From Astropecten irregularis (lineage: Eukaryota > Echinodermata > Asteroidea > Paxillosida > Astropectinidae): a stretch of 64,000 nucleotides of DNA. The DNA is taken from NCBI GenBank assembly GCA_963971285.1, contig OZ020258.1, positions 6,592,614 through 6,656,613 of the forward strand. Direction: 5' to 3'. Shown piece after piece: positions 1 to 64,000 of the stretch; the stretch's first letter is position 1; every line of letters begins with the position of its first letter. Below the pieces are notes generated by a model. That model did no database searches. It saw only the letters and a program-made list of their open reading frames with translations, and was not told the DNA's origin. Both the position numbers and the translations under genes were made by a program.

Positions 1-599
1 TGCATGTTTTGCATAGTACCAAGACTGACAAGCTCGAACAGTACACTGCACTACGTACAGTGTCATTACTTGCACTTTATAACTCCTAGCATTCTTGTTT
101 GTCTAGCTTCTTGGCTTAATTTTAAAGCTGCACCGCCAATGTTTTTCAATTTTTTTTGGTAAGTTATGGATGGAAAACATGTTACTACACTCTCACAGAT
201 TTGTATGTTAAATGCATTAACTTGCAAGGTCTAGTCTGTACTGTGTGTCGGCACTATTACGCATCAATACATTAACTAGTATGAAGTGTACATGTAGATG
301 ATAGTTTCGGAGACCGGTGTCACACAAGAAGAGACGACAACATTAAATTACACTGAACGGAAGAGGAACGTCTTTGTCACCAAAGGCATTTTTGCTGGCA
401 CCGCTTTATACTTTCCTTGTGGAAATTACACTGTCCAGTATGTACAAATGTACAAATTAAGATACAATAGAAGATTGTCTGCAACCTCTTTCCCCGTGAA
501 AATTACTCTAGTAATATGTACAGGTATTATGAGGAAATTAAGAGGTGACAATATAGAAGATTGTCTGCAACTGATTGCCTCTAACTTTCCCTGTGTAGA
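1..599. other. Non-coding, no feature recognised
   Basis: AT-rich sequence with no protein-like frame. The open frame at about 298-624 has no recognisable motif and runs into a repeat that recurs elsewhere. Confidence 0.5.
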
Positions 600-1022
600 C
601 ATGGGTCCAGTACAGGATTGGTAAAAACATACCCAAACAGACATGTTCACAGATTAGCGTATACATGTATTTTAGGCCTACCGGTTACTTTCACTGGGTA
701 TGAAGATGGTGCTGGTAGAAATATGCCATTTCTGGCTGAAATGGTGTATGCTGTACATGTACATGTATTTATCCAGAAATTAGTTTTAAAAACAATTTTG
801 AAAACAGTTTTGAAAACAGCTACATGTAGTTTTGATCTCGGGCTAAGATCAAAACTCCTGTGAATAGATTTGAAAATACCATGAGCATTTTTCTCCATTT
901 TCTACAGTTTCCAATGATGACATGAGCTGCAAATTTCAGTGTTTGTTTTTATTCCATGACAAATTAAATCATGAACAGTCTGCAGCTGTTCCGTCACCTT
1001 TACCAATCCTGTATTATGCCTT
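600..1022. mobile_element. Degenerate family-A MITE
   Basis: It begins with GTACAGGATTGGTAA and has the internal blocks GTATGAAGATGGTGCTGGTAGAA and TTTATCCAGAAATTAG shared with the copies at 6986, 11455 and 16715. It ends with the inverted TACCAATCCTGTA before CCTTTCAAAG. No open frame. Confidence 0.5.
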
Positions 1023-1642
1023 TCAAAGAAAAGAGGAGAAAAAAATGTCCAAAGATGACACCCTGGTGAGGGGACAGGGATCCATACTGTAGCACTGGGT
1101 GCATCATGTCAGCGTAATCCTCGCTCCTTAACGAGATCCTAACTGTTCCTTCCTGTCTGCAGGGCCTATGGACCCTCTGGGTTTCCTTTTAGTCCACAGA
1201 CAATTACGTCTTATTGAATTTGTTACACCCATTTCTTAATTCACTTTATGAAATGTGCCGTGTGTTTGACGTTTCTGGACAGGATTCTTTTGAGTCTTGC
1301 TGTTGGGTTGGGGTTCTTTTTTATAAGGGAAAAGGTGTCTTTAAACAGCTATCCTACTCTCCCAAAAAGTACAGTGCTCAGCTAAGGAAAATGGGATGGG
1401 ATTTGGGCGGCGATCAGATGAACATGTAAAATACTGACCAGGCAAGATGGGGAAAGAGGAAGGGGGGGGGGGTGCTAAGCCCTTTTGATTCTGCCTCTAT
1501 TACAATATTATTGTCTCCCACTATTGCTTCATGTACTCGTGTTTGTAAGCATCCTACATCTAGGCCTTTTCACACCATGCTAAAAAAGTTCTCAAGGCTT
1601 GCGAGTAAGTTCTCATACAAATTTCACAAGGATTCACCAGCT
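1023..1642. other. Non-coding spacer
   Basis: No gene-like signal. It includes a G-run at about 1461-1471 only. Confidence 0.4.
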
Positions 1643-1865
1643 GGGCCAATTTCATAAACTGTTAAGCACAAAAATTTGCTAAGCATGACATTTCTGTCTT
1701 AATAAAAACAGGGTTAACAACCAAATGTCCACGTGATGTGTATCACTTGTGATTGTTCTTTGGCTGTTGTTAGCCGACCATGAATATCAAATAGAATTTT
1801 CAATGGTGGTTTGTTTTTTTGTGCTAAGCAAATGTTTGTGCTTAACAATTCTATGAAATTGGCCC
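1643..1865. mobile_element. Family-B hairpin MITE, copy 1
   Basis: Terminal inverted repeats GGGCCAATTTCAT...TTAAGCACAAA and the reverse near 1835-1865 bound a 223-bp element with GTGATTGTTCTTTGGCTGTTG inside. Related copies at 7653 and 15848. Confidence 0.7.
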
Positions 1866-1957
1866 CAGGGATGTCGGTCACTCTCAAGCATCAAATCATC
1901 CAATGACAACAAAAATGTAAGCACACGAAGAGTGTCGATACCCAACTGGCAGACCAG

Positions 1958-2318
1958 GGCTGGATTTCCCAAAATGCTAAGATTAATCTTCAAAGAATCT
2001 TTATCCTTCGATAAAGATCCTGCTACTATTGAAATGCGTCAGGCCTCTTTAAACTCTTAGCAATTAATAATATTACAAACTAACTTAGCCTGTGATAAAG
2101 ATCCTGCTAAGATCGAAACGTCACACCCTCCTACATGTACATGTACACCGAAACACTAAATGTATGTACACTATACATGTACATGTAAGATTTAAAATCT
2201 CAAGATGAGTTGTCAGTATTACCTAAGTATTGATTTGTATTTTGGCACCACACTTTGCTTAGCAATTAAGATCGATTCACATTTAAGATTGATGTTAGTG
2301 CTTTGTGAAATCCACTCC
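1958..2318. mobile_element. Family-C MITE-like repeat, interrupted
   Basis: The left end AGGGCTGGATTTC and the right half (2195-2318, ending GTGAAATCC) match the compact copy at 8438-8582. The middle (about 2020-2190) is extra sequence with TACATGTACATGTA tracts. Confidence 0.45.
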
Positions 2319-3393
2319 AGAAGTGGGTCATTACCACGGGATTGGGTTAGAATACGCACAGTATGTATGTATCGCTCTCCAACATGTTTTGGTGTAAATG
2401 TTTGGTCCATTGAATTATGTAAAAAAAAATCAAAAGTTGAATAGAAAGTCGCCTGAACCAGTTGGGCCTACCACAGTTAATAAATGTAAGAAGAAGCATG
2501 ATGCCAGAGTTCTGCTGACATATGAGTTATGACTCATTCTGGTAGAGCCAACGCTCCCCCTTTAGTAAAATGCAGCATCACTGCACAGACATGTGTATCA
2601 CATGCGTATGCTCATCGTCACCCTATGATAACAATGATTCACAACACACTGACTGTGCAATGACACCGCCACCGCTCACAAGACAAGACGTTGAAGACGT
2701 GTCGTACTTGGCATACATCGTGTACGTCACAATAGACATGTGATACAGTAATGAGTATAGGGATTCACAGAACTCCCTTCTCAGTACTTGACTCCCTCGT
2801 ACTCTCTGTCGCCCAGTCTCTATTCCATTCACCTCTTTCCCTGATCGTTGTTGGTTGACATTTTGGAATCGGGGCACCAAATTGGATCTGACTCACTGTT
2901 GAATCCCACGGATAAAGGACCTAATGCTCTATCTTTCGATGATGATGGGGCTCGGTATTGGGGCTATTTGAGACAGCAGAGATTGATAAGGTAAACGGGT
3001 GCCGTCCGCTCACTGGCTGTAGATGACACTTTGTTGTTGTGATATATATTTCCATCTGTGTGCAGCCATATCCTTGTTGATCGATGCCACAGGCTGTCGT
3101 GTAAGCTGTGAGTTGTGATGGTCTGTTATGTGTGGTCATGCATACAATGGGTCATGCAATACTGCTGACTTGCGTACAAGTTAGTGTATGGGAATTTGTA
3201 CACGGGCCCAGTGTGTACAGCAGATGGCGGTCAATTTTCTTGACAGGTTCTTCAAGGTTCTGTTTTTGTGATGTACAGACTAGTACTGTACTATACAACT
3301 GGTGTACGTTAGGCCTAAGGCCGGGTACACTGTATGTAATTCCCTTTTAGTGTTCTGTATGTGATCCACTGATTCCTTTAATAAACTGGTATA
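2319..3393. other. Non-coding spacer
   Basis: Several short open frames on both strands, none with recognisable motifs or splice context. Nothing else seen. Confidence 0.4.
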
Positions 3394-3555
3394 CAAATAA
3401 TGAATGTTTATGAGTGGAATGGTAAAAATAATTTCATGAGGTGACAGATGGACTGTTCCATTTCACGAGGCGAAGCCGAGTGGAATGGAGCAGTCCATCT
3501 GTCACCGAATAAAATTAATGTTACCATTCTACGAATGTGAAACATTCATTATTTG
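3394..3555. mobile_element. 162-bp near-perfect palindromic (foldback) element
   Basis: The outer arms CAAATAATGAATGTTT and AAACATTCATTATTTG enclose inner arms around GTGACAGATGGACTG. The centre is at about 3475 (ACGAGGCGAAGCCGAG). Almost the whole length can pair as one hairpin. Confidence 0.75.
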
Positions 3556-3557
3556 TT

Positions 3558-3919
3558 TTATATAACATCTAAGTAGATCTTTGTCATTTGATATTGATTG
3601 GAGGATAACATTTTAAGAGTTAGCGAGACAAAAAAAGCTTAAAATCTTGGCAAACTTTATGCTCTTATTACAGTAACACGCGTTGTACACCAACGCGTTC
3701 GCGCGCACGCAGTGACAAATAAATAGAACGCCGCTTGACCAATCACGTATTAGAGTCCCTGGCGTGCAATGGTACAAATCTGATGGCACCAAAAATGCAC
3801 GGTGGAAGGAACAAATTTCAACGGTTGTGACGTAAGCCATGAATTGGTCTATTTATCAAATATCACGTGACATACAATCCTCCAATCAAATGACAAGGAT
3901 CTACTAAGGTGTTATATAA
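3558..3919. mobile_element. 362-bp element with long terminal inverted repeats
   Basis: TTATATAACATCTAAGTAGA at the left end is matched in reverse by a right arm ending GGTGTTATATAA. The arms run to about 45 bases (through TTTGATTGGAGGAT). No transposase inside. Confidence 0.7.
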
Positions 3920-5359
3920 TTTTAAATAGTGCATATCACAATCCACGTACATGTATGATGTCTCTATGCACGTATTAATATTATCCCTGGTTATTGGGCT
4001 ACAATTACTAAATTACATTCCTGAAACAATCTCAACTCCCTGGGGAGGATACAGCCCCTGCTGCTGTAACTTACAGTGTAAGGTGCACAAAGGCTAATTA
4101 AGCACAAACTTAATATTCAGATATACACTGTACCTCAATATTATGTACGTACATGTACATGTAAACCATCTACGTATGGGTTATCCTTCGAGTTACGATT
4201 GGTTGTAGGGCTTGATTGTAGGGCTTCGTGAAATCAATCCCTGGTTTTGTACATACATCAAACATGAAAAATGTTTGGGGGCCTGGATGGGATGGAAAGT
4301 CAGAAGCAAAGTGTCTTGCTTATGGACACAGAGCACCATGTTTGCAGCAACGTCTTGCTTATTAAAGCACCGTGTTCACAGCAGCAGGGTCTGAACCTTC
4401 ACAACCCTTAACTTTAGTTCAAAGGCATCGGTCCCCTCAACCACGATACCCCATCCATGTCGGGATGAATTTTGATACAAAAACAAATTAAACCAAACTT
4501 GTGTGCTCATGAAGTTTGGTATACATATAGACATATGGTATAATTTGATCGCTGTGACTCACAGGTAAATTAACGTCATCCTCCCATCATGATCATCTTG
4601 CTCTCATCCCATCTGCAACCCTTTAAGTAGTTTCATCATAAAAATATTTTGCCATTTGTGCCGTAATTTAGATTAATTGCATGTAGATGTAATTTTCTTC
4701 TCAAATGTTTTTTTTTGGGGGGGAATGAGGAATATTTTGGACATGTTGGAATCAGATGAAAACATTGATCAATGTACATTCATGTGTGGCCGTGCTGGAA
4801 GGTACATGTATCATGTATTGTAAAGCAAGGATGTGAGGCATCAGATTTTAATCTGAATTCAGATTTCTTTTCGTACACCTGCTCTGTACTAAAGTGTGAT
4901 CCAGGAACTTTTGAATTTCAGGTTTTTCCTTGGTCTGTTTTTTTTTTGTGGCCCCACTCACATCCCTGGTGAAGGCAGCCACAACTTTTTAAACATGTCA
5001 AATGAATTATCTGTATTGTTATAAAACTCAGCCTGTCTGTCATTGTTTGTGGTAAAAAAATATAGTAAAAGAAGGTATTTTAGATGCATAATTTAGCACC
5101 CCACTTTTCGTGACGAAAAACCTTGCTTATACTGTATGTCACATGCAGAACGCCATGCAGTATACTATGGTGCGAGCCTATACTAGTTCTGTAGGTGATG
5201 TCACACGCATTGTTGGGTGGATCAATTCCAATGGGGATTTGTTAGGTCAAAATTAAAATTTTCATAAAAATATAAATTTGAATAGTCATTACTTATGTAT
5301 TTTAAAAGCAATCATTTTTAAGTACTTTCACCCCTTTTTCCAAATTTGATTACAGTAAA
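3920..5359. other. Non-coding spacer with repeat fragments
   Basis: A family-D fragment at about 4180-4245 (TTATCCTTCGAGTTACGATT, CTTCGTGAAATC). No gene seen. Confidence 0.4.
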
Positions 5360-5749
5360 CCTTTAAAGGGAGCATTATACTTTATAGGATTTGCAAAGAT
5401 GTGCGTTTTAGTTGAATTTTGTACTTAAACGGAAGTGAAGGTCTTATACTTCTTTACAGACGTTGTTTCATGTACCTTTTTATGCTTTGTTCATCTGGAT
5501 AGCAGAAATGCGGCCGAATTAATCTTGCTCCCTCCAAATCCTTCAAGGTTACACCACACTTTTGAAATGCTAAAAAGATCGTTCGGACGAACATTCTTTT
5601 CAAAAGACACTAAATCTAGATTTCCTTGAAAAAGCCACATCATGGTGACTGTTTGCACTGTTTACGAACTGCTGAGTCCATTTTCTGTCTGAAGCTCAAT
5701 AAATTTTTTGTGGAGGCCTTGCAAATCCTGTACGCTGCCTTTAAAGGGA
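5360..5749. mobile_element. MITE with CCTTTAAAGG termini
   Basis: The left end CCTTTAAAGGGAGC, with AGGATTTGCAAAG further in, pairs with a right end reading CTTGCAAATCCTGTACGCTG then CCTTTAAAGG. About 390 bp, no open frame of note. Confidence 0.6.
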
Positions 5750-6103
5750 CAAACATGTTCGATGATTAAGTCAGATTGTCAAAAATAAAGGATCTCTAGT
5801 TCAAGTTTAGCCTCAGTGCACTGAAGGCAGATCAGGAGCTTGTAATATAATGAATGGGCTAGACAAGAGTCAGTAGGGAAATACAGTTGGTGTGTTGATC
5901 TGATGACAAGCTACAAACAGCTGTCTTACAGTACAACTACCAGTACCTTTCCAGTCATTTTGTTTCCAGCTGGGCCAGCGACGTGTTTCTTTCAAATGTC
6001 ACTAATCAGTAGCCTGTTTACATCGTGTACACACGTATGTGGACATTTTAGTACTGGGACTTAAACCAAAAAAATTATTACAATCCGAATAACTGTTATC
6101 ATC

Positions 6104-6171
6104 GCTGGATAGCTCAGTTGGTAGAGCGCCTGTACGATATTCAGGGGGTCACCATTTCGAATCCCGCTCCA
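6104..6171 (+). repeat. tRNA-like SINE head
   Basis: A-box-like TAGCTCAGTTGGTAGAGC and B-box-like TTTCGAATCCC at tRNA spacing, but the anticodon arm does not fold. Its relative at 18562 shares the 3' flank (ATTTTTC...TTTGTTCA), which supports a tRNA-derived SINE rather than a functional tRNA. Confidence 0.55.
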
Positions 6172-6985
6172 CTCAATTTTTCTTTGTTCACCATTCAATG
6201 ACTATTTTATTTATTTATTAGTTTTTATTTTGCAGGGAAGACATTTCTTAGATTTGTATTTGATTTAAGATTTTTTGGGCTCAGATTTTCAGAGTTCAGA
6301 TTTTTCTTATATGCCCCCTTGTCGGTTGTTTCAGATTTTTTTTTTTATCATGGGTCAATCTCATCCTTGATATTTTAATTTTTTACATCTTATATTTTAT
6401 TTTTAGGCCTATTTAATCCTTAAAAAAAATTGGGGGGGGGGGGGGGTTATTAAAATATAGAAGATCCACTTTTTTCTTCAAATGTTGGTATTGGTTTTTC
6501 AGTAAATAAATTCTTTTTAAATACAAACTGTTCTAGATTTTTGGTTGTTTAACATTTAAACATGTTAATATTATCCCCAATTCCCCATGGTACACTCTGT
6601 CATATGCATGTACCTGTAAGCAGTGCTATAAAAAGGAATTTGTTTTTTCTGACAAAACATAATTTTATACCTGTGTGTGACATTTTCCTAGAGGTGAACT
6701 TGTGCTTACAGGAGCGAGAACCCACCAGCTGGGTGGGTAATTTTCTCAATTTGAAATGTACACTTGTAAGATGGTATGATAAAAGGCATTTGCGTGCCCA
6801 CTCACTTAATACTGAAACCTTGGTGTACAATAATACATTTTTGCCTATCGTGGCTAGCCATAGCATTACACTTGGAACTGCATGCAGTACATGAATGGTG
6901 TATGGCTGTCAAGCAGTATCAGAGTATAGAGTTTGTATTGAAAGCCTATGAGGCAAACAAACAAAATGGACTGCCTGGATTGGTT
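6172..6985. other. Non-coding, T-rich low-complexity
   Basis: Poly-T and poly-G tracts (6433-6446 is a G-run). The open frames at 6562-7012 lack motifs and overlap on both strands. Confidence 0.4.
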
Positions 6986-7190
6986 TTTAAAGGTACAGTA
7001 CAGGATTGGTAACGTCATACCCAAACAAAAAGTGTTCACAGATTTACCTAAAAGTTTTAGCGTATGAAGATAGTGCTGGTAGTAGTAGAAAGATACGGTT
7101 AAAATATTCGCCTGAATTGGTGTATTTATCCAGAAATTAGTAAAACAAAGATCTGAAACAATTTTGATCTCATATTTGATTTTCATATTC
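6986..7190. mobile_element. Truncated family-A MITE
   Basis: TTAAAGGTACAGTACAGGAT, GTTCACAGATTTACC, GTATGAAGATAGTGCTGGTAG and TTTATCCAGAAATTAGT match the family, then similarity stops. Confidence 0.6.
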
Positions 7191-7652
7191 TTTTTTACTG
7201 AACAATTGACTCAGAGGATACAATTCCCTCGAAGTCGAAATGTGTCCCCGTCCGAAATAAAATAATACCGACTTGATCGTAGCAATTCTTGACAGCCAGA
7301 GTGTCGAATACCGTAAAGGCTATTAGTGATAATTAATTGTGTCAGAGATGACCCAAGCCGCTTAATTCTGTCATGGACTGGCAGGAAATTTACTTAAGGT
7401 CTTGGTACAACATGTACATGTACAGTACATGAGACATTGCAGTTTACATACAGTGCACGTGTGTTGTGTAGTCGTGACATTCCGGTAATGAAATCCGACT
7501 TAACATGGATGAATGGACAAATCTCTTTCGTGGTTGATGAACCGTGTTTCTGTTCGCTGCTCAGCAGAAAAAGTCATCACAGTTCAAGCTCAGACCCTGA
7601 CTAGGAAAACTCTTTTGTTTTCAGTATTTGGTAGATTTTGAAGAGCACCCTA
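7191..7652. other. Non-coding spacer
   Basis: Nothing recognised beyond a TACATGTACAGTACATG palindromic tract at about 7410-7432. Confidence 0.35.
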
Positions 7653-7877
7653 GGGGCCAATTTCATGGAGCTTTTAAGCACAAAAAAGATTGCTAAGTAG
7701 TCCAAAATGTCTTGCTCAATAAAAACAAACCACCATTAAAAATTGCATTTGATATTCATAGGCAGCCAAAGAACAATCACAAGTGATCATGGTGATGCAC
7801 GACACATGGACATTTGGTTGCTGTAATCCTGTTCTTATTAAGACAGAAATTTCATGGTTAGCAAAAGTTTGTGCTAG
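7653..7877. mobile_element. Family-B hairpin MITE, copy 2
   Basis: It starts GGGGCCAATTTCATGGA with TTAAGCAC; the inner part is inverted relative to copy 1 (ACAATCACAAGTGATCATGG). The right terminal repeat is mostly lost. Confidence 0.65.
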
Positions 7878-7987
7878 GTTAAGGAAGTTTGCATGTACAC
7901 TGTAGGCCTACATGTTTGTAGACATACACTGTACATGTACATGTACTTCTATGAGTCTGGTTCTGGAAAAAAAAATGGTGCTTTTCA

Positions 7988-8127
7988 GGGGTCGATTTCA
8001 CGAAGTCCTACGATCAATCATAACTCCAGCTACGAAGGATAACCCATCGTATCCTACATAGGGCTGTAATGCATTACAAGTCCAATGATTGATAGTAAGT
8101 TACGATGAGTTTGGTGAAATCGACCCC
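7988..8127. mobile_element. Family-D MITE, compact copy
   Basis: 140 bp bounded by GGGGTCGATTTCACGAAGTC and its reverse (GGTGAAATCGACCCC). The internal TACGAAGGATAACCCATCG recurs at 22570. Confidence 0.75.
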
Positions 8128-8437
8128 AGGACCAGTTAAATGTACATGGATATCCACAAGCAGAGAATATACATGTACACAGTGTCTCGGATAACCTCTT
8201 AAACGACTGTCGATTCACTGTGCAAACCTCTGGGTGCAACAGGATTTGTAGCATCGACAATAATGAGCAGGAAAGATTGATAAGGAATGAAAGCAGCATC
8301 CCTTTGCTAGAAGAAGTAGGCCGAGTCATTGTGACAATCCATATCAGGATGTTAAGGGGTAATGCGGAACACGTCCATTGTAATTTCAGCGTTTTCGTAC
8401 TGATGCGTGTATTTCCACATCTTCTGTAAGATGACTA

Positions 8438-8582
8438 GGGCTGGATTTCACCAAACACTAATATGAATCTTTTATGAGTTGTAAGTATCACCATGTAGTG
8501 ATTTGTATTGTGACATCACACTTTGTTTATCAATCAAAATTGATTCATACTTAAGGTCTTAGTGCTTCGTGAAATCGGCCCC
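8438..8582. mobile_element. Family-C MITE, compact copy
   Basis: Bounded by AGGGCTGGATTTCACCAAA and TTCGTGAAATCGGCCCCT. The inner part matches 2195-2318. Confidence 0.6.
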
Positions 8583-8750
8583 TGCATTCTTACATGTACA
8601 TTCTAATCTACAAATCTGGTACAGACTTTGTACTTGTGCCGAAGCTGTCGTCATAAGTAATTACTAGGGCCAACTCTTTGTCAATCAACAATGATGATCT
8701 TCTAATTTCTATGTTGAATCCTTTCCTGGGAAGTCTTTCTCAAATCTTTT

Positions 8751-8768
8751 GTGTGTGTGTGTGTGTGT
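8751..8768. repeat. (GT)9 microsatellite
   Basis: Nine perfect GT dinucleotides. Confidence 0.9.
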
Positions 8769-8989
8769 CCATAGTTTGTTCCTAATTAGTTTAAGTCTCA
8801 AATTGTCTCAACTGATGATTCTGCATGATAATCGCAAATTGAAGGGGGGGACCTAGGGGATAGGTTTATGACATTGGACTTGCACATAGGGAAAAAAAAA
8901 ACAGAAGAAGACGAAGAAGAGGGAAAAAAATGATCTCCAACAGGAAATAGTCCATCACTAACGCTGACTGTCCTGCGAGCGCACTCTGG

Positions 8990-9560
8990 TACCCTGGGAG
9001 CAACCCCCGCTCACGCAATGTAACGCATTGGATGATATTGTGTATATCATATAAACTGGGTTACATGTCTTCTGGCTGGTTTGTCCGCCCGCCCGCAGTG
9101 ACTTGGCTGATTCTTAACCCCAGAGGGAGCCCTAGTTTGATATCAATCTTAGCCCGTCGACAGCTGTAATCTATTAGCAGCTCCCCCCCTCCAATCCCCC
9201 CTCATCGCACCCCCCTCCCAACCCTCTCTCTGATGCAATTCCCCCTCCCCCCCCCCCAACCTCCCTCCCCCCAAAAGGCAGGAAATTATAGGATATTTGT
9301 ATTGGGCATCCAGGAGCGGAAAGTGGATCTCCCGGTTGAAAGTCGAATTTCCCTCCCAAGTTTTTTTGCTTTCTCCGCGCTCTCTCTCCGGGGAGCATGT
9401 GTTGGTTTGAAGTTAATTTGTCGTTTTTTCCTTTACATCTGGTTTCAGTCAGGCTGGCGGGACAGTAACCGTCGAGGCTGGGGCCCGGCATGTACATGTA
9501 ATGTTCGTGTTTTACATTGGATGGTATAGTTTAGTGTCTTCAATACTCTTCATTCTGAGG
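8990..9560 (+). promoter_or_regulatory. Possible promoter / non-coding first exon region
   Basis: GC and CpG content rise here relative to the AT-rich flanks, with a C-rich tract at about 9181-9280 and no protein-like frame. It lies upstream of a gene whose first coding exon begins with an in-UTR acceptor, so a transcription start here is plausible. No TATA box or initiator was identified with confidence. Confidence 0.25.
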
Positions 9561-9744
9561 AAGGCGGCGCACGTTGCACTAAGTGCCCCGGGTTTCCCTT
9601 CTGAAAAGTGGGAGCAAATGCTGATACATGTATTGGTGAATGGAGTTGTCTGGCCTAGTGTAGATGTGGGCCTGGCAGGGTTGATCTGATCAAAATTGGA
9701 AGCAGTTTTTTCATTTGGGATTTGTCAATTTGGATTCTTTCTTG

Positions 9745-10021
9745 GCAGGGCTCGAATTTTGTGAAAAAAAGCACTGGACAACAGGTCTAGTAAATGAAGC
9801 ATTTTACTAGAGCTGAACTTTTTTTCACTAGACCTGTGGCATTCATGTACATAGGAAAACCTTAATTGTATGCCATATTGTGTCAAAAATGTGTCAGCAT
9901 TTTATTTGTGTAAGGAAAACAAAATCAATAGACAGTCGGACTAGTGCAGTACACACTTTACTAGACCCACACTGAAATCACTAGACTCGGTTCACGGTCT
10001 AGTGGATATTTCGAGCCCTGC
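9745..10021. mobile_element. Non-autonomous element with GCAGGGCTCGAA termini
   Basis: The left end GCAGGGCTCGAATTTTGTG and the right end TTCGAGCCCTGC are inverted. ACTAGACC/GGTCTAGT motifs recur at least four times inside. 277 bp, no coding frame. Confidence 0.65.
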
Positions 10022-10313
10022 TTGGTATTTGTTTGTTAGTTTGTTGGTTGGTGGGTTTGTCTGTCTCTCGGGGCATTGGGGTGTTTGTTTGTTTTGTTGT
10101 TTTAAGAATATTGCTTGCTGTCTGACATCCTATGCAATGAAATTGCATATCTCCTCAGTTCAGATTTGTCAGAGATTGTCTGGAGACTGCTGTGACAAAT
10201 TTATGGATGATCTTGATTTTGTGTGATTGTGACAGTGACGTAAGCTAGCAAGTTTGATTGACATACATGTATATTCATGATGGATTTGTTTTCTCCCTCT
10301 TCTTGTTTGACAG

Positions 10314-11114
10314 GTAATTGGATCAGCATCAGCTAAGCAATGACCAATCACTCTGTCTCCATTCTTTGGGTCATCCAGCCATCTGTCCTTCCCCTGTCAG
10401 CCGTCCACAGCCGCCGCCCTCATGTCGCAGGCGTACGGGCGCATGTACCACCCTCATCCCCACCACCACCACAACGTCCACAACCAAGGGCCGCCGTTCC
10501 GTCAAGCAGGTGAGGCCGTGCCCCAGCACCATCATCCAGGCTACTCCAACCACAGGGGCTACCACCAGAACCACTACAGCCCGCCGCAGCAACAACAGCA
10601 GCAGCAGCAGCAGCGCCCGGCACCATCGCATAGCAGCTACAGCAACTCTGTGTCTGTCTACTCCGTCCCCAAGCCGTCCCGGCCCTACAACAGCTACAAC
10701 AACCGGCGGGGTCGTGGCGGTGGCACTGCGGGCGGAGGTAGCAGCAGCTCGCAAGGTCGCGGAGGCTACCACAACCACAATAACCACAGCAACCACCACG
10801 CCAACAACCATCACCACCACCACCACGCCAACAACAGCAGCCACCAGGGGTACGCCGGCCACACCCACAATAACTACCGGCCCCACCCGCCCGATTTCGA
10901 CCTCGAGTGGGACAACTACGACTTCAACGCGGAAGGACCGTCGGGTAAGCGTGCAGGCAGGCCGAGGAACTCTAACCCCAACCACGGAGGCGGTCCGGCC
11001 CTGAACGACTCTGAGTTGGAGTGGGACGACTACGACCTGAGACCCAAGGAGGAAGTTGAGGAGGATCAACCTGATACCTTAGACTACATCTTGACTGAAG
11101 GAGTCTTCCCATTG
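10314..11114 (+). CDS. AKAP7-like gene, first coding exon with 5' UTR segment
   Basis: A pyrimidine-rich acceptor ends in CAG at 10311-10313, so 10314-10421 is probably 5' UTR spliced to an upstream non-coding exon that I could not place. The ATG at 10422 opens a 231-codon segment. It begins with a His-rich run, has nine consecutive Gln codons at 10587-10613, a Gly/Arg-rich patch and a second Asn/His-rich stretch. It ends with two related acidic-aromatic motifs, LEWDNYDFN and LEWDDYDLR. The donor that keeps frame with exon 2 is at 11115 (TTG|GTTGGT, phase 0). The neighbouring GTATCA at 11119 would break the frame. Strong GC-rich coding character contrasts with the AT-rich flanks. Confidence 0.75.
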
Positions 11115-14100
11115 GTTGGTATCAGTCCTTGCACTAACTTTTTTTCCTGGCTAGCCCATCGGGCCAGCTTACTTCAGATTTTACTAGCACATTTAGATTT
11201 TTACTGACCCGTACCTAAATTTGAGGACCTAAATATCAAAAGTAAAAAGTTTATTTTCTCCAACCGATTTGAATTCCTATCAACAGCAAATGGCGTCCTC
11301 ACAATTTACAATGGCTTAGGTAATTAATGCACTGGCCACACTATTAGCAGGGGAAAAACTTTGCAACCGAACTTGTGAACACATGGTCAATTGGTCTAGC
11401 GCCCTCTTGTGACAAATTAGGACAAGTCTCTGAAAAACTTAAAGCTAAGGGAAAGTACAGGATTGGTAACATACACAAACAGAAATGTTCACATATTTAC
11501 ATTTCAGGGTATGAAGATGGTGCTAGTAGAAACATACCATTAAAATATTTCCACCTGAAATGGTGCATTAAGGCCTATTCAGATATTTGAAAAACAGAGA
11601 CCACTTACAGTTTTGATCTTGGGGTAAGATTAAAACCTTTCCGGGTTTTCACTATTTTCTCGTGACTCAGATATTCGATTACGGTAAGCTCAAATTTCCA
11701 CAGGCTCATTATTTCATGCACATGCTGGATCAGACAAACTGTGAGTGCTGTTCTGTGACCTTGACCAATACCTTAAAAAAAAAAAATTAATGGAAAACAA
11801 GAACAAAGCTCTCTAACAATGACCATTACGGAGCAGGTGTACACTAAATTAAAGAGACGTACCGTAAACATTTTGGCCTTGTGCTTTGTAACGTGCATAC
11901 ATGTACATACATGTACACATCTGTGTTCATATTGATTGATTAAATGATTGCCAACAAGATTCATGGTCCATTTCATTTTGTGTGCTTGTACATCCACTAT
12001 GCTTACGTCCATCCATCTGTGTATTGTAGGACACAGGTTGGGCTGAAGGTAAATTTGTTGTTTTTGGCTTAAATTTTGATATGATTTGATTTGATTTTAC
12101 ATGTATTTTATTATCTCCCCCACCCTTCCAATCCCAAATTGCTGGAATTGTTGGACTTAATAGGATGCCCATCTCATTGCCCAGGCACTAGTTGTAACTG
12201 GGGGCCTGATGAACTTGGTCCATGGCCATTGCCATCTGGACCACAGTAGAATAGTTTAATACATGATTTGGGGAAGATTCAGGAAGGATCTTACTTTAAA
12301 ATGTTGAGATGTTCAGGACATGTACATGTATTATTGTACATGTAAGCCCTAATTTTGCCTCCGTTTATAATTAATCCATAAAGCAAGATTGTACTGTACA
12401 TACATGTATCAAGTTATTTACAGTACCTTGTATTGCTGTAGTTACATGTAGTGATTTGTTTGTACGATGTAGTGTAGTGTAGCAAGTTGGTCGAAGTGTT
12501 AAAGTTTGAATCAAATGTCTTGTTTAATACAGTACATTGAATGTGTTGTGTGACAGACATCAAATCATTGTCAAGTTGTAGTATGGTGATACTTGTACAT
12601 ACATGTATGTAATGCACCTAGTCAGTGCTGAATTATTTTGAAGTGTGCCACGACATGCTTTTCATACTGAGCAGAGATTCCATGGAGGTATTGAATAAGC
12701 CATTTGCAAGTCAAATCTGAATAGTGCATAGCCTTCTTTCATTGCACATAAACACCTCAATTTGAATTACCCAGACTAAAGAATCTGTTGCTACATGTAT
12801 GTATCGCATGATTTCGGGCAAGCTTTTGCTTTTATAGCAGAACAGACATCATGCACCAATGCACGGTTCATTATGGACGCCGATGGATAAGAATGGCACA
12901 AAGGAACCAGCCCATTCTAGAGATGATTATTGCTATGCAAAAGCTTGCCCCAAATCATGTGATATACAATGTAGCAACAGAGTCTTTAGTCTAGGAAATT
13001 CAAATTTGGGACTTGATATGCAATGAAAGAAACCCTTCTATCAGATACTGTTCAGATTTAACTTGCCCCCAAGACTGTTTCCTTTGTGTCCCTGCAAAAG
13101 TTCTGGTGAACATTTCAATTTCTCGTACAGAACTGTCCTCTGCCAAAGGAAAATTACCTTACCATCTTTTGTAGAGCAGGTTATCTGCTGTGTACTTAAA
13201 AACTTTGTGGGTCAAGATTGTTGAGATTTCTTTTTTGGCCTCCATCTTGCAGATCGGGGTTGTCACCAAAGCACCGCTGTCTCGTGGCCACATTCCCCTC
13301 GGCGCCATCCAAGTTTGTCGCTTCCCTCAAGGCGGTGCCGGCTTTAGAGCCCTAGCCTCCTCTGATCACTTCTCCAAATCCCTCCGGCTGAACAAGGATC
13401 TCCTCGTCCTCACCAGCGAGCTGAACGAAGGCGGCCTCTTCTCCTCGGGACTGGACAGCCCCAACGAGACCAAAGACTATCTGCTGGCCGACTTGGCCCT
13501 GACCCGGGACAAGGATTCCAGGGCCAGCCCCACGGATTCTCCCGGCAAGGACGGTGAGAGCGAAGGCGCTTCCAACGGCATCTCAGAGGAGGACCTGGAC
13601 GAGGACTTGCTGAATGCTGTCTACGAGTCGGGATATCAGGACCGTCTGGGCGACATTGATCTCTATGCTCTTGCCCCGCACGATTTTGACTCCCCGGATT
13701 CAACGTTCAGCCGGTCCCTGGCCGATTTGACGGACATCAGCCTGTGTGAGTTGTGGAAAGCTTTGATCGAGTGCCTGCTCTTTTGCCTGTGCTTTCTTGA
13801 GACAGTTTACGTTTGTTTTTTGTCCTGTAGTTTCATGTCCCTACCTTGTCAGGCCATCATATCATCAAAAATCACTGGTTACCCATTGGAGCATGTCATA
13901 TCGACTTGGGTTTTTGTAGTAGCCGACTAAACCATTAACTAAGTAGTCAGATCGGATTAGAAGTACTGTTTTAATAACCAGTCCGCATGCTAAACTGCTG
14001 GAGCAGAGTTTACCCTTACTTAAAGGAACCTAACTTTAACCTGGTGGCTTTGCTGATTAACCATAGCAGAAGATTCATTAATCCAGTTTACCACAGTTCT

Positions 14101-17100
14101 CCCAGCTGGTTTGGACTTATTAATACCAGTAAATTGTCCAGTTTAAGAGTTACGAGGTGATTTAACTTGCTGCCAGAAAAAAATTAGAGACTGGAGATTT
14201 ATTTCAATTGCCTCACCAAGACATAGTCACCGAAAGAGTGGCTTTGGTGCAAGCCAAAACCCGACTGTAACCAATCAAGTCCACCAGTCGTTAATAAACC
14301 AGGTTACTGGTAACTTGGATTGCCTGTTAAACTCATTAGATAACATGGATGCAAGCATGGCTAGCAAGGTTAACAAGCAAGCTGCTAAACGCAAGCACCC
14401 GCCCGGCGGCCTAGCCCCAGCTAACCCACAGCTCGGCTGTCCGTCAGAGAGTGCCGTCGCAGCAGGCAAAGCCGAGGAGGCGACGCCTTCCACGAAACAC
14501 GTCTGGGGAGAGAGTCCCATTGATGAGGACGGTTGCTCCATCACCCTTGATCCAGTCACGGGTTCAGCTACCTTTCACTCTAAGATCCGGCGATGTGCCG
14601 GCTCTCCCAACACGACTACCACTCCGGATCAACAGGCTGACGGCTCCCCCGCTATCAAAAGCATGCTACTTGACTCTGAACAGCAGGCTGTGTCATCAGT
14701 GGATGACACGGACCTCACCCTGATGGCTCTTGGTAACTTTGACATATTTGAGCCTGACTCGGTGCCCACGTGGTCACTGCAGGGGTCCGCACAGTCCGGT
14801 GAGTCTGATACAAGCACGTGCAACGACTTAGAACATTTGCAGCATGCTGCTAACAACTCACTAACAAACCAAGGTGAGAAAACTAATTCTGACTCACCCC
14901 CACCACCCTCCCCCAATCCCCCTCATTCCATCTTCCAAATGTAGCGTTCATGTTCTTGTCCATTGCATCAGGCTGTCGTGACCTCATCTGATCGTTTGTC
15001 CTGAATAGTCACAGTCCTTCTCTGTTTCTAACATTTGAACAGGTGTAGAATTTGGCTTATAGGTTGGTTTGCGAAGGTCCTCAGTTACAGTTTATGGCTG
15101 CTTCCATCTGGACCAATAGAGGTTTGGTTTTAAAAGGGTGTATAGGTTGGAGTACAAGCAATGGTCTCTGTATTGCTATGACCGCTTCCATCTGGATCAA
15201 TAGAGGTTTGGTTGGAAAGGGGGCTGCTGTGGGCGGTCTATAGGTTGGTATGTGATGACCCCAGCTATGGCTGCCTCCATCTGGACCACTTCCCAGCAGA
15301 GGCCAAGATCAGACTGTCTAGTGTCGTTGCTCTATTTCCATTCGGCAGTCATATCTCGTCGCAACGTAGCTATTAACTTGTTCCATCCTTCAATTGGATT
15401 TTGACAGATGAAGAGCTGGGAATTGATCCAAACTTGCTGAGACTAGGACTCGAAAGATCCAGATCACTTGGTGATGCTACAAGAGGTCAGTTTCAATTTT
15501 TGTTAACTTCTAGCGACAAATTTGTGTATTTCTGTTTCCTTTCTGTTATTTCAGCTCGGACTTCTCCCCGGCTAATAACAGTTGTTTTTGTTGTTGTTTT
15601 TTTCTTACATGACTAAAACCTTCTCTCTAATCGCCGTTCCAAACCAGGTCAAGATGTCACCAAGGACCGCATCCTCAAGGGCGTTAAGGCCAAGAAGAGG
15701 AAGAGGAAAGGCTCAGATAAGTTGGAGGACTCTCCGCTAGCTGGCATCGGCGAGGAAGGCTCCGACCGGAAGACCAAGAGACTGGCGCCAAACTTCTTTG
15801 TCGCCATCCAGGTCTCCAATCCTCTGGTATGCTCTCCCATAGCACCAGGGGCCAATTTCATGGCTCTGCTTAACACAAAAATTTGCTAACCATGACATTT
15901 CTGTCTTGATAAAAAAAACCAGGATTAACAACCAAATTTCCATGTGTTGTGCATCACTTGTGATTGTTCTTTGGCTGTTGTTCGCTGACCATGAATATCA
16001 AAGGAGTTTTTAATGGTACCGTAGTTTGTTTTATTGAGACATTTTGTGCTAAGCAATTTTTTTGTGCCTAACAGCTCCATGAAATTGGTCCTTAGGATTT
16101 ATATGCCACATAGCTGCTAGGCAGGGAAATGTGCTTAGCCAAACGCCGGTAACCAACCAAAAATTCCACATCATGTATGTATTGCTTATAGCCGGTTCTC
16201 ACCTGCTAAGCAGGTGCCTATGTCATTGAGCAAGCCGAGGCTCACAGGTTTGCTTAAGCGCAGAAAGGTTGTGTTCAGCAAAGTCAGTCTACCAACCTAA
16301 ATTCCATGCAGTGTATATTGCCTGTGATTGGTTACCAGCTGATTTCTTACTTAGCTATGTTTTAAGCTGCATTTCTTGCTAAGCAGCTCTGTTAAGTCGG
16401 TTCCAGTTTTTACTGTTGTGCTTTAAAGATTACTAATGAAAGGTCTAAGCGGTCATTTATTGCGGTGCTTTTATTCTTCTCTTTTTTTCTCATGATTCAG
16501 ATTCACGACACTTTGAAAGACGTCCAGCAGACGGTCGTAGCCGGGGACGAGAAACTGAAGGATGCCATGGTTCCCATAGCAACACTGCATCTGACCATCA
16601 TGGTGATGCACCTAGCAACGGATGAGGATGTTGAAAGGTTAGTGATTCAGACAATGCAAAGTCATATTGTTGCTCCCATGTACAAAGTGAAGTTGGTTTA
16701 GGCTGGTGTAATGCTTAAAGGTAGTATCATACTTTGGTAAGAAACCAAAAACAAGAATGTTCACAGATTTACGTATAACTTTCAGGGTATGAAGATGATG
16801 CTGGTAGAAACCTACCGTTAAAATATTTCCGCCTGAAATGGTGTATTTATCTAGAAATTAGTAAAACAAGGACCGGAAATCTTTTTGATCTTTTAAAAGA
16901 TCAAGAATAAAAGAGAAAAGACTTAAGAAATAGTGTGGCTGTTGTTCACTGTTTTCTCAAAAAGTGGGCACCGTATTGGGACTGAAATTTTCACAGATGA
17001 CTGTTACTGTACCTTTCTTGAAATATTTACCGATGACTCTGGATTCCTTGACAAAAACCAAAGCATGACATTACCTTTAAATACCATTTTGGCTGTACTC

Positions 17101-20100
17101 GATTCCTATATTTTCAATTTGGAATCTTTCTTTCGTAAACCAGAGACGTATGGGTTTATGTAATCTTTGTTTCCGTTCTGTTGTGACTCTCTCTCTCTGA
17201 CAGGGCTAAGGTGGCTCTGAACGAATGCCATCGGCTGCTCAGCCCCAAGTTCCAGAAGGAGAAACTGAGCATTCTGTTCGGGGGCCTGGGCCACTTCAAC
17301 AACCAGGTCATGTTTGCCAAGATCAAGGACCAAGACAGCATACTAGAGAGCCTGTATGAGATAGCCGGTAAGAGAAACCATCTCAGTCCCCACCCCTCAA
17401 CCCCGCCCCAGATTTGGTGATAAATTTTTAAAAAGGAGCACGAAAAAGCCTGCATCGATAACAGTTATTTGAACTTTAATAAAGAGAAAACAATCGGAGA
17501 TTGGTTGATGGCTTTCAGGAGTCATTGCGCGCTGTGATGAATTTTTCCCCGAGTCCACAGGGCTGAGACTCTTCCAGGGTCCCCACCTTCGTAGAGCTCA
17601 GCACCTCAGGGAGGCGGTGATGATTCCAGCCTACTTGCTGAAGTATGTACTGGTAGTCAGTGAAAGGCAAAACAAAACCCCTGCGGCTCTGTTATCAAAT
17701 CGTCTCTGACTGATGAAGGCTTGTCTGGTCTGCCCAGACCCCACGACACAAATACTTGGCCCATAATTCAATGGGACACACACTTCTTGTCTTTTGGGGG
17801 TTTTGCTCCGTTTCTTTTTCGTCTCTGTCTAAAAAGGACTGAATATCAGAGCATGACATCCGTGATGCTATGCAATGCCTCTTGGCAAAATTGCATGGAA
17901 TTCGTTAAGGCCTATTTTTGTGCTTATGGGCACTGCTACGCGTAAAATCTATTGCATAGAATCCGTAAGGGAGACTTTTGGTGCTTAATCGGTTAGCGAA
18001 TACTTTCTTGGCTGACCTTAGCGTCATGTGTCATGTTCTCTCAGCAAGAACTGAATTATCTAGTCTATTAAGGCGGTAAAATTGTGACTTTGTGTAAAAC
18101 TTGGCAAAATTTCATGGAATCCGACAAGGCCTATTTTTGTGCTTATGGGCACTGCTATGCGTAAAATCTATTTCATAGAATCCGTAAGGAAGACTTTTGG
18201 TGCTTAATCGGTTTATAGCAACAAATTTCTAGGCTGACATTTAGCGTCATGTGTGTTAGCGTATTACATGGATATTGGCTGGTAACTAGGACCCTGCTTA
18301 CAGCAGAATTTCACTCTTATGACCCTCATTCCATGCGTACAGGATTTGTGTCAAGATCACCGGCTCTTTTCAGAGCCACCCTATACTCACAAAAGAGACA
18401 AATATACGTCACACGTTGTTAGCGTGCAACCTATTACTTGATGGACTTCCGCCATGTATAGTCTTAAATCTAAGGTATCGATAAAATGATCCGGTTTATG
18501 AGTGGTTCATGACTTCTGACTGCTAAATAAACAAAAGTAATTGATGATACCACCAACATAGGGCTGGATAGCTCAGTTGGTAGACCACCGGTATTCCGGA
18601 CTCCGGAGATCGCTGGTTCGAATCCCGCTCCAGTTATTTTTCGTTTGTTCATTTCTCGATTAACCTTACTTAGTTAGACTTACTCAAACTATGTATATGG
18701 GTCTGTCCACACTAATGGTACCTTTTGTGTACAAAAGTTAACTTTTGGGGTGTAACGTGGGAAGTGGATTTAAGATCAGGTTTTTTGCTATTTTTTGTTT
18801 CCTAAATATTCCTGTAGTCATTCATGGTTGTACTGAAAATAAATAGGCTGATTCGCTGGATATGTAGGAAATTACAAGGTCATCTTGAAGATGAAATGAA
18901 CGATTATGTTCATAACATGGACGGACATTCTTGTGTTATATAAGTATTTTTCTTGTTATAATTAATGCAGACTTGTTCCATATATATTACTTGTCCAATG
19001 TTAACTTGTCATCACTCAAAATTAAAGCAACCTATTTCATATTTAAGAAATTAGGATGCGTCTTAAACAATGTTTGTAACATGGACAGAAATTTTGTGAC
19101 AAATTTCTGTCCATGTTACAAACATAATATCTTGAAGGTGTAGACCCTCCAGTTGCTAAAATACCAATGGTTATATACTATGATTGGCCAGTGGCAATCC
19201 CTCAATGGATAGCTCTGCTGTAGAAACAAAACTAGGGATAATTAATTCATTTCACTACTAATTCCCATCACTTTATGATGAAATGTCTGTCCATGTTACA
19301 AACATAATATCTTGAAGATGATCCCCTATAATATCTCCAATACTAAGGAATTTATCAAGCTTTTTGGCTGGCCAAGTTCTTACAAGAATGTGGGATGTAG
19401 TGAAAGAAAAAAACATGGCAAATTACTTGATGTATCAACTTATGTCCCTGGTTCCCTCTAAATGTCACACTAAAAGTCCCCATTAGTGTGGACAGACCCA
19501 TATGCGCAAATGTCTCCCTAATCCCCGAAATTGGATCTTGTAAGCACTTAATTGTTCTGCTTCTGTAAGCATTTATTCTGTGTTTACGGTAAACGGAGCG
19601 CGTGAAATTTGGACCGAGTCTTTTCCCAACCCGACCTTCCTGCATGCATTCATCATAAATGACAAGTTGCAATTGGGTTTCTCTGTAAAGAGACCCGTTG
19701 CCATCTTAGTAGACATAATGCCTCAATCGCCTTTATTTTTCTGCCCGTCCCCCGAAAAAACAAAAGACACTGTTGAAAAGTGTTTCTCGGACTACCAGCT
19801 TGTGTCGACTGGTGAGCGAGGCTTCAAGCCCCACCTGACAGTCATGAAACTCTCGAGGGCACCGAGCCTGCGCAAGAAAGGCGTACGCAGGATCAAGTCG
19901 GAGCTGTACAAGGCCCACAGCACGCAGGTGTTTGGGATGCAAGTCGTGGAGGGTCTACAGCTGTGCTCCATCAACAAGCCGAAGACGCCGGACGGATACT
20001 ACTGCAAAGCAGCCGAGGTCATGTTCGGGGAACCAAGTGAGATTGGACTTCTTCTTTTTCTTTCATTTTGATGTAGATTTCCAGGAAAAAATCCCGAATT

Positions 20101-21403
20101 CTGTCAAATTCCACCTTTGTGCAGTATCTTTATGCCACATTCTTTTAAAAACGTGAACAATTATTGGCAAGGAACCTTCCTGAAAGCCCCTAAAGTGCCT
20201 AAACCCAAATTTTTTTCTGCCTTTCCTTTCATCCTCAGCCTGTTGTCTGGACCGAAACATTCACACTATCTCCGAAGGAGAAGAACCATCCAAAGAAACT
20301 CTAAGCCACGAGAACGGAACCGAAAACCCACCAGGTACATTATTTAAGGATACATTCCTGTAATACACCAATACGACGGCGTGACCATGGAGGTAGGAAA
20401 CGCCCACCATTACTGCAGTGTCCCCGCCCGTCTTTTGTCCGACAACAAAAGAATTTACGTCCGTCGCACTCTATAATTTTAGGGTGTACGTCCCATGATT
20501 AGGGGGATGTACACCCTGCAGTACAGAGTGCGGCGGACGTAAATTATTTTGTTGTCGAACAAAAGGAGGGCGGGGACACTGCAGTAATGGTGGACGATAT
20601 GTCATGCCATCGGATCGGTGTATTACTAAAGCCAACATCCACTTCTCTTAGTCATGACCAATAGAGGGCAGTATTACATTTACTCCTTTATAACTTGTAT
20701 GATAAAATTGCAAACAGTTTGCTAGAAGTTTACTTAAATGATATGGCTTCTGTGTTAAACAGACTCTACTGATGTCAAATGTTCTTGTGTTTCCTCAGCG
20801 ACTAGACAGACAGAGGAACCAATGGATGTAATAAAAGAGGCTTCAACCTCGGATGAAAATAACAGTAAGCCTCGTGAGCCATCCCATCCAGTGTGTGATA
20901 CAGCAATGGACTGTGAGGGCAGCAAATCATGTGATGTCGCTGGCCCGAACCACAGCTGCTGTAAGACAGATGACACAACCCCGAGCAAAGCCAGTGACGT
21001 AACTCAGAACACAGCTACCGACACAACCTGCACCACAACAAATGGCACAGCACAAAATACAATTGATAGGTCCGGGGACACGCCTGGTGACAGAACACAG
21101 GACACGCCCAGTGACAGATTGGAGGACACGCTCGGCAACAGAAATCAAGATTTAATATCTAGTGACAAAATGCAGGACACACCCCCTGGTACAATTCAGG
21201 GTATGCCTGCTGACACGCCCGGAGACACACCCATCGACAAGACAATGGATCCATTGTCATCCTTGCCGGGCAGCACACCATCCAATGAGGAGTCAAACCA
21301 AATCAAATGTGAGGAGGATGAAAGGAAACGTACAACAGACTCGAAGCAGCTTACTGAAAGCGTCCAAAGTCATCCCACTGCTTCAGACAACGGGCCATCT
21401 TGA
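10422..21403 (+). CDS. AKAP7-like: AKAP7-like protein with 2H-phosphoesterase domain and long low-complexity N-terminus (ten coding exons)
   Basis: Inferred coding exons: 10422-11114, 13253-13745, about 14280-14873, 15408-15485, 15648-15826, 16501-16637, 17204-17367, 19767-20036, 20239-20334 and 20799-21403. Borders are GT..AG, phases match at each junction, and the total is 3,309 nt (about 1,102 residues plus stop). Residues about 660-867 match the AKAP7 central (AKAP7_NLS) domain: NFFVAIQVSNPL, LHLTIMVM, FGGLGHF, FKPHLTVMKLS, LRKKGVRRI, and GYY near the end. The two H-L-T motifs, near residues 709 and 802, are the paired HxT motifs of the 2H phosphoesterase fold. In mammals this domain binds nucleotides such as AMP, and the mouse protein has 2',5'-phosphodiesterase activity. 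A basic stretch, KAKKRKRK, lies just upstream as a likely nuclear signal. No amphipathic PKA-anchoring helix is evident, so PKA binding is not supported. No KH domain is seen, which argues against ASCC1. The exon 3 start is uncertain. Confidence 0.85.
11268..11640. repeat. Composite repeat (block E plus family-A fragment) in intron 1
   Basis: 11268-11420 (GAATTCCTATCAACAGCAAA to TAGCGCCCTCTTGTGACAAA) is the inverted copy of 22250-22405. The adjoining 11455-11630 is a family-A fragment. The two pieces also lie side by side at 21861-22430, so they were probably copied together. Confidence 0.6.
11641..12707. other. Intron 1, AT-rich
   Basis: TACATGTA-type tracts at about 11898-11917 and 12320-12342. 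No exon-like signal found. Confidence 0.4.
12708..13064. mobile_element. Foldback element with about 128-bp arms in intron 1
   Basis: The left arm (about 12708-12835, ending GGGCAAGCTTTTGC) is repeated in reverse at about 12938-13064 (starting GCAAAAGCTTGCCCC) with moderate divergence. About 100 bp of unique centre. Confidence 0.75.
13253..13745 (+). CDS. AKAP7-like gene, coding exon 2
   Basis: The acceptor is the CAG ending at 13252 after a pyrimidine tract; the donor GTGAGT begins at 13746 (phase 1). The product is Ser/Asp/Leu-rich with an acidic cluster SEEDLDEDLL. It begins IGVVTKAPLSRGHIP. No known domain was recognised. High GC and absence of stops across 493 nt support coding. It is placed in this gene because it continues exon 1 in phase. 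Confidence 0.65.
14280..14873 (+). CDS. AKAP7-like gene, coding exon 3 (start uncertain)
   Basis: The open frame runs from about 14147. The donor GTGAGA at 14874 (phase 1) matches the next acceptor. Two acceptors satisfy the incoming phase: AAG ending at 14279 and TAG ending at 14339. The latter has the better pyrimidine tract and would shorten the protein by 20 residues. The product is polar, with an acidic C-terminal half and the basic stretch KQAAKRKHPP near its start. No domain recognised. Confidence 0.55.
15056..15290. repeat. About 2.3 tandem copies of a ~115-bp repeat in intron 3
   Basis: TATAGGTTGG...GGCTGC(T)TCCATCTGGA recurs three times, with AATAGAGGTTTGGTT in the first two. It is non-coding between exons 3 and 4. 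Confidence 0.65.
15408..15485 (+). CDS. AKAP7-like gene, coding exon 4
   Basis: A 78-nt exon between TTTTGACAG and GTCAGT, encoding DEELGIDPNLLRLGLERSRS and a short tail. Phase 1 on both sides agrees with its neighbours. Confidence 0.65.
15648..15826 (+). CDS. AKAP7-like gene, exon 5: nuclear-localisation stretch and start of the 2H domain
   Basis: The acceptor is CCAG ending at 15647; the donor GTATGC begins at 15827 (phase 0). It encodes KAKKRKRK, a monopartite-type basic signal, then an acidic linker and NFFVAIQVSNPL, the first strand of the AKAP7 fold. Confidence 0.85.
15848..16091. mobile_element. Family-B hairpin MITE, copy 3 (intron 5)
   Basis: GGGGCCAATTTCATGGCTC on the left, AGCTCCATGAAATTGGTCC on the right, and the shared centre GTGATTGTTCTTTGGCTGTTG. 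Confidence 0.75.
16501..16637 (+). CDS. AKAP7-like gene, exon 6: first HxT motif
   Basis: The acceptor TGATTCAG ends at 16500; the donor GTTAGT begins at 16638 (phase 2). It encodes an amphipathic helix (IHDTLKDVQQTVV) and LHLTIMVMHL, the first catalytic H-L-T motif of the 2H phosphoesterase fold, then DEDVER. Confidence 0.88.
16715..17081. mobile_element. Family-A MITE, nearly full length (intron 6)
   Basis: Bounded by TTAAAGGTAGTATCATACTTT and ATGACATTACCTTTAA, with the palindromic centre GATCTTTTAAAAGATC. TTTAA/TTAAA termini suggest a TTAA-type target site, but this is not proven. Orientation is opposite to 21861. Confidence 0.75.
17204..17367 (+). CDS. AKAP7-like gene, exon 7: central part of the 2H domain
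   Basis: The acceptor follows a CT repeat and ends CAG at 17203; the donor GTAAGA begins at 17368 (phase 1). It encodes ALNECHRLL, FGGLGHFNNQVMFAKI and SILESLYEIA, which align with the AKAP7 region around its GIGTF..QVGFVKL strand pair and following helix. Confidence 0.88.
17880..18255. repeat. Two ~150-bp direct repeats in intron 7
   Basis: GGCCTATTTTTGTGCTTATG followed by GGCACTGCTA(C/T)GCGTAAAATC occurs at about 17909 and 18129 with shared flanks through TTAGCGTCATGTGT. Related to the terminal part of the element at 23050. Confidence 0.65.
18562..18633 (+). repeat. tRNA-like SINE head (intron 7)
   Basis: GGCTGGATAGCTCAGTTGG (A box) and GGTTCGAATCC (B box). The acceptor ends pair only with wobble and the D stem is defective, so a working tRNA is unlikely. 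Confidence 0.55.
18695..19503. mobile_element. 809-bp DNA transposon relic with 24-bp perfect terminal inverted repeats (intron 7)
   Basis: The ends 18695-18718 and 19480-19503 are exact reverse complements (core GGGTCTGTCCACACTAATGG). Internal short palindromes and direct repeats (TCTGTCCATGTTACAAACAT at about 19107 and 19287). No transposase frame, so non-autonomous. Confidence 0.85.
19767..20036 (+). CDS. AKAP7-like gene, exon 8: second HxT motif
   Basis: The acceptor is AAAAG ending at 19766, with pyrimidines 15-30 bases upstream; the donor GTGAGA begins at 20037. It encodes TVEKCFSDYQL, then FKPHLTVMKLSRAPSLRKK, which holds the second H-L-T motif, and the closing strands LQLCSINK and DGYYCKAAEV. 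This is the most diagnostic exon for AKAP7 similarity. Confidence 0.9.
20239..20334 (+). CDS. AKAP7-like gene, exon 9
   Basis: The acceptor ATCCTCAG ends at 20238; the donor GTACAT begins at 20335 (phase 1). In the phase set by exon 8 it encodes CCLDRNIHTISEGEEPSKE and an acidic tail without stops. A competing Arg-rich open frame over the same bases is out of phase. Confidence 0.7.
20361..20625. mobile_element. 265-bp foldback MITE in intron 9
   Basis: Ends TAATACACC/GGTGTATTA. Long, nearly perfect inner arms include CACTGCAGTAATGGTGG and its reverse, and TTTACGTCCG/CGGACGTAAA. Almost all of it can form one hairpin. Confidence 0.85.
20799..21403 (+). CDS. AKAP7-like gene, terminal coding exon with degenerate DTPGD repeats
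   Basis: The acceptor TTTCCTCAG ends at 20798 and the stop TGA is at 21401-21403. The 201-codon tail is polar and acidic. It contains a run of degenerate repeats built on D-T-P-(G/S)-D-(R/K), about residues 80-140 of the exon, and several Cys in the first third. No RI/RII-binding helix is visible. The tail is probably disordered. Confidence 0.75.
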
Positions 21404-21526
21404 AATTCCAAAGCGTTTATAAAACCACTCTTGGAACGAGGACGATAAAAATAAGAGGGATTATCTCGATGATCTGATGGATTATGTTAATCCCTGTCAG
21501 ATTAGAAGGTGAGTGCTTCCACACTA

Positions 21527-21532
21527 AATAAA
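21527..21532 (+). promoter_or_regulatory. Candidate polyadenylation signal of the AKAP7-like gene
   Basis: An exact AATAAA hexamer lies 124 bases past the stop. A strong donor-like GGTGAGTG at about 21509 lies between stop and signal and could mark a 3'-UTR intron instead. Confidence 0.35.
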
Positions 21533-21860
21533 TCTATTTAAGTTGGCGTTTTTGTGAATGTAAATATTAAGAATGGTGGAATTTTGAGGTCTGATGCATT
21601 TAACTTCGGGTGGCTGGGGGAGGGGGTTGGAGTTCACTCATTAATTAGAGGTGTTAGGATATTAAACTATGCAATTACTTTATCTTGTAATTATTAAGAA
21701 AAAAATCAAATGAATCGTGTGTTCCCTTCAGCGGGCAATTTTGCCATGAGAAATGCTGTACCAATATGATCAACTCCATGAACAGGTTGCAAAAGCATGG
21801 CTGCGGTCTAACCATCATATAGCGTGTAGACTCATTAATATCACTAAAAAGAAAGCACAT

Positions 21861-22224
21861 TTTAAAGGTAATATCATACTTTGGTTTTTGTCAAAGAAAT
21901 GCAGATGCATGGTCAAAAATATCAAGGAAGATAAAGTAACAGTCATCTGTGAAAATGTCAGTCCCATACGGCTTCCACTTTTGAGAAAACATTGAAAAAA
22001 CGACCACAGTTTTTCTTGAGTCTTTTCTCTTTTATTTGTTATCTTTAAAAGGTCAAGAAAAATGTTTGTCGTGTTTTACTCTTTTATGGATAAATGCAGC
22101 ATTTCAAACAGAAAAATGTTAATGGTATGTTTCTACCATCACCATCTTTATACCCTGTAAGTTATAGGTAAATCTGTGAAGATTTCTGTTTCGGTATGCT
22201 ACCCAAAGTATGATAGTACCTTTA
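21861..22224. mobile_element. Family-A MITE, full-length copy
   Basis: TTTAAAGGTAATATCATACT left, AAAGTATGATAGTACCTTTA right, 364 bp, no coding capacity. Confidence 0.8.
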
Positions 22225-22249
22225 TTCAGTTTCTATGATACTTATCCTA

Positions 22250-22430
22250 ATGTGTCACAAGAGGGCGCTAGACCAATTGACCATGTGTACACAAGTTTGT
22301 CTTCAGTTGCAAAGTTTTTCCCCCTTCTAATAATGAGGCCAGTGCATTTAATTACATAGCGCATTGTTAATAATTGTGAGGACGCCATTTGCTGTTGATA
22401 GGAATTCAAATTGGTTGGAGGAAATAATCC
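22250..22430. repeat. Block-E repeat (inverted copy of 11268-11420)
   Basis: TCACAAGAGGGCGCTAGACC to TTTGCTGTTGATAGGAATTC matches in reverse. Confidence 0.65.
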
Positions 22431-22569
22431 CTAATTTGGAATTCTTGAAGTATGGCAAATTTTTTCTATGCAACGCAGAGCAGCTTTTTGTCCATTTGCA
22501 GCGTGAAAGTGTACATGTCACATGCACATGGTTCTCAAGACACTTCAAAGCATGGTGACTATCAGCCCA

Positions 22570-22967
22570 GGAGTCAATTTCACGAAGTCCTTTGATCGAT
22601 CGATCGTAACTCGAGTTATGATGGATAACCCATCTTAGGGGGCATCCTAGCCTACAAAGGACTGCAATGCATCATATTTCACCAAACTCATCGTAACTTA
22701 CTATAAAGTCGTAGGACTTATGATGCATTGCAGTCCTACGTAGGATAGTCCCAGGCATGTATTTTGAACTTAACAAAAAACAAGGAAATTCCAATCTTCA
22801 CCATACTTTGTACAATGTTTTTCACTTTTTAATGGTATAAGAGTGATGTGAAAAAATAAGATGAAATCAGCTGATCTGAGGACAAGTTGCATGCATGAAA
22901 TCCCCCTATAGGTAACTTGAGTTACGATCGATCGTAGGGCTTCGTGATATCGACCCCTGCTTATCTA
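22570..22967. mobile_element. Family-D MITE, expanded copy
   Basis: GGAGTCAATTTCACGAAGTC and CTTCGTGATATCGACCCC bound it. Two inner repeats of AGGACTGCAATGCATCAT lie in opposite orientation, and GATCGATCGATCG lies near the left end. Confidence 0.65.
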
Positions 22968-23049
22968 GGATGACACATTAATTAAAAAATATCTTTCTAC
23001 ATCTTGGATTGTTGGTCATCTCATCTCTTCCAAAATGTATCTTCAATCT

Positions 23050-23747
23050 GGGTCCAATTTCATGGAATCCGTTACGGCCTATTTTTGTGCTTACGGGCAC
23101 TGCTACTCGTGTAATCTGATTCATGGAATCCGTAAGCAAGACTTTCGGTTAGGGTAAGGTACTAGGTTTCCGATTTCCGGGGACAGTCCCCGATTTGACA
23201 GTGCCGTTCCCGATGAAAAATTGTCCCCGAAAATATCCCCGATTCAACGAAATGCCCCCGAAAATTCTGATTGTCCTAAATAAAAAAAAGCTGAACACAA
23301 ATGCTGTGCTGAAGAAGATCCATTCTTCAGAGAAGTATGCGAAGACAACCGCCTAAGACATGTACAATGTAAGTATGTAACCCACTCATGTCAACTGGAC
23401 AAGATGTCCATAGATGCCACCATTTTGCATGTAGGCACCATCTGGATTCAAAAAATTTTCAAAATTATACCCCTCCCCCAGGACACGGATCACTGTCCCC
23501 GGATCATCTCAACAAAATATGGTCACCTTAGGTTTATAGGGAAGAACTTCTAGGGTAACCGTGATTATTTTCTGCTAACGCGGGGGGTAAACGCGCTGTC
23601 ATATGCATTCTGCACAAAGTCCTTACTTACCATTACCAAAAAGAAAACTTTCCCATGTAATACAATGTGCGCTAACCGTAACACTAACCGTAACACACAA
23701 CCGGAAAATTTCCTGCTAACGGTAACGGATTCCATGAAATTGGGCCC
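23050..23747. mobile_element. ~698-bp element with 28-bp terminal inverted repeats
   Basis: GGGTCCAATTTCATGGAATC at the left and its reverse (GATTCCATGAAATTGGGCCC) at the right, with CGTTA continuing. The centre holds a CCCCGA-rich segment (about 23160-23530) that may be a nested insertion. Confidence 0.75.
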
Positions 23748-24774
23748 TGTATCCTAGCTTTGATATTACATGCAGCTTCTACAGGCCAGTACAAAACAAA
23801 AACAGAAAATTACAGTATTGATTTGAATATATTTACAAATTCAAAGCATGTTTATTCTTGGTTTTGTTCAGATGACATCAACTCAGATTATCGTTAAGAC
23901 CATTTTGGTGCACATAGAGTTTATCTGTATAAAGTATTAAGTTTAACAATGGAAATATTTCATTATATTTATCGGTGTGCTTAATTGTTTAGTAAACAAA
24001 CAAAAAATAGGGGTGAAGGGGGTAAAACATTTTTGTTTGCCAAAAGATATTAATAATTTTTATAATAATTATCTGGGTTTTAAAAAATTCTTGGGTTTAT
24101 TTCATGTGGTAAAAAGTTGATAATTATTAATTTAAACTAAAAAAAAAGTTGCAATATATATTGAGTTTATTTATTCCAAAAAAGGACTAAGTGAAAAAAA
24201 GGAGTGCCTAAAGTGTTATAAGAACCATTATTTTTCATTTTGTTTTTTCATAAGTTTTTTTATACGTATGAAGCAGGTTAGCCGATTACTAAGTATATAA
24301 GAACGTTACAGAACAGAAAATGTGTTAATTAAACGCGAACCTAAACCTACACATTCTGCTTGATACGCCAACTTGTGCAGGTGTTAAACAGGAGACTTCC
24401 GTGCAGTGTAGAAATATGGCATACAGGAAGTTTCATTTGAGATGTAAATGGCAGCGACGCGTCCCAAATCTCTGGCTATGAGAAACGGCTGCAGTCACTG
24501 GCTAGTGGCTGGCCATAGGTGCAATGTGTAATATGCAGCCGCAGCCAGATATTTAGAACATGACCAAATGCAAGTCAGTCAAGGGTTAAAAGTTCAAAGG
24601 TCACAGCATCAGATGTGTTGTATCATTTGCTGGATAATCCAAAATGGAGACCATCTATTATCATGGATGAAATGTGATATATTAATTAAAGGGTTTTTTA
24701 TATGCTTTCGTGTGTATTTATGCCGTAATAGTGCCTTAAATAAGCTTTAGTAGGAAATTTATAATATGACTTGA
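23748..24774. other. AT-rich non-coding spacer
   Basis: Poly-A/T tracts, no frame or repeat recognised. Confidence 0.5.
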
Positions 24775-25344
24775 TGACGTCACATCGAGACGCAGTTGAA
24801 AAACTGAAAAGTGTGGAAATGTTGTTTTTTGACCGACTTCGACATTTCTTTACTTCAGGGAAAATGTGGTGCATTACGCAACATACAAAATATTGGCCAA
24901 TTTTCCACAGGACGTGGACACATATTAATACATGTATGCAGGGTTTTCACTTTTATCTAAACATTTTTCAGATTTTTTTCTCTGAATACCAAATTGAAAA
25001 TCCCTGAGTACATGTGAGTGAGAAGATTTAAGCTTGTATCTTTAATTTCTTTCCAAATTCACACAAGTGTTTTATTATGAAAATTGAAAATTGAAATATG
25101 ATTTGGATCGCCTCTGTGCCATAAGTGAATACTAGTTTGCTTAAGCCTGGTTAGACATTGTATATTTTTGATAGTTTAATTGTATTCATTAACAAAAAAT
25201 AAAAACAATTATGAAAAAAAATCCATGCCAATTAATTCACATTGTAGAATTGTTGACAAATAAAAAATATAAAAAATATATGTATTACAAAATATTGGTA
25301 TTAAAATCGCTTCATATTTTGTTTTTATTTCATAAAAATTAGTT

Positions 25345-25724
25345 TTAAAGGTAATTTCAGACATGATGTACTTTGGTTTTTGTCAAAGAAATGCAGATTC
25401 ATGGGCAAAAATATCAAGGAAGATACAGTGTAGCAGCCATCTGCGAAATTTTCAGTTCCATACGGTGCGCACGTTTTCAGAAAATAGTGAAAAATGCCCA
25501 CAGTATTTTTTTTTTTCAATCTTTTCACCGTTATTTTTTATCTTTAAAAGATAAAATTGTTTTTGGTCATTGGTTTTACACATTTCTGGATAATTTACAG
25601 CACTCCTGGTAGGAAAATTTTTAACGGCATGTTTCTACCATCACCATGCATCTTTATACCATGTAATGTTACAGGTAAATCTGTTAAGATTTCTGTTTCA
25701 GTATGATAGTACATGTACCTTTAA
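25345..25724. mobile_element. Family-A MITE, full-length copy
   Basis: Starts TTTAAAGGTAATTTC, ends GTACCTTTAA, and keeps GCAGATTCATGGGCAAAAAT and ATCTTTAAAAGAT in the centre. Confidence 0.75.
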
Positions 25725-26030
25725 TAATGGAAATGATGCGTATAAAAAATCATGTTAATCTGATCATAAGTGATAAAGGCAACCTTTCTACCAGTTTTTC
25801 TTGAATTTATACTCGAAAGAGGCAATTCGTGGTATTTTTTACTGCACAATTTTCTTTTTCTCTTGCTACAAGAATACCAAAAAAAATGAGAAAGTGATTA
25901 TGCACATTTCACAAGGAGTTGAAGAACAAGCAACCAACCCAAGTTCATGCCGTTGCCATGCCAAAAGGTGTCCTTTACCAAAAAGAGTCCTGCTAGTTAG
26001 CATATTGGAATTTGATTGGCTATGCGTCGT

Positions 26031-26038
26031 TGACGTCA
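26031..26038. promoter_or_regulatory. Perfect CRE palindrome beside a reverse CCAAT box
   Basis: TGACGTCA lies just after GATTGGC (about 26013-26019, a CCAAT box on the minus strand). A half-similar ATGACGTC follows at about 26062. It could be a promoter for an unseen transcript, since no protein frame is evident nearby. Confidence 0.25.
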
Positions 26039-26383
26039 CATGGGGCGTGGTGATCCTAGAAATGACGTCTCCCCACGACGCACACAATGTCTCCTCGGTT
26101 TTTATACATCACTCGTCGGCGCGGCCCATCTTCACAGTCCTGTTGTTCTTACACGTTTTGTTCCCATCTTAATTCTATCTGAAAGGACAAACAAGAAATC
26201 GGACATTATCAATTTGCAACAAAAAATCCGCACACAAAAGTCGAAAAAATGTACTCAAATCCATCATATTGCAAATACAATGTATTTGCATGTCATTTAG
26301 ACGTCACAGAGCTTGGTACGAGCACGTACATTATTCGCATGAAAAGATCGAATCTTTCTCTAACCGCGCCGCGTTGACCGGAC

Positions 26384-26857
26384 TTACTCCGAAACTTTTT
26401 CCGTGGGCTTCCAGCCCGATGGTGCGCTCACGAAGTCCGCAAACTCGAACCCTGGACTGACCGTGCATCCAAAGAGTGACCACTCCCCGAGACATTTAGC
26501 GGTCATCCAGTGATCGGCCGGAATCAGCAGCTGGGGCTCCTGGCCCTGGAATATGTCCGTTCCGATGATTCTAGTTCCTGACGGCTGGTGGACCCCGTCA
26601 GGGGAAGCGATCTTCACTTCCACCGGATCTCCCGCGTGGAAGTGATAGAATTTGTCCTTGTCTGTTAGTTTGTGCCAGGCAATGTTGGACCCTTTTACTA
26701 TCAGATAGTAGATGGCCGTACTGTTGCTTTGTCCAGCTTCGTTCTTGCCCTCGGAACGGTACGTTTCCTTGAAGTAACCCCCTTCAGGATGCGGTGTGAG
26801 ATCGAGCAAGTTGGCCACATCTTTCGCTGAAGCGGTTTTCAACTCGAGCCGGTCCAT
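26384..26857 (-). CDS. DUF985 / Cupin_5 family protein, copy 1 (YML079w-like)
   Basis: An intact 157-residue single-domain cupin. Landmarks: HPEGG at 23-27 before YFKETYRS, a strand IYYL near 49-52, W-H at 61-62, the core motif HFHAGDP at 72-78, LLIPADHW at 110-117, and GCTVSPGFEF at 130-139. These are the conserved blocks of DUF985, a small-molecule-binding double-stranded beta-helix family of bacteria, fungi and marine animals whose reaction is not established. Start: the ATG complement at 26855-26857 aligns with the starts of copies 2 and 4. The stop codon overlaps a splice-donor consensus (minus-strand GTAAGT at 26382-26387), so transcripts may splice here and gain a few other C-terminal residues. 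It is nearest to copy 2 and first of four genes on this strand. Confidence 0.88.
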   Translation of the reverse strand: MDRLELKTASAKDVANLLDLTPHPEGGYFKETYRSEGKNEAGQSNSTAIYYLIVKGSNIAWHKLTDKDKFYHFHAGDPVEVKIASPDGVHQPSGTRIIGTDIFQGQEPQLLIPADHWMTAKCLGEWSLFGCTVSPGFEFADFVSAPSGWKPTEKVSE

Positions 26858-28399
26858 TTTGAATCCAGTGTAGTGGGTCTAATCTGCAAACGCATGCAGC
26901 CTGAGCAAACCAGTTTGCACCGTATTGTGTACGTGTCTGCGTCTGCGCGGCCTACAGAGTTTACAGTAGGGCTACATGTTAGCTTACCCGCCAGTATGAC
27001 CTTGTACATGTACATTAAATAATGTACTTTGTACTGTGCTGAGAGATAGGCTCATACATTGGTGAGCACTTATTTCTTATCTCTTTTATGATATCCCGTA
27101 CATAATCCGGTTGGTGGCATCAAAATAACGTGCACAAACAACCCGATATTGCATAAGACCAATTGAAACACCAACCAACGTACACAACCCGATAAAGCTT
27201 CTAATACCAACCACTAGTAAGCGGATCAGGAGCCGGTAAAGGAAAACATATAAGGCTGGTTCAGGTGTTCTGCTTCGACGGTTTTCATACTGTTGCAATT
27301 ATGAAGTTCATAATTGCAACAGTACACGAAGTAGATTTTCATTTATAGCGACCCGTCCCCATATGTTTGCATTACTCCTAGATACATATTTGGGCGTTGC
27401 TAGTCTGGTTCCCTGCCCCCAAAATTCCGACACGTGAGCGTTACAGTGTATAGGGCATATTGCCCCGTGTAGATGAAGTTCCTACACTGCATGGAACTAC
27501 AGTGTTATAACTGGAGGTAGGCTCCATGATACCCAACGTCGGCATTTGAACTTGAAAATGTTCTCGTCTTATGAATTTCGCTGTCATTGTCATCTACATG
27601 AAATATTGACTCACATTGATGACAATGTTTAAATTCGCACGTGACGGGATAACGATTTCTATATTGACTCCCTAGGCCTGCAATATTGTAGCAGTGCCAA
27701 CTGGCTACCGGACTTATCCAACATTGTCAGACAACGGAGAACTTAGTTTTCGATGGTCAGACCGTCAGACCATGACCCTCTCCTAAGTTGCTGTAGGCCT
27801 ACCCCTGGCGTCTTGGTCATGGTGCTTGAAAAGGGAAGTTGCTGTACCCCTTCTTGGTCTTGTGCAACATGGAGGTCGTCCGGGTGCCTGGTATACCTCC
27901 ATGGTTGCAACAAGTTGAACAAGTACGGTGGTCATGATTGTGGGGCCTGTTGACCAAGGAGTGCATCTCCATTTTGTATTTCATTTCATTTTATTACCCA
28001 TTATAACAATTCGCTTCTTCAGCGAATCTCCGATGAATAAAGCGTCAAACACGACACACCGCGGCTTCGCGTTTGTGATGACCAAACAAAGACGGTAGAA
28101 AAAAAGGTCAGTTTCTTCATATGTGCCTTTGGTCATTGTCCAGGGATCTTACATTTACTGGGATGTACGGATGGAACAAATTCGTTAATCACACGTTAAT
28201 AACAAAACAGATGCAAAACACCCATCCCGAAACCCATCCATGTACTTATAAATTTGTTCTCAATTACCGATAAATTCATTCCAAATTTTGTAAATATGTG
28301 TCATTATTATTTTTGGACGAAATGTTCCCAAAGATGGGTAGGCAAATCCTAGGGCTGTTGCTGCTTTCTGACATTCCGGTCCCTTTGATCAGAGTGAAC
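26858..28399. other. Spacer between cupin copies 1 and 2
   Basis: No gene recognised. It includes a perfect 37-base hairpin at 27288-27324 and poorly structured short frames. Confidence 0.4.
27288..27324. repeat. Perfect 18-bp inverted repeat, 1-base loop
   Basis: TACTGTTGCAATTATGAA, then G, then its exact reverse complement. Confidence 0.9.
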
Positions 28400-28873
28400 T
28401 TACTCCGGAACTTTTTCCACGGGCTTCCAGCCCGGTGGTGCGCTCACGAAGTCCGCAAACTCAAACCCTGGACTGACCGTGCATCCAAAGAGTGACCACT
28501 CCCCGAGACATTTGGCGGTCACCCAGTGATCGGCCGGAATCAGCAGCTGGGGTTCCTGGCCCTGGAAGATGTCCGTTCCGAAGATTCTAGTTCCTGACGG
28601 CTGGAGGACCCCGTCAGGGGAAGCGATCTTCACTTCCACCGGATCTCCCGCGTGGAAGTGATAGAATTCGTCCTTGCCTTTTAGTTTGTGCCAGACCGTG
28701 TTGGCCTCTTTTACCATCAAATAGTAGACGGACGTACTGTTGCTTTGTCCAGCTTCGTTCTTGCATTTCGAACGGTACGTTTCCTTGAAGTAACCCCCTT
28801 CAGGATGTGGTGTGAGATCGAGCAACTTGGCCACATCTTCAGCTGAAGCGGTTGTCAACTCAAGTCGGTTCAT
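28400..28873 (-). CDS. DUF985 / Cupin_5 family protein, copy 2
   Basis: Intact, 157 residues from the internal Met at 28871-28873. A longer frame adds 18 residues upstream, but they are basic, unlike the family, and absent from the other copies. Very similar to copy 1: HPEGGYFKETYRS, FYHFHAGDP, LLIPADHW and GCTVSPGFEF are all kept. Replacements are scattered (for example SEGKNE to SKCKNE), consistent with a recent duplication. The stop again overlaps GTAAGT on the minus strand (28398-28403). The 3'-flanking similarity to copy 1 ends close after the stop. Confidence 0.88.
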   Translation of the reverse strand: MNRLELTTASAEDVAKLLDLTPHPEGGYFKETYRSKCKNEAGQSNSTSVYYLMVKEANTVWHKLKGKDEFYHFHAGDPVEVKIASPDGVLQPSGTRIFGTDIFQGQEPQLLIPADHWVTAKCLGEWSLFGCTVSPGFEFADFVSAPPGWKPVEKVPE

Positions 28874-30027
28874 TTGGAATTCAGTAGGTCTGTACCGTCT
28901 TCTAATGGAGATTCTATACCAACGCAAGGAATCCGTACAAAGCTTCCCAAATCAGTTTATGTACCGTATTTTGTACGTGCCAAGCCTACAAACGAACACT
29001 CCAACACTGCAGACCGTCGTGTATCCTGCCAGCCTCGGTCACGCTGAGAGTTTGATCAAACCATGGAGATCAAAGTCCAAAGTAGGTCACACCATGGAGC
29101 TAGCCTTCCTAGCTCCATTGTCACATCATGTAGCTATACGGTCACACTCACAATGTAAATCACATGGCGTTGGTATTAAATGGGCGGGGCTTAAGAGCAA
29201 AGTTAGCCAGAAGTGCAGAACAGTACATATTGTGCCTAGCCCGAATCGATAGAATTACGCAATTTTATCCCTGGGCTGATATACATGTATTAATTCTCAA
29301 AGCACCTCCAGCTTTAAGCTCGGAGCGAAATTCGTCTGTGAGTTGCGTGGTCATATCATGTGCACAAGAGGATCTTCCACACTCAACAAACCTCGCTTTA
29401 TTTGTTATAATCATTAAATTACTTGACATGAGAAACAAAAAATTAACTCACACTGGACACAGAAAGAGAGTCTTTTTGATGATTTTTCTCTCAACATGCT
29501 CAACCCGCAAGCTACCCTAAAATTGAAACTGTCTGAATTTCGTCAATGGGGGCAGCAGATAAATCTGTGTGATTTATTGACGTCACATTACGGAGCCTTC
29601 TCTTTGAATGAAAAGGTCCAAAATCCGAATTTTCTAGATGTGAAGCACAACCGCAAACCACATCGTTTGATTTTAGTCAAGGGTACCGTATAGGTCAGCC
29701 AATCCGGGCATGGAGTCTTGTGCCATATCCTCTTTGAATAATCGTGACTTCGATCGGATACAGTGTACATGTACATGTAAAACTATCATAGGCCTACTGT
29801 GTGAAAAGCTGGGGGTAAAGATCGAGGTGGCACAGCTGACCAATGCTCCAGTTTGAGATATTCAATTATGTATCCAGATCCAGATCCACGCATTGTGTAT
29901 AATTGCTTCTCATGATCTGTTGTGGGTGCACGCGTGCGTGTGTTTCGTTAATCAATTAATATTATTACGGTAGTGATATTTGAAACAGGTGATGAATATT
30001 AAATTATTTTGGTCGGTGAAATAGATA
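28874..30027. other. Spacer between cupin copies 2 and 3
   Basis: No gene recognised; a CRE palindrome at 29578 and a TACATGTACATGTA tract at about 29766. Confidence 0.4.
29578..29585. promoter_or_regulatory. Perfect CRE palindrome upstream of cupin copy 2
   Basis: TGACGTCA about 705 bases 5' of the copy 2 start (minus strand). Further perfect copies occur at 24775-24782 and 26031-26038, near copy 1 on its 3' side. Function is inferred only. Confidence 0.25.
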
Positions 30028-30194
30028 ATATGCAAATTAGGATTGGCCTTCACCGACATGGATGAGCACTAATACACTCAGTGCTTGTGAGTGCATGTGA
30101 ACAAATCACATGCTGTCGGCGGCTCAGGTGGGATTCGAACCCACGACCTCCTGCTTACTAGTGCAGATTCCATACCGCTTGGCCACCGAGCTAG
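30028..30194 (-). repeat. tRNA-derived SINE, minus strand
   Basis: On the minus strand a tRNA-like head (GGTGGCCAAGCGGTA and GTGGGTTCGAATCCCAC, a perfect T stem) is followed by a body shared with 62310-62430 (CTCATCCATGTC, TTTGCATAT). The acceptor stem does not close, so it is a SINE rather than a tRNA gene. Confidence 0.65.
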
Positions 30195-30324
30195 TTGGGG
30201 TCAGCGGGGTGAATCGAATCCATCGAAACAAGTGAATAAATGGTCGCTGACAATACCGCTATGTATTGCTTTTATACGGTGGCTCCACGCACATGACATT
30301 GTGTGTGGATTAAATTAGCTGTAC

Positions 30325-30782
30325 TTACTCGCCTTCTGGTGTCGGTTGCCAGTCTTTCGGCGCCATCACGCGGTCTTCCGACTCAAATCCCGGCCCGACC
30401 GTGCAGCCCACGAGCGACCACTTCCCAAGACTCCCGGCACACTGCCAGTGATCGGCCGGAATCAGCAGCTGAGGTTCCTGGCCCTGGAAGATGTCCGGAC
30501 CGAGCACCTTGGTCTCTTGGCGGTGTCCCGCCGGAGATGCCACCGTCACTTTCACCGGATTTCACCGGACAACTCGTCCTTCCCGACTAACTTATGCCAT
30601 GCCAAGTCTCTGGTTTCCACCATGAGATAATAGATACCGGTCCCGTAATGCTGCCCCGTGGACACGTGCCTGCCCCTGGAGCGGTAGGTTTGCTTGAAGT
30701 AACCGCCTTCCACGTCTGGCTTTAAATTCAGCTTCTTAATGACGTCTTCTGCAGTGGCGTTTTTCAGGTCTTTGCTCTCCAT
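30325..30782 (-). pseudogene. DUF985 / Cupin_5 copy 3, broken at the core motif
   Basis: The 5' part (30552-30782) encodes a recognisable N-terminus with VEGGYFKQTYRS and WHKLVGKDE, then reaches a stop. The 3' part (30325-30555) resumes in another frame with KVTVASP, LLIPADHW and GCTVGPGFE. Between them the H-F-H-A-G block is missing: a net loss of about 10 nt relative to copies 1 and 2, with a direct repeat TCCGGTGAAA at the junction. H of HPEGG is also replaced (DVEGG), and FEF is FES. No GT..AG pair explains the gap. It is most likely a pseudogene; an assembly or sequencing error in the repeat is the alternative. The minus-strand GTAAGT at 30323-30328 overlaps the terminal stop, as in the intact copies. 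Confidence 0.75.
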
Positions 30783-30821
30783 AGTTGATGAGCGAGTCCC
30801 GACGACGTATAATAACAGTAT

Positions 30822-30829
30822 TGACGTCA
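30822..30829. promoter_or_regulatory. Perfect CRE palindrome upstream of cupin copy 3
   Basis: TGACGTCA, the full cAMP-response element, lies 40 bases before the start codon of copy 3 on its 5' side. Position and palindromy are seen; function is inferred. Confidence 0.35.
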
Positions 30830-31058
30830 GTTATTATAGTACCACACGTACTAACTTCATATGCCCACGCTCCGTGGTCTAGACGCATACACAAACTGCA
30901 CAGGACGACCTTTTTATTCATGCCATTTCCTCATAACAATGAGCCTGTACAAACGTACGGTGTGGTAAATATTTCTAAAATATATTTTATTCTTCCTGGG
31001 TCAGGCAAAGGGTAATATGGTTTTGCTTTATTTTGAGCAGAAATACATGGGTGCATGT

Positions 31059-31107
31059 ACTATAGCACACAGTGGGAAGTAAAGGCCACTCCCACTGTGT
31101 GCTATAG
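31059..31107. repeat. 19-bp perfect inverted repeat hairpin
   Basis: ACTATAGCACACAGTGGGA at 31059-31077 pairs exactly with 31089-31107. The loop is 11 bases. It lies between cupin copies 3 and 4. Confidence 0.9.
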
Positions 31108-31447
31108 TGACTTGTGCGTATGATATACAACATCGGATCTGGCAGTTGACTGCATCGGCCTCGACATAGTGCTAGTGCTCGTGTAGTCTGTGTTTACTTG
31201 GACCGTACCCACAAATCGCCTTATTTTTTTACCATTTAGACATGATCGGGCGAGAGTAGGGTCCAAGACTCCAAGTACCGGCAATGTGCTTTCGTTTACA
31301 CTCGGACTATAATTGCTGATGCAGTAGAAAGTTCCCGACATCCCTTTACAAACGGTCTGCGGAACGTGCAGCCATTTTGCTTTCCAAACTGGGCAAATCG
31401 TCAGAACATTATTACATGCAACCGGCTCTGATCTGTGGCGATTTTGG

Positions 31448-31586
31448 GTCATCTCGTACCCAGGTTAACTTGTACACGTACGAAGTATTATGACAGTTTC
31501 GAAGTAGTGTCAGCGGCATCCGCATGCCTCGTGCATTATGGAGTACGACTTGACTTGGGTACGCCTTAACCTGGGTACGAGATGAC
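31448..31586. mobile_element. 139-bp element with 21-bp perfect terminal inverted repeats
   Basis: GTCATCTCGTACCCAGGTTA and its exact reverse bound it. Related GGTACGA(G/C) motifs continue to 31650. Confidence 0.65.
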
Positions 31587-31770
31587 TTTGGTAAGAGTTG
31601 ACTTGGGTGTCATTTTAGTTGGGTACGAGCTAATTACTCAGGTACGACTTGACCCACTGTTCCCTCAGTGGCTGTGGCAAACCTGTCCTCGATACCATAG
31701 CATGTACAATGTTTTATGTAATTTGTGTCTATATAGGCCTATATAATTATTATACTTACTACTGAATGTC

Positions 31771-32220
31771 CTACTCCGACGGAGACCAGCCTTTGGGCGC
31801 CATCTCGAAGTTTTCGAACTCAAAACCCGGAGAGACAGTGCAGCCGAACAGGGTCCACTTCCCAAGACACCTGACGCTCTGCCAGTGATCGCCCGGAATC
31901 AACACCTGAGGTTCCTGTCCCTGGCCGACATCCGGTCCGAAGATCTTGATCCCGCTTTTCGGGAGGAAGCCTTCGGGGTTAGCGATCCTCAGCTCCGCGG
32001 GATCTCCCGCGTAGAAATGCCAGATCTCGTCCTTGTGGCGAATTCGGTGCCATGCTGTGCCGTTCTTGTCTGACACCAAGTGGAAGATTGCCGTGCTGTG
32101 GCAGTCACCGGTGTCGTTTTTACCGGATGAGCGGTACGTTTCCCTGTACCATCCTCCTTCGGGATGCGGTATGAGGTTAAGCCCCTTGATGATATCCTGT
32201 AGGGTCTGGTTATTGTTCAT
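31771..32220 (-). CDS. DUF985 / Cupin_5 family protein, copy 4 (divergent)
   Basis: Intact, 149 residues, and the most diverged of the cluster. All blocks are present: HPEGGWYRETYRS, IWHFYAGDP (core motif with Y for the second H), VLIPGDHW, GCTVSPGFEFENFE. The W-Y after HPEGG and H-F-Y-A-G-D-P are as I recall typical bacterial and fungal members, so this copy may be closest to the ancestral form. The N-terminus MNNNQTLQDIIKGL is shorter than copies 1-2. The stop TAG (31771-31773) lies 12 bases before a minus-strand GTAAGT (31754-31759), consistent with a 3'-UTR intron. Confidence 0.87.
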   Translation of the reverse strand: MNNNQTLQDIIKGLNLIPHPEGGWYRETYRSSGKNDTGDCHSTAIFHLVSDKNGTAWHRIRHKDEIWHFYAGDPAELRIANPEGFLPKSGIKIFGPDVGQGQEPQVLIPGDHWQSVRCLGKWTLFGCTVSPGFEFENFEMAPKGWSPSE

Positions 32221-32840
32221 CTCAATACACTGACAAGTTCACCGATGAAAACGATATATGATTTACTGTGATCATTAGTACATGTACATGTACTAGCCTG
32301 GTCCACAGTGTAATACCCATGAGTATTACATAATAATAGTCACGCATATGCACCATGGATGAAGCTGACGAAGTACGTCTCGGTCTCGGAGACTCGAACA
32401 GCTTATGACACGCCTATACTCATGATTATTCATGGTCATTCATGGTCGTTGGTCAATGCCCTTTGGCCTCCTGTCAGTCAAACCCCTGAGCTATACAAGG
32501 TTGCACCCAAGTAAATAAACTCCCATAGACAACAGTGGTAAATCCTCCAACTTAAAAAATCATTTAAAAATAGACGGAACTGTAACAGCTGTTCAAGTTG
32601 CACAGAAAAATGATGATGAACATGTCACCTTTCATTTTCTTTTCATTTTATGGTAGGGTGACCATTGAATTTTTGAGATATACTCATTCCCAGCTGACCA
32701 CCCCTTAAACAAGGTATGGATCACTCCAGTCAAAGAAGCCATTTCCAAAAAAACATCCCTCTGCAAAGCGGCTGAAATAGACCCACTTTCTCACCCAATT
32801 GCATCAAAAATGGTCACTAGGGACTAAGAACCCGATCCAC
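32221..32840. other. Upstream flank of cupin copy 4 and spacer
   Basis: No gene seen. It presumably includes the promoter of copy 4 (minus strand), but no core element was identified. Confidence 0.35.
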
Positions 32841-32920
32841 TTGTGGCCCGAGCCGGACTTGAACCCGGTCCGCCAAAGGTGAAAGGCGAGGAAAGAACCG
32901 TTACGCCAACCTGACTCTCC
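32841..32920 (-). repeat. tRNA-derived SINE head, minus strand
   Basis: Minus-strand GTTGGCGTAACGGTTC (A-box-like) and GGGTTCAAGTCC (B box) at tRNA spacing. The flanks do not form an acceptor stem. Confidence 0.55.
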
Positions 32921-33111
32921 TGATACGCCTATGCTACTGCATGCCTTGCCGAACTCAAATGATTTTAAATTTGTAAGTTTGGCACGGCGATAGCACGGCG
33001 TTTAGCCGCGTGAAACGGGCTCGGCAAATTGAGTTCGGCATGGCAATCCCTCGACAGGCCCGGGTCTGATTCGGAACGGCAGTGATACGACAATGGCGCA
33101 ACTACCACTAA

Positions 33112-33480
33112 GGCCATAAAAAAAATTGTTGTGTTGGAGTAACGGAGGGTTGTGAAATAGGGTAGGGCGGGCGGATTTTTTTTTTTTTATTAATTTAATT
33201 TTTCCTGTATTAAATGCTTTTGTTCCTGTATATCACAGTATTTGACAAGTCAAATAAAGACAAGAAATGACATAACAACTTTAACCAGTCTGGTTTCCAT
33301 CTTTTGCTCCTTTTAAGCTGCATACAAATTTGCGATTTATTTTTTTATAATTTTTTTTCCCCGATTTTCTTTTTTAATTGAAAAAAAACAAACCTTTTTT
33401 TGGTTTAAAATGTTTACGGTCGGGGCATATTTTTGGGTCGGGCGGGTTACGCCAATACAACAATTTTTTTTGTATGGCCT
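33112..33480. mobile_element. 369-bp element with ~34-bp terminal inverted repeats
   Basis: AGGCCATAAAAAAAATTGTT at the left, AACAATTTTTTTTGTATGGC at the right, with GGCGTAAC/GTTACGCC just inside. AT-rich interior without a frame. Confidence 0.75.
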
Positions 33481-33484
33481 AAAA

Positions 33485-33660
33485 AACAATTAGAGAGAAA
33501 AGACTTAAGGAATACTGTGGTCGTCTTCACTGTTTTCTCGAACAGTGGGCACCATATGGGACTGATATGGGACAGATGACTTACTGTATCTTCCTTGATA
33601 TTTTTGCCAATGAACCTGTAATTCTTTGACAAAAAAACAAAGTGTGATATTACCTTTAAT
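33485..33660. mobile_element. Half of a family-A MITE
   Basis: AGAGAGAAAAGACTTAAGGA through TGATATTACCTTTAA matches the second half of 16715-17081. It directly abuts the 33112 element. Confidence 0.65.
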
Positions 33661-34065
33661 TTGCGTGCGATTTATTTGATTTAGAAGTTGATTTGGCAGC
33701 ATATTATAAATAATTGGCACTGCTGATCCTAAAATTGTATTCTTAAATAAACGGCCTGGCTCAGCTTTGTAATAATTAAAAAACTGATACCGAACATCCG
33801 ACCCATGAGGGCGCTATTTTTGTAAACACACACATGCTTTCACGAGATACCATGTGCACTTCAGCTGCTGCATCGAATGTTTTGAGGTGATTTTTATCTC
33901 CTTTCCTGCCCGAGTCCGTAGCAGTAGAGGCATTTTCCAGGTGAGTCTTGGTCTTAGATTTACTAGAGATTATCTTAAATACTCTTTTAGCTCAAAACGA
34001 AGTATTTTTTTGGGGGTTTTTTTGGCAGGAAATTTTAAATGCCACTTCAACTTGTGCCAGCCACT

Positions 34066-34262
34066 GACAACCATCATTTGTGCACAACTCTATGGAACCA
34101 GCAGAGGGCGTTATATGGCTGCTGCTGCATTCTAAGTGTATAATTGTAGGTAACAAAATCGGAAAGAATTCCATTGACGGCCATCACTTGTGCACAAACC
34201 CATGGGACCAACAGAGGGCGTTTTGATAAAAATGGCTACCGCTGCATTCGAAGTGTATAAAC
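34066..34262. repeat. Two tandem copies of a ~112-bp repeat
   Basis: GCCATCACTTGTGCACAAAC-like, then CCAACAGAGGGCGTT, then GCTGCATTC(T/G)AAGTGTATAA recurs twice. Confidence 0.6.
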
Positions 34263-34621
34263 TATCTTTTTTTTTGTAGGGGGGCCTAGGTAAAAAAAAA
34301 CCTGAAAATCTCACTTTTTACAATGTAGATTAGTTGCGATGATCGTAACCCTAGGTCTGACATGGGGACTGGGACCTTAGGGTTACGATAAAACTGGATA
34401 ACAAAAATGGGTAAAAACGCTTTGGCCAACTTGTGAAATACAATTCCCCTGAATTTTCCACTTTCCAAAATCCAAACACAAAATCTGACTACATGGATCT
34501 GGATGCGTGAGTCCATCCAAAAAATATCCTGCTGCCCTGGGTCTCCAACTTTTCATTTCAATCACCAGACCAGTTTTTATGTGTCTGAAAACTCATTTCA
34601 GATATACTTTTGACTTTTCAG

Positions 34622-34660
34622 AATTTGCAAGAAAACTAGAAGAAGAAGCTAGAAGCACAG
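34622..34660 (+). CDS. Candidate exon A (EFARKLEEEARST), unrecognised gene
   Basis: 39 nt between TTGACTTTTCAG and GTATGA. Only one frame is open; it reads EFARKLEEEARST and ends in phase 1. The exon and its flanks are duplicated as exon B at 35193. In phase 1 it continues into the exon at 35454 as GRSLLHYGGPRQ. No known family recognised. Confidence 0.35.
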
Positions 34661-34784
34661 GTATGATCTCAATCTTTTCCCAGACTCCAAAACATCAACT
34701 CCAACCCCGGTCTCGCTTTAAATATATCAGAATTTGGCATTAACTTCTCGTGTAAAAAAGTTGCAGTTGACCTGAGAGCCACTT

Positions 34785-35110
34785 TTTGACACCTGTTCCA
34801 AACTGCCACTTTTTGACTCGTGAATTGAAAAAAAATATTCTGCCGCACTGGGTCTCGAACTTTGGATTTCAGGCTCTCAGGTCCGGACCTGTTCCAAACT
34901 GCCACTTTTTGACTTGTGAATTGAAAAAAAAATATCCTGCCGCACCAGGTCTCAAACTTTGGTTTTCGTGCTGTCAGGTCCAGACCTTTGTAAATTGCCA
35001 TTTTTTTGACACATGAGTCGAAAAAAATATCTTGCCGCTCCGGGTCTCAAACTTTGGATTTTGTGCTCTCAGGTCCGGACCTGCAGGTAAAAACTGCCAC
35101 TTTTTGGCAC
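34785..35110. repeat. About three tandem copies of a ~108-bp repeat between exons A and B
   Basis: AAACTGCCACTTTTTGAC...GAAAAAAA(T)ATCCTGCCGC...CTCAAACTTTGGATT...CTCTCAGGTCCGGACCTG, three times with moderate divergence. A fourth partial copy lies at about 34515. Confidence 0.7.
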
Positions 35111-35192
35111 GTGACTCGAGTGAAACTTCATCATCTCCTAGCAGTTTTTATGTGTCTGAAAACTCATTTTAGATATAATTTTGACTTTTCAG

Positions 35193-35280
35193 AATTTGCA
35201 AGAAAACTAGAAGAAGAAGCTAGTGGATCCATTGAAGATTATGGCAGGCTGTCAAGGTCTGGATCTAAATCATCGCACAG
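35193..35280 (+). CDS. Candidate exon B, longer duplicate of exon A
   Basis: 88 nt between TTGACTTTTCAG and GTATGA. It opens with the same EFARKLEEEA as exon A, then adds SGSIEDYGRLSRSGSKSSH, and ends in phase 2. Both flanking introns resemble those of exon A over more than 100 bases, so the pair arose by tandem duplication with an internal insertion of about 49 nt in one copy, or loss in the other. Confidence 0.35.
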
Positions 35281-35453
35281 GTATGATGTCTCAATTTTTT
35301 CCCAGGCTCCAAAAAATCAAATCCGACACCGGACTTGCTTGAAATATATCAGAATTTGGCATTTTCCTCATGTGGCAAAAAGTGGCAGTTTGCCAGTTTG
35401 CACCTGGTTGGTTATATTTTAAGTTTTTATCTGATTTTTGTACCGATTTGCAG

Positions 35454-35560
35454 GGCGATCGCTGTTGCACTATGGAGGACCCAGACAACCTGTTCACCCA
35501 CATATAAACCACCTAGTACGTGGACAAGCCCGGTATGAGGATGGATTACATTCTGTATGA
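35454..35560 (+). CDS. Candidate terminal exon readable in two frames
   Basis: The acceptor TTTGCAG ends at 35453. From a phase-1 donor (exon A) it reads GRSLLHYGGPRQPVHPHIN, continues as HLVRGQARYEDGLHSV and stops at 35558-35560. From a phase-2 donor (exon B) it reads RAIAVALWRTQTTCSPTYK and stops near 35536. The first reading looks more protein-like. An internal donor GTATGA at about 35533 also exists. Unknown function. Confidence 0.3.
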
Positions 35561-35673
35561 TACCAGGACCGGATTGCCAAGTGACTTGCCCTGAGAGTAG
35601 CCTGATACTGGCGAGCATATACCTGTATACATGTACCAGGGACTAACATATACACTACTCAGACCACACAGGC

Positions 35674-35707
35674 ATGGAGGCCCTCTTTGAACTGCAGAAG
35701 GTCAAAG
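35674..35707 (+). CDS. Candidate small start exon (MEALFELQKVK)
   Basis: ATG at 35674, eleven codons, then the donor GTCAGT at 35708 (phase 1). Short and weak. It is listed because phase 1 would fit the acceptor just before GACTAAGCAG at 36848, giving GLSRSGNLQ. Confidence 0.15.
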
Positions 35708-35840
35708 GTCAGTGCTACATCATATGTTTTTGATTTGTACATCAGTTGAGGTGAGCTTTGGTCTTAAGCCCACAACGCCACACAATTGGCAAATTTCAGG
35801 CAATAAGTTCCAGGCAATCTCCAACAGTCCAAGAGGAAAA

Positions 35841-36425
35841 TGAACATGACTTTGGAATTTGGCACATCCCATACTATCATGTAGAGTACATCTGGGGCTA
35901 CAGTTTATGCAAGTTTCAGCTCCTTAGCCTCAGTATTGAGGGAGAAATTTCAAACTCTAGCAGAAAAAAGTGTCTCTTAGTCTAAGTGCAGTTTTTTTGC
36001 CGCCTACTCTGCCGTTTTGTCGCATAGCGTGTTTTGTATAGTTGGATTTTCGGCCATGAACATGACTTTGGAATTTGGCACTGCTCATAATTATTATCCT
36101 GTAGGGAACATCTGCGGCTACATTTCGTGCAAGTTTCAGGTCGATCGCCTCAGTATTGAGGGAGAAATTTCAAACTCTACCGGAAAAAAGTGTCTCATAG
36201 TCTAAGTGCAGTTTTTATGGTGCCTGCTCTGCCGTTTTGTCGCATAGCGTGTGGGGCTATACTTGGATTTTCGGCCATGAACATGACTTTGGATTTTGGC
36301 ACAGCTCATACTATCCTGTAGACAACATCTGGGGCTACATTTCTGTACAGGTTTCAGCTGGATAGCCAAAATATTGAGGGAGATATTTCAAATTCTAACC
36401 TAAAAAGTGTCTCATACTATACAGG
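35841..36425. repeat. About 2.7 tandem copies of a ~218-bp repeat
   Basis: TGAACATGACTTTGGA begins copies at 35841, 36057 and 36278. Each has TATTGAGGGAGAAATTTCAA or a close variant; the first two have CTGCCGTTTTGTCGCATAGC. It is non-coding. Confidence 0.75.
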
Positions 36426-36761
36426 TATTAGTATTATATCTAATAGTGCACATTTTTCTTAGTTCACTTTTCAATGACTTTAAATTCACTCAGTTCCCCT
36501 TGGCCTTCTGGTTATTATTTTGATGATTAAAAAAGCTGATATCAAACAGGCGAGCCAATGAGGGCCCTATTTTATAAGTTCCCCTAGACTCCCTTTATAA
36601 AGGGACTCTAAGTTCCCCTTGTGGATTTTGATGATTAGAAAAACTGATATGGAAAATCCGACCCAATGAGGGCGCTATTTTGTCAGTCCCCTTATGATTA
36701 AAAAAACTGATATCGAACACTGACCCATGAGGGCGCTATTTTGTAAACAAACTTGCACAAG

Positions 36762-36873
36762 ATGGAGACCACTGCCATGTGGGAGAACAGCACACAGCGC
36801 TTCGTTGAAAATTTTTGCGACAAAATTTGTGTCTCCTTTCTTCCCAGGACTAAGCAGATCTGGCAATTTGCAG
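36762..36873 (+). CDS. Candidate first coding exon (METTAMWENSTQRF...)
   Basis: The ATG sits in AAGATGG, a good animal start context, and opens 37 codons before the donor GTGAGA at 36874 (phase 1). The product includes METTAMWENSTQRFVENFC and ends TKQIWQFA. A degenerate relative at about 33850-33930 shares the donor and downstream intron. The phase fits exon A/B-type exons (E-F-A-R-K) and also the exon past the satellite at 62027. The upstream module with GAGGGCGCTATTTTGTAAAC is repeated several times in 33.8-36.8 kb. Not recognised. Confidence 0.3.
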
Positions 36874-37520
36874 GTGAGATTGGTCTTGGGTTGACTATAG
36901 ATTATCTTGAATACATTTTTAGCTTGACGTAGTACTTTTGTAGCTTTTTTGCAGCAGATTTTAAAAGCTGTCTGACATGTCTGACAGTGAGTGCGTGACA
37001 AGTTGACAACACACTAAGTTACTTGTCACTAGCTATGTTGTCTTCATCGTGAGCAACTTAGAACAACTCGCAGCCAGGTTTGAGGTTTAAAAAAGCCCTT
37101 TTCTTATTCCAAAAGCACTTGGAATATTTTACCAACGCTCCCTTTGGAACAATAGCACAATTTTTATGAAGTTCAAAACACTGTGTTCGCTGAGACAAAA
37201 TAATGTGTGACAATCTTGCCAGCATTTTCTAGTGCAGGGAGTTGACAGTGCATGAGTATACCCGTGTGCAGTGCAGTTATTTACGTTGCATGTGTGTTGA
37301 GTGCCATTTGTTGTGTCTCTGTCCTTATCTAATCTTTGCCTCGGAACTAAAAACACCTGGCAATATTAAGCTTCCTCACATAAAACAAGGATACGACTAT
37401 CAGCAGTTTACATGAGGTTTGTTAATCATGGTAACTCTCTTCTTACACTTTTACTTCTTACTCTTCTATTGTGGAACATTTGGTGATAGTGTAGGTTAGG
37501 CCACCTAAGCAGATAATGGC
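36874..37520. other. Non-coding spacer or intron
   Basis: The first ~60 bases resemble the sequence after the donor at about 33931. No further exon signal. Confidence 0.35.
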
Positions 37521-38156
37521 TTTAATGGTAATATCATTAACACTGGCGTAGACAGGGGGGGGGGGGCAGGGCCCCCTATTCATGCCCTAAAAAAAAAAAA
37601 AAAAAAAAAAAAGTATGAGGGCTCCTCCTCCTACCCCGCACTGCCCCCCCCCCCAAGACAACACCAACGTGTCTCAATGCTGGCGCGCGTATTCAGTAGG
37701 CCTAGTGCATCCAATGTGGAGGCCTGGTCAAGCCGGTATTGGCTAAAATGTACATGTTGGCCCCCCCTATTAAAAAATCCTGGCTACGCCACTGATCATA
37801 AAGTGGTTTTATCGAAGAAATACAAATTATGGGCAAAAACATAAAGACAGATAATTAACAGTCTTTTGTGAAAATTTCAGTCCCTTACAACATGTACGGT
37901 GCCCACTTCCTGAGTAAAATAGAGCCACATTTTTTTTATCTTTTATTTTTGATCTTTTAAAAGATCAAAAAGATTTTCGGTCGTTGTTTTACCAATTTCT
38001 GGATAAAATACACCATTTCAGGCGGAAAAATGTTAACGGTATACATGTTTCTACCACTACCATCGTCATACCTTGTTACTAAGTTATATACGTAAAATCT
38101 GTGAACATTTCTGTTTTGGTTTCTTACCAAAGTACATGTATGATACTGCCTTTAAA
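37521..38156. mobile_element. Family-A MITE split by a hAT-type insertion
   Basis: The left end TTTAATGGTAATATCAT and the body from 37803 to CTGCCTTTAAA at 38156 form one family-A copy, with the centre GATCTTTTAAAAGATC. Confidence 0.7.
37541..37794. mobile_element. 254-bp hAT-like MITE nested in a family-A element
   Basis: Termini CACTGGCGTAG and CTACGCCACTG are inverted. 8-bp flanking repeats ATCATTAA (37533-37540) and ATCATAAA (37795-37802) fit a hAT-type 8-bp target duplication with one change. The interior has G, C and A homopolymer runs. Confidence 0.75.
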
Positions 38157-38344
38157 AGCACTGTCAAGTTTCCACAATTGTAACCTTAATATTCAAGAGG
38201 ACTGTTGCCACCACCAAGGTATTTAGGTGACTAACTTTACAAAAGTGGTTTAAGCTACAATTAGTGACCTTAATTACACTATTAGTTTACCATACATTTT
38301 CTCCATTGACCGCCTTCAATTTTTTCTGTATTTCGTTATTCCAG

Positions 38345-38441
38345 ACTGGTAGGCCTTGGGCCAAAAATCCATGAGCTCTTTTGAAGATGAAGACAGTGAT
38401 AAAGTCCAGCAACTGCCTTGGTCACAAGAAAGATTTGATCG
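38345..38441 (+). CDS. Candidate exon with start codon (MSSFEDEDSDKVQQLPWSQE...) before the satellite
   Basis: The acceptor CGTTATTCCAG ends at 38344; the donor GTGAGT begins at 38442. All three frames read from the acceptor meet a stop, but the ATG at 38371 opens 23 codons plus two bases: MSSFEDEDSDKVQQLPWSQE then RFD. It looks like a 5'-UTR-plus-start exon of a plus-strand gene. The 195-bp satellite begins 374 bases downstream, so the following intron would contain the whole array. Family not recognised. Confidence 0.4.
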
Positions 38442-38473
38442 GTGAGTAGAACCCTTCATTACTGCATTTTAAC

Positions 38474-38535
38474 AATGGGAGACTTTGGAGAATCAGCGGT
38501 TGACTTGAAGACCGATTCTCCAAAAGTCTCCCATT
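38474..38535. repeat. Hairpin just after the 38345-38441 exon
   Basis: AATGGGAGACTTTGGAGAAT at the left pairs with ATTCTCCAAAAGTCTCCCAT at the right (one bulge), plus CGGT/ACCG in the loop. Confidence 0.8.
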
Positions 38536-38814
38536 TTGACATAACCGGTCGTAGAGGCCTCCAAGGGCTCCAAAGTTGTTAACTAAAATAACCATCAAGA
38601 CAATTTCCAGGCCCTCAAATGAGGGTTTGTGAATTAATTACTCAGCATCAAACGGTGTCAAATTGTGTCATGTATACATGTAGGATAATCGAGAAAAACT
38701 ACTAATTTTGGGTCTGACTTCCGTACGTATGTGTCCGACTATCTAAATGAAGCGTGCTTTGTGAGATCCATAGTATCACACATCTTACAGAATAAGAAGA
38801 CCTTAAGAGAAATC

Positions 38815-41800
38815 ATGTGGTCCCCCAGCAGTTTTTTTCAATTTTTGCCCAAAAGTGACTTTTTTCAGAAATGCGCGCTATCTTCCTCATAGGTCGCTAT
38901 GACTACCAGGAACCCTTTCGAACAAGAAAAATGCCAATCAACTTGTCATGCAAGGATTTTTGTGTAATTTGAGGCCATTTTGTTCGTGACTGAAACTTCA
39001 AAATTTTATGTGGTCCCCCACATGAGTTTTTTCGATTTTTGCCCCAAAACTGACTTTTTTCAGAAATGCGCGCTATCTTCCTCATAGGTCGCTATGACTA
39101 CAAGGAACCCTTTCGAACAAGAAAAATGCCAATCAACTTGTCATGCAAGGATTTTTGTGTAATTTGAGGCCATTTTGTTCATGACTGAAACTTCAAAATT
39201 TTATGTGGTCCCCCACATGAGATTTTTCGATTTTTGCCCCAAAACTGACTTTTTTCAGAAATGCGCGCTATCTTCCTCATAGGTCGCTATGACTACAAGG
39301 AACCCTTTCGAACAAGAAAAATGCCAATCAACTTGTCATGCAAGGATTTTTGTGTAATTTGAGGCCATTTTGTTCGTGACTGAAACTTCAAAATTTTATG
39401 TGGTCCCCCACATGAGTTTTTTCGATTTTTGCCCCAAAACTGACTTTTTTCAGAAATGCGCGCTATCTTCGTCATAGGTCGCTATGACTACCAGGAACCC
39501 TTTCAAACAAGAAAAATGCCAATCAACTTGTCATGCAAGGATTTTTGTGTAATTTGAGGCCATTTTGTTCATGACTGAAACTTCAAAATTTTATGTGGTC
39601 CCCCACATGAGATTTTTCGATTTTTGCCCCAAAACTGACTTTTTTCAGAAATGCGCGCTATCTTCCTCATAGGTCGCTATGACTACCAGGAACCCTTTCG
39701 AACAAGAAAAATGCCAATCAACTTGTCATGCAAGGATTTTTGTGTAATTTGAGGCGATTTTGTTCGTGACTGAAACTTCAAAATTTTATGTGGTCCCCCA
39801 CATGAGTTTTTTCGATTTTTGCCCCAAAACTGACTTTTTTCAGAAATGCGCGCTATCTTCCTCATAGGTCGCTATGACTACCAGGAACCCTTTCGAACAA
39901 GAAAAATGCCAATCAACTTGTCATGCAAGGATTTTTGTGTAATTTGAGGCCATTTTGTTCGTGACTGAAACTTCAAAATTTTATGTGGTCCCCCACATGA
40001 GTTTTTTCGATTTTTGCCCAAAAACTGACTTTTTTCAGAAATGCGCGCTATCTTCCTCATAGGTCGCTATGACTACCAGGAACCCTTTCGAACAAGAAAA
40101 ATGCCAATCAACTTGTCATGCAAGGATTTTTGTGTAATTTGAGGCCATTTTGTTCATGACTGAAACTTCAAAATTTTATGTGGTCCCCCACATGAGTTTT
40201 TTCGATTTTTGCCCAAAAACTGACTTTTTTCAGAAATGCGCGCTATCTTCCTCATAGGTCGCTATGACTACCAGGAACCCTTTCGAACAAGAAAAATGCC
40301 AATCAACTTGTCATGCAAGGATTTTTGTGTAATTTGAGGCCATTTTTTTCATGACTGAAACTTCAAAATTTTATGTGGTCCCCCACATGAGTTTTTTCGA
40401 TTTTTGCCCCAAAAACTGACTTTTTTCAGAAATGCGCGCTATCTTCCTCATAGGTCGCTATGACTACCAGGAACCCTTTCGAACAAGAAAAATGCCAATC
40501 AACTTGTCATGCAAGGATTTTTGTGTAATTTGAGGCCATTTTGTTCGTGACTGAAACTTCTAAATTTTATGTGGTCCCCCACATGAGTTTTTTCGATTTT
40601 TGCCCAAAAACTGACTTTTTTCAGAAATGCGCGCTATCTTCCTCATAGGTCGCTATGACTACAAGGAACCCTTTCGAACAAGAAAAATGCCAATCAACTT
40701 GTCATGCAAGGATTTTTGTGTAATTTGAGGCCATTTTGTTCGTGACTGAAACTTCAAAATTTTATGTGGTCCCCCACATGAGTTTTTTCGATTTTTGCCC
40801 AAAAACTGACTTTTTTCAGAAATGCGCGCTATCTTCCTCATAGGTCGCTATGACTACCAGGAACCCTTTCGAACAAGAAAAATGCCAATCAACTTGTCAT
40901 GCAAGGATTTTTGTGTAATTTGAGGCCATTTTGTTCATGACTGAAACTTCAAAATTTTATGTGGTCCCCCACATGAGATTTTTCGATTTTTGCCCCAAAA
41001 ACTGACTTTTTTCAGAAATGCGCGCTATCTTCCTCATAGGTCGCTATGACTACCAGGAACCCTTTCGAACAAGAAAAATGCCAATCAACTTGTCATGCAA
41101 GGATTTTTGTGTAATTTGAGGCCATTTTGTTCATGACTGAAACTTCAAAATTTTATGTGGTCCCCCACATGAGATTTTTCGATTTTTGCCCCAAAAACTG
41201 ACTTTTTTCAGAAATGCGCGCTATCTTCCTCATAGGTCGCTATGACTACCAGGAACCCTTTCGAACAAGAAAAATGCCAATCAACTTGTCATGCAAGGAT
41301 TTTTGTGTAATTTGAGGCCATTTTGTTCATGACTGAAACTTCAAAATTTTATGTGGTCCCCCACATGAGTTTTTTCGATTTTTGGCCAAAAAACTGACTT
41401 TTTTCAGAAATGCGCGCTATCTTCCTCATAGGTCGCTATGACTACCAGGAACCCTTTCGAACAAGAAAAATGCCAATCAACTTGTCATGCAAGGATTTTT
41501 GTGTAATTTGAGGCCATTTTGTTCGTGACTGAAACTTCTAAATTTTATGTGGTCCCCCACATGAGTTTTTTCGATTTTTGCCCAAAAACTGACTTTTTTC
41601 AGAAATGCGCGCTATCTTCCTCATAGGTCGCTATGACTACAAGGAACCCTTTCGAACAAGAAAAATGCCAATCAACTTGTCATGCAAGGATTTTTGTGTA
41701 ATTTGAGGCCATTTTGTTCGTGACTGAAACTTCAAAATTTTATGTGGTCCCCCACATGAGTTTTTTCGATTTTTGCCCAAAAACTGACTTTTTTCAGAAA

Positions 41801-44800
41801 TGCGCGCTATCTTCCTCATAGGTCGCTATGACTACAAGGAACCCTTTCGAACAAGAAAAATGCCAATCAACTTGTCATGCAAGGATTTTTGTGTAATTTG
41901 AGGCCATTTTGTTCGTGACTGAAACTTCAAAATTTTATGTGGTCCCCCACATGAGTTTTTTCGATTTTTGCCCAAAAACTGACTTTTTTCAGAAATGCGC
42001 GCTATCTTCCTCATAGGTCGCTATGACTACCAGGAACCCTTTCGAACAAGAAAAATGCCAATCAACTTGTCATGCAAGGATTTTTGTGTAATTTGAGGCC
42101 ATTTTGTTCATGACTGAAACTTCAAAATTTTATGTGGTCCCCCACATGAGATTTTTCGATTTTTGCCCCAAAAACTGACTTTTTTCAGAAATGCGCGCTA
42201 TCTTCCTCATAGGTCGCTATGACTACCAGGAACCCTTTCGAACAAGAAAAATGCCAATCAACTTGTCATGCAAGGATTTTTGTGTAATTTGAGGCCATTT
42301 TGTTCATGACTGAAACTTCAAAATTTTATGTGGTCCCCCACATGAGATTTTTCGATTTTTGCCCCAAAAACTGACTTTTTTCAGAAATGCGCGCTATCTT
42401 CCTCATAGGTCGCTATGACTACCAGGAACCCTTTCGAACAAGAAAAATGCCAATCAACTTGTCATGCAAGGATTTTTGTGTAATTTGAGGCCATTTTGTT
42501 CATGACTGAAACTTCAAAATTTTATGTGGTCCCCCACATGAGTTTTTTCGATTTTTGCCCAAAAACTGACTTTTTTCAGAAATGCGCGCTATCTTCCTCA
42601 TAGGTCGCTATGACTACAAGGAACCCTTTCGAACAAGAAAAATGCCAATCAACTTGTCATGCAAGGATTTTTGTGTAATTTGAGGCCATTTTGTTCGTGA
42701 CTGAAACTTCAAAATTTTATGTGGTCCCCCACATGAGTTTTTTCGATTTTTGCCCAAAAACTGACTTTTTTCAGAAATGCGCGCTATCTTCCTCATAGGT
42801 CGCTATGACTACCAGGAACCCTTTCGAACAAGAAAAATGCCAATCAACTTGTCATGCAAGGATTTTTGTGTAATTTGAGGCCATTTTGTTCATGACTGAA
42901 ACTTCAAAATTTTATGTGGTCCCCCACATGAGATTTTTCGATTTTTGCCCCAAAAACTGACTTTTTTCAGAAATGCGCGCTATCTTCCTCATAGGTCGCT
43001 ATGACTACCAGGAACCCTTTCGAACAAGAAAAATGCCAATCAACTTGTCATGCAAGGATTTTTGTGTAATTTGAGGCAATTTTGTTCGTGACTGAAACTT
43101 CAAAATTTTATGTGGTCCCCCGCATGAGTTTTTTCGATTTTTGCCCAAAAACTGACTTTTTTCAGAAATGCGCGCTATCTTCCTCATAGGTCGCTATGAC
43201 TACCAGGAACCCTTTCGAACAAGAAAAATGCCAATCAACTTGTCATGCAAGGATTTTTGTGTAATTTGAGGCCATTTTGTTCATGACTGAAACTTCAAAA
43301 TTTTATGTGGTCCCCCACATGAGATTTTTCGATTTTTGCCCCAAAACTGACTTTTTTCAGAAATGCGCGCTATCTTCCTCATAGGTCGCTATGACTACCA
43401 GGAACCCTTTCGAACAAGAAAAATGCCAATCAACTTGTCATGCAAGGATTTTTGTGTAATTTGAGGCCATTTTGTTCGTGACTGAAACTTCAAAATTTTA
43501 TGTGGTCCCCCACATGAGTTTTTTCGATTTTTGCCCAAAAACTGACTTTTTTCAGAAATGCGCGCTATCTTCCTCATAGGTCGCTATGACTACCAGGAAC
43601 CCTTTCGAACAAGAAAAATGCCAATCAACTTGTCATGCAAGGATTTTTGTGTAATTTGAGGCCATTTTGTTCATGACTGAAACTTCAAAATTTTATGTGG
43701 TCCCCCACATGAGTTTTTTCGATTTTTGCCCAAAAACTGACTTTTTTCAGAAATGCGCGCTATCTTCCTCATAGGTCGCTATGACTACCAGGAACCCTTT
43801 CGAACAAGAAAAATGCCAATCAACTTGTCATGCAAGGATTTTTGTGTAATTTGAGGCCATTTTGTTCATGACTGAAACTTCAAAATTTTATGTGGTCCCC
43901 CACATGAGTTTTTTCGATTTTTGCCCCAAAAACTGACTTTTTTCAGAAATGCGCGCTATCTTCCTCATAGGTCGCTATGACTACCAGGAACCCTTTCGAA
44001 CAAGAAAAATGCCAATCAACTTGTCATGCAAGGATTTTTGTGTAATTTGAGGCCATTTTGTTCGTGACTGAAACTTCTAAATTTTATGTGGTCCCCCACA
44101 TGAGTTTTTTCGATTTTTGCCCAAAAACTGACTTTTTTCAGAAATGCGCGCTATCTTCCTCATAGGTCGCTATGACTACAAGGAACCCTTTCGAACAAGA
44201 AAAATGCCAATCAACTTGTCATGCAAGGATTTTTGTGTAATTTGAGGCCATTTTGTTCGTGACTGAAACTTCAAAATTTTATGTGGTCCCCCGCATGAGT
44301 TTTTTCGATTTTTGCCCAAAAACTGACTTTTTTCAGAAATGCGCGCTATCTTCCTCATAGGTCGCTATGACTACCAGGAACCCTTTCGAACAAGAAAAAT
44401 GCCAATCAACTTGTCATGCAAGGATTTTTGTGTAATTTGAGGCCATTTTGTTCATGACTGAAACTTCAAAATTTTATGTGGTCCCCCACATGAGATTTTT
44501 CGATTTTTGCCCCAAACCTGACTTTTTTCAGAAATGCGCGCTATCTTCCTCATAGGTCGCTATGACTACCAGGAACCCTTTCGAACAAGAAAAATGCCAA
44601 TCAACTTGTCATGCAAGGATTTTTGTGTAATTTTAGGCCATTTTGTTCATGACTGAAACTTCAAAATTTTATGTGGTCCCCCACATGAGATTTTTCGATT
44701 TTTGCCCCAAAACTGACTTTTTTTCAGAAATGCGCGCTATCTTCCTCATAGGTCGCTATGACTACCAGGAACCCTTTCGAACAAGAAAAATGCCAATCAA

Positions 44801-47800
44801 CTTGTCATGCAAGGATTTTTGTGTAATTTGAGGCCATTTTGTTCATGACTGAAACTTCAAAATTTTATGTGGTCCCCCACATGAGTTTTTTCGATTTTTG
44901 CCCAAAAACTGACTTTTTTCAGAAATGCGCGCTATCTTCCTCATAGGTCGCTATGACTACCAGGAACCCTTTCGAACAAGAAAAATGCCAATCAACTTGT
45001 CATGCAAGGATTTTTGTGTAATTTGAGGCCATTTTGTTCGTGACTGAAACTTCTAAATTTTATGTGGTCCCCCACATGAGTTTTTTCGATTTTTGCCCAA
45101 AAACTGACTTTTTTCAGAAATGCGCGCTATCTTCCTCATAGGTCGCTATGACTACAAGGAACCCTTTCGAACAAGAAAAATGCCAATCAACTTGTCATGC
45201 AAGGATTTTTGTGTAATTTGAGGCCATTTTGTTCGTGACTGAAACTTCAAAATTTTATGTGGTCCCCCACATGAGTTTTTTCGATTTTTGCCCAAAAACT
45301 GACTTTTTTCAGAAATGCGCGCTATCTTCCTCATAGGTCGCTATGACTACCAGGAACCCTTTCGAACAAGAAAAATGCCAATCAACTTGTCATGCAAGGA
45401 TTTTTGTGTAATTTGAGGCCATTTTGTTCATGACTGAAACTTCAAAATTTTATGTGGTCCCCCACATGAGATTTTTCGATTTTTGCCCCAAAAACTGACT
45501 TTTTTCAGAAATGCGCGCTATCTTCCTCATAGGTCGCTATGACTACCAGGAACCCTTTCGAACAAGAAAAATGCCAATCAACTTGTCATGCAAGGATTTT
45601 TGTGTAATTTGAGGCAATTTTGTTCGTGACTGAAACTTCAAAATTTTATGTGGTCCCCCGCATGAGTTTTTTCGATTTTTGCCCAAAAACTGACTTTTTT
45701 CAGAAATGCGCGCTATCTTCCTCATAGGTCGCTATGACTACCAGGAACCCTTTCGAACAAGAAAAATGCCAATCAACTTGTCATGCAAGGATTTTTGTGT
45801 AATTTGAGGCCATTTTGTTCATGACTGAAACTTCAAAATTTTATGTGGTCCCCCACATGAGATTTTTCGATTTTTGCCCCAAAACTGACTTTTTTCAGAA
45901 ATGCGCGCTATCTTCCTCATAGGTCGCTATGACTACCAGGAACCCTTTCGAACAAGAAAAATGCCAATCAACTTGTCATGCAAGGATTTTTGTGTAATTT
46001 GAGGCCATTTTGTTCGTGACTGAAACTTCAAAATTTTATGTGGTCCCCCACATGAGTTTTTTCGATTTTTGCCCAAAAACTGACTTTTTTCAGAAATGCG
46101 CGCTATCTTCCTCATAGGTCGCTATGACTACCAGGAACCCTTTCGAACAAGAAAAATGCCAATCAACTTGTCATGCAAGGATTTTTGTGTAATTTGAGGC
46201 CATTTTGTTCATGACTGAAACTTCAAAATTTTATGTGGTCCCCCACATGAGTTTTTTCGATTTTTGCCCAAAAACTGACTTTTTTCAAAAATGCGCGCTA
46301 TCTTCCTCATAGGTCGCTATGACTACCAGGAACCCTTTCGAACAAGAAAAATGCCAATCAACTTGTCATGCAAGGATTTTTGTGTAATTTGAGGCCATTT
46401 TGTTCATGACTGAAACTTCAAAATTTTATGTGGTCCCCCACATGAGTTTTTTCGATTTTTGCCCCAAAAACTGACTTTTTTCAGAAATGCGCGCTATCTT
46501 CCTCATAGGTCGCTATGACTACCAGGAACCCTTTCGAACAAGAAAAATGCCAATCAACTTGTCATGCAAGGATTTTTGTGTAATTTGAGGCCATTTTGTT
46601 CGTGACTGAAACTTCTAAATTTTATGTGGTCCCCCACATGAGTTTTTTCGATTTTTGCCCAAAAACTGACTTTTTTCAGAAATGCGCGCTATCTTCCTCA
46701 TAGGTCGCTATGACTACAAGGAACCCTTTCGAACAAGAAAAATGCCAATCAACTTGTCATGCAAGGATTTTTGTGTAATTTGAGGCCATTTTGTTCGTGA
46801 CTGAAACTTCAAAATTTTATGTGGTCCCCCGCATGAGTTTTTTCGATTTTTGCCCAAAAACTGACTTTTTTCAGAAATGCGCGCTATCTTCCTCATAGGT
46901 CGCTATGACTACCAGGAACCCTTTCGAACAAGAAAAATGCCAATCAACTTGTCATGCAAGGATTTTTGTGTAATTTGAGGCCATTTTGTTCATGACTGAA
47001 ACTTCAAAATTTTATGTGGTCCCCCACATGAGATTTTTCGATTTTTGCCCCAAACCTGACTTTTTTCAGAAATGCGCGCTATCTTCCTCATAGGTCGCTA
47101 TGACTACCAGGAACCCTTTCGAACAAGAAAAATGCCAATCAACTTGTCATGCAAGGATTTTTGTGTAATTTTAGGCCATTTTGTTCATGACTGAAACTTC
47201 AAAATTTTATGTGGTCCCCCACATGAGATTTTTCGATTTTTGCCCCAAAACTGACTTTTTTTCAGAAATGCGCGCTATCTTCCTCATAGGTCGCTATGAC
47301 TACCAGGAACCCTTTCGAACAAGAAAAATGCCAATCAACTTGTCATGCAAGGATTTTTGTGTAATTTGAGGCCATTTTGTTCATGACTGAAACTTCAAAA
47401 TTTTATGTGGTCCCCCACATGAGTTTTTTCGATTTTTGCCCAAAAACTGACTTTTTTCAGAAATGCGCGCTATCTTCCTCATAGGTCGCTATGACTACCA
47501 GGAACCCTTTCGAACAAGAAAAATGCCAATCAACTTGTCATGCAAGGATTTTTGTGTAATTTGAGGCCATTTTGTTCATGACTGAAACTTCAAAATTTTA
47601 TGTGGTCCCCCACATGAGTTTTTTCAATTTTTGCCCCAAAAACTGACTTTTTTCAGAAATGCGCGCTTTCTTCCTCATAGGTCGCTATGACTACCAGGAA
47701 CCCTTTCGAACAAGAAAAATGCCAATCAACTTGTCATGCAAGGATTTTTGTGTAATTTGAGGCCATTTTGTTCGTGACTGAAACTTCTAAATTTTATGTG

Positions 47801-50800
47801 GTCCCCCACATGAGTTTTTTCGATTTTTGCCCAAAAACTGACTTTTTTCAGAAATGCGCGCTATCTTCCTCATAGGTCGCTATGACTACCAGGAACCCTT
47901 TCGAACAAGAAAAATGCCAATCAACTTGTCATGCAAGGATTTTTGTGTAATTTGAGGCCATTTTGTTCATGACTGAAACTTCAAAATTTTATGTGGTCCC
48001 CCACATGAGATTTTTCGATTTTTGCCCCAAAACTGACTTTTTTCAGAAATGCGCGCTATCTTCCTCATAGGTCGCTATGACTACCAGGAACCCTTTCGAA
48101 CAAGAAAAATGCCAATCAACTTGTCATGCAAGGATTTTTGTGTAATTTGAGGCGATTTTGTTCGTGACTGAAACTTCAAAATTTTATGTGGTCCCCCACA
48201 TGAGTTTTTTTGATTTTTGCCCCAAAACTGACTTTTTTCAGAAATGCGCGCTATCTTCCTCATAGGTCGCTATGACAACCAGGAACCCTTTCGAACAAGA
48301 AAAATGCCAATCAACTTGTCATGCAAGGATTTTTGTGTAATTTGAGGCCATTTTGTTCGTGACTGAAACTTCAAAATTTTATGTGGTCCCCCACATGAGT
48401 TTTTTCGATTTTTGCCCAAAAACTGACTTTTTTCAGAAATGCGCGCTATCTTCCTCATAGGTCGCTATGACTACCAGGAACCCTTTCGAACAAGAAAAAT
48501 GCCAATCAACTTGTCATGCCAGGATTTTTGTGTAATTTGAGGCCATTTTGTTCATGACTGAAACTTCAACATTTTATGTGGTCCCCCACATGAGTTTTTT
48601 CGATTTTTGCCCAAAAACTGACTTTTTTCAGAAATGCGCGCTATCTTCCTCATAGGTCGCTATGACTACCAGGAACCCTTTCGAACAAGAAAAATGCCAA
48701 TCAACTTGTCATGCAAGGATTTTTGTGTAATTTGAGGCCATTTTGTTCATGACTGAAACTTCAAAATTTTATGTGGTCCCCCACATGAGTTTTTTCGATT
48801 TTTGCCCCAAAAACTGACTTTTTTCAGAAATGCGCGCTATCTTCCTCATAGGTCGCTATGACTACCAGGAACCCTTTCGAACAAGAAAAATGCCAATCAA
48901 CTTGTCATGCAAGGATTTTTGTGTAATTTGAGGCCATTTTTTTCATGACTGAAACTTCAAAATTTTATGTGGTCCCCCACATGAGATTTTTCGATTTTTG
49001 CCCCAAAACTGACTTTTTTCAGAAATGCGCGCTATTTTCCTCATAGGTCGCTATGACTACCAGGAACCCTTTCGAACAAGAAAAATGCCAATCAACTTGT
49101 CATGCAAGGATTTTTGTGTAATTTGAGGCCATTTTGTTCGTGACTGAAACTTCAAAATTTTATGTGGTCCCCCACATGAGTTTTTTCGATTTTTGCCCAA
49201 AAACTGACTTTTTTCAGAAATGCGCGCTATCTTCCTCATAGGTCGCTATGACTACAAGGAACCCTTTCGAACAAGAAAAATGCCAATCAACTTGTCATGC
49301 AAGGATTTTTGTGTAATTTGAGGCCATTTTGTTCATGACTGAAACTTCAAAATTTTATGTGGTCCCCCACATGAGATTTTTCGATTTTTGCCCCAAAACT
49401 GACTTTTTTCAGAAATGCGCGCTATCTTCCTCATAGGTCGCTATGACTACAAGGAACCCTTTCGAACAAGAAAAATGCCAATCAACTTGTCATGCAAGGA
49501 TTTTTGTGTAATTTGAGGCCATTTTGTTCGTGACTGAAACTTCAAAATTTTATGTGGTCCCCCACATGAGTTTTTTCGATTTTTGCCCCAAAACTGACTT
49601 TTTTCAGAAATGCGCGCTATCTTCGTCATAGGTCGCTATGACTACCAGGAACCCTTTCAAACAAGAAAAATGCCAATCAACTTGTCATGCAAGGATTTTT
49701 GTGTAATTTGAGGCCATTTTGTTCATGACTGAAACTTCAAAATTTTATGTGGTCCCCCACATGAGATTTTTCGATTTTTGCCCCAAAACTGACTTTTTTC
49801 AGAAATGCGCGCTATCTTCCTCATAGGTCGCTATGACTACCAGGAACCCTTTCGAACAAGAAAAATGCCAATCAACTTGTCATGCAAGGATTTTTGTGTA
49901 ATTTGAGGCGATTTTGTTCGTGACTGAAACTTCAAAATTTTATGTGGTCCCCCACATGAGTTTTTTCGATTTTTGCCCCAAAACTGACTTTTTTCAGAAA
50001 TGCGCGCTATCTTCCTCATAGGTCGCTATGACTACCAGGAACCCTTTCGAACAAGAAAAATGCCAATCAACTTGTCATGCAAGGATTTTTGTGTAATTTG
50101 AGGCCATTTTGTTCGTGACTGAAACTTCAAAATTTTATGTGGTCCCCCACATGAGTTTTTTCGATTTTTGCCCAAAAACTGACTTTTTTCAGAAATGCGC
50201 GCTATCTTCCTCATAGGTCGCTATGACTACCAGGAACCCTTTCGAACAAGAAAAATGCCAATCAACTTGTCATGCAAGGATTTTTGTGTAATTTGAGGCC
50301 ATTTTGTTCATGACTGAAACTTCAAAATTTTATGTGGTCCCCCACATGAGTTTTTTCGATTTTTGCCCAAAAACTGACTTTTTTCAGAAATGCGCGCTAT
50401 CTTCCTCATAGGTCGCTATGACTACCAGGAACCCTTTCGAACAAGAAAAATGCCAATCAACTTGTCATGCAAGGATTTTTGTGTAATTTGAGGCCATTTT
50501 GTTCATGACTGAAACTTCAAAATTTTATGTGGTCCCCCACATGAGTTTTTTCGATTTTTGCCCCAAAAACTGACTTTTTTCAGAAATGCGCGCTATCTTC
50601 CTCATAGGTCGCTATGACTACCAGGAACCCTTTCGAACAAGAAAAATGCCAATCAACTTGTCATGCAAGGATTTTTGTGTAATTTGAGGCCATTTTGTTC
50701 GTGACTGAAACTTCTAAATTTTATGTGGTCCCCCACATGAGTTTTTTCGATTTTTGCCCAAAAACTGACTTTTTTCAGAAATGCGCGCTATCTTCCTCAT

Positions 50801-53800
50801 AGGTCGCTATGACTACAAGGAACCCTTTCGAACAAGAAAAATGCCAATCAACTTGTCATGCAAGGATTTTTGTGTAATTTGAGGCCATTTTGTTCGTGAC
50901 TGAAACTTCAAAATTTTATGTGGTCCCCCACATGAGTTTTTTCGATTTTTGCCCAAAAACTGACTTTTTTCAGAAATGCGCGCTATCTTCCTCATAGGTC
51001 GCTATGACTACCAGGAACCCTTTCGAACAAGAAAAATGCCAATCAACTTGTCATGCAAGGATTTTTGTGTAATTTGAGGCCATTTTGTTCATGACTGAAA
51101 CTTCAAAATTTTATGTGGTCCCCCACATGAGATTTTTCGATTTTTGCCCCAAAAACTGACTTTTTTCAGAAATGCGCGCTATCTTCCTCATAGGTCGCTA
51201 TGACTACCAGGAACCCTTTCGAACAAGAAAAATGCCAATCAACTTGTCATGCAAGGATTTTTGTGTAATTTGAGGCAATTTTGTTCGTGACTGAAACTTC
51301 AAAATTTTATGTGGTCCCCCGCATGAGTTTTTTCGATTTTTGCCCAAAAACTGACTTTTTTCAGAAATGCGCGCTATCTTCCTCATAGGTCGCTATGACT
51401 ACCAGGAACCCTTTCGAACAAGAAAAATGCCAATCAACTTGTCATGCAAGGATTTTTGTGTAATTTGAGGCCATTTTGTTCATGACTGAAACTTCAAAAT
51501 TTTATGTGGTCCCCCACATGAGATTTTTCGATTTTTGCCCCAAACCTGACTTTTTTCAGAAATGCGCGCTATCTTCCTCATAGGTCGCTATGACTACCAG
51601 GAACCCTTTCGAACAAGAAAAATGCCAATCAACTTGTCATGCAAGGATTTTTGTGTAATTTTAGGCCATTTTGTTCATGACTGAAACTTCAAAATTTTAT
51701 GTGGTCCCCCACATGAGATTTTTCGATTTTTGCCCCAAAACTGACTTTTTTTCAGAAATGCGCGCTATCTTCCTCATAGGTCGCTATGACTACCAGGAAC
51801 CCTTTCGAACAAGAAAAATGCCAATCAACTTGTCATGCAAGGATTTTTGTGTAATTTGAGGCCATTTTGTTCATGACTGAAACTTCAAAATTTTATGTGG
51901 TCCCCCACATGAGTTTTTTCGATTTTTGCCCAAAAACTGACTTTTTTCAGAAATGCGCGCTATCTTCCTCATAGGTCGCTATGACTACCAGGAACCCTTT
52001 CGAACAAGAAAAATGCCAATCAACTTGTCATGCAAGGATTTTTGTGTAATTTGAGGCCATTTTGTTCATGACTGAAACTTCAAAATTTTATGTGGTCCCC
52101 CACATGAGTTTTTTCAATTTTTGCCCCAAAAACTGACTTTTTCAGAAATGCGCGCTTTCTTCCTCATAGGTCGCTATGACTACCAGGAACCCTTTCGAAC
52201 AAGAAAAATGCCAATCAACTTGTCATGCAAGGATTTTTGTGTAATTTGAGGCCATTTTGTTCGTGACTGAAACTTCTAAATTTTATGTGGTCCCCCACAT
52301 GAGTTTTTTCGATTTTTGCCCAAAAACTGACTTTTTTCAGAAATGCGCGCTATCTTCCTCATAGGTCGCTATGACTACCAGGAACCCTTTCGAACAAGAA
52401 AAATGCCAATCAACTTGTCATGCAAGGATTTTTGTGTAATTTGAGGCCATTTTGTTCATGACTGAAACTTCAAAATTTTATGTGGTCCCCCACATGAGAT
52501 TTTTCGATTTTTGCCCCAAAACTGACTTTTTTCAGAAATGCGCGCTATCTTCCTCATAGGTCGCTATGACTACCAGGAACCCTTTCGAACAAGAAAAATG
52601 CCAATCAACTTGTCATGCAAGGATTTTTGTGTAATTTGAGGCGATTTTGTTCGTGACTGAAACTTCAAAATTTTATGTGGTCCCCCACATGAGTTTTTTT
52701 GATTTTTGCCCCAAAACTGACTTTTTTCAGAAATGCGCGCTATCTTCCTCATAGGTCGCTATGACAACCAGGAACCCTTTCGAACAAGAAAAATGCCAAT
52801 CAACTTGTCATGCAAGGATTTTTGTGTAATTTGAGGCCATTTTGTTCGTGACTGAAACTTCAAAATTTTATGTGGTCCCCCACATGAGTTTTTTCGATTT
52901 TTGCCCAAAAACTGACTTTTTTCAGAAATGCGCGCTATCTTCCTCATAGGTCGCTATGACTACCAGGAACCCTTTCGAACAAGAAAAATGCCATTCAACT
53001 TGTCATGCCAGGATTTTTGTGTAATTTGAGGCCATTTTGTTCATGACTGAAACTTCAACATTTTATGTGGTCCCCCACATGAGTTTTTTCGATTTTTGCC
53101 CAAAAACTGACTTTTTTCAGAAATGCGCGCTATCTTCCTCATAGGTCGCTATGACTACCAGGAACCCTTTCGAACAAGAAAAATGCCAATCAACTTGTCA
53201 TGCAAGGATTTTTGTGTAATTTGAGGCCATTTTGTTCATGACTGAAACTTCAAAATTTTATGTGGTCCCCCACATGAGTTTTTTCGATTTTTGCCCCAAA
53301 AACTGACTTTTTTCAGAAATGCGCGCTATCTTCCTCATAGGTCGCTATGACTACCAGGAACCCTTTCGAACAAGAAAAATGCCAATCAACTTGTCATGCA
53401 AGGATTTTTGTGTAATTTGAGGCCATTTTTTTCATGACTGAAACTTCAAAATTTTATGTGGTCCCCCACATGAGATTTTTCGATTTTTGCCCCAAAACTG
53501 ACTTTTTTCAGAAATGCGCGCTATTTTCCTCATAGGTCGCTATGACTACCAGGAACCCTTTCGAACAAGAAAAATGCCAATCAACTTGTCATGCAAGGAT
53601 TTTTGTGTAATTTGAGGCCATTTTGTTCGTGACTGAAACTTCAAAATTTTATGTGGTCCCCCACATGAGTTTTTTTGATTTTTGCCCAAAAACTGACTTT
53701 TTTCAGAAATGCGCGCTATCTTCCTCATAGGTCGCTATGACTACCAGGAACCCTTTCGAACAAGAAAAATGCCAATCAACTTGTCATGCAAGGATTTTTG

Positions 53801-56800
53801 TGTAATTTTAGGCCATTTTGTTCGTGACTGAAACTTCAAAATTTTATGTGGTCCCCCACATGAGTTTTTTCGATTTTTGCCCAAAAACTGACTTTTTTCA
53901 GAAATGCGCGCTATCTTCCTCATAGGTCGCTATGACTACCAGGAACCCTTTCGAACAAGAAAAATGCCAATCAACTTGTCATGCAAGGATTTTTGTGTAA
54001 TTTGAGGCCATTTTGTTCATGACTGAAACTTCAAAATTTTATGTGGTCCCCCACATGAGATTTTTCGATTTTTGCCCCAAAACTGACTTTTTTCAGAAAT
54101 GCGCGCTATCTTCCTCATAGGTCGCTATGACTACCAGGAACCCTTTCGAACAAGAAAAATGCCAATCAACTTGTCATGCAAGGATTTTTGTGTAATTTGA
54201 GGCAATTTTGTTCGTGACTGAAACTTCAAAATTTTATGTGGTCCCCCACATGAGTTTTTTCGATTTTTGCCCAAAAACTGACTTTTTTCACAAATGCGCG
54301 ATATCTTCCTCATAGGTCGCTATGACTACCAGGAACCCTTTCGAACAAGAAAAATGCCAATCAACTTGTCATGCAAGGATTTTTGTGTAATTTGAGGCCA
54401 TTTTGTTCATGACTGAAACTTCAAAATTTTATGTGGTCCCCCACATGAGTTTTTTCGATTTTTGCCCAAAAACTGACTTTTTTCAGAAATGCTCGTTATC
54501 TTCCTCATAGGTCGCTATGACTACCAGGAACCCTTTCGAACAAGAAAAATGCCAATCAACTTGTCATGCAATGATTTTTGTGTAATTTGAGGCCATTTTG
54601 TTCGTGACTGAAACTTCAAAATTTTATGTGGTCCCCCACATGAGTTTTTTCAATTTTTGCCCAAAAACTGACTTTTTTCAGAAATGCGCGCTATCTTCCT
54701 CATAGGTCGCTATGACTACCAGGAACCCTTTCGAACAAGAAAAATGCCAATCAACTTGTCATGCAAGGATTTTTGTGTAATTTGAGGCCATTTTGTTCGT
54801 GACTGAAACTTCAAAATTTTATGTGGTCCCCCACATGAGTTTTTTCGATTTTTGCCCAAAAACTGACTTTTTTCAGAAATGCGCGCTATCTTCCTCATAG
54901 GTCGCTATGACTACCAGGAACCCTTTCGAACAAGAAAAATGCCAATCAACTTGTCATGCCAGGATTTTTGTGTAATTTGAGGCCATTTTGTTCATGACTG
55001 AAACTTCAACATTTTATGTGGTCCCCCACATGAGTTTTTTCGATTTTTGCCCAAAAACTGACTTTTTTCAGAAATGCGCGCTATCTTCCTCATAGGTCGC
55101 TATGACTACCAGGAACCCTTTCGAACAAGAAAAATGCCAATCAACTTGTTATGCAAGGATTTTTGTGTAATTTGAGGCCATTTTGTTCGTGACTGAAACT
55201 TCTAAATTTTATGTGGTCCCCCACATGAGTTTTTTCGATTTTTGCCCAAAAACTGACTTTTTTCAGAAATGCGCGCTATCTTCCTCATAGGTCGCTATGA
55301 CTACCAGGAACCCTTTCGAACAAGAAAAATGCCAATCAACTTGTCATGCAAGGATTTTTGTGTAATTTGAGGCCATTTTGTTCATGACTGAAACTTCAAA
55401 ATTTTATGTGGTCCCCCACATGAGATTTTTCGATTTTTGCCCCAAAACTGACTTTTTTCAGAAATGCGCGCTATCTTCCTCATAGGTCGCTATGACTACC
55501 AGGAACCCTTTCGAACAAGAAAAATGCCAATCAACTTGTCATGCAAGGATTTTTGTGTAATTTGAGGCGATTTTGTTCGTGACTGAAACTTCAAAATTTT
55601 ATGTGGTCCCCCACATGAGTTTTTTTGATTTTTGCCCCAAAACTGACTTTTTTCAGAAATGCGCGCTATCTTCCTCATAGGTCGCTATGACAACCAGGAA
55701 CCCTTTCGAACAAGAAAAATGCCAATCAACTTGTCATGCAAGGATTTTTGTGTAATTTGAGGCCATTTTGTTCGTGACTGAAACTTCAAAATTTTATGTG
55801 GTCCCCCACATGAGTTTTTTCGATTTTTGCCCAAAAACTGACTTTTTTCAGAAATGCGCGCTATCTTCCTCATAGGTCGCTATGACTACCAGGAACCCTT
55901 TCGAACAAGAAAAATGCCAATCAACTTGTCATGCCAGGATTTTTGTGTAATTTGAGGCCATTTTGTTCATGACTGAAACTTCAACATTTTATGTGGTCCC
56001 CCACATGAGTTTTTTCGATTTTTGCCCAAAAACTGACTTTTTTCAGAAATGCGCGCTATCTTCCTCATAGGTCGCTATGACTACCAGGAACCCTTTCGAA
56101 CAAGAAAAATGCCAATCAACTTGTCATGCAAGGATTTTTGTGTAATTTGAGGCCATTTTGTTCATGACTGAAACTTCAAAATTTTATGTGGTCCCCCACA
56201 TGAGTTTTTTCGATTTTTGCCCCAAAAACTGACTTTTTTTAGAAATGCGCGCTATCTTCCTCATAGGTCGCTATGACTACCAGGAACCCTTTCGAACAAG
56301 AAAAATGCCAATCAACTTGTCATGCAAGGATTTTTGTGTAATTTGAGGCCATTTTTTTCATGACTGAAACTTCAAAATTTTATGTGGTCCCCCACATGAG
56401 ATTTTTCGATTTTTGCCCCAAAACTGACTTTTTTCAGAAATGCGCGCTATTTTCCTCATAGGTCGCTATGACTACCAGGAACCCTTTCGAACAAGAAAAA
56501 TGCCAATCAACTTGTCATGCAAGGATTTTTGTGTAATTTGAGGCCATTTTGTTCGTGACTGAAACTTCAAAATTTTATGTGGTCCCCCACATGAGTTTTT
56601 TCGATTTTTGCCCAAAAACTGACTTTTTTCAGAAATGCGCGCTATCTTCCTCATAGGTCGCTATGACTACCAGGAACCCTTTCGAACAAGAAAAATGCCA
56701 ATCAACTTGTCATGCAAGGATTTTTGTGTAATTTGAGGCCATTTTGTTCGTGACTGAAACTTCAAAATTTTATGTGGTCCCCCACATGAGTTTTTTCGAT

Positions 56801-59800
56801 TTTTGCCCAAAAACTGACTTTTTTCAGAAATGCGCGCTATCTTCCTCATAGGTCGCTATGACTACCAGGAACCCTTTCGAACAAGAAAAATGCCAATCAA
56901 CTTGTCATGCAAGGATTTTTGTGTAATTTGAGGCCATTTTGTTCATGACTGAAACTTCAAAATTTTATGTGGTCCCCCACATGAGATTTTTCGATTTTTG
57001 CCCCAAAACTGACTTTTTTCAGAAATGCGCGCTATCTTCCTCATAGGTCGCTATGACTACCAGGAACCCTTTCGAACAAGAAAAATGCCAATCAACTTGT
57101 CATGCAAGGATTTTTGTGTAATTTGAGGCAATTTTGTTCGTGACTGAAACTTCAAAATTTTATGTGGTCCCCCACATGAGTTTTTTCGATTTTTGCCCAA
57201 AAACTGACTTTTTTCACAAATGCGCGATATCTTCCTCATAGGTCGCTATGACTACCAGGAACCCTTTCGAACAAGAAAAATGCCAATCAACTTGTCATGC
57301 AAGGATTTTTGTGTAATTTGAGGCCATTTTGTTCATGACTGAAACTTCAAAATTTTATGTGGTCCCCCACATGAGTTTTTTCGATTTTTGCCCAAAAACT
57401 GACTTTTTTCAGAAATGCTCGTTATCTTCCTCATAGGTCGCTATGACTACCAGGAACCCTTTCGAACAAGAAAAATGCCAATCAACTTGTCATGCAATGA
57501 TTTTTGTGTAATTTGAGGCCATTTTGTTCGTGACTGAAACTTCAAAATTTTATGTGGTCCCCCACATGAGTTTTTTCAATTTTTGCCCAAAAACTGACTT
57601 TTTTCAGAAATGCGCGCTATCTTCCTCATAGGTCGCTATGACTACCAGGAACCCTTTCGAACAAGAAAAATGCCAATCAACTTGTCATGCAAGGATTTTT
57701 GTGTAATTTGAGGCCATTTTGTTCGTGACTGAAACTTCAAAATTTTATGTGGTCCCCCACATGAGTTTTTTCGATTTTTGCCCAAAAACTGACTTTTTTC
57801 AGAAATGCGCGCTATCTTCCTCATAGGTCGCTATGACTACCAGGAACCCTTTCGAACAAGAAAAATGCCAATCAACTTGTCATGCCAGGATTTTTGTGTA
57901 ATTTGAGGCCATTTTGTTCATGACTGAAACTTCAACATTTTATGTGGTCCCCCACATGAGTTTTTTCGATTTTTGCCCAAAAACTGACTTTTTTCAGAAA
58001 TGCGCGCTATCTTCCTCATAGGTCGCTATGACTACCAGGAACCCTTTCGAACAAGAAAAATGCCAATCAACTTGTCATGCAAGGATTTTTGTGTAATTTG
58101 AGGCCATTTTGTTCATGACTGAAACTTCAAAATTTTATGTGGTCCCCCACATGAGTTTTTTCGATTTTTGCCCCAAAAACTGACTTTTTTCAGAAATGCG
58201 CGCTATCTTCCTCATAGGTCGCTATGACTACCAGGAACCCTTTCGAACAAGAAAAATGCCAATCAACTTGTCATGCAAGGATTTTTGTGTAATTTGAGGC
58301 CATTTTGTTCGTGACTGAAACTTCAAAATTTTATGTGGTCCCCCACATGAGTTTTTTCGATTTTTGCCCAAAAACTGACTTTTTTCAGAAATGCGCGCTA
58401 TCTTCCTCATAGGTCGCTATGACTACCAGGAACCCTTTCGAACAAGAAAAATGCCAATCAACTTGTCATGCAAGGATTTTTGTGTAATTTGAGGCCATTT
58501 TGTTCATGACTGAAACTTCAAAATTTTATGTGGTCCCCCACATGAGTTTTTTCGATTTTTGCCCAAAAACTGACTTTTTTCAGAAATGCGCGCTATCTTC
58601 CTCATAGGTCGCTATGACTACCAGGAACCCTTTCGAACAAGAAAAATGCCAATCAACTTGTCATGCAAGGATTTTTGTGTAATTTGAGGCCATTTTGTTC
58701 ATGACTGAAACTTCAAAATTTTATGTGGTCCCCCACATGAGTTTTTTCGATTTTTGCCCCAAAAACTGACTTTTTTCAGAAATGCGCGCTATCTTCCTCA
58801 TAGGTCGCTATGACTACCAGGAACCCTTTCGAACAAGAAAAATGCCAATCAACTTGTCATGCAAGGATTTTTGTGTAATTTGAGGCCATTTTGTTCGTGA
58901 CTGAAACTTCTAAATTTTATGTGGTCCCCCACATGAGTTTTTTCGATTTTTGCCCAAAAACTGACTTTTTTCAGAAATGCGCGCTATCTTCCTCATAGGT
59001 CGCTATGACTACAAGGAACCCTTTCGAACAAGAAAAATGCCAATCAACTTGTCATGCAAGGATTTTTGTGTAATTTGAGGCCATTTTGTTCGTGACTGAA
59101 ACTTCAAAATTTTATGTGGTCCCCCACATGAGTTTTTTCGATTTTTGCCCAAAAACTGACTTTTTTCAGAAATGCGCGCTATCTTCCTCATAGGTCGCTA
59201 TGACTACCAGGAACCCTTTCGAACAAGAAAAATGCCAATCAACTTGTCATGCAAGGATTTTTGTGTAATTTGAGGCCATTTTGTTCATGACTGAAACTTC
59301 AAAATTTTATGTGGTCCCCCACATGAGATTTTTCGATTTTTGCCCCAAAACTGACTTTTTTCAGAAATGCGCGCTATCTTCCTCATAGGTCGCTATGACT
59401 ACCAGGAACCCTTTCGAACAAGAAAAATGCCAATCAACTTGTCATGCAAGGATTTTTGTGTAATTTGAGGCAATTTTGTTCGTGACTGAAACTTCAAAAT
59501 TTTATGTGGTCCCCCGCATGAGTTTTTTCGATTTTTGCCCCAAAACTGACTTTTTTCAGAAATGCGCGCTATCTTCCTCATAGGTCGCTATGACTACCAG
59601 GAACCCTTTCGAACAAGAAAAATGCCAATCAACTTGTCATGCAAGGATTTTTGTGTAATTTGAGGCCATTTTGTTCATGACTGAAACTTCAAAATTTTAT
59701 GTGGTCCCCCACATGAGATTTTTCGATTTTTGCCCCAAACCTGACTTTTTTCAGAAATGCGCGCTATCTTCCTCATAGGTCGCTATGACTACCAGGAACC

Positions 59801-61900
59801 CTTTCGAACAAGAAAAATGCCAATCAACTTGTCATGCAAGGATTTTTGTGTAATTTTAGGCCATTTTGTTCATGACTGAAACTTCAAAATTTTATGTGGT
59901 CCCCCACATGAGATTTTTCGATTTTTGCCCCAAAACTGACTTTTTTTCAGAAATGCGCGCTATCTTCCTCATAGGTCGCTATGACTACCAGGAACCCTTT
60001 CGAACAAGAAAAATGCCAATCAACTTGTCATGCAAGGATTTTTGTGTAATTTGAGGCCATTTTGTTCATGACTGAAACTTCAAAATTTTATGTGGTCCCC
60101 CACATGAGTTTTTTCGATTTTTGCCCAAAAACTGACTTTTTTCAGAAATGCGCGCTATCTTCCTCATAGGTCGCTATGACTACCAGGAACCCTTTCGAAC
60201 AAGAAAAATGCCAATCAACTTGTCATGCAAGGATTTTTGTGTAATTTGAGGCCATTTTGTTCATGACTGAAACTTCAAAATTTTATGTGGTCCCCCACAT
60301 GAGTTTTTTCAATTTTTGCCCCAAAAACTGACTTTTTTCAGAAATGCGCGCTTTCTTCCTCATAGGTCGCTATGACTACCAGGAACCCTTTCGAACAAGA
60401 AAAATGCCAATCAACTTGTCATGCAAGGATTTTTGTGTAATTTGAGGCCATTTTGTTCGTGACTGAAACTTCTAAATTTTATGTGGTCCCCCACATGAGT
60501 TTTTTCGATTTTTGCCCAAAAACTGACTTTTTTCAGAAATGCGCGCTATCTTCCTCATAGGTCGCTATGACTACCAGGAACCCTTTCGAACAAGAAAAAT
60601 GCCAATCAACTTGTCATGCAAGGATTTTTGTGTAATTTGAGGCCATTTTGTTCATGACTGAAACTTCAAAATTTTATGTGGTCCCCCACATGAGATTTTT
60701 CGATTTTTGCCCCAAAACTGACTTTTTTCAGAAATGCGCGCTATCTTCCTCATAGGTCGCTATGACTACCAGGAACCCTTTCGAACAAGAAAAATGCCAA
60801 TCAACTTGTCATGCAAGGATTTTTGTGTAATTTGAGGCGATTTTGTTCGTGACTGAAACTTCAAAATTTTATGTGGTCCCCCACATGAGTTTTTTTGATT
60901 TTTGCCCCAAAACTGACTTTTTTCAGAAATGCGCGCTATCTTCCTCATAGGTCGCTATGACAACCAGGAACCCTTTCGAACAAGAAAAATGCCAATCAAC
61001 TTGTCATGCAAGGATTTTTGTGTAATTTGAGGCCATTTTGTTCGTGACTGAAACTTCAAAATTTTATGTGGTCCCCCACATGAGTTTTTTCGATTTTTGC
61101 CCAAAAACTGACTTTTTTCAGAAATGCGCGCTATCTTCCTCATAGGTCGCTATGACTACCAGGAACCCTTTCGAACAAGAAAAATGCCATTCAACTTGTC
61201 ATGCCAGGATTTTTGTGTAATTTGAGGCCATTTTGTTCATGACTGAAACTTCAACATTTTATGTGGTCCCCCACATGAGTTTTTTCGATTTTTGCCCAAA
61301 AACTGACTTTTTTCAGAAATGCGCGCTATCTTCCTCATAGGTCGCTATGACTACCAGGAACCCTTTCGAACAAGAAAAATGCCAATCAACTTGTCATGCA
61401 AGGATTTTTGTGTAATTTGAGGCCATTTTGTTCATGACTGAAACTTCAAAATTTTATGTGGTCCCCCACATGAGTTTTTTCGATTTTTGCCCAAAAACTG
61501 ACTTTTTTCAGAAATGCGCGCTATCTTCCTCATAGGTCACTATGACTACCAGGAACCCTTTCGAACAAGAAAAATGCCAATCAACTTGTCATGCAAGGAT
61601 TTTTTTTGTAATTTGAGGCCATTTTGTTCGTGACTGAAACTTCAAAATTTTATGTGGTCCCCCACATGAGTTTTTTCGATTTTTGCCCAAAAACTGACTT
61701 TTTTCAGAAATGCGCGCTATCTTCCTCATAGGTCGCTATGACTACCAGGAACCCTTTCGAACAAGAAAAATGCCAATCAACTTGTCATGCAAGGATTTTT
61801 GTGTAATTTGAGGCCATTTTGTTCATGACTGAAACTTCAAAATTTTATGTGGTCCCCCACATGAGTTTTTTCGATTTTTTCCCCAAAACTGACTTTTTTC
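38815..61900. repeat. 195-bp satellite array, about 118 tandem units with higher-order structure
   Basis: A head-to-tail tandem repeat of a 195-bp unit (some 196 or 194 bp) across 23,086 bases with no foreign insertion. Each unit contains ATGTGGTCCCCCACATGAG, TTTTTTCAGAAATGCGCGC, a GGTCGCTATGAC block, CCCTTTCGAACAAG and AACTTGTCATGCAAGGA. Units differ at a few diagnostic sites: CATGACTG/CGTGACTG, TTCAAAAT/TTCTAAAT/TTCAACAT, GAGATTTT/GAGTTTTT, C-run and A-run length before CTGACTTT, CTACCAGG/CTACAAGG/CAACCAGG, GAGGCC/GAGGCA/GAGGCG. The first unit is the most diverged and the array ends mid-unit on both sides. Many units carry a 60-codon minus-strand open frame; since 195 is divisible by three this is a by-product of the repeat, not a gene family. 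Confidence 0.97.
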
Positions 61901-62005
61901 ATAAAATTCTTGAAACTGGAATGAACTGAAGGAAGAAGCTGTCATTTCAATCACGACAGGTATAAAAGTGCTTGCCCTGAATTATTTCTTGACTGAATAC
62001 TGTAG

Positions 62006-62115
62006 GTCTAGGATCCAACGTTTCAGGCAACGAGCAGGAGCAACTCTCAGCGCTACTGGAAATCCTTCTGTATATCAACAATTTCATCCTGGTCACTAAG
62101 GAACAGCATGTCTAG
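62006..62115 (+). CDS. Possible terminal exon past the satellite array
   Basis: Acceptors TGTAG (ending 62005) and TTTCAG (ending 62026) precede GC-rich sequence open in two frames. Phase 2 in, as from the 38371 exon: QRAGATLSATGNPSVYQQF, stop at 62097-62099. Phase 1 in: NEQEQLSALLEILLYINNF then ILVTKEQHV, stop at 62113-62115. Neither matches a family I know. Weak candidate. Confidence 0.22.
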
Positions 62116-62235
62116 TACCTCATGTCCTCAGTCGTCATCTTTCTCCTACAGGATGCTTGTTGCTGGGTTGAGTCTTCCATCGTTGCACCAGCTGGTCTTG
62201 GCCTGTTTTGTGCTCTAGAGCTCTAAAAAAAAAAG

Positions 62236-62556
62236 GTGCCATCCGATAAATTATCACGGGAAGACGGCATCCTAAAATCAAGATGTCGACTTCCTTTAGA
62301 TAATTTATAATATGCAAATTGGACTTGCCCTTCACAGACATGGATGAGCACTGTATACACAATACTCGTGAGTGCACATGAACAAATACATGCTGGCTCA
62401 GGTGGAATTCGATCCCACAACCTCCTGCTTTGAACCCACCTGTTATTTATTTTTTTTTCAAATCATTTAAGATTCATGAGATAATTTATCATGGGATCAA
62501 GATGTCGACATCCTAAAATCAAGATGTCGACATCCTGAGATAATTCAGGATGGCAC
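62236..62556. mobile_element. MITE with GTGCCATCC termini
   Basis: GTGCCATCC at 62236-62244 and GGATGGCAC at 62548-62556 are exact inverses. AAAATCAAGATGTCGAC occurs near both ends and twice on the right. A SINE occupies the middle. Confidence 0.65.
62310..62430 (-). repeat. tRNA-derived SINE nested in the MITE
   Basis: ATGCAAATTGGACTTGCCCT, GACATGGATGAGCACT and GGCTCAGGTGGAATTCGATC match the SINE at 30028-30194. The head is truncated after CCTCCTGCTT. Confidence 0.65.
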
Positions 62557-62823
62557 TTCTAGAGTTCCATACCTTTACATACAGACATATCTAAAAATGT
62601 ATATTAAATACGATTGTCAAAGAAATTAATTTGTACAGATGCAAAATTTGAAGTGGATCAAGAATCTAGAATCGTATATTTATTCTTTTCATACTGGCTG
62701 TATAGAAATTCATATAAATCTATTACAAAATTATCATTGCTGAACAAAGTTTCAAAGTTCGTAACAATGATGTGCGCCAATATGAATGACGACCACAAAT
62801 CTTGCAGAAATGGTTTTACAATA

Positions 62824-62977
62824 CAGTGGAATGTCACTATAACAAACATGGCAGGATTTACAGAAATTGCCCATAATAGCGGCCATTTGTTATGTTTAGT
62901 AGGTTTTGGTCACAAAAATTGGGAGCCAAAGATGATGTTCAGTATAGCCCAATGTTCATTGTAGCGGCGTTCCACTG
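62824..62977. mobile_element. 154-bp pogo/Tigger-like MITE
   Basis: The left end CAGTGGAATGTCACTATAAC and the right end GTAGCGGCGTTCCACTG are inverted with a few mismatches, flanked by TA on both sides (62822-62823, 62978-62979). TIR style and TA target fit pogo/Tigger-type mariner relatives. Confidence 0.7.
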
Positions 62978-63037
62978 TACTGTACATTTTTCCTACATGT
63001 ATAAACTTTTAAGTTTATACCAAAGAATGATACTACC

Positions 63038-63400
63038 TTTAAAGGTAATATCATACTTTGGTTTTTGTCAAAGAAATACAGATTAGTGGGCAAAAATAGC
63101 AAGGAAGATACAGTAAAAGTAATCTGTGAAAATTTCAGTCCCATACGGTGCCCACTTTTTGAGAAAACAGTGAAAAACGGCTACAGTATTTCTTAAGTCT
63201 TTTCTCTTTTATTTTTGATCTTTTAAAAGATCAAAAAGATTTTTGGACGCTGTTTTACTAATTTCTGGATAAATACACCATTTCAGGTTGAAATATATCG
63301 GTATGTTTCTTCCACCACCATCTTCATACCCTGTAAGTTATAGGTAAATCTGTGAACATTTCTGTTTGGGTTTCTTACCAAAGTATGATACAACCTTTAA
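63038..63400. mobile_element. Family-A MITE, full-length copy
   Basis: TTTAAAGGTAATATCATACT left, CAAAGTATGATACAACCTTT right, with GATCTTTTAAAAGATC at the centre. The right end of another copy (CCAAAGAATGATACTACCTT) directly abuts at about 63021-63041. Confidence 0.8.
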
Positions 63401-63776
63401 ATTTGACATGTTTTCCTCTCCCAAAATGATGATGTCAGTTACCTGGGCCTAATTTGCATCAAATTTTGGAATTAGGGGCACAGTTTTAGCACTTTTCCTG
63501 TGCACTGTTTACCCTAGATATGCCAACCTTTTGTGGTTTCACTTTTTTTTTTCAATTTGTATTTATTTTATGATTATTGATTTCATTTATAATCTATTTA
63601 TAACATGTATATACACTGTATTTATTTTTGTAGAGATTTTGTTTTGTTGTTTGTTATTGAATTTGTCAAAGATAATGTTTGTCAACATTTCAATCTTGGC
63701 TACTTTGGCTTTAGGGCCATAGTGTTTATTAATACACTTTTGGCTCCAAATGTTAATTGTTCTTGTTTTTCATTCC

Positions 63777-64000
63777 CTTTATACCACCTCCTCCACCCTC
63801 CACACCACCCCACCATCCAATAACCTCCACTCCTCTGCCCCGGCCCCCTACCTTCCACTCCTCTGCCCCTTCACCTTGCTTCTACACCCCTGTCCCCTTC
63901 CTCCACCCACCCCTCCCTGCAATAACCTCCACTCTCCAGCCTTCACCCCACCCCACCCTCCAATAACCTCCACTCCTCTGCCCCTTCACCTTCCTTCTAC
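63777..64000. repeat. C-rich minisatellite, continues past the window
   Basis: CCAATAACCTCCACTCCTCT at about 63817 and 63959 shows a ~142-bp period of pyrimidine-rich sequence. Strand asymmetry is extreme. Confidence 0.7.

Follow-up and report, generated by a model that had tools for sequence, protein, structure and literature searches.

The window analysed here, a 64,000-nucleotide stretch of the Astropecten irregularis genome (contig C22, positions 6592614-6656613; assembly of 475.7 Mb in 168 contigs), holds a 195/196-bp satellite array of about 118 units on the plus strand at 38815-61905. The array has a period of 195, 118.3 copies and 98% matches, and unit-by-unit alignment recovers 118 whole units, as an earlier note on this DNA had estimated; 38 of them are distinct and 45 of 198 columns vary. 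Pairwise identity among the units averages 98.1%, and a single pair of units differs on average at 3.8 positions. The first unit carries 11 differences from the consensus, a count equalled by unit m69 (in part through alignment slip), and the last whole unit carries none, so divergence is found at one edge only. Both ends of the array abut non-satellite sequence.

On the left lies a dispersed segment of about 2 kb, the leader (36450-38813, plus strand), parts of which share about 80-99% identity between loci. It matches 95 stretches in the genome, several per locus, and in the subset of 11 other leader loci that we inspected, parts of it lie upstream of the same satellite in every case; L031-L034 were picked on the leader match alone, the remaining loci sitting among satellite clusters. 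At L033 the leader is followed by one satellite unit, and at L031 the array begins mid-unit. The one leader locus inspected on contig C10 (L038, C10:11371000-11377999) has the leader followed by another satellite, about 192 bp in unit length and more diverged, and the array C22_7.06 has no leader within the 626 bases taken beyond it. Two exon-like stretches occur in the leader, near 36763-36877 and 38345-38440. The peptide of the first was found 16 times in this genome, the window included, with an internal stop in three copies and none in the other 13, hinting at a multicopy exon that may once have been coding. We make no claim that the leader is part of a known gene; by eye, the second stretch has no open frame common to its copies. 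Upstream of the leader is a 220-bp tandem repeat (35840-36416, plus strand), and L030 and L035 have a similar repeat in the upstream position.

The right flank (61906-62640, plus strand) is a different dispersed repeat, a copy of which adjoins a 21-bp satellite at L014 on C15. The idea that it marks where a transposed unit really ends was rejected, since it matches a separate repeat that stands beside other sequence elsewhere. Three arrays on C9 (L020, L024, L035) are followed by sequence with an exon-like piece of hydroxymethylbilane synthase. The porphobilinogen deaminase family gave at least 151 scored matches; among the matches listed, nearly all are to one exon-sized part (positions ~31-93 of 207) and most have an internal stop; the matches lie largely in the chromosomal clusters of the satellite flanks. 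They occur at the same three loci, at 12.0-12.76 Mb and 0-38 kb of C9, at 3.9-6.3 Mb of C12, and on C15 and C19. Near L035 the copies follow one another at intervals of 1,262-1,268 bases, next to a 53-bp minisatellite. At C139:41086-41886 an uninterrupted 417-residue frame holds both halves of the family and no introns, which suggests that contig C139 may be bacterial.

Elsewhere in the window, three similar open frames on the minus strand (26384-26878, 28400-28951 and 31771-32238), of which the two tested match Cupin_5 (DUF985), suggest a small gene family at this locus. Matches to a histone 3' stem-loop and to two tRNAs, at 18357-18403, 18562-18636 and 30120-30192, score above the gathering threshold. 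Beside the C22_7.06 array, bases 1-1529 of L028 (minus strand) hold a retroelement-like open frame that matches DUF1759 and also, weakly and below the cut-off, an aspartyl protease.

Block copies within the array

The earlier note had claimed that blocks recur at 13, 15, 23, 42 and 52 units. Unit starts bear out the offsets: m23 to m36 (+2538), m77 to m92 (+2926), m46 to m69 (+4490), m63 to m105 (+8196) and m2 to m54 (+10154). Unit alignments were used here, ungapped comparison at these offsets having been dropped for three of the five blocks because the 195/196 phase drift inflates mismatches. Across 24 rare variant states, recurrence is most frequent at lags of 42, 15, 23, 13 and 65 units (20, 19, 17, 15 and 12 pairs). 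When unit order was shuffled 2000 times, the mean unit difference at lags 42, 13 and 15 was matched 0, 1 and 0 times, respectively. With correction for all 89 lags, the 1% level lies at -3.8; lags 42 (z -4.1) and 13 (z -4.0) go beyond it, and lag 15 (z -3.5) falls just short. Lags 23 and 52 are weaker array-wide (reached by 31 and 66 of 2000 shuffles) because their blocks span only part of the array. Lags 65 (42+23) and 38 (23+15) appear to be sums of other lags. The longest exact runs of units are 7, 6 and 6, whereas 500 shuffles gave 5 at most, and for the full tandem block of 15 units the longest counterpart among 1000 shuffles was 8; small tandem blocks of about 4 units arise by chance, some qualifying block being present in 5 of 40 shuffles.

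Two blocks are complete. The copies of the 13-unit block occupy 42519-45042 (m19-m32) and 45057-47580 (m32-m45), and align over 12.9 units with 1 mismatch. Those of the 15-unit block occupy 52225-55150 (m69-m84) and 55151-58076 (m84-m99), and align over 15.0 units with 4 mismatches or, in a second alignment, over 14.9 units with 6. All four lie on the plus strand with approximate limits. Whole copies of these blocks differ by 1-7 mismatches, compared with the mean of 3.8 for a single pair of units. In each case block and lag have the same length and the second copy begins where the first ends, which identifies these two, the freshest events, as tandem duplications. Adjacent in-phase copies with a hybrid unit at the join were seen at one of the two joins tested. 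Unit m84 (55015-55209, plus strand) equals m99 in its left part, save for one private change, and m69 in its right part, placing the exchange point inside the unit. The 13-unit join, m32, is no clean hybrid of m19 and m45; this boundary may have been altered afterwards, or the event may have been more complex.

The remaining lags are represented by partial copies, likewise on the plus strand with approximate limits. For lag 23 these are 46818-49186 (m42-m54) and ~51308-53675, with a base-level segment of 7.9 units and 1 mismatch; for lag 42, 49979-53296 (m58-m75) and ~58174-61492, with segments of 11.0 and 5.9 units holding 2 and 0 mismatches; for lag 52, 38884-41124 (m1-m12) and ~49037-51278, with 11.5 units and 2 mismatches. 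Length is 0.53, 0.40 and 0.21 of the lag, respectively, so the events of 23, 42 and 52 units are ones we infer from incomplete copies, which require later insertions or truncation. Greedy collapse of the array took out the two complete tandem events; among the 90 units left, the threshold was passed by no other full tandem block.

These results refine the earlier description in several respects. The blocks exist, although the one at +2538 begins at about 42.5 kb and not 41.6, and the others reach somewhat further than had been proposed. The TTTTAGGCC variant, cited as a single-base error carried along with its block, is indeed present at the four places named, but the array holds five (44631, 47169, 51659, 53806 and 59854); that at 53806 sits in a different unit type, m77, and is therefore recurrent or recombined and not carried along. 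As for a readable phylogeny of duplications, two complete events can be read, the rest surviving only as partial copies once the collapse halts at 90 units.

Adjacent units are not specially alike (z of +1.6, +2.7, +0.4 and +0.9 at lags 1-4; mean +1.4). In a simple, unfitted simulation with geometric step sizes and infinite sites (12 replicates per setting), mean exchange steps of 1-2 units gave a mean lag 1-4 z of -18.3 to -7.9, and steps of 4 units gave -5.5 to -3.2, the highest replicate reaching -0.5. Steps of 8 units gave -1.0 to -0.9 (highest 1.2) and steps of 15-25 units +0.1 to +0.4 (highest 2.0). The pattern in the window is thus matched by simulated steps of 15-25 units and not by those of 1-4.

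Sister arrays across the genome

A 20-mer of the unit, allowing at most 1 mismatch, occurs at 5,293 places in the genome (2466 forward, 2827 reverse; reversed-pattern control 0 and 0), and at one such 20-mer per unit the satellite would total about 1 Mb. Long head-to-tail arrays of this one unit are found at several loci. We sampled 12 arrays, including that of the window, on C9, C12, C14, C19 and C22, 11 of them with at least 30 units, and left out L039, the stretch beside C22_7.69. The comparison of all arrays kept units with an anchor spacing of 170-220 bases, few being dropped. Six arrays (C9_12.63, C9_12.09, C22_7.69 and those on C12, C14 and C19) reach the edge of the sequence taken, and their block lists are partial.

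In all 11 arrays with at least 30 units the longest unit run exceeds that of each of 60 shuffles, and the lags differ between arrays. Among the top segments listed for each array, ones with a length of 0.91-1.04 of the lag, spanning about 7-31 units, occur in 7 of 11 arrays, and ones of at least 0.77 in all 11. Short-lag likeness is strongest in C9_12.70 (z -5.5 to -3.6 at lags 1-4), followed by C9_12.79 (-3.1 at lag 2), C22_7.69 (-2.6) and C9_12.09 (-2.2, both at lag 1); growth by large steps may therefore not be universal across arrays.

Units are closer to their array-mates than to units elsewhere: 804 of 857 units in the 12 arrays are strictly nearest to a member of their own array, this nearness being weakest in C9_12.48 (1/9) and C9_12.09 (24/33), and five units (two in C9_12.79, three in C9_12.09) have an exact match in another array. 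Within the window, all 117 units compared with those of the sampled arrays have their nearest relative inside the array. The earlier note had set the block structure against simple homogenisation, a false contrast, because block duplication is one way of homogenising. On average, window units differ at 8.9-13.0 positions from units of the C9 arrays, at 11.1 from those of C22_7.06 and at 26.2 from those of the diverged C22_7.69; similarity is thus not tracking chromosome.

Origin of the block structure

The most probable reading, to which we assign a probability of roughly 0.8, is that the array grew by multi-unit, in-phase unequal exchange, or its equivalent by break-induced replication, acting locally. 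The offsets are whole numbers of units, which indicates exchange in phase. An interstitial array would expand and turn over through out-of-register homologous exchange in large steps, of about 7-31 units (1.4-6 kb), and not by single units or a few at once. With every event a second copy of a block would arise directly behind the first, the two meeting in a hybrid unit, and later events would cut or part-copy earlier blocks, producing nested offsets. Unequal sister-chromatid exchange is the simplest candidate agent, and break-induced replication would leave an identical product. Founding arrays would have spread between chromosomes along with the leader, as a segmental duplication. Several observations weigh against this reading: the unclean join at m32, the partial copies at lags 23, 42 and 52, the chance appearance of small tandem blocks in shuffles, the short-lag likeness in some other arrays, the five units with exact matches between arrays, and the divergence at one edge only. 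The succession of large unequal exchanges proposed in the earlier note accords with block lengths equal to the lag in the two freshest events, the hybrid m84 and the older partial lags around them; the order of events beyond those two is inferred.

The main doubt about this record concerns the assembly of the window array. Repeats of 195 bp that are 98% identical across 23 kb are hard to assemble, and an assembler could have duplicated or wrongly joined blocks, or jumped between haplotypes, leaving some copies unreal; the copies of the 13-unit block differ at a single site, and in other arrays eight of the segments listed, 10-31 units long, have no mismatch at all. Such an artefact is nevertheless very unlikely, given that window copies hold private changes (58A in m39, 56T in m90, 137T in m84), that the array joins non-satellite sequence at both ends, and that blocks with differing lags recur in 11 of 11 arrays. 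Gene conversion without change of length, copying tracts of many units onto other positions, would likewise leave rare variants shared at fixed offsets and could account for the partial copies at lags 23 and 52. It would yield neither the match of block length to lag seen in the freshest events nor a hybrid unit at the join, and we regard it as highly improbable. The same low standing is given to excised circles bearing a block and re-inserted in the array: they predict in-phase copies and could also move the satellite to the other chromosomes where the unit recurs, but re-insertion at any homologous site would rarely be adjacent, and the freshest copies are.

Break-induced replication proper, in which a collapsed fork re-invades several units back and recopies a block with no reciprocal exchange, is a stronger contender, if at somewhat less than even odds, and overlaps the preferred reading, whose agent is left open. 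It predicts the same head-to-tail, in-phase copies and, in passages of PMC8997354, is proposed for nested human higher-order repeats. Nothing in the data sets it apart from sister exchange, and the fold of the unit (z -1.43; 16 of 200 shuffles at least as good) gives no sign of a strong fork-stalling structure. A strong unit fold as a fork-stalling site was itself a weak candidate, barely better than shuffles.

Growth by multi-unit exchange has known counterparts. In Smith's 1976 unequal-exchange model of satellite evolution, as outlined in passages of PMC8997354, out-of-register tandem duplications, nested blocks and within-array homogeneity appear as they do here; unlike the model as given there, the window array needs no steps of one or a few units, and such steps fail to give its lag pattern in simulation. 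The break-induced replication model of Rice, in the same passages, gives the same product of nested tandem blocks but is proposed for centromeres. Human alpha-satellite higher-order repeats, attributed to saltatory amplification in parts of PMC11062924, similarly duplicate multi-unit blocks together. The window array differs from them, as they are described there, in having no single regularly repeated n-unit block, in units that are about 98% identical to each other, and in its size of 23 kb, not megabases. Block copies in the window are more alike than the units within a block, as in higher-order repeats, but no n-unit block is reiterated regularly along the array, the collapse stopping after two tandem events. 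With lags of 13, 15, 23, 42 and 52, none of them periodic, an alpha-satellite-type higher-order repeat was rejected.

A bolder and unlikely extension is that growth in this satellite family is confined to large steps, with exchanges of fewer than about 7 units suppressed, and that arrays are founded at new chromosomal sites by a dispersed leader able to carry one of several unrelated satellites, so that the leader would be the mobile or duplicating agent. The process itself, tandem duplication of whole blocks in a satellite that undergoes concerted evolution, is already known, and the window array is a clear example of it. Block-wise satellite growth is usually argued from megabase centromere arrays. 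What we describe is known satellite-DNA behaviour, unusually clear in this array; comparable histories, each array having its own, are seen in the sister arrays examined. A single genome provides a dozen short arrays built of one unit, most following a shared leader and each with readable recent block duplications. Since these replicate arrays keep their block records, the distribution of exchange step sizes becomes measurable instead of assumed.
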